From a virus: a stretch of 29,569 nucleotides of DNA. This document shows positions 1-29,569 of this stretch, piece after piece. Under the pieces are notes generated by a model. It worked only from the letters and a program-made list of their open reading frames with translations. It did not search any database and had not been told where the DNA came from. The position numbers were made by a program, and so were the translations under genes. The stretch spans positions 1-29,569 of IMG/VR virus record IMGVR_UViG_3300044640_001635. The stretch is one strand, 5' to 3'. The first letter of the stretch is position 1, and every line of letters starts with the position of its first letter.

Positions 1-1
1 C

Positions 2-304
2 CATGCAAGAACACTAGACCAAACGGATAACATTCGTAAAGAACTGGTGTTGCTCGTGGAAATACTTGAGTCACATGATCTAGCTCAAGTCGTAGAAACA
101 CTTAGACAACAGCTTGCAAAAGTGAATCAGGAGTTGTGGGATATCGAAGATCACAAACGCAGTCATGAAAAACACAAACTATTCGATGATGCGTTTATTG
201 CTCTAGCTAGAAATGTGTACATCAAGAACGATCAACGTGCTGTTATCAAAAGACAGATCAATACATTATGTCACAGTGACATAGTGGAAGAAAAATTATA
301 TTAG
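2..304 (+). CDS. DUF6165-like protein, C-terminal part (5' end outside window)
   Basis: The reading frame is open from the left edge to TAG at 302-304, giving about 100 residues. A GTG at 47 could be an internal start, but the frame continues upstream and the sequence before it (HARTLDQTDNIRKEL) looks coding, so I treat the gene as cut by the window edge. The visible part is helical. It contains LAKVNQELWDIEDHKR, FDDAFIALARNVYIKNDQR and an ending in DIVEEKLY, which matches the pattern I know for DUF6165 (NxxLWxIED, FIxLARxVYxxND, VEEKxY). The function of DUF6165 is unknown; members often lie near surface-polysaccharide genes in bacteria and phages. The gene runs toward the leftward gene block and is followed 10 nt later by a perfect hairpin. 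The family assignment is from memory of the motif and was not searched. Confidence 0.7.
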   Translation, partial: HARTLDQTDNIRKELVLLVEILESHDLAQVVETLRQQLAKVNQELWDIEDHKRSHEKHKLFDDAFIALARNVYIKNDQRAVIKRQINTLCHSDIVEEKLY

Positions 305-310
305 TTATTA

Positions 311-340
311 AGAGAACTGCTACGCAGTTCTTTGTTCTTC
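311..340 (+). terminator. Hairpin with T-rich tail after the DUF6165-like gene
   Basis: GAACTGC (314-320) and GCAGTTC (324-330) form a perfect 7-bp stem with a 3-nt loop. The run TTTGTTCTTC follows. The hairpin starts 10 nt after the stop codon at 304, as expected for a rho-independent terminator of the rightward gene. The U-tract is interrupted, so termination may be partial. On the other strand the same stem could help stop leftward transcription. Confidence 0.6.
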
Positions 341-388
341 GCTTACGCTCGAACAATGTTTTGATTTGTTTTATTGAGCGTAAGCGAA
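338..388. terminator. 13-bp perfect inverted repeat between convergent genes
   Basis: TTCGCTTACGCTC (338-350) is the exact reverse complement of GAGCGTAAGCGAA (376-388), with a 25-nt A/T-rich loop. It lies just downstream of the 314-330 hairpin. Because the flanking genes converge here, it probably acts as a terminator or mRNA-end stabiliser for one or both directions. There is no clean T-tract directly after either arm, so its role is inferred. Confidence 0.45.
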
Positions 389-399
389 ACAGTTATCAT

Positions 400-477
400 C
401 TAGATTCTTTGGTCATAGTTGCCCGTTAACCGGGCAAGGTATGATTCGTCGTCATCATCTGAGTTCGTATCAGTCAT
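400..477 (-). CDS. Possible 25-aa acidic micro-ORF
   Basis: On the minus strand ATG at 477-475 opens 25 codons ending in TAG at 402-400. The peptide begins MTDTNSDDDDESY and ends NYDQRI, with a run of four Asp. It has no good Shine-Dalgarno site. It overlaps the 7-bp hairpin TTGCCCG/CGGGCAA (419-425/431-437). It lies downstream of and in the same direction as the leftward block. The acidic composition is not random-looking, but a 25-codon ORF is easily found by chance, so this is a weak call. Confidence 0.15.
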   Translation of the reverse strand: MTDTNSDDDDESYLARLTGNYDQRI

Positions 478-762
478 CTAGTATCAGGAGATTTACAGTA
501 CATTGGCATTATCGTACTGTATCGGAGGCGGTTATGCTGTACCCCCTACCCCAGCCTTGTCTCACAACGGAGTGCAGTTGATCCCATACTAGCGAAATCA
601 CTTGCATAGCGGTTGTATCTGTTTCACAGAGCCGCAATCTTTTAGGCCTAAGTTAGCTTGTTCTTTGACGCCCAAGATCTGATGGCACAGCACAACCTGT
701 ACAACCTCAATGGGGCCAGTCCACGACTGGCACAGTGTCTAATTTGTTGCTTTAAAATTTGT
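478..762. other. Intergenic region without a convincing gene; several hairpins, possible structured RNA
   Basis: I see no ORF with a persuasive protein in these 285 bases. The region holds several inverted repeats: TACAGTAC/GTACTGTA (494-501/514-521); GCGGT/GCCGC (609-613/631-635) enclosing TCTGT/ACAGA (618-622/626-630); and GCCAGTC/GACTGGC (715-721/725-731) with a 3-nt loop. A 15-codon ORF at 534-581 has a strong Shine-Dalgarno site (GGAGG at 524-528), and a 42-codon ORF starts at ATG 682; neither is recognisable. I looked for tRNA T-loop and acceptor patterns and found none. The nested stem at 609-635 is the best sign that a structured RNA could be made here, but the strand is undecided. 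Confidence 0.3.
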
Positions 763-792
763 TTGGTAAGAGTGGATCAACACTCTTGCCAA
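763..792 (-). terminator. Terminator-like hairpin after the sulfotransferase-like gene
   Basis: TTGGTAAGAGTG (763-774) pairs with CACTCTTGCCAA (781-792) in a 12-bp stem with one G-U pair and a 6-nt loop. It begins 6 nt past the last base of the leftward gene ending at 799. In the leftward transcript it is followed by ACAAATTTTAAAG, a weak U-tract. Position and stem strength suit the 3' end of the leftward operon. Confidence 0.55.
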
Positions 793-798
793 GATGCC

Positions 799-1515
799 TT
801 ATTTTAATTTGATAGTTTCTAACACAGGACGAATTGTTGCATGTTGCAAGCTAATCCAGTATTCTACAAAATCAAATCGTATTAATTTGTGTTTGAGGTC
901 TAAATGCTTGATAATGTTGCCGTACACTATTTCAAATTTTTCTAAATTAATCAAGTTGCCAAATGATACTTCTAGTAGTCTGTTGTCTACGAACTGTGAT
1001 TCGTTGCTAACAAACTGTGCAGTATCATCATACACAAAATCAGAATACTGATTGTTGTTTTTGTATGTTGCTAGCCACTGAGTCGCCTGTTTCTCTAATA
1101 AGTTGCCTGGGGTAATTCTTATTATTTTTGCATTGGGGAAAAACAATAATATTTTAGAAATTTCATCATTGCGGCAATAGTGATTAGAGAATATCACCTG
1201 ATCCATCAAACTGTAATTTAAATTTTTTCTTCCAATTTCTGTATTGATGTCGTGTATTAGTTGTTGATTGAGTTCAAGTTGTTGAGTTTGTTTGTATTTT
1301 ATATTTGTAAGTTTTGAGTCAGTTGGTCTGAATATAACCTGCCCATGTTCGCTGATTCCAAAATAGTAACATCCTGTTTGACCATAATGAAAATTTACAA
1401 TCGCTGCCAGCAAATCGCCAGCAGCTCCTGGGGGGTAGACTATCCATACACATGGATCGTCTTTTGAAAAATCAACACCGTCTATGAAATGTTCAAATTT
1501 ACTATCGTACTTCAT
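799..1515 (-). CDS. P-loop, sulfotransferase-like protein (238 aa)
   Basis: This is the last gene of the leftward block. Near the N-terminus (about residues 23-37) it has VWIVYPPGAAGDLLAA, a glycine-rich loop after a beta strand. This resembles the PAPS-binding P-loop of sulfotransferase-like proteins seen in marine phages. A second strand, ILLFFPNAKIIRITP (near residue 125), fits the second nucleotide-contacting region of that fold. The C-terminal FGNLINLEKFEIVYGNII resembles the usual tail helix region. The substrate is unknown; such enzymes modify glycans or small molecules. The start ATG directly follows the stop codon of the upstream GIY-YIG-like gene (TAA-ATG) and has no clear ribosome site, so it is probably translated by coupling. 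A hairpin follows the stop. The fold assignment is by motif only. Confidence 0.55.
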   Translation of the reverse strand: MKYDSKFEHFIDGVDFSKDDPCVWIVYPPGAAGDLLAAIVNFHYGQTGCYYFGISEHGQVIFRPTDSKLTNIKYKQTQQLELNQQLIHDINTEIGRKNLNYSLMDQVIFSNHYCRNDEISKILLFFPNAKIIRITPGNLLEKQATQWLATYKNNNQYSDFVYDDTAQFVSNESQFVDNRLLEVSFGNLINLEKFEIVYGNIIKHLDLKHKLIRFDFVEYWISLQHATIRPVLETIKLK

Positions 1516-1950
1516 TTACAGTTGCATTTTGTTTATAATATGTGATCCATGTACTCTAACTTGTATATGACCATTGTAATAATCTCGTGATTCTAATACT
1601 TTTCTTGAAAACTGCTCTCTTGCCTCAATGTAACTACATTCTGATTTGGAGTTGCAATAAAAAAGTATTTCTCTGGTGAAGTTTTCGGTGCCTAGTTTTT
1701 CGATGTCTGAAGTCAATTCTGGGCTTGACCCATAGTACTCTCTCCAGTCTGAGTCGACTTTTGATCGTATCTTTTTCTTCTTCTTTGTGCCGTTTTTGAG
1801 TTTGACTGTTTTTTGAGTTGTCTTACTAAATTTTGCTAATTTTTTGCCTATGTACTTGCGTCCAGAAAGATTATTTGTGATCAAATAAACAAATCCTACA
1901 CAATCTTCTGGTAAAGTCTCGATCGGAGTATTTTGATATAACCAGGTCAT
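1516..1950 (-). CDS. GIY-YIG-like small nuclease (144 aa)
   Basis: Residues about 19-37 read GFVYLITNNLSGRKYIGKK. This matches the GIY-YIG signature, with F-V-Y in place of G-I-Y and a clear KYIGKK. A lysine-rich segment (KNGTKKKKKIRSK) follows, then SDWREYYGSS and a helix containing YIEAREQ whose Glu could be the metal ligand of the family. Small proteins of this type, starting with a W-Q-N-x-P motif, are common in T4-like marine phages and are usually annotated as putative endonucleases. Whether it is a homing enzyme, a repair nuclease or inactive cannot be told. It lies 57 bp downstream of gp46, and its stop touches the start of the next gene. No strong Shine-Dalgarno site precedes the ATG. 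Confidence 0.65.
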   Translation of the reverse strand: MTWLYQNTPIETLPEDCVGFVYLITNNLSGRKYIGKKLAKFSKTTQKTVKLKNGTKKKKKIRSKVDSDWREYYGSSPELTSDIEKLGTENFTREILFYCNSKSECSYIEAREQFSRKVLESRDYYNGHIQVRVHGSHIINKMQL

Positions 1951-2007
1951 TTGTGTATACAGTTTGTTTTTGCATTGTAGTTATGCCTATCTAGTGATGT
2001 TTTAAAA

Positions 2008-3777
2008 TTATATAGAATTCGTGTCTATGTCGTTACTGTAGCTGGTAAATCCGTTTTCCTTGATAACCCGTAGTGTGTTTTCTACTCGGCTTGCCAGTTC
2101 GTCCTTGTGAGAAACCAGCCAGATTGATTTGTTTCGTTCGCGAGCCATTTGTTTCAACACACCCAGTGCAGATTCAACCCCAACTGTGTCCATGCCTGAA
2201 TCAATCATCTCATCAACAAATAATACATTGATGGGTTGATACAAACTCTCCCACACATCTCGAAATGCCCAGGAGATGCCTAGGATCAGTCGATTGCGCT
2301 CGCCGCGAGATAGATTATCAAAATCTAATTCTCGGCCTAGTTCAGTAATTTCCACAGTCAGGTCATTCTGAAATACCACCTGGTGTGGCAATCCAATGCG
2401 ATCCAGATAGTGTGTGAGTCTGCTGTTGAGGTAACTTAAATTCTGGTCAATGATCTTTTTGCGAACAAAACTATCCTTGCTGGTTAGCAGTTTGAGCAAG
2501 AAGTCTTGATGTTCTTGCAGTCGAGTTAGAGCATTGAGTGTATCATAAGTGATAACCTGCAATGCTTGTCCTTGCATTTCTTCTATTTGTTCTTTGTATG
2601 TGTCAACATCAGATTGTCTGCTGGATAGATCTTTGCGCAGTGTTTCTAGGCTGTTGCGATGATTCAATGCGTCTTCTAAGGTGTCGTAGAACACAACAGG
2701 GGCTGTACCAATAGGTCCTAGCTCTTTTAATTTGTCTTCATGCTCCAGTCTTTGAGACTGATTGGCCAATAACTGTAGTGCATGTTCTTGCAGTGTTTTC
2801 TGGCGTTGTTCCTTGACTGTGTCAAGACTGTTGTCGTGTATTTCAGTACCGCATGCAAAGCATTTGTGATTTGAAATCTCAACCAAGTCTTGACGGATCT
2901 GATTGACTTGTTTTTCAATTTTAGAGTTATCGGCATCGATGGATCTAATCCACTTGGTAGCATCATCAATGGATTTTTTCTTTGCATGAAAAATCTCCAA
3001 ATCACGATGAGCTTGTACTTCTGCATCAATATCGATGTGTTCTAGATCAGCAATGGCCTGCGCCAGCTTGGCAACATCGTCGTCACGTTTGGTAATCCAC
3101 ATTCGTTGTCGTTTACGCAAACTTTCAATTTGTTCTTCAATTCGTTTGTTGGCTTCCGACACTGCACGTATACGAAACTCTTCTTGAGTGATTGCTTCCT
3201 TGGTGGATCGGTTGAGTTCGCGAATCTTATCTGCACGTTCACTCAACAGGGTAATACCCAGCAGTTGCTCAATGATCACACGCTGATCATTGGCTTTCAA
3301 ACTCAAGAAAGGTTCGGTGTACGTGTTGAGTGCAACAATATGTCTGAACATGTCCAACGGCATGCCAAGTATGCGTTCAATGTCTGATTGTGTTTCTCGA
3401 CTGTCGCCTTGTGCTTCATCAACAGCAACTTGTTCTTCACTGTCAACATAAAATTTAAGAACATTGGGTTTGCGGCCACGCTCAATACGATAGTCACGCC
3501 CATTGATTGCAAAGTCTAAACTCACAAACATGTTCTTACCATTAGTTCTATTGATAAGATTGTCTTTGCGAATATTTGTCAAGGCCTGACCATACAATGC
3601 ATAGCTCACAGCATTGAGAATGGCTGTTTTACCAACACCGTTGCGGGCGCCATCACCTCCGAGGTCAAGATTTTCTCCCAGGACCAGCGTCAAGTCGCGA
3701 CGATCAAAATCAACTGCTTGTGTGTTGTTTCCGATGCTGAGAAAGTTACGGGCTGTAATAGTTTTAATTCGAATCAT
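2008..3777 (-). CDS. gp46: gp46, recombination endonuclease subunit (Rad50/SbcC-like ATPase)
   Basis: This SMC-like ATPase pairs with gp47 to resect DNA ends for recombination-dependent replication. It is 589 aa; T4 gp46 is 560. The parts are in the expected order: ITARNFLSIGNN at the N-terminus; Walker A GARNGVGKT (about residues 43-51); a long coiled-coil region; a zinc hook with Cys306 and Cys309 (CFACGTEIHD) in the middle; a second coiled coil; signature LSRGERNR (from 489); Walker B NVLFVDE (Asp522/Glu523); D-loop SGMD (from 527); and H-loop with His557. Everything needed for activity is present. Its ATG overlaps the preceding stop (ATGA), which suggests translational coupling to the glycosyltransferase-like ORF upstream. 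In this genome it is separated from gp47 by that inserted pair of ORFs. Confidence 0.96.
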   Translation of the reverse strand: MIRIKTITARNFLSIGNNTQAVDFDRRDLTLVLGENLDLGGDGARNGVGKTAILNAVSYALYGQALTNIRKDNLINRTNGKNMFVSLDFAINGRDYRIERGRKPNVLKFYVDSEEQVAVDEAQGDSRETQSDIERILGMPLDMFRHIVALNTYTEPFLSLKANDQRVIIEQLLGITLLSERADKIRELNRSTKEAITQEEFRIRAVSEANKRIEEQIESLRKRQRMWITKRDDDVAKLAQAIADLEHIDIDAEVQAHRDLEIFHAKKKSIDDATKWIRSIDADNSKIEKQVNQIRQDLVEISNHKCFACGTEIHDNSLDTVKEQRQKTLQEHALQLLANQSQRLEHEDKLKELGPIGTAPVVFYDTLEDALNHRNSLETLRKDLSSRQSDVDTYKEQIEEMQGQALQVITYDTLNALTRLQEHQDFLLKLLTSKDSFVRKKIIDQNLSYLNSRLTHYLDRIGLPHQVVFQNDLTVEITELGRELDFDNLSRGERNRLILGISWAFRDVWESLYQPINVLFVDEMIDSGMDTVGVESALGVLKQMARERNKSIWLVSHKDELASRVENTLRVIKENGFTSYSNDIDTNSI

Positions 3778-4340
3778 GCGTTCTTTTGTAATGTGGTCCT
3801 GATGGTATCAAGTTCATTATTGATTAACGATTTTAACATATCGCGGTTGTGGTTCACGACCGGTTGTATCTCCAATCGCATATTTTCTAATGCAGTCAGG
3901 CTAAGTTCCGAAAGGCGTTGCAATTCTTGAGCAACATGTTGTATTCGTTGTGCCACCCAAGGCAAGTCATCGTATCCTTCGTTCCACCAGTGGCTGAATG
4001 TCTTGAACCCTAGATCTTGCATTTTCTTCAAAGTGTGCCTGGGACCAATCATCATAAAAGGCACAGCAGACACCAGTGCTTTCCAGGTTTTTTCCGTGAT
4101 GCGAACATATGGATAATCACCCACTGTCTCAGTAATAACATACACTAGGGAATGTTGAAAACATGCTGGAGTAAACAACGAGTCTCTAGTGAAATCTTCA
4201 ATACCTGGGTGTTGGTACTCAGCGTTGACAAACTTGTCAAGATGTTTGTTGTATACTCGCCATTGTTCTTGATCAAAGTTTTGCAAGTCATCGTTGATGC
4301 GGGTGAACGGGGAAGTGATTCTTAGTGGTCCGTGATTCAT
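3774..4340 (-). CDS. Exostosin/glycosyltransferase-like protein, C-terminal half (188 aa)
   Basis: The key region is YVITETVGDYPYVRITEKTW followed by PFMMIGPRHTLKKMQDLGFK and WWNEGYDD. This is the pattern F/Y-x-x-TEKT(W/F)K ... PF-x-x-x-G-x-x-x-TL-x-x-L-x-LGF-x-TF-x-x-W-(W/F)-x-E-x-YD, seen in exostosin-like glycosyltransferase proteins of phages and marine genomes. It is normally the nucleotide-sugar-binding half of a protein of about 400 residues. Here it starts at an ATG overlapping the stop of the upstream 222-aa ORF (ATGA) and lies in the -1 frame relative to it. So it looks like the second half of a split gene that may still be made by translational coupling. It sits between gp47 and gp46. 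Sugar donor and acceptor are unknown. Confidence 0.6.
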   Translation of the reverse strand: MNHGPLRITSPFTRINDDLQNFDQEQWRVYNKHLDKFVNAEYQHPGIEDFTRDSLFTPACFQHSLVYVITETVGDYPYVRITEKTWKALVSAVPFMMIGPRHTLKKMQDLGFKTFSHWWNEGYDDLPWVAQRIQHVAQELQRLSELSLTALENMRLEIQPVVNHNRDMLKSLINNELDTIRTTLQKNA

Positions 4341-5005
4341 GGCTTCATGGCCGCCTTGTCAAGATAATGATTAAATGTCACAAAGTATGACAGCATGCCG
4401 TGGTTCAACAATCCTAATTCAGCAAGCCAACATAACAATAGAAGTCGGTGCGATCTCTTTTGGCCATTGAAACATGTGTACAAGTGTGATATAGGCAACA
4501 GTGGATGCTTGACAGCATGGGTAGTATCCAACTTCTCCAGTTGAGGAAAGTCGTACCAGTAATGAGTGCGTATTACCACAGGTGGTTCTGAATTACACAG
4601 TGTTCTAGCAGCCAACTTAACTTCTTCTTCGAGTCCGTATAGATTGGTGAGAATGAGTATTTTCTCACATGGTAACCCAAAGTCAGATACCAATCTAAAA
4701 AAATTGTACAGAGTATTGCCCATGCTGTTGATTGATGGGTAATAGTCAGTGTCGTGATGTATTATTAGTAGTCGTTGATTGTGACCAAACGTTGTATTGC
4801 GAAATTGCCAAAGTTGATCAGCTAGTTGATCCATCTGATGATCGTAATCAACTAAATTGAATGTGGCCACGATCTCGTGGTGTTCTTCAATTACATCCAT
4901 CACCTCTTGTTTGAGTCTAGTAGAATAAAACGTATCAAAGCTGGATATTTGTATACGTTGTAATTCTTCAAGTTCTTCAGGAGTTAAATCTTTTCTCACA
5001 GACAT
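4337..5005 (-). CDS. N-terminal half of a glycosyltransferase-like protein (222 aa)
   Basis: The N-terminal 60 residues are acidic and helical (LTPEELEELQRIQ). Then follow strand-loop elements RLLIIHHDTDYYP and KILILTNLYGLEEEV typical of a Rossmann-like half-domain. Near the end is YTCFNGQKRSHRLLLL, similar to the C-(F/L)-NG-x-x-R-x-HR element that precedes the TEKT domain in exostosin-like phage proteins. Here the TEKT domain is encoded by the next ORF in another frame. The ORF starts 10 nt inside the end of gp47 and ends with an ATGA overlap. I read it with the next ORF as one ancestral gene, either broken by a frameshift or working as two coupled subunits. No clear slippery heptamer is visible at the junction. 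Confidence 0.5.
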   Translation of the reverse strand: MSVRKDLTPEELEELQRIQISSFDTFYSTRLKQEVMDVIEEHHEIVATFNLVDYDHQMDQLADQLWQFRNTTFGHNQRLLIIHHDTDYYPSINSMGNTLYNFFRLVSDFGLPCEKILILTNLYGLEEEVKLAARTLCNSEPPVVIRTHYWYDFPQLEKLDTTHAVKHPLLPISHLYTCFNGQKRSHRLLLLCWLAELGLLNHGMLSYFVTFNHYLDKAAMKP

Positions 5006-6012
5006 TGATAAACCTGTAGCAATAGCTTTGGGTCATAAAAATCTGATTCAATCTTGGTAATTTGATCAATCACAATTTGATCAACTGACTCAAATTTAAC
5101 CTGCCCGGGACTCAGGTCTTCTTCAACTCCGGCTCGTTTGTTAGCAATCAATGCCATTTCACGCAAATTGTATTTTTGCACAAACGTGTCTTTGATATAA
5201 TTGGCTTCCTCGTAAGAAATTTCAATGTCTAACTGAACTCGCACATGCATTCGTGGTGCCAAAATTGTATCAGCATTGTCAATTACATTTGACAAATTGT
5301 ACGATCTGTAAGTGGGTTGATTGTCCCAGACAAAGTACTCTGGCTCTTGGCCCCATTCAAGAATCATCATACCACGTGCGTCATCTCCTGCATCAGAAAA
5401 GTTGTGCGGGAACGCATTTCCAATGTAGCTAACATTTCGTTTGTGTTGTCGTAGATGAAAATGCCCAGAAAAAACAGAATCAAATCCACCAAAGCTATCA
5501 ACTCTAAGTTCGCCGTGATCTGGCATCTCTACCATGGCATTCATCTTGAAGCTTGGCAGTTCAAAATGCCCAAACATGTACTTGCCTTTTAGCTTGGCAA
5601 TTTTTTTGTGATCATCGCCAATCAACCAAGGAGCAATCACTACATCACCTTGATTGAACCAGTCATTGCAGATCACAATGTTTGGTAAATGCTTGGCCCA
5701 CTCGGCCCCGTGAATATCTCGTTTGTCACGATAGTACAGGTCGTGATTCCCGGGAATAAAGTAAAATTTTTCAAATGCAGCCGACAACTTTTCAAGTGCT
5801 CTAACACTGAATTGCAGTGTTTGCAAATTGATTGACGCTCGGTGGTTGTGCCAGTCACCTAGAAACATTCCAGTCTCGCATCCCTCGGCTTGAGCCTTGC
5901 TGATAAACCAGTCTACAAACTGGTCACAGTCCTGATTGTGCACAAGACTATTGGACTTTAGACCCCAGTGGATGTCGGTGAATACTGCTGTTTTTTTAAA
6001 TAGATTTGCCAT
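4996..6012 (-). CDS. gp47: gp47, recombination endonuclease subunit (Mre11/SbcD-like)
   Basis: This is a metal-dependent phosphoesterase that works with gp46. The phosphoesterase motifs are present in order: Asp13 and His15 in TDIHWG; GDWHNHR (52-58); GNHD (88-91); GHF (148-150); and SGHFH (182-186, His184 and His186). I chose ATG at 6012-6010 (MANLFKK), which gives 338 aa, against 339 for T4 gp47. A longer frame begins at ATG 6027, but that codon overlaps the -10 element of a good promoter and would fall outside the transcript. The chosen ATG lies 6 nt after the -10 box and has no Shine-Dalgarno site, so the mRNA may be leaderless. The 3' end overlaps the next ORF by 10 nt. Confidence 0.95.
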   Translation of the reverse strand: MANLFKKTAVFTDIHWGLKSNSLVHNQDCDQFVDWFISKAQAEGCETGMFLGDWHNHRASINLQTLQFSVRALEKLSAAFEKFYFIPGNHDLYYRDKRDIHGAEWAKHLPNIVICNDWFNQGDVVIAPWLIGDDHKKIAKLKGKYMFGHFELPSFKMNAMVEMPDHGELRVDSFGGFDSVFSGHFHLRQHKRNVSYIGNAFPHNFSDAGDDARGMMILEWGQEPEYFVWDNQPTYRSYNLSNVIDNADTILAPRMHVRVQLDIEISYEEANYIKDTFVQKYNLREMALIANKRAGVEEDLSPGQVKFESVDQIVIDQITKIESDFYDPKLLLQVYQCL

Positions 6013-6018
6013 TCTGTT

Positions 6019-6047
6019 ATTATACATTATTCAATGTTGATACTCAA
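6019..6047 (-). promoter_or_regulatory. Sigma70-type promoter for gp47 (leftward)
   Basis: On the minus strand TTGAGT (6047-6042) and TATAAT (6024-6019) are separated by 17 nt. The -10 is a perfect consensus and the -35 matches four of six positions. The predicted start of transcription (6-7 nt after the -10) falls on or next to the gp47 ATG at 6012. Confidence 0.6.
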
Positions 6048-6061
6048 GTCAATTGGCAAGA

Positions 6062-6110
6062 TACCTCAGATGAGGTAAATGCAAACTGCGGTCAACTGAC
6101 TATCCAGTTG
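6062..6110 (-). other. Two small hairpins between gp55 and gp47
   Basis: CAACTG/CAGTTG (6093-6098/6105-6110) and TACCTC/GAGGTA (6062-6067/6072-6077) are two 6-bp stems in the gap after the gp55 stop codon. Neither is followed by a T-tract. They may weaken read-through from the gp55 promoter or protect mRNA ends. Confidence 0.3.
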
Positions 6111-6116
6111 GTAACA

Positions 6117-6998
6117 TTATTCAGGATTGATAGTTACTTCGCCAGGCGCACTTGCTGGCGATTTGGAAAATTGTCTTGACCATGATGGGCTCAATCCGTT
6201 CATTTCCAAGATATCGTCACGGATGTTTTGCATTTTTTTCTCGATGTTTAGGACACGAGTGAAACTATTAGTGATAGCGGCAGTATAATACGCAAAAGGG
6301 TTCTGCGATTTTGACTCATCAAACTGGAGTCCGATTTGACTGAGTTGTAGCAAGGCTTGTCCTCGCATTTCTTCGTTGTAGGTGTATCCACGCCAATTAC
6401 TCCTTGTAGCATATCTTTCGCACAGCTTCATAAACATTGTGGCTAGTTTACGAGTCATGTTACCGTGATCTCTGCTGTAGCTGCCAGTGGTTAAGTCTCC
6501 GATCCAGTGGCTTTTGCCCACAATGTATGGAATCTTGTGATCTGTGATTCGATAGTGAAAAAACGGGGGGAAGTTGACTCTAACATGCACTGGATCAAGT
6601 ACTGGCTCGTCAACAAGATCATCTAACGGATCTTCAGAGGGCAGTTCTTCAAACCCCAGGATGTCTTCAATTTTTTTCTTTTTGATTTTTGATTTAGGAA
6701 CTTTTTTAGCTGCCATGGGAATATGCTCCCAGGTCATGATGCGGAACACCAAATCTGTGTTATTCAGTTTCTTTTCGTTTACTGCAACGCCTGTTTCTTT
6801 TGTGAGTCGAGCCGCACGATTTCTGCGAGCTTCTGCAACAGTCTTTTGATTGATTTTGCTAACAGACGATAAAATAATATCATACTGATGATCAGTAACT
6901 GGATCTAGATAGCTACAGTAGGTATTTTTGCTTGCGTGTATTTCTTTTAACAAATCTCGATTGTTGAGATAGTTAACTCTTGGTGGAGTGGTTGACAA
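6117..6998 (-). CDS. gp55: gp55, late-transcription sigma factor
   Basis: This is a sigma-like factor that directs RNA polymerase to late promoters. The conserved half is VNFPPFFHYRIT, then VGKSHWIGDL, then SRDHGNMTRKLATMFMKLCERY, NWRGYTYNEEMRGQALLQL and NPFAYYTAAITNSFTRVLN, which is the helical sigma region 2-like core of the gp55 family. I place the start at TTG 6998-6996 (293 aa): AGGAG (7010-7006) lies 7 nt upstream, and the ATG at 7034 lies between the -35 and -10 of the promoter and so is unlikely to be transcribed. An internal ATG at 6716-6714 has its own GGGAG 9 nt upstream and would give a 199-aa form close to T4 gp55 (185 aa). The N-terminal 94 residues before it are a separate basic/helical segment of unknown role. 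A lysine-rich stretch and an acidic linker follow that ATG. Confidence 0.9.
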   Translation of the reverse strand: MSTTPPRVNYLNNRDLLKEIHASKNTYCSYLDPVTDHQYDIILSSVSKINQKTVAEARRNRAARLTKETGVAVNEKKLNNTDLVFRIMTWEHIPMAAKKVPKSKIKKKKIEDILGFEELPSEDPLDDLVDEPVLDPVHVRVNFPPFFHYRITDHKIPYIVGKSHWIGDLTTGSYSRDHGNMTRKLATMFMKLCERYATRSNWRGYTYNEEMRGQALLQLSQIGLQFDESKSQNPFAYYTAAITNSFTRVLNIEKKMQNIRDDILEMNGLSPSWSRQFSKSPASAPGEVTINPE

Positions 6999-7016
6999 AG
7001 TGGATCTCCTATTCTT

Positions 7017-7050
7017 GTATTTATTATAGCACATTTTGTGTAGATGTCAA
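7017..7050 (-). promoter_or_regulatory. Strong sigma70-type promoter of gp55, overlapped by a late-promoter box
   Basis: On the minus strand TTGACA (7050-7045) and TATAAT (7028-7023) are both perfect, with a 16-nt spacer and an extended -10 TG (TGCTATAAT). The sequence ATAAATAC (7024-7017) overlaps the end of the -10 and matches the T4 late-promoter consensus. Either start point would fall a few bases before the AGGAG site at 7010-7006. So the gene can be read early by host RNA polymerase and possibly late by its own product. Confidence 0.85.
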
Positions 7051-7056
7051 CCTTTT

Positions 7057-7100
7057 TATAAACTACGCGGTTTAAAACGTAGGTAAATATCGTATTAGGA
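7057..7100 (+). promoter_or_regulatory. Candidate late promoter and ribosome site for the baseplate operon
   Basis: Two imperfect late-type boxes lie in the divergent gap: TATAAACT (7057-7064) and GGTAAATAT (7082-7090). The second would start transcription near 7095, just before TAGGA (7096-7100), which is 9 nt from the gp48 ATG at 7110. Neither box is a full match to TATAAATA, so the exact promoter is uncertain, but the rightward operon needs one here. Confidence 0.4.
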
Positions 7101-7109
7101 CAATATACC

Positions 7110-8378
7110 ATGGCAATACCAGACCCAGTAGGAACAGACGATCCAGAAGTTGCTGCCGAACTAGCGGCAGCAGAGAGATTGGCCGCCGAGATAGCAGGCC
7201 CGCGCAGTACCGACGAAGATGTTAGTAACACAGCTGGTTATCCCGAAAGCGTTTTTGATCCAACTTTTGGCGGCCTCTTGCTGTCTCCAGAAGAAGTCGA
7301 TGCTGAACTAGAAAGAGCCGCAGCCGAAGGTATTGAAAACTCCTTGCCCGAACCGCCTGATGATGAAACCAGCTACTATCCACGTGGCGCCAATGGCACA
7401 GCCTTTGATGATGATGGAAATCTAAACCCAGGGTTTAGAATCAACCCTGAAACTGGCGAAGCATATTTCGCTGGTGACGGATTTATTGATCCCGAAACAC
7501 TAGCCAGCGCCGAGGCCAGTCGTGGAGCGGCATTGACTCAAGCAGCCACCATACGAGCACGCAGCCAAGCCGCAATCGAATCTCAGCGCAAGCAAGCCAA
7601 CAACGGTGACTGGCGTGTTAAATTGAGATTGGCCGGAGCATCAAATTATCTGTACAATGATCCAGAGATCACTCAAGATGGCATTTTGTATCCACTCCAA
7701 GTCACAGATGGTGTTATATTTCCTTATACTCCTACCATTCAGACCACATACGGAGCAAACTACAGCAGTTATGATCTAACACACTCTAACTATCGAGGCC
7801 ACTTTTATCAAAACAGCTATGTTGACGATATCTCAATCTCGGCAATGTTCACAGCACAAGACACTAGTGAGGCAAACTATTTGCTGGCAGTGATTCACTT
7901 TTTCAAGAGTGTTACAAAAATGTTTTACGGACAGGATGCTCAGCGAGGACTACCGCCACCGCTTGTGTTCCTGCAAGGCCTTGGTGAATACCAGTTTAAT
8001 TTGCACCCATGCGTGGTAAAAGCCTTTAACTACAACTTGCCAGCAGATGTTGATTATATTCGTGCACGAAGTGTAAATCTTGATGGCACTAGTTTGCTTC
8101 AGCGCAGAGATCGACAAAGTTTACCGACTACGGGCGCAGGATCAGCTCTGGCATCGTTGATTAGATTGGCCAATGCTGGACTTAACGGATTGAAGCCAGG
8201 TGCTCTAAACTCACCTCCCGCACCAACTACGTTGGGAACAAACGCCCCAACCTATGTTCCTACAAAAATGGACATAACACTAACTCTAATGCCAATACAG
8301 ACTCGACAACAAGTTAGTCAACAGTTTAGTCTTAAAAACTTTGCCAATGGCAACTTGCTCAAGGGAGGATTCTGGTAA
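7110..8378 (+). CDS. gp48: gp48-like baseplate tail-tube cap/initiator protein
   Basis: The protein has 422 aa. The conserved part starts near residue 168 (NGDWRVKLRLAG) and runs through FPYTPTIQTTYGANYSSYD, NYRGHFYQNSYVDDISIS and FTAQDTSEANYLLAVIHFFK to VTKMFYGQDAQRG and YQFNLHPCVVKAFNYNLP. This is the gp48 pattern of T4-like phages: a protein that caps the baseplate hub and starts tail-tube polymerisation. The first 165 residues are Ala-, Asp-, Glu- and Pro-rich and look disordered, as an added N-terminal extension (T4 gp48 is 364 aa). A TAGGA site is 9 nt upstream. The stop codon overlaps the gp53 start by one base. gp54 is the main alternative, but the sequence and the position before gp53 favour gp48. 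Confidence 0.82.
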   Translation: MAIPDPVGTDDPEVAAELAAAERLAAEIAGPRSTDEDVSNTAGYPESVFDPTFGGLLLSPEEVDAELERAAAEGIENSLPEPPDDETSYYPRGANGTAFDDDGNLNPGFRINPETGEAYFAGDGFIDPETLASAEASRGAALTQAATIRARSQAAIESQRKQANNGDWRVKLRLAGASNYLYNDPEITQDGILYPLQVTDGVIFPYTPTIQTTYGANYSSYDLTHSNYRGHFYQNSYVDDISISAMFTAQDTSEANYLLAVIHFFKSVTKMFYGQDAQRGLPPPLVFLQGLGEYQFNLHPCVVKAFNYNLPADVDYIRARSVNLDGTSLLQRRDRQSLPTTGAGSALASLIRLANAGLNGLKPGALNSPPAPTTLGTNAPTYVPTKMDITLTLMPIQTRQQVSQQFSLKNFANGNLLKGGFW

Positions 8379-8677
8379 TGGCCAATTATACTGCAACTAG
8401 CCCATATTTTTTAACACCGTACACTCAGTTTTATTTGGACAGCATGGTCAATCGATCTTTCCCCAGAGAAAGTGATGACGTGTTTTTCAAACTCAATCAG
8501 ACATATCAGTACCGGCCTGATTTGCTGGCATTTGACTTGTATGCTGACGCTGGCTTGTGGTGGGTTTTTTATCAGCGAAACCCAAATACATTAACTGCAC
8601 CACCTTGGGATTTTGAAGCTGGCAAAACAATCTACCTGCCTAAGATTACCACGCTACGTTCAACTTTGGGATTTTAA
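8378..8677 (+). CDS. gp53: gp53 baseplate wedge protein
   Basis: This is a 99-aa wedge component that helps join baseplate wedges around the hub. The hallmark is YRPDLLAFDLYADAGLWWVF followed by QRNPNTL, PPWDFEAGKTIYLPK and a C-terminal tail. This is the LysM-like gp53 pattern (Y-RPD-x-LA-x-DLY-x-x-x-x-LWWVF-x-x-RNPN ... G-x-x-I-x-x-P). The protein is shorter than T4 gp53 (196 aa) because only this core is present. GGGAGG at 8363-8368, inside the end of gp48, lies 9 nt before the ATG. The start overlaps the gp48 stop (TAATG), so translation is likely coupled. Confidence 0.9.
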   Translation: MANYTATSPYFLTPYTQFYLDSMVNRSFPRESDDVFFKLNQTYQYRPDLLAFDLYADAGLWWVFYQRNPNTLTAPPWDFEAGKTIYLPKITTLRSTLGF

Positions 8678-8680
8678 ACA

Positions 8681-11680
8681 ATGGCTGCTTTACCTAGTAA
8701 TGTCACAGCACAAGCTGAACGTGCGTTAAGTCTGGCCCGCAAATTTGCAGTTTTTGGAGAACCCGGCTATGCACAAACTATAGCAGCCTTGGAAGCGGCA
8801 AGATCGGCAGTGGAAGCGGCGTCTAGTATAAGCCCATCATCGGCACAGTATTGGATAACACAATTAACCAATGTCATAGCCGAAACCAACGCTGCCGAGC
8901 TTCAGTCTGGCTCACGTGGTGGTGAAATTACCAGTGCAGGTCAAACGGTAATTGCTGCTCAGGCAGCAAGAGACAACGGAGCTTCCGCACAAGATCCTCC
9001 AGTGCCGGTGGTAACAGGCGGCGCAAACTCAGACGATGCAGCACCATCCAACTCTGCAAACTTCAGTAATGCTGACAGATTTGTACCTGACTCAGACATT
9101 GGTACCGATGGCCGAATCAGAACCACAACTGAAACACAGGCCACACCCCCGGGCACCAATTCATCAACATCGTTAACCTCAATTGGTGGTGCCAATCCTT
9201 CTGACGAAGAAAATGTAACCGACCTTGGCGAAATTGTGATTACAGCCGCACGAGAACCCGGTGCAGGCGCCGCAAGTGATGATGGCACAACCGCTGGCAT
9301 AATTGCGGCAGGTGCAACGGACCAGTCACAGCTTCAAGTGTCGGGCAGTAATGCAATAACAACTTTGGTTAATAAAACTGCTAGACCTATTGTGCCTCGT
9401 CCCAACGTGCTAGATAGATACAGCAGTTACACTTATTCAATCAGCATATACTTGATGAGTCCAGACGACTACTCTAGATTGTTGACCACAAAAAAACGAT
9501 TCATTCCGGGATACCAACTGTTAATGCAAAGTGGCGGCGCTCCAGGCAATGTAACACAAACTTCAGTTGACACAACCATTAATGGATTAACATTTGATTC
9601 TGGAAATACCAGCAAAGGACGCAATCAATTTTTTCCACTAGATTACTATCTAGATGATGTTGAAGTCAAAAGTGTAATTCACGGGAAAGGCACAAATGCC
9701 GCACACAATGTAGTTGAACTTAAATTTAAAATCACAGAACCAAACGGAATCACATTGCTGGACAATTTGTACAAGGCTGTGCAAAACTACGTTACCGTAG
9801 GCGGCGGCGCATCTAAAGCAACTGCGGCTGCAAACTATGCCGCCCAGAACTATCTAATGGTGATTCGCTATTACGGATATGATGAAAATGGCAATATAGC
9901 CAAACCACTTAGCTCAACTGGTAATAGATCAGACACAAATGCAATTTTGGAAAAATTTATTCCGTTTCAGTTCTCGGGCATAAAATTTAGAATATCTAAT
10001 AGACTTACTGAATACTCATGTGAAGCTGTGTGTCCGCAAAATGCAATTGCAACTAGTCAAGGACGAGGTGTCATTCCTTTCAACATTGAACTCACTGCAA
10101 CAACATTACAAAATTTGTTTTCAGGCAACGAAACATGGACCGCAACTAAAAATAGACAACAGACTGATCGAACACAACAAAGTCCAGTCACTGCGCCATC
10201 TAATGCAGCCGCGGCCCCAGATGTGAGTTTGGCCACTGGACTGGCACAGGCCTTGAACAAGTACCAGGCAGAGCTGGTCAAGCAAGGAACATACGAAGTT
10301 GCTGATGTGTATAAAATTATTATCAGTCATCCCGAGTTGGCAAATGCCAGCATAGTTCCGCCAACCATTACAGATTTAAAAACCAAGCCCATGACACAGG
10401 CTACTACAGCAGCTCAAGCAATTGATACCAATGCTCAAACAGTCAATACTCGAGCCAAAACAGTCAGCGCAACAGCTGGTATGAGTTTGACTCAGTTTAT
10501 TGATCTAGCAGTGCGTAGCAGTGACTATGTTTACAAACAACAGAATAAAATTATTGATCAAAACGGCAAAGAAATACCTCAAGGTGCAGGCGCAAAGGCA
10601 TTTGCCTGGTATCGAATTGGCACACAGGCTAAACCATTAAAACAAGACAACAAACGAAACGACACTGCATATGAGATAACTTATGAAATTGCTCCTTATG
10701 GCATCAATGACATCAAGAGTGATTATTTTCCCAAGGGTGTGTTCCGTGGTGCTCAAAAAAGATATGCCTATTGGTTCACAGGAGAGAATACATCTGTATT
10801 GAATTTTGAGCAAGATTTTAATTACCTGTATTACATCACCATCAACAGTCGCACAAGAGCCACCGTCAGCAGTCGAGGCACAGCGGACTATCGAGAAATT
10901 GAAAAGAGACTGTTTTCGCCCAACAGCCCACAGACAAACCAAGGCCTTGAGGGTGATGCAAACGAACCAGGCGCAAACGCCGCTGATTATTTGTACAGCC
11001 CGGGAGATCAAAGTCGTGTAAAGTTAACCATTCTTGGGGATCCTGCTTGGATTGAGCAAGGAGAAGTATGGTCAGGGGTGCGTAGCACCGGGAACTCTAG
11101 TAACGAATCAACTGATGTATACTTTGATGCGTTCCTGTCAGATGATACCATTAATTTTGATTCACGTGAAGCTTTATTTGAAGTATCGTTTAACAAGCCG
11201 GCTGATTATAATTTATCAACAGGAGTTATTGATCTTAAGGGCACCGGCGGAGCAGCCACACAAACATACATCTACAAAGCTGTTACTGTGGTCAGTAACT
11301 TCAGGAAAGGAAGTTTTACACAGGATCTTGAAGGAGTAATGTTGGTGTTCCCAGATTCAGTAACAACAACTAAAAAACTTGTTGAACAAAACGGGGCAAC
11401 AAATCAAGGTGCATCCTCTACGGACTCTAGAAATCAACCCGATGAGTCTGCAGCCGAGACAGCTAGACTTGCTCGCCTAGCTGGCGCCGCTGGATCATTA
11501 ACGCCTAGTCCTGAAGTGGTATATACTGATCCAATGGGCAGTGACGATGGATCAGCAATAATGAATGCCGTGGAAGAAAGACAACGATTGTCACCCCCAC
11601 CAACTCCAGTTGGCGCAACACTACCCACTGATGTTGGCGTATACACTGATGCATCAGATGGAATTGTAAGAGACGAATAA
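8681..11680 (+). CDS. Large hub-like virion structural protein (999 aa)
   Basis: I do not recognise a T4 number for this protein. Its place between gp53 and gp5 makes it a baseplate component, perhaps a functional counterpart of hub protein gp27. It has two compact cores between low-complexity linkers. Core 1 (about 240-482) has YSISIYLMSPDDYSRLL, FFPLDYYLDDVEVKS and NVVELKFKITEPNGITLLDN. Core 2 (about 600-915) has MSLTQFIDLAVRSSDYVY, YEITYEIAPYGIND, VLNFEQDFNYLYYITIN and ILGDPAWIEQGE, ending in FRKGSFTQDLEGVMLVFP. Phrases such as GDPAWIxQGE and GSFTQDLEGV are familiar from hub-type proteins of marine T4-like phages. Residues 1-235, 483-600 and 920-999 are Ala/Ser/Thr/Gln-rich and probably flexible. 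Residues 182-191 (GEIVITAARE) resemble a TonB box. The gene starts 3 nt after gp53. Confidence 0.7.
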   Translation: MAALPSNVTAQAERALSLARKFAVFGEPGYAQTIAALEAARSAVEAASSISPSSAQYWITQLTNVIAETNAAELQSGSRGGEITSAGQTVIAAQAARDNGASAQDPPVPVVTGGANSDDAAPSNSANFSNADRFVPDSDIGTDGRIRTTTETQATPPGTNSSTSLTSIGGANPSDEENVTDLGEIVITAAREPGAGAASDDGTTAGIIAAGATDQSQLQVSGSNAITTLVNKTARPIVPRPNVLDRYSSYTYSISIYLMSPDDYSRLLTTKKRFIPGYQLLMQSGGAPGNVTQTSVDTTINGLTFDSGNTSKGRNQFFPLDYYLDDVEVKSVIHGKGTNAAHNVVELKFKITEPNGITLLDNLYKAVQNYVTVGGGASKATAAANYAAQNYLMVIRYYGYDENGNIAKPLSSTGNRSDTNAILEKFIPFQFSGIKFRISNRLTEYSCEAVCPQNAIATSQGRGVIPFNIELTATTLQNLFSGNETWTATKNRQQTDRTQQSPVTAPSNAAAAPDVSLATGLAQALNKYQAELVKQGTYEVADVYKIIISHPELANASIVPPTITDLKTKPMTQATTAAQAIDTNAQTVNTRAKTVSATAGMSLTQFIDLAVRSSDYVYKQQNKIIDQNGKEIPQGAGAKAFAWYRIGTQAKPLKQDNKRNDTAYEITYEIAPYGINDIKSDYFPKGVFRGAQKRYAYWFTGENTSVLNFEQDFNYLYYITINSRTRATVSSRGTADYREIEKRLFSPNSPQTNQGLEGDANEPGANAADYLYSPGDQSRVKLTILGDPAWIEQGEVWSGVRSTGNSSNESTDVYFDAFLSDDTINFDSREALFEVSFNKPADYNLSTGVIDLKGTGGAATQTYIYKAVTVVSNFRKGSFTQDLEGVMLVFPDSVTTTKKLVEQNGATNQGASSTDSRNQPDESAAETARLARLAGAAGSLTPSPEVVYTDPMGSDDGSAIMNAVEERQRLSPPPTPVGATLPTDVGVYTDASDGIVRDE

Positions 11681-11695
11681 TAGGAAACCCGCAGA

Positions 11696-14440
11696 ATGTC
11701 AAGTAATATACAACGAAGTCGAGGCCGAGGTGCAGCTTATAAATTTGATCGCGGTGGTATGCCAACGGAGATGGGTCCTTTTATTGGCGAAGTCAAAAAC
11801 AACGTTGATCCGGCCAAGGGTGGTCGATTGCAGGTATACATTAAACAATTTGCTGGTAATAACCCTGACGATAAATCGCTGTGGCGCACAGTGTCGTATA
11901 TTCCTCCGTTTTACGGAGTTACCCCAGGTAACAATTCATCTACCACAGTTGGCCCAGGCAACTACAAGGGCAATCAACAAAGTTATGGCATGTGGTTTAC
12001 CCCGCCTGACATTGGGGTTAATGTTATTTGCTTCTTTGTAGCTGGCGATCCAAACCAGGGATATTATCTAGGATGTGTGCCAGATGATGGTGCAAACCAC
12101 ATGATACCAGCTATTGGTGCCAGCAAAAAGTACGTGTTGCAAAATGCAGAACAAAAAAAATTAGCAAGCGGCGCCAATGCAACTCAATTACCAGTTGTTG
12201 AGGCAAACTTTTATAGCAAAGATGTAGATGCTGACCCAAGATTTTTCTTGCAACCCAAACCGGTGCACAGTTATGTGTTTGCTATTCTGGCCAACCAGGG
12301 ACTGTTGGGGGACAACATTCGTGGGCCAATTACAAGCAACAGTCAAAGAGAAAGTCCTAGTTCAGTATTTGGCATCAGCACACCCGGCCGGGCCATTTAT
12401 CAAGGCGGCCTAACCGAAGCAACAATCAAACAAAAGCTAGATGCTGGCCAAATTAAAAAAACTGATATTCAAATTGAGGGGCGGCGCGGCGGGCACAGCA
12501 TTGTACTAGATGACGGTGACCTTAAAGGTGTTGATAATCTGGTTCGCATACGAACCAGTAAAGGACATCAAATAACCATGAGCGATGATGGTGATTGTTT
12601 GTACATCATTCATGCCAACGGCCAAAGCTGGATTGAGATGGGTTCCGAGGGAACCATTGATATGTATGCATCAAATTCAGTCAACGTCAGAACTGAAGGC
12701 GTTCTCAACTTACACGCAGACAAAGACGTCAACATCAATGCCAATGGCAAATTAAACCTGCGCGGGAAAACAGTATCAATAGAGAGTAAAGGTGCAATGT
12801 CTTTAAACAGCAGTAAAACATTGACCATGGTTGGCAAGATGTCAGTTGGTATATCAAGCACCGGAAGTGTTGCTGTAAAAAGCACGATTGGAAGTTGGGC
12901 ATCAACCGGATTTTTAAACCTCAAAGGTGCTGTGGTAAACATCAATGGGCCTGTGCCTGGTACCCCGGTACTGGACCCAACACCAATACAACTTTACAAA
13001 CTAGACGATACAGCGTTTTCTGCAGCCAAGGGTTGGACAGTAAAACCTGGAGAGCTTGAGAGTATTGTAAATCGTGCCCCCACACATGAACCATACCCGT
13101 ATCACAACCTTGGGGTGCCAATCACAGTGGATTACAGCGACACAGGTGCTGGCTCCAGCGATAATGTTGAGGCAGCACCGCAAACAGAAGAAGTTAACTC
13201 TGCATTGGAAACCACTGTTGACTTGCCAGTAGTTGATGCAATTGACAATCAAACTTTGTTGTCGACTACCCCGGCAACAGACGCCATTGGAAACTTGTCC
13301 ACCAATGAAGTGACTAGTCTAATGGCACAAGCAAAAACTGCTGTGGGGCAAGCCGCAGATGCTGTGAGCATTGACAAAGGAATTGGCGAATTTGGATTCA
13401 AGCCAGAACAGTTGGAATCAGCTGGATTACTCAAACCTGGTACAGTAACACAGTTAAAATCTATAACATCTGGTATACCAAGCGCAGCCGACATTGCTCA
13501 AGCAGCCAAAATTAATCTTACTCCTGAGCAAGTGGCAGTCGGAAACAAAGTCTTAAAAACTTTGGCATCACCAACTGTGTGGACTGGGCAAAATGGTGTT
13601 ACTAATCTAACAGGGCTGTTGAAAAATAATAACTTGCAATCTGATGTGCAACAAGGATTAATGTCTACTGCATTAACTGGACTGAAAGCCACAGGGCTAG
13701 TGTCTGGATCAGAAACAGCACAAAAACTGGGATCGCTTGTGCAGTCTGCTACCAAGTTTGGGGTTGGCGGAACAACACAATGGGTCAACGGAGTTGCAAA
13801 TAATAAACTAGTACAGGATGTTTCAAGCACAATCAAGAGTGCACAGTACGCAGTGAACTTTGTTAGTTCTCAGGCAACTAATGCTACCAAGTTGTTGGGT
13901 ACTCTGGGAACATCAACTGGCGCATCTGGTGCATTGTCAGTAGTATCAAGTGCAACAGGGCAAGCTAATCAGGTGTTATCAAGTGTAACAGGTGAAGTAA
14001 ATCAGGTGTTATCAAGTGTAAGCAACCAAGCAAATCAAGTAATTGGACAAGTCACTGGGCAACTGTCGGGCGCAGTAACTGAGGTGACTAGCCAGGTTAC
14101 AGCAGCCCTAGGCGATATTGTTGGACCGTTACGAGGACTTGGCGGACTTGGAGACCAATTTAGCAGTTTAAGCGGTTTGTCGGGAATAACTGGACTACTA
14201 GGTGGTAGCGGACTTGGCGGGTTATTATCAGGCGGGCTTGGAAATGTCTTGGGTAGTCTAGGACTAAGCAGTCTAGGTAATCTTGGTGGCCTTGGCGCAA
14301 TTGGCGGGCTGTTTGGCGGCGGTGGCGGTGCAGTTCCGGCTAGATACGCAGCTAACACAGTGAATAGAAAAGCTGTTGACAATGCAATCAATGCAGCTCT
14401 TGGAGATTCAAAGATCCCTCCAATAACGTACTCCACATAA
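11696..14440 (+). CDS. gp5: gp5-like baseplate hub/needle protein without lysozyme domain (914 aa)
   Basis: This is the central spike of the baseplate. Residues about 24-140 form the gp5 OB-fold (MGPFIGEVKNNVDPAKGGRL, SLWRTVSYIPPFYG, GMWFTPPDIGVNVICFFVAGD). Residues about 255-422 hold the beta-helix needle, with repeating V-x-V/L-x-L elements (NSVNVRTEGVLNLHADKDVN and similar). No glycosidase domain lies between them, unlike T4 gp5, where a lysozyme follows the OB-fold. The second half is an extra C-terminal region of about 490 residues: Ala/Thr/Gln-rich helices, six 11-residue repeats (746-811), a Gly/Leu-rich stretch (about 812-885) and an ordered tail. AGGAAA at 11682-11687 precedes the ATG. 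The core assignment is secure; the role of the tail is unknown. Confidence 0.9.
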   Translation: MSSNIQRSRGRGAAYKFDRGGMPTEMGPFIGEVKNNVDPAKGGRLQVYIKQFAGNNPDDKSLWRTVSYIPPFYGVTPGNNSSTTVGPGNYKGNQQSYGMWFTPPDIGVNVICFFVAGDPNQGYYLGCVPDDGANHMIPAIGASKKYVLQNAEQKKLASGANATQLPVVEANFYSKDVDADPRFFLQPKPVHSYVFAILANQGLLGDNIRGPITSNSQRESPSSVFGISTPGRAIYQGGLTEATIKQKLDAGQIKKTDIQIEGRRGGHSIVLDDGDLKGVDNLVRIRTSKGHQITMSDDGDCLYIIHANGQSWIEMGSEGTIDMYASNSVNVRTEGVLNLHADKDVNINANGKLNLRGKTVSIESKGAMSLNSSKTLTMVGKMSVGISSTGSVAVKSTIGSWASTGFLNLKGAVVNINGPVPGTPVLDPTPIQLYKLDDTAFSAAKGWTVKPGELESIVNRAPTHEPYPYHNLGVPITVDYSDTGAGSSDNVEAAPQTEEVNSALETTVDLPVVDAIDNQTLLSTTPATDAIGNLSTNEVTSLMAQAKTAVGQAADAVSIDKGIGEFGFKPEQLESAGLLKPGTVTQLKSITSGIPSAADIAQAAKINLTPEQVAVGNKVLKTLASPTVWTGQNGVTNLTGLLKNNNLQSDVQQGLMSTALTGLKATGLVSGSETAQKLGSLVQSATKFGVGGTTQWVNGVANNKLVQDVSSTIKSAQYAVNFVSSQATNATKLLGTLGTSTGASGALSVVSSATGQANQVLSSVTGEVNQVLSSVSNQANQVIGQVTGQLSGAVTEVTSQVTAALGDIVGPLRGLGGLGDQFSSLSGLSGITGLLGGSGLGGLLSGGLGNVLGSLGLSSLGNLGGLGAIGGLFGGGGGAVPARYAANTVNRKAVDNAINAALGDSKIPPITYST
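13931..14128 (+). repeat. 33-nt (11-residue) repeats in gp5 C-terminal region
   Basis: Six consecutive 11-residue units can be aligned (residues 746-811). Examples are ANQVLSSVTGE, VNQVLSSVSNQ and ANQVIGQVTGQ, with hydrophobic residues at positions 1, 4, 5 and 8. At DNA level a 22-bp stretch (13967-13988) recurs exactly at 14000-14021, a 33-nt period. This is hendecad spacing, typical of a right-handed coiled coil or amphipathic helix bundle. Confidence 0.7.
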
Positions 14441-14445
14441 TACAC

Positions 14446-14456
14446 AATAAATACAC
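14446..14456 (+). promoter_or_regulatory. T4-type late promoter box before gp25
   Basis: AATAAATACAC lies between gp5 and gp25, with ATAAATA at 14447-14453. It matches the T4 late consensus TATAAATA except for the first base. The gp25 ATG at 14458 follows only 4 nt later, so a transcript from this box would begin at or just inside the start codon. Confidence 0.6.
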
Positions 14457-14457
14457 T

Positions 14458-14832
14458 ATGCCTACATTTATTGGTTTTAACACTATCAATCAAAACAAAA
14501 AGTTCACACTGACTGATGCCCAATTGGTCAAACGTGATCTTTCCAACGCACTAAACATTCAGCCAGGCGACCTAGTGGGAAAGCCCGAGTATGGAACAAA
14601 TATCTGGAGTTATGTATTTGAAAGTCAGATACCAGAAACTTCAGCCAGGATACTAGCTGAACTACAACGAGTAGCCGGCGGCGATCCACGAATTTTTATT
14701 TCAGATGCACAAGTATACCCGCAAGACAATGGTGTGCTGATCGAACTACAAGTGATGATAGTTCCAAGCAGTACTTCAGAACGGTTGTCGTTATTTTTTG
14801 ATCAAACATCTCGACGTGCAAGCTTTATCTAA
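14458..14832 (+). CDS. gp25: gp25 baseplate wedge protein
   Basis: The protein has 124 aa, against 132 for T4 gp25. It is the sheath-anchoring wedge protein of contractile tails (GPW/gp25 family). Typical elements are FTLTDAQLVKRDLSNAL, LVGKPEYGTNIWSYVFE (the conserved PxFG-x-x-(I/L)W-x-x-(L/V)FE region), then EDS-like ISDAQVYPQDNGVLIEL and a final RLSLFF strand. No Shine-Dalgarno site is visible; the 17 nt before the ATG are taken up by a late-promoter box. gp6 follows 47 nt later, again with a late-promoter box. Confidence 0.93.
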   Translation: MPTFIGFNTINQNKKFTLTDAQLVKRDLSNALNIQPGDLVGKPEYGTNIWSYVFESQIPETSARILAELQRVAGGDPRIFISDAQVYPQDNGVLIELQVMIVPSSTSERLSLFFDQTSRRASFI

Positions 14833-14853
14833 AAGTACATAGTTTATTTGGGC

Positions 14854-14862
14854 CATAAATAC
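14854..14862 (+). promoter_or_regulatory. T4-type late promoter box before gp6
   Basis: CATAAATAC (followed by TC) matches the T4 late consensus TATAAATACT at all but the first base. The expected start, about 6 nt after the box, gives a leader of about 13 nt before the gp6 ATG at 14880. A weak ribosome site CGAGA (14871-14875) lies in that leader. Confidence 0.7.
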
Positions 14863-14879
14863 TCAAACAACGAGATACT

Positions 14880-17800
14880 ATGGCCAAGACAACACGACAA
14901 ACCGCAATATTTGGTGTAGAAGACTGGAAGAGACTCTATCAAACTTATAGAGAAGCCGACTTCCAATCCTACGATTTTGAGACATTACGCAAGAGCTTTG
15001 TTGACTACCTGCGTCTTTACTACCCTGAAACATTTAACGACTACATTGAGTCAAGCGAGTTTATTGCATTGCTTGATGTCATGGCGTTTATGGGACAGGC
15101 ACTGGCATTCCGCAATGATCTCAATACCCGTGAAAACTTCCTAGACACCGCTGAACGAAGAGATTCAGTTGTGCGCCTGGCCAATTTGGTCAGTTACACA
15201 CCCAAGCGTAACACCTCGTCTCAGGGATATCTAAAGGTATTTTCAGTTAGCACAACTGAAAGTGTGGTTGATTACAATGGCATTAACTTGGCCAATGTAA
15301 CTATTGACTGGAATGATCCAACCAACCCCAACTGGCTAGAACAATTTACAACTATTGTTAACTCGTCGCTGCTCGCAAGCCAAAAATTTGGTCGCCCGGG
15401 CAATAAACAAACAATCCTTGGCGTTGGCACCGATGAATATACTGTTAATTTAGTTCCGGGCTATCTACCAGTGGTTCCGTACACCGCAGTAGTGGATGGT
15501 GTCAACATGCCGTTTGAGGTTACCAGTGCAACCAGCATTGGTAAAGCTTATGTCTATGAGCCACCACCACAACCAAATGGTGCATTTAACATATTGTATC
15601 GAAATGATGGCCTGGGTTTTGGCAGTAACAACACTGGATTCTTTTTCTTGTTCAAACAAGGAGTGTTGCAGAATCAAGATTTTAACTTAGCTGAAGCAAT
15701 TCCCAATCGAACAGTTGCTATCAATATTGAAGGTTGTAACGAACAAGATCATTGGTTATACAAACTAGATGATGTGGGTAGTGTTGCCTCTGAATGGACA
15801 TTTGTTAACAATATTTTTGCTGGAGCAGTTGAGCAGTTGGCTCCTGACCAGCGAACATTGTATTCTATTACCAGCAGAGTCAACGATCAAATTACGCTGA
15901 CATTTGGTGACGGCGTATTCTCCAGCATCCCAGTGGGAACTTTTAGAACTTATGTTCGTGCAAGTAATGGACTTGAATACATTATCAATCCAGAAGAAAT
16001 GCAGAACATAGTTGTGCCCATTAGCTATATTAGCCGTCAAGGACGATTGGAAACAATTACATTCACATGTGGTATAACCACACCGGTGACAAATGCCCAA
16101 GCTAGAGAATCTCTAGCAGAGATCAAACAACGTGCCCCTGCACGTTACTACACACAGAACCGCATGGTCAACGGCGAAGATTATAACAACTTCCCGTTCA
16201 CTGAATTTAACTCAATCATCAAGAGCAAATCTGTTGTACGTAGCAGCATTGGCTCTTCAAGATATATTGATCTCACTGATGTCACTGGCAAATATTCTAG
16301 TACCAATATCTTTGCCAGCGATGGTGTAATTTATCGCGAAAATGTTTTGCCTAGTTTTGAGTTTAGTTGGTTCAATCGTAATGACATTGTTGATGTATTG
16401 AGTAGATCAGTTTACCCAGTTGTGGCAGGCCGTAGCTTGTTGCAATTTTATTATGAAAATTTTCCTCGTCCGCCACTGACTGTAATCGGCGCAGGATGGA
16501 ATCAATCCACAAGCCTAGTTAATGAAACCAGCGGCTATTTTTACTATGGTCCGCAGAAAACACCGTTACCACTTGGTCAGTACACAAACAACAATGCCAA
16601 ATACATAACAGTTGGCAGCTTGGTACAATTTAGAGCTCCAACGGGTCAATTTTTTGATGCCAACAATCGGTTGCAAACTGGCACACCCACTCGCGCTGAC
16701 GAGAAATTAACAATCTGGGCATCAGTTACTTCAGTAGTGGTTGATGGCACTGCGCAAGGCCTGGGCAATTTGCCCAACGGTGTGGGTCCAGTAACTCTTA
16801 ACAATTTTGTACCAACTGGCGCACTTGCGCAGGTTGTAATTCCAAGATTTATCAATCAACTGCCGTTGACCTTGCAACAAAGCATGATTCAACAAATTGA
16901 ACTATTCCGTAATTTCGGCATTGGATTTGATAACCTAAACGGCACTTGGTATCTAATTAGTAGTACCAATTTAGCATCCACATCGCCATTTAGTTTGAGT
17001 TACGCACAAAACACCCAAGGGTTAAATCTTGATGCAAGTTGGCTGATTCAGTTTACCACAAATGGCCAAGGCTATGTGGTCACCTCTCGTGGTCTAGACT
17101 ATAAATTTGCCAGCGTGTTGCAAACTCGATTTTACTATGATGGCAACGGCCTAGTGTATGACAGCACAACTGGTTCAGTGATCAATGACTATATCAAGGT
17201 GTTGAAAATAAATTCCAAGCCTGACACAAACGAGCCTTTGCCATCTGATATTGTCATGGACATCATTGGGCAACCCATTCAAAGCGATGGATATGTTAAC
17301 GATTACGAAGTTGACATCAGTTATGTGGACAGCGATGGCGATGGTATAGCAGATGATCCTGACTTCTTTGATACCATAGTTGAACCATCAGTTGATCCAT
17401 CAACTAAACTGGTATTTTTCCGTCAGACAGTAGATTTTGATGATCTTGAAAGATACTTGCCAGTAGAACCAGGAGTGGTGATCAGCAGGTACGCTACTCT
17501 CGATGATGTTGAATTGGTCAAGAGCGAGTATGTAAATGGACAAGTATTTTACACCACATCCACAGACAAGTTTTATCAACTTGAAGTTTTGTTTGTGAAT
17601 GGAATACAACAACGAACACTAGTTGAGTTGAGTTCTTACATAGCTCGGGTAGGACGCGGTGCTCTGTCGTTCCAATATCGTCACAACAGTGCACTAACAA
17701 ACATAATTGATCCAGGCACCACCAACATTATTGATATGTACTTGGTGACTCAAAGCTACTACACAGCGTATCAAAATTACATTACTGACACCACTGGCAC

Positions 17801-18380
17801 AGTGCCACAACCAGCACCACCAGATATAGCACAGCTAACTACAGCATATTCAACTCTTGATGACTACAAAATGATTTCAGACAACATTGTTTTTAATTCA
17901 GTAACGTTTAAACCATTGTTTGGAGCCAAAGCACCCTTGCAACTACAGGGCATTATCAAAGTGGTCAAGGCTTTGAACACAGTTGCAAGTGACAGCGAAA
18001 TCAAGAGTCAAGTTGTTGCCAAGATTAATGAATATTTTACTATTGACAAATGGGATTTTGGTGATAGTTTTTATTTCTCAGAATTGGCTGCTTATCTGCA
18101 CAGACAACTAGGATCCATAATCAGTTCAGTTGTGTTGGTGCCACTCAACCCTCTAAAAAGTTTTGGTGACTTGTATGAAATACGATCAGCACCAAATGAA
18201 ATTTTTGTAAGCGCGGCAACTGTCAGCGACATCGAGGTAATTTCGGCACTAACACAAAGCAATATCCGAAGTCAAACTTCGGTATCAGGATTATATCCAG
18301 TAACCTCAATTGGTGCGCCTGGCATCACGATTGGACAAACTGGAACAACACCACTCACTAATGGTGGGAGTAACTACTAA
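14880..18380 (+). CDS. gp6: gp6 baseplate wedge protein (1166 aa)
   Basis: This is the main wedge component, which forms the inner baseplate ring with gp7 and gp53 and contacts gp25 (baseplate J family). The N-terminus DFETLRKSFVDYLRLYYPE, EFIALLDVMAFMGQALAFRN and NFLDTAERRDSVVRLANLVS is the gp6 signature. LTFGDGVFSSIPVGTFR and ARYYTQNRMVNGEDYNNFPF belong to the central baseplate-J region. The C-terminal part includes FGDSFYFSELAAYLHRQLG. It is much longer than T4 gp6 (660 aa) because of inserted beta-rich segments. One segment has DSDGDGIADDPDFFD (residues 817-831), a calcium-binding-type acidic loop. The stop overlaps the next ATG by one base, and GGGAG (18366-18370) inside its end serves that gene. 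Confidence 0.93.
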   Translation: MAKTTRQTAIFGVEDWKRLYQTYREADFQSYDFETLRKSFVDYLRLYYPETFNDYIESSEFIALLDVMAFMGQALAFRNDLNTRENFLDTAERRDSVVRLANLVSYTPKRNTSSQGYLKVFSVSTTESVVDYNGINLANVTIDWNDPTNPNWLEQFTTIVNSSLLASQKFGRPGNKQTILGVGTDEYTVNLVPGYLPVVPYTAVVDGVNMPFEVTSATSIGKAYVYEPPPQPNGAFNILYRNDGLGFGSNNTGFFFLFKQGVLQNQDFNLAEAIPNRTVAINIEGCNEQDHWLYKLDDVGSVASEWTFVNNIFAGAVEQLAPDQRTLYSITSRVNDQITLTFGDGVFSSIPVGTFRTYVRASNGLEYIINPEEMQNIVVPISYISRQGRLETITFTCGITTPVTNAQARESLAEIKQRAPARYYTQNRMVNGEDYNNFPFTEFNSIIKSKSVVRSSIGSSRYIDLTDVTGKYSSTNIFASDGVIYRENVLPSFEFSWFNRNDIVDVLSRSVYPVVAGRSLLQFYYENFPRPPLTVIGAGWNQSTSLVNETSGYFYYGPQKTPLPLGQYTNNNAKYITVGSLVQFRAPTGQFFDANNRLQTGTPTRADEKLTIWASVTSVVVDGTAQGLGNLPNGVGPVTLNNFVPTGALAQVVIPRFINQLPLTLQQSMIQQIELFRNFGIGFDNLNGTWYLISSTNLASTSPFSLSYAQNTQGLNLDASWLIQFTTNGQGYVVTSRGLDYKFASVLQTRFYYDGNGLVYDSTTGSVINDYIKVLKINSKPDTNEPLPSDIVMDIIGQPIQSDGYVNDYEVDISYVDSDGDGIADDPDFFDTIVEPSVDPSTKLVFFRQTVDFDDLERYLPVEPGVVISRYATLDDVELVKSEYVNGQVFYTTSTDKFYQLEVLFVNGIQQRTLVELSSYIARVGRGALSFQYRHNSALTNIIDPGTTNIIDMYLVTQSYYTAYQNYITDTTGTVPQPAPPDIAQLTTAYSTLDDYKMISDNIVFNSVTFKPLFGAKAPLQLQGIIKVVKALNTVASDSEIKSQVVAKINEYFTIDKWDFGDSFYFSELAAYLHRQLGSIISSVVLVPLNPLKSFGDLYEIRSAPNEIFVSAATVSDIEVISALTQSNIRSQTSVSGLYPVTSIGAPGITIGQTGTTPLTNGGSNY

Positions 18381-21300
18381 TGGCATTACACAGAACCGTT
18401 GATCTTTTACCAGAGATTTTTCGTACAGGTACGAACCGCAAGTTTTTGGCAGCAACCCTAGACCAATTAACCCAGGAACCCAATGTTAATCGTACTCAAG
18501 GATACGTGGGGCGTCGAGTTGGTCCAGGCGTAAATCCTGCTGACAAATATTTGACAGAACCAACTGCAACTCGTACAGACTATCAGCTTGAGCCCGGTGT
18601 GGTATTGTTGGACCCCAACACATCACGTGCTCGTGATGTAATGACATATCCGGGCATAATTGATGCATTGAATTTGCAAAAAGGCGATGTCTCACGTCAA
18701 GATCGGTTGTTTGAAAGCGAATACTATTCGTGGGATCCATTCTGCGACCTTGATAAATTCAATAACTACAGCCAATATTATTGGTTGCCAACAGGACCGT
18801 CATCAGTTGATGTTGGATCCAGTGATGTGTTGTTGACTGATGATTTTGCAGTTACTCGAACAGACACAGCATATCAATTCTTTGGAGTCCTAGGTAACAA
18901 TCCAGTCATCACACTAGCACGTGGTGGATCATATACATTTGATGTCAATCAACTTGGTTACAATTTTTGGATTCAAGCCGCGCCTGGTATTAATGGTCGA
19001 TTACCGCAAACACCAAATATCAGCAGCAGAGATGTATACGGTGTAACCAACAACGGCGACGATGTTGGTACTATCACCTTTGATGTTCCGTTAAAAAATG
19101 CTCAAGATTTTTATTATGCTCTAAACACACGGGCACCAGTTGACCTAGTTGCGCCAGAATTAAAATTCAATCAACTCAACAATATATACGTGTCGGCATT
19201 CCTAGCAGCCAATCCCACTGGGGTTGATGGTATCACTGAGTTAGATGGTCGAACAATAATTTTTACAAATCAGATTTCTGACCCAGCTGCTGGTGGCTGG
19301 CAAATTAACACACAGTTTGATCCAATAAACACTGGAGACACAGGTGCACTTGGTACATATGATTCAATTTTGTTTGACCAAACCACTGACATAACACTAC
19401 AAAGTCAGCGTTACAGCATTTGGCAAATCAACTATGTCTACGATAACGACGGTCAGCCATTTATGCAACTTAGTAGCATTGCTGAAGTTCCAGCACTGAC
19501 TAAATTTCGCATTGATTACGGAACACAATACAGCAGTACAGTTTGGTACAAAGCCGACACTGGCTACTTTGAACAACAACCTTTGTTGACGGCCATACAA
19601 GATACATTGTACTATCAAGATAGTGTAAACCCAGAAATTTTTGGTCAGATTAGACTAATTGATGCAGATGCGTCGGCGCCAATTGACATCAACGAAATTA
19701 TTGGAGCCAAAAACTATACCAGCCCAAATGGTGTAGTGTTTACCAATGGATTAAAAGTACAATTTCGCGGAGTCACGAGTCCTGCTGGATATGAAAATCT
19801 AGAATACTATGTTGAAGGAGTGGGCACAGGCCCTGGATCAATTGCCAAAGTTGGATTTGTTGACGGGCAAGCATATTTTGGTCCTTGGCACGTGTACAAT
19901 GGCCAAAAGATTACTGGCCTGGCCTCGTCAACTGATTTTCAACAATACATTTATGATTCAGTTGATGAAAGCATTGCTAATCTTGGAGCAGGGGCACCAG
20001 AAGGTGCACCGTTACCAACTGCTTCAGTTGCAGGTGCGGCATTAGGCAACGGAATACGGCTTGTGCCAGTGTCCGACATGATCACGCCTGAAACATACAC
20101 AACAAGTGAACTTGTTCCATATTCAAGCATTCCGTATGATACCGGCGGATACGATGCAAATTTAAATTCACCGTTGGTACCAGACTACCTGGTACAGAAC
20201 CGCTCTAGTCAAAGTAGAAACGCTTGGAGCCGTTGCAACCGTTGGTTCCACATTGATGTTATCAACTACAGTGCTGAACGAAACAATCAACCTTCAGTGG
20301 TCAATAATGACCAACGTGCAAAACGACCAATCATTGAATTCCGGGCAAATCTTGACCTTTGGAACACTGGCACACAGGCCAAAGAGCCAGTTAATATCAT
20401 TGACTTTCAAACCACCGACGCACTTGGCAATGTCAACGGACAGACTGGATATGGGGTAGATGGCTACAACTTTTTGAATGGTACTCGTGTAATTTTTGCA
20501 GCCGACATTGATCCGGCAGTGCGAAACAAAATTTACACAGTTAGATTTATTGACCCAACCAATTCTGGAACACTGATTATTGATCTAGTGCCGGCTGCTG
20601 ATGGCAATCCGCTATATGATCAGACCGTGGTGAGTTTAAACGGTCTAAATCAACAAGGCAAAAGCTTTTGGTTTAATGGTGTAACATGGCAGTTGGCACA
20701 GCAAAAAACCAAAGTAAATCAAGCGCCGCTATTTGATGTTTATGACATCAATGGATTTAGTTTTGGTGATCGTGCAGTATATCCTAGCACTACCTTTACT
20801 GGTAGTCGATTGTTTGGTTACACTGATGGCGGCCAGTCAGTTACCGACGTTGTGCTGGGCTTCCCGCTAAAGTTTTTGAACATCAACAACGTTGGCGATA
20901 TACTATTTTCTAATTATCTTTACACCGACACATTTATCTACGTGCGTGACAAAACCAGCACAACCCAGGCTATCAGCACAGGATTTGTGCGTCAGTACAT
21001 TGATCGCACATCATTCTCTAGTCAACTGGGCTGGCAACCAGCGGCAGCTAAAAATCGTAGCCGCCAGGTGTTCAGATTTACCTATGACGCAACTCCGCTG
21101 ATATTAGACGTTCCGGTTGACACTAGTTCAGTCTACCCACCAGTGCAAGTGTTTGCCGATGGAGTATTTGTTGATACTACCAAGTACTCAACTACAGTAA
21201 GCGACACGTCGACTACTATAACATTCAATGTTACGATTCCGGTAAACACCATAATTGAACTGCAAGTTATCAGCAACTATGCTAGCAAGATTGGATTCTA

Positions 21301-24300
21301 TCAAGTACCATTGAATTTAGAAAACAATGCTCCAAACGGAAACAGCCCACAGTTCACACTTGGCACAATTCGCACACACTACGATAGTATTGGACAAAAT
21401 TTACGTGGTCTAGTGGGGGTAATTAACGGTGCTAACAATTCTCGCGATCTCGGCGACATTATTCCTTACGGCACAAACATTGTGCAACATTCATCACCGC
21501 TGGTATTACCCGGTGTGTATCTGCGCGACCCGCAATATGAATTGTTTAATTCGCTGACCTTTAGCAATCAGGAGTACAGCAAGTACAAAGCTCGATTGAC
21601 CGATCTTGCGGGCCAAGGCGACTTTATTAATTCAACACCAACCCAAGTACTAGACAGTGTGCTGTCAGAAATGACTCTTGGCAAGACTGAGATGTTTCCG
21701 TTTTACTGGAGTGACATGATTCCAGGTGGCGAAACATACACAGAAATCAACTATACCTACTCGCAAGTCAGCACAGATGTATTTGGTATTAATAAAGTTT
21801 ATGATTTTACCCAGTCCAATTTCCAGAGCGTATTGGTTTATTTAAATGGTACAATTCTAACTCGTGGGTATGATTACACTGTTTCTACCAACAGCGCAAC
21901 AATCACAATCTCTGCACCGCTGGCCATTGGTGATTTAATTACAATTCGAGAATACGATACTACGTATGGTAGTTTTATCCCCAACACGCCCACAAAGATG
22001 GGCTTGTACCCAGCGTACCGTCCAGAAATTTATCTAGACGAAACATACGTTGAGCCGACGTTGGTGATTCGTGGACACGATGGGTCAATTACCATAGCGT
22101 TTGGTGACTACCGCGACAATGTGTTGCTGGAATTTGAGACTCGTATTTTCAACAACCTTAAAATTGTTACACCGGTGCCATTAGACGCAGATGATGTAAT
22201 CCCTGGGCAGTTCCGCACAACCGACTATTCATTAACTGAAATTAATTCAATCTTGTTGCCAGATTTTCTATCATGGGTTGGCTGGAACAAGTTGGATTAT
22301 ACTTCACAAAACTATCTACCAAACAATCCATTCACCTACAACTATAGTCAGAGTGGTAACCGTCTCACCGCGCAACCTTTGTTGGGTGCATGGCGTGGTA
22401 TCTATGAATATTTCTATGATACTATCACACCCAACACTACTCCGTGGGAAATGTTAGGTTTTAGTCAAGAACCGTATTGGTGGGAGGATGCATATGGTCC
22501 TGCACCATACACATCAGGAAACTTGGTGTTGTGGCGCGACCTAGAACGTGGGTACATTGCAGATCCGTTGTCTCCAAGGATTGATCCGCGATACGCTCGT
22601 CCAGGCTTAACAACTGTTATCCCAGCAGGTACCGAAGGTGCACTGTTGGATCCGTTGCAGTCTACAGTTGGAAACTATGATGCAACCAGTTTCCGTCGTA
22701 GTTGGACATTTGGTGATGATGGTCCTGTAGAAAACGCCTGGAGAACCAGTTCAGCTTGGCCGTTTGCAGTCATGCGCTTGTTGGCATTAACAAAACCAGC
22801 TGAATTTTTTAGCCTGTTTGCTGATCGTGATCGTTATGTGTACAACACTGGCATTGAACAGTATCTATGGGATAACCGTTACAGACTTGAAGCCAGTAAC
22901 CTGACACCGTTATACGGCAATGGGGTTAGCAAAGCCAGCTACAACAACTGGATTATTGATTATAATCAACAGCGAGGCGTTGATAGTTCGTCGCTGTTAT
23001 CTAGAACGTTGGCCAATGTTGATGTAAGACTTTGCTGGCGCACAGCAGCATTTACTGATAAGAATTATTTAAAAATTTACTCTGAACGGTCAACTCCAAC
23101 TGGTACAAACAACAGCTTGTTGCTGCCAGACGAAAGTTATCAGGTTTTGTTGTATCAAAATCAACCTTTTGAACAAGTGACCTATAGTGGAGTAATTGTT
23201 CAACGCACCGACACTGGGTGGGCAGTTTTTGGTTACAACAGTGTTGCTAGCTATTTTGAAATTGCAGTATCCAAGCCAACAGGACAGTTTGTTGTGGTAT
23301 CAGCTGGCGGCTCGCAGGAGCGTGTGTCAATCGAGTACTCAAATACAGTCGCACAGATTCCTTATGGATTTGTATTCACCAGTCAGGCAGCAGTGTGTGA
23401 TTTCTTGTACAGCTATGGCAAGTTGTTGGCTGACCGCGGCATGACTTTTGAAGGAATTGAAAACGGTTATATCATGAACTGGCCGCAAATGGCACAGGAA
23501 TTTTTGTATTGGAGCAACCAAGGATGGACTTCAGGTAGTATTATCAACTTGAACCCGGCTGCAACAAGTATTTCAGTTCTACGACCTGGGGCAGTGGTTG
23601 AAAGCATACAGCCACCAAGACTTGATAGCATTGTGCTAAATCAAAATCGCACTGCAATATCTCCAAGCGAGTTGGTAATTGATCGATTTGAAAACACATT
23701 TAAAATCTCAACAACAACATCAAGTTTTATTAACTTTTTGAATCTGAGATTTACAGCATACGAACACATGGTGGTGTTGGACAATCGAAGTATTTTTGCT
23801 GATCTAATCTACGATCCTGTGACAGGTGCCCGCCAAAGCCGCGTGCTGGTTTCGGGATGGCTAACAGGAGATTGGAACGGAACAGTTAATGCTCCTGGTT
23901 TTGTTCTCAATCAAGACAACATTCAAGAATGGCAACCAAATAGCAAGTACACCAAGGGCGACATTGTGTTGTTCAAGGATCAGTACTGGAGTGCAAGCAC
24001 CATCATCAGGCCCAGCGCAGAATTTGATTTCAGCCTGTGGATCAAGAGCGACTACGGACAAATACAAAAAGGATTGTTGCCTAACTCTGCCAACGCCAGC
24101 GATCAACTGGCACGATCTTACAGCGTATATGATGCCAACCTTGAAACAGAAGTTGACATTTTCAGCTATGGGCTAATTGGATTCCGTCCTCGACAGTACA
24201 TGCAGTCATTAAATCTTGACGATGTTAGTCAGGTCAATCTGTATCAACAGTTTCTTGGTACAAAAGGAACAGTTCGTGCAACCAACTTGTTCAGTCTAGC

Positions 24301-27300
24301 TAATCTTGGAAAAGAAATCGCTGAGTACAGCATATATGAATACTGGGCCATGTTGCGTAGCACGTATGGAGCAAATGCCAACAGAAGTTTTGTTGAATTT
24401 CTACTGAACGAAGCCAAGTTAACAAGTGATCCATCGTTGATTCAACTGGTTGAACCTCAGCAAACATCACAAGCCGACCAAACAGTGCTGTTAAAAGACA
24501 TTTGGAAAAGCAGTTACAAGATAACATCAACTAATATCTTGCCCACAACAAACACCACAGTGACAGACGTTGGCCTGCCCACTGCTGGATACGTTAGTCT
24601 TGACGACGTTGACATAACAACATTTGACCTAATTGATTTAACCTCGATAATTGAACAATACTATTCAATTGGAGTTGGCACTACAATCTGGACAGCACGA
24701 GTCAACACATATGACTGGGGAGTGTACCGAGTGGTACAAGTTCCAGGACAGATTCTACGAATTGAAGACAACCTAGACAATGCGTCTCAAGTTACATTTG
24801 GCGCAGCTCACGGATTGTCAGTGGACGATGTTCTTGTTATCAAGAATTTTTCCAGCTCAGTTAATGGAGTATATCGAGTACTAGCAGTTACAGGAATCTA
24901 TACTGTTATAATTGATTACGTGTTTAGTACATTTGATAGATTCCAAATTGGTAACGGCCTAGGGCTTACTTTGGAAACCAACAGAGTTGCACAGCCATCG
25001 GATATACCTCAATTATCATATGCAGATCAACTGTTACCCGGAGTTAAAGTTTGGGTAGATAACAACGGCAATGGCAATTGGACAGTTTTGGAAAAAACTG
25101 AACCGTTTACAGTTGACCCTACATTAACAGCAACCACTCCAGTGGCCTATAGTCAATTTGGAGCAAGTGTTGCCCAAGGACTTGAAAACCTAAGCGCACT
25201 GATTGGAGCACCGGGATACAATCCTACCGACCAAGCAACTGCACCAGGTGCGGTCTACACGTTTGTTCGTACAGACCAAGATCGATATGAACAAAACAAC
25301 ATTTTGTTGCTAAAAGCAACAGATGCAACTGGATACGGCAACGAGATTGATGTTGGCGCTCAAAGTTGGGCAGTAGCAGGCGCCAGCACCAGCAACACTA
25401 ATCGAGGATATGTTACTACAATCTTTGTGGAACCTGGTAGCAATGTATTTGAACAGCGACAGCTATTGGTTGCTCCCGACGGCGATGAAGCGGTGCAGGG
25501 ATTATTTGGTTCTTCTGTAACCATGAGCCAAGATGAACGCTGGATGTACATCGGCGCTCCAGATGACAATGCAGTTTATGCATTTACTCGTGTTGATGTG
25601 CAATCTCAGTCAGTGACTTATATTGGTGATGGAATTACCACATCGTTCAACTGGAGCGACAGCCTAGTTATTGACTCAAACTATCCTGATCAATTGGCTG
25701 TGGTGTTAAACAATGTATTGTTGACTAACTCCACCGACTACACTGTTACTGCATCCACGGTAGAGCTTAACTCTACTCCTACAGTGGGGCAAAGAATTGT
25801 AATAACTCGCAGACAGTTAACACAACTTGATCAACAAACATATACCGGTGTAGCTCCGTCAAGTACCAGCGGTGCTGGACTTGGCGCAGAGTTCACAGTT
25901 AACCGCGTGCGTGGCGTGTACACTGTTACCTTGGAATCACCAGGTCAAGGTTACGCTGTTAACGACACCATTACAATTAATGCATCGGTTGTTGGCGGCG
26001 GAACAAGCCCGGCTAACAATATAACAATCACCGTGGATGCAGTTACTAATGTGTTGTCTGGTGAGATTAGTGAAATTTCCTACACCGGCAGTGGCGTGTC
26101 AAATACCAGTGTGTTTGCGCTCAACCAAACTCTGGCCACAGCAACCTCGCTTCATTCCTTTACTGTGCGAGTGGGCGATATGTTGTATCGTCCAAATATT
26201 GATTACACGTTTGACCCAGTCACTACTCAATTGACATTCGTTACTATTCCAGTACCTGGCGCAACAATCTTAGTTGACAGTAGTTCACATTTTGATTTTG
26301 TTGAAAAACTCACAGTACCGGGTATTGATGCTGACGCTCAATTTGGTAAATCGGTTAGTGCAACCACTACTGGTTCGCAAGTCATGATTGGTAGTCCAGA
26401 TTCAGATGCAAATGAAGAAGGACTGGTTTATGTATTTGATCGTAGTTTAGAAAAGTTTACAGTCACAGATGCAACTCAGACTGAGTATACTACTCTAAAC
26501 AGCATGTTGACTCCAGGATTTGTTGCTGTGTCTGTCAACGGTGTTTATTTGTTGCAGACTGGATTAAACATTGGTGGAACATACAGTGTGGACACTGGCA
26601 CCAAAACTGTTACAATTACTTCTCCTCTAGCAGTTGGAGATATTATACAAATTGAAACCAATCAATTTAGTCTGTTGCAAACCATACAGTCAAATAACCC
26701 AGTGGCTGCGGCAAGATTTGGCCTAAAAGTTGATCAGTGTGTGAATGATTGCAGTCTGTATATTTCGTCACCATATGATTCAGCTATTCTTTCACAAGCC
26801 GGCAAAGTTGAAGTGTATCGAAATCAAGCTCGTCTCTACGGAACAATAAGCACCACTGTTGCAAACCCAGTTTTGACAGAGGATGACTACATTCGAATTG
26901 ATGATTATTTTGTCAAATGCACCGGTACTACTATTGCTGACTTGATACTTGATATCAATACTGCTGGTATACCCAATGTAATTGCAATGCCCACTGAGGA
27001 TCTAGTGTTGCAAGGCGACGGTACAACCCGCGTGTTTGATATTGGTACCACCTATACAGATGCTTCTAGTTACACCACAGTGGTATACATTGAGGATGTG
27101 TTGCAGACATATGGCAGTGATTACACCTACGATAATACTGTTCAACAGATTACATTCACAATTCCGCCATACAATACTGCAGACATCACTGTGGTTTCTG
27201 GACGCATGATGCTGAATGTTAAAAATATTCAATCAACTCAGCGATTTAACAGAATGTCAGTTTTGCCAGGGTCGGGCACACTGTTTAATGATCTAGGATT

Positions 27301-29569
27301 AACTGTTTATTCTTGGGCTCAGGAGATTGTTAGCCCAGTACCGCAAACTCAAGCAAACTTTGGCCTGGGTCTATTCATCAGCGACGACACCCAAACTTTG
27401 ATAGTGGGTGCTCCAAATGGTAACATGATTGCCCCAACAACATTTGATGCTGGCAATACATATTTTGACTCGTACAGCACACCTTTTGCTGATCCAGTTC
27501 AGCAGAGTGGAGCCGTGTATGAATATGATTTGCTAACCGCAGTTGACGAATCGATAACTAACCCGGCAAAATTTGTATTTGGCCAGCAGTTTGTAAATAG
27601 CAGTTTGCAACCATTAGATAACTTTGGTGCTGCAATCGATTACACTACTGGTGTTATGTTGATCGGTGCCCCTGGATCAGATCTTGGAGACAGTAGCCTG
27701 TCAAACTTTGGCCAGGTATTACAATATCACAATCCAAATTTATTGCCAGCTTGGATACCTGTTAGAGTGCAACAGCCGGTGGTTGATGTTAACTTACTCA
27801 ATACCATATTCATGTATGATCGTGTGAGCAGCTCGCCACAGGAGTATTTTGACTTTTTTGACCCATTACAAGGCCGATTGTTGGGCGTGGTGCGTCAGAA
27901 CATAGATTTTATTGGTGCAGTGGACCCGGCAACATACAACACGGGCAGTGTGAATAATTTTGGCCAACAATGGGGGCAATCTCGTGTTGGACAGGTCTGG
28001 TGGAATACATCAAATGTGAGATTTATTGATCCACACCAAAATGATATTGTGTATGCGAGCCGACGCTGGGGACAAATATTCCCTGGTAGCAAAGTTGAAA
28101 TGTATCAGTGGATAGTAAGTCCATTGCCCCCAGCAGAGTACGTTGGACCAGGCACCCCGTACAGTATCACCAGCTATGATGTGACCACATCAGTTAATCT
28201 TCAAGGATTTATTGAAACACAATATTACTTCTGGGTCACTGGTATTGCAGAAACAGCAACAGTTGCTGGTAAAACACTGAGTATTAATACATTAACCAAC
28301 TACATTGAAAATCCGCGCAGTAGTGGTATTAGTTATCTTGCTCCAATAGATGCCAGCACAGTGGCCATTTACAATGGTTTACAGTATATCTCTGCACAGG
28401 ACACTGTGCTGTATATAGAGTATGATCAACAAGCAACAGATGCAGCAGTGCACGTTGAGTATCAGCTGATTGCACAAGACCGTCCAGATGCGTTCCTGGA
28501 TGCATCCTTGTATCGAAAATTCCTTGACAGCATGACCGGATCTGACTCAGCTGGTAATGCTGTGCCTGACCCGTTGCTGAGTCCTAGCGAGCAATACGGT
28601 ATTGAATATCGCCCACGTCAGAGCATGTTTGTTAATCGATTCCTTGCACTGAAAAACTATATTCAGCAAACCAACGCAGTGCTGGCCCTGTATCCAATAA
28701 CCGAGATTCGATCATTTAATTTACTAAACAGTGCAGAGCCTGAACCAGCTGCAACTACCGGAGCTTGGGACAAGAGAGTGTCCAATATTGAAGAATTAGG
28801 ATACCAAGACCTGCTTGAAGTTCCAATTGGCTATCGATATCTTGTGGTTAGTGATAGTACCAATAGTGGTTTCTGGACAATCTATCAAGTGGTTGCTGGA
28901 ATTTTACCAGGCGAGCGTAATCTAAGTTTAGCACGAGTGCAAAACTATGATACCAAAATATACTGGTCTCGTATTGATTGGTTTAAGGCCAATTACAATC
29001 CATTGACACGCATTTTACTAGAAGTGCCCAATGTTTCTTCACTAGACACGATCACAGTACCGACTGGCAGTGCAGTCAAGGTAACTGCTAATGCTCAAAA
29101 CTTGTGGGAAATTTATGTCTATACCGGCACCAGCTGGGAACGTGTGGCACTACAACGCGGCACTATTGAGATATCTCCTGCATTGTGGGATTATAACCTG
29201 GGACGATTTGGATTTGATAGCGAAGTATTTGACGCACAGTACTATGACGAAGCCCCGATTACCGAAACTCGAAAGATTCTTGAAGCAATCAATCAGGAGT
29301 TGTTTATTGGAGAATTATTAATTGAACGTAATCGGTTGTTAATGCTGATGTTTAATTACATCCTCAGTGAACAACAAGCACCAAATTGGCTAACCAAGAC
29401 CAGCTTGATTGATGTTGATCATACCATTCGAAATCTTGTGCCATACCAAGTGTACCGCCAAGACAATCAAAACTTTGTATTGGACTACATTAACGAAGTC
29501 AAGCCATACCATGTTCAAATAAGAGAATTTAATTTGAAGTACCAAGGATTTGACCAATATCTTGGTAGC
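18380..29569 (+). CDS. Giant baseplate-associated structural protein with FG-GAP propeller (3' end outside window)
   Basis: The frame from ATG 18380 has no stop up to the right edge: 3730 codons, incomplete. GGGAG lies 9 nt upstream. Its place after gp6 is that of gp7 in T4 (1032 aa), but I cannot claim homology to gp7. N-terminal DLLPEIFRTGTNRKFLAATL and YYSWDPFCDLDKFNNYSQYY, then AWSRCNRWFHIDVINYSAE (near 615), GLYPAYRPEIYLDETYVEP (near 1210) and LDYINEVKPYHVQIREFN (near 3702) are patterns I associate with very long structural proteins of marine T4-like phages. Other parts: a carbohydrate-binding-like WQPNSKYTKGDIVLFKDQYW (near 1851); seven FG-GAP repeats (2260-3117); and at least six copies of a beta module of about 65 residues ending in DYTV-x-x-x-x-x-x-(I/L)-x-(I/F). 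It is probably a peripheral baseplate or receptor-facing protein. Confidence 0.85.
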   Translation, partial: MALHRTVDLLPEIFRTGTNRKFLAATLDQLTQEPNVNRTQGYVGRRVGPGVNPADKYLTEPTATRTDYQLEPGVVLLDPNTSRARDVMTYPGIIDALNLQKGDVSRQDRLFESEYYSWDPFCDLDKFNNYSQYYWLPTGPSSVDVGSSDVLLTDDFAVTRTDTAYQFFGVLGNNPVITLARGGSYTFDVNQLGYNFWIQAAPGINGRLPQTPNISSRDVYGVTNNGDDVGTITFDVPLKNAQDFYYALNTRAPVDLVAPELKFNQLNNIYVSAFLAANPTGVDGITELDGRTIIFTNQISDPAAGGWQINTQFDPINTGDTGALGTYDSILFDQTTDITLQSQRYSIWQINYVYDNDGQPFMQLSSIAEVPALTKFRIDYGTQYSSTVWYKADTGYFEQQPLLTAIQDTLYYQDSVNPEIFGQIRLIDADASAPIDINEIIGAKNYTSPNGVVFTNGLKVQFRGVTSPAGYENLEYYVEGVGTGPGSIAKVGFVDGQAYFGPWHVYNGQKITGLASSTDFQQYIYDSVDESIANLGAGAPEGAPLPTASVAGAALGNGIRLVPVSDMITPETYTTSELVPYSSIPYDTGGYDANLNSPLVPDYLVQNRSSQSRNAWSRCNRWFHIDVINYSAERNNQPSVVNNDQRAKRPIIEFRANLDLWNTGTQAKEPVNIIDFQTTDALGNVNGQTGYGVDGYNFLNGTRVIFAADIDPAVRNKIYTVRFIDPTNSGTLIIDLVPAADGNPLYDQTVVSLNGLNQQGKSFWFNGVTWQLAQQKTKVNQAPLFDVYDINGFSFGDRAVYPSTTFTGSRLFGYTDGGQSVTDVVLGFPLKFLNINNVGDILFSNYLYTDTFIYVRDKTSTTQAISTGFVRQYIDRTSFSSQLGWQPAAAKNRSRQVFRFTYDATPLILDVPVDTSSVYPPVQVFADGVFVDTTKYSTTVSDTSTTITFNVTIPVNTIIELQVISNYASKIGFYQVPLNLENNAPNGNSPQFTLGTIRTHYDSIGQNLRGLVGVINGANNSRDLGDIIPYGTNIVQHSSPLVLPGVYLRDPQYELFNSLTFSNQEYSKYKARLTDLAGQGDFINSTPTQVLDSVLSEMTLGKTEMFPFYWSDMIPGGETYTEINYTYSQVSTDVFGINKVYDFTQSNFQSVLVYLNGTILTRGYDYTVSTNSATITISAPLAIGDLITIREYDTTYGSFIPNTPTKMGLYPAYRPEIYLDETYVEPTLVIRGHDGSITIAFGDYRDNVLLEFETRIFNNLKIVTPVPLDADDVIPGQFRTTDYSLTEINSILLPDFLSWVGWNKLDYTSQNYLPNNPFTYNYSQSGNRLTAQPLLGAWRGIYEYFYDTITPNTTPWEMLGFSQEPYWWEDAYGPAPYTSGNLVLWRDLERGYIADPLSPRIDPRYARPGLTTVIPAGTEGALLDPLQSTVGNYDATSFRRSWTFGDDGPVENAWRTSSAWPFAVMRLLALTKPAEFFSLFADRDRYVYNTGIEQYLWDNRYRLEASNLTPLYGNGVSKASYNNWIIDYNQQRGVDSSSLLSRTLANVDVRLCWRTAAFTDKNYLKIYSERSTPTGTNNSLLLPDESYQVLLYQNQPFEQVTYSGVIVQRTDTGWAVFGYNSVASYFEIAVSKPTGQFVVVSAGGSQERVSIEYSNTVAQIPYGFVFTSQAAVCDFLYSYGKLLADRGMTFEGIENGYIMNWPQMAQEFLYWSNQGWTSGSIINLNPAATSISVLRPGAVVESIQPPRLDSIVLNQNRTAISPSELVIDRFENTFKISTTTSSFINFLNLRFTAYEHMVVLDNRSIFADLIYDPVTGARQSRVLVSGWLTGDWNGTVNAPGFVLNQDNIQEWQPNSKYTKGDIVLFKDQYWSASTIIRPSAEFDFSLWIKSDYGQIQKGLLPNSANASDQLARSYSVYDANLETEVDIFSYGLIGFRPRQYMQSLNLDDVSQVNLYQQFLGTKGTVRATNLFSLANLGKEIAEYSIYEYWAMLRSTYGANANRSFVEFLLNEAKLTSDPSLIQLVEPQQTSQADQTVLLKDIWKSSYKITSTNILPTTNTTVTDVGLPTAGYVSLDDVDITTFDLIDLTSIIEQYYSIGVGTTIWTARVNTYDWGVYRVVQVPGQILRIEDNLDNASQVTFGAAHGLSVDDVLVIKNFSSSVNGVYRVLAVTGIYTVIIDYVFSTFDRFQIGNGLGLTLETNRVAQPSDIPQLSYADQLLPGVKVWVDNNGNGNWTVLEKTEPFTVDPTLTATTPVAYSQFGASVAQGLENLSALIGAPGYNPTDQATAPGAVYTFVRTDQDRYEQNNILLLKATDATGYGNEIDVGAQSWAVAGASTSNTNRGYVTTIFVEPGSNVFEQRQLLVAPDGDEAVQGLFGSSVTMSQDERWMYIGAPDDNAVYAFTRVDVQSQSVTYIGDGITTSFNWSDSLVIDSNYPDQLAVVLNNVLLTNSTDYTVTASTVELNSTPTVGQRIVITRRQLTQLDQQTYTGVAPSSTSGAGLGAEFTVNRVRGVYTVTLESPGQGYAVNDTITINASVVGGGTSPANNITITVDAVTNVLSGEISEISYTGSGVSNTSVFALNQTLATATSLHSFTVRVGDMLYRPNIDYTFDPVTTQLTFVTIPVPGATILVDSSSHFDFVEKLTVPGIDADAQFGKSVSATTTGSQVMIGSPDSDANEEGLVYVFDRSLEKFTVTDATQTEYTTLNSMLTPGFVAVSVNGVYLLQTGLNIGGTYSVDTGTKTVTITSPLAVGDIIQIETNQFSLLQTIQSNNPVAAARFGLKVDQCVNDCSLYISSPYDSAILSQAGKVEVYRNQARLYGTISTTVANPVLTEDDYIRIDDYFVKCTGTTIADLILDINTAGIPNVIAMPTEDLVLQGDGTTRVFDIGTTYTDASSYTTVVYIEDVLQTYGSDYTYDNTVQQITFTIPPYNTADITVVSGRMMLNVKNIQSTQRFNRMSVLPGSGTLFNDLGLTVYSWAQEIVSPVPQTQANFGLGLFISDDTQTLIVGAPNGNMIAPTTFDAGNTYFDSYSTPFADPVQQSGAVYEYDLLTAVDESITNPAKFVFGQQFVNSSLQPLDNFGAAIDYTTGVMLIGAPGSDLGDSSLSNFGQVLQYHNPNLLPAWIPVRVQQPVVDVNLLNTIFMYDRVSSSPQEYFDFFDPLQGRLLGVVRQNIDFIGAVDPATYNTGSVNNFGQQWGQSRVGQVWWNTSNVRFIDPHQNDIVYASRRWGQIFPGSKVEMYQWIVSPLPPAEYVGPGTPYSITSYDVTTSVNLQGFIETQYYFWVTGIAETATVAGKTLSINTLTNYIENPRSSGISYLAPIDASTVAIYNGLQYISAQDTVLYIEYDQQATDAAVHVEYQLIAQDRPDAFLDASLYRKFLDSMTGSDSAGNAVPDPLLSPSEQYGIEYRPRQSMFVNRFLALKNYIQQTNAVLALYPITEIRSFNLLNSAEPEPAATTGAWDKRVSNIEELGYQDLLEVPIGYRYLVVSDSTNSGFWTIYQVVAGILPGERNLSLARVQNYDTKIYWSRIDWFKANYNPLTRILLEVPNVSSLDTITVPTGSAVKVTANAQNLWEIYVYTGTSWERVALQRGTIEISPALWDYNLGRFGFDSEVFDAQYYDEAPITETRKILEAINQELFIGELLIERNRLLMLMFNYILSEQQAPNWLTKTSLIDVDHTIRNLVPYQVYRQDNQNFVLDYINEVKPYHVQIREFNLKYQGFDQYLGS

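Follow-up and report, generated by a model that had tools for sequence, protein, structure and literature searches.

A late-type box fused to the host-type early promoter of a gp55 late sigma factor gene in uncultured giant bacteriophages

Introduction

In T4-like phages, late gene expression has the late sigma factor gp55 as its master switch, and the question of how the level of the switch itself is set has rarely been addressed. The question is raised by a gp55 gene found in a 29.6-kb IMG/VR fragment (hereafter the window, meaning the whole stretch of DNA analysed), before which a preliminary description had placed a consensus host promoter whose -10 hexamer overlaps a second box, the same as that found before gp25 and gp6. 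T4 late promoters and their gp55 sigma factor form an established system (PMC2988020).

The gp55 gene and its carriers

The gene occupies positions 6998-6117 of the minus strand, starts with TTG (6998-6996) and encodes a protein of 293 aa, placed by homology in the late sigma family through its match to phrog_12791 ("sigma factor for late transcription", E 1e-74), with a further match to phrog_234 (E 8e-24). An ATG at 7034 was considered as an alternative start and rejected, as the NYLNNRD N-terminus found in all relatives and the AGGAG site favour TTG 6998. The C-terminal hydrophobic clamp-binding motif (SLDFLYE in T4), similar forms of which are conserved in T4-family gp55 homologues (PMC2988020), was absent by inspection from gp55 of the window and its relatives. 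The assignment used here comprises homology and, by family, a predicted late-sigma role; clamp-dependence is not part of it.

The nearest phages of the GenBank collection, the PA5oct group, show 40% identity to the gp55 of the window, and the best 80 IMG/VR contigs encode gp55 proteins 72-87% identical to it. Some of these contigs exceed 340 kb, and the carriers as a group are giant bacteriophages that are uncultured. The next gene downstream encodes a gp47/SbcD-like nuclease subunit (4996-6027, minus strand; phrog_100, E 2e-53), near which a promoter-like site matching 10 of 12 positions was found at 6047-6019. Elsewhere in the window, an open frame of 3730 codons or more (18380-29569, plus strand) follows gp6 directly and is cut off by the contig end. 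No Rfam match was found within the window.

Architecture of the promoter

The promoter elements were read on the minus strand, which the preliminary description had left unstated. An exact consensus -35 hexamer of host (sigma70) type, TTGACA (7050-7045), is followed by a spacer of 16 nt (7044-7029), inside which the rejected ATG lies and whose 3' end is the TGC of an extended -10 (7031-7029), and by the -10 hexamer TATAAT (7028-7023), which reads TACAAT in most relatives. The site thereby has both hexamers, a spacer within 16-18 nt and TG before the -10, as expected of an extended -10 sigma70 promoter, and it represents the only 12/12 sigma70 match within positions 1-15000; an exact match with the gp55-type spacer occurs once in the whole window, where sites with the same spacer and at most two mismatches number 4 against 5.0 expected. 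The late-type box ATAAATAC (7024-7017) begins on the last two bases of the -10, so that the overlapping pair is present as first described.

By the usual -10 spacing, the early start is predicted at A7016. In T4, the late box spans -13 to -6 (PMC1524935), and this rule applied to the gp55 box predicts a late start at A7012, about 4 nt past the early one. Both starts fall upstream of the Shine-Dalgarno site AGGAG (7010-7006), which precedes the TTG codon and is left intact in either transcript, in agreement with the initial reading.

Three copies of ATAAATAC were found on both strands of the window against 1.2 expected, and as 13% of shuffles contained three or more, this count by itself is not above chance. 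All three copies directly precede genes, namely gp55, gp25 (14447) and gp6 (14855).

Conservation of the box

Conservation was assessed on 58 distinct gp55 promoters of the clade, of which 40 formed a subset matched by a regular expression. Within that subset, TTGACA and the 16-nt spacer were kept in 40/40; across the 58, the -10 is conserved as TANAAT and the TG of the extended -10 was retained in 50. The five bases after the -10 read AAGTA in 30 relatives, AAATA in 23 and another sequence in 5, giving AARTA in 53/58 (91%), and in the columns beyond it the information drops to about 0.3-0.5 bit each. The preliminary description had proposed an alignment of related phages to see whether both elements are conserved, with absence of the box from close relatives as the refuting outcome. 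The host promoter is near-invariant and AARTA is kept; as to the box in its exact form ATAAATAC, more than half of the relatives lack it, and what they share is the purine-tolerant version.

Through Fitch reconstruction on the gp55 protein tree, 2-5 changes per column were counted for the four fixed letters of the box and 10 for its A/G column, compared with 13-23 in most spacer columns, 15-21 in the columns right after the box and 0-2 per column in the -35 hexamer. Because changes are few in the box and many in the flanking columns, the box is, on this comparison, a selected element under clear purifying selection, with tolerance for either purine at the fourth position. The gap from the box to the Shine-Dalgarno site measures 6-8 nt in 35/40 distinct relatives, which would leave room for a late start immediately ahead of that site. 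Two relatives, L044 and L050, carry TAAATA displaced by one base downstream and out of register with the -10, a shift which would be as expected of an independent box, and three others (L026, L058 and L074) have lost the box altogether. Operator-like inverted repeats in the spacer or -35 region were also seen by eye in some relatives (e.g. L001, L006, L021 and L041), at inconsistent positions: TTTGACA-N4-TGTCAAA, ACAACTGTTGT, GGTTGACAACC and AAATGTTGC-N6-GCAACATTT.

Specificity among early promoters

A survey of 1.59 Mb in the contigs of six relatives, based on the exact pattern TTGACA-15..18-TANAAT, returned 80 sites, mostly on the gene-rich strand. The idea that AARTA marks the early promoters of the clade in general was considered and rejected: it follows the -10 at 3/80 exact sites, all three belonging to gp55, and at 0/76 non-gp55 exact-consensus early promoters. 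Most other early promoters in these relatives have a spacer of 17 nt, compared with 16 at the gp55 genes of the clade. A sister clade was collected by using the PA5oct gp55 protein, and among its 40 distinct gp55 upstream regions a strong host-type promoter was found in 36, mostly with a 17-nt spacer, AARTA in none and TAARTA nowhere within 45 nt. The box is absent from these other early promoters and from the sister gp55 genes, and early promoters therefore do not have it as a rule; as judged by these comparisons, it is a genuine element that in this clade belongs to gp55 alone. Since a host-type promoter lacking the box stands before gp55 in the sister clade and in other phages, T4 and cyanophages among them, the early promoter is the old, shared part of the arrangement and the box a clade-specific addition.

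Relation to the late promoters of the clade

TAAATA is enriched 18-fold upstream of genes, and ATAAATA 41-fold; TAAATA is retained in 322 ortholog pairs across six genomes and is clearly the late box of the clade. In the window, ATAAATAC lies 3 nt before the ATG of gp25 (14447-14454, plus strand; the gap from TAAATA to ATG is 4 nt) and upstream of the leadered gp6 (14855-14862, plus strand). Among distinct relatives, TAAATA was found upstream of gp25 in 44/44, ending 4-5 nt before ATG in 42, and upstream of gp6 in 39/39. The claim that gp55 carries the same box as these two genes is only half right: it holds within the window, where ATAAATAC stands at all three, but not uniformly in the relatives, as the fourth core base is G (TAAGTA) in 30/53 box-bearing gp55 promoters against 0/44 at gp25 and 0/39 at gp6 (0/83 together; Fisher 5e-16 for A/G use, a value that ignores relatedness and overstates the evidence). 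At 12-30 nt before the start codon, the TAAATA core, in the late-box form T/N-ATAAATA, is present at gp55 of the window and of 23/58 distinct relatives, and TAAGTA in 30/58. The -35 hexamer at gp55 belongs to the overlapping sigma70 promoter, T4-type late promoters needing none and being read by gp55-RNA polymerase together with the clamp (gp45) and gp33.

That TAAGTA might be an ordinary variant of the late box was also considered, given a raw 7-mer enrichment of 15-fold for ATAAGTA. As a general variant it was ruled out: among sites at late-promoter distances it does not outnumber TAACTA or TAATTA, and it replaces TAAATA in 3 non-gp55 ortholog pairs (about 1% of the other orthologous late boxes) against the 322 that retain it.

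The late promoters of the clade show two further features. In the contigs of six relatives (L082-L163), the gap from TAAATA to the start codon is bimodal, with 83 genes at 4-6 nt (29, 34 and 20 at gaps of 4, 5 and 6), a trough and a broad mode at 16-26 nt, so that about a third of the late boxes end 4-6 nt before ATG. Starts of this short-gap class are ATG in 103/110 cases, the class is conserved between orthologs in 148 pairs, and gp25 has no Shine-Dalgarno-like site in 42/44 distinct relatives. Because transcription starting as in T4, 6 nt past the box, would begin at the AUG, the short-gap late mRNAs of this clade, the sister clade and HTVC008M are predicted to be leaderless. Counts of TAAATA-N4-6-ATG versus N9-11-ATG were 174 versus 54 in the clade, the sister clade and HTVC008M; in T4, syn9, PA5oct, GAP32, RaK2 and others, no short-gap excess was found (168 versus 171).

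The second feature concerns the virion gene divergent from gp55 (7110-8378, plus strand; phrog_12050, virion structural protein). Its late box, (G)TAAATA (7084-7089, plus strand), is preceded 23 nt upstream by the element AACTACGCGGTTT (7061-7073, plus strand), and in relatives this motif recurs before gp6 with identical spacing. A AACTACGCAGTTT-like element lies exactly 23 nt upstream of TAAATA at 52/401 distinct sites (L001-L080), against 2 at any other spacing, and AACTACGCGGTTT is therefore, on sequence grounds, a -35-region element of two late promoters, those of gp6 and of this virion gene.

In addition, TATAATAAATA precedes RNA-like sequence without an obvious TTGACA at four places on the minus strand (105790 in G010, 222292 in G006, and 40553 and 232192 in G004). 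The RNA-like sequence of G010 resembles the start of a tRNA, and these sites are possible late or dual promoters of tRNA or small RNA genes.

Proposed mechanism and alternative readings

The reading that is put forward, and to which about even credence is given, is that a strong early promoter has been fused to a weakened late box, through which gp55 would exert low-level feedback on its own gene or shut it off early. As suggested by the consensus, host RNA polymerase with sigma70 would transcribe gp55 early from the strong extended -10 promoter. The sequence (A)TAARTA, sharing one or two bases with the -10, would then serve as a box of late type displaced downstream by about 4 bp, from which gp55-RNA polymerase could initiate about 4 nt past the early start, at a point that still precedes the Shine-Dalgarno site. 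As their footprints coincide, the holoenzymes of sigma70 and gp55 would be mutually exclusive, and with accumulating gp55 a weaker late initiation would take the place of the strong early one, so that the level of gp55 is first limited and then sustained. The frequent G where ordinary late boxes have an invariant A suggests that late reading is kept weak. Both the identity of gp55 as reader of the box and the sign of the feedback, activation or repression, are inferred. Against this reading stand the TAAGTA form of 30 of the 53 boxes, the loss of the box in three relatives and the missing SLDFLYE-like end of the window's gp55. No phage Rpb2-type polymerase was detected in 10 records, whereas 14/14 control genomes were positive, which is consistent with use of the host polymerase; Pfam searches for a clamp and for AsiA gave no matches, the controls being likewise blank.

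The main rival holds that AARTA is read by something other than gp55, either as an element of the start region by which the sigma70 open complex is tuned or as the operator of a phage regulator acting on gp55 only, the late-box match in the A lineages being coincidental. It draws on the purine tolerance of AARTA, which is unlike that of true late boxes, and on the locking of the box to the -10 in a fixed register with a fixed 16-nt spacer in this clade. Yet no other early promoter in the six relatives' contigs has AARTA and the sister phages manage without it, four of the five box letters are those of the late core, and the L044/L050 lineage keeps TAAATA out of register; we judge this reading a credible one that falls well short of even probability. 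It is unlikely that the box acts as a repressor site only, at which gp55-RNA polymerase binds weakly and shuts off the early promoter with no productive initiation: the full overlap of footprints and a consensus that is weakened in more than half of the relatives fit occlusion better than activation, but the conserved 6-8 nt gap between box and Shine-Dalgarno site would suit a productive late transcript, even if the early transcript needs that site too. Chance or shared ancestry, by which an AT-rich leader after a strong -10 happens to hold a late 7-mer, would accord with the count of ATAAATAC in the window, which taken by itself is not significant, but is very improbable and largely refuted, as the box was kept while adjoining columns diverged to near randomness and as only about 1.6% of the AT occurrences upstream of genes have AARTA next to them on the downstream side.

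A broader proposal is possible, although we lean slightly against it: that host and late sigma boxes offset by about 4 bp constitute a composite promoter with built-in handover and feedback, in which the A/G position would be an evolvable dial of late-reading strength. Direct autoregulation by gp55, through a clade-wide selected box fused to the early promoter, is a testable hypothesis, and the natural A/G variants of the box represent a ready-made series for measuring it.

Comparison with known systems

The late system of T4 likewise combines a gp55-family sigma factor with a short box of TATAAATA type, which spans -13 to -6 upstream of late structural genes (PMC2988020, PMC1524935), and the late box of the clade varies at its first base, like those of RB49, KVP40 and S-PM2. 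The clade differs from the T4 system in that half of its gp55 boxes read TAAGTA, and in that its late promoters of gp6 and the divergent virion gene have a putative -35-region element, which T4 late promoters lack. The gp55 gene of T4 is preceded by the extended-10-like TGATATAAT, which no box follows, in contrast to the fused host promoter and box of the clade, and extended-10-like promoters lacking the box also stand before gp55 in syn9, HTVC008M, ACG-2014f and RaK2/GAP32/Munch/PBECO4. In PA5oct, RaK2, GAP32, Munch, PBECO4, syn9 and the sister jumbo phages, a host-type promoter directly precedes gp55 in most, as in the clade, but none has TAARTA overlapping the -10.

In a literature search that covered few of the subscription papers, no published gp55 gene was found in which host and late elements are fused and overlap, or which is under dual early and late control. 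A comparable logic is known from AR9, in which the "continuously expressed" genes, the late RNA polymerase genes among them, have an early as well as a late promoter (PMC5312081). AR9 employs two phage RNA polymerases acting at separate, tandem promoters, whereas in this clade the elements physically overlap and the host RNA polymerase is probably used.
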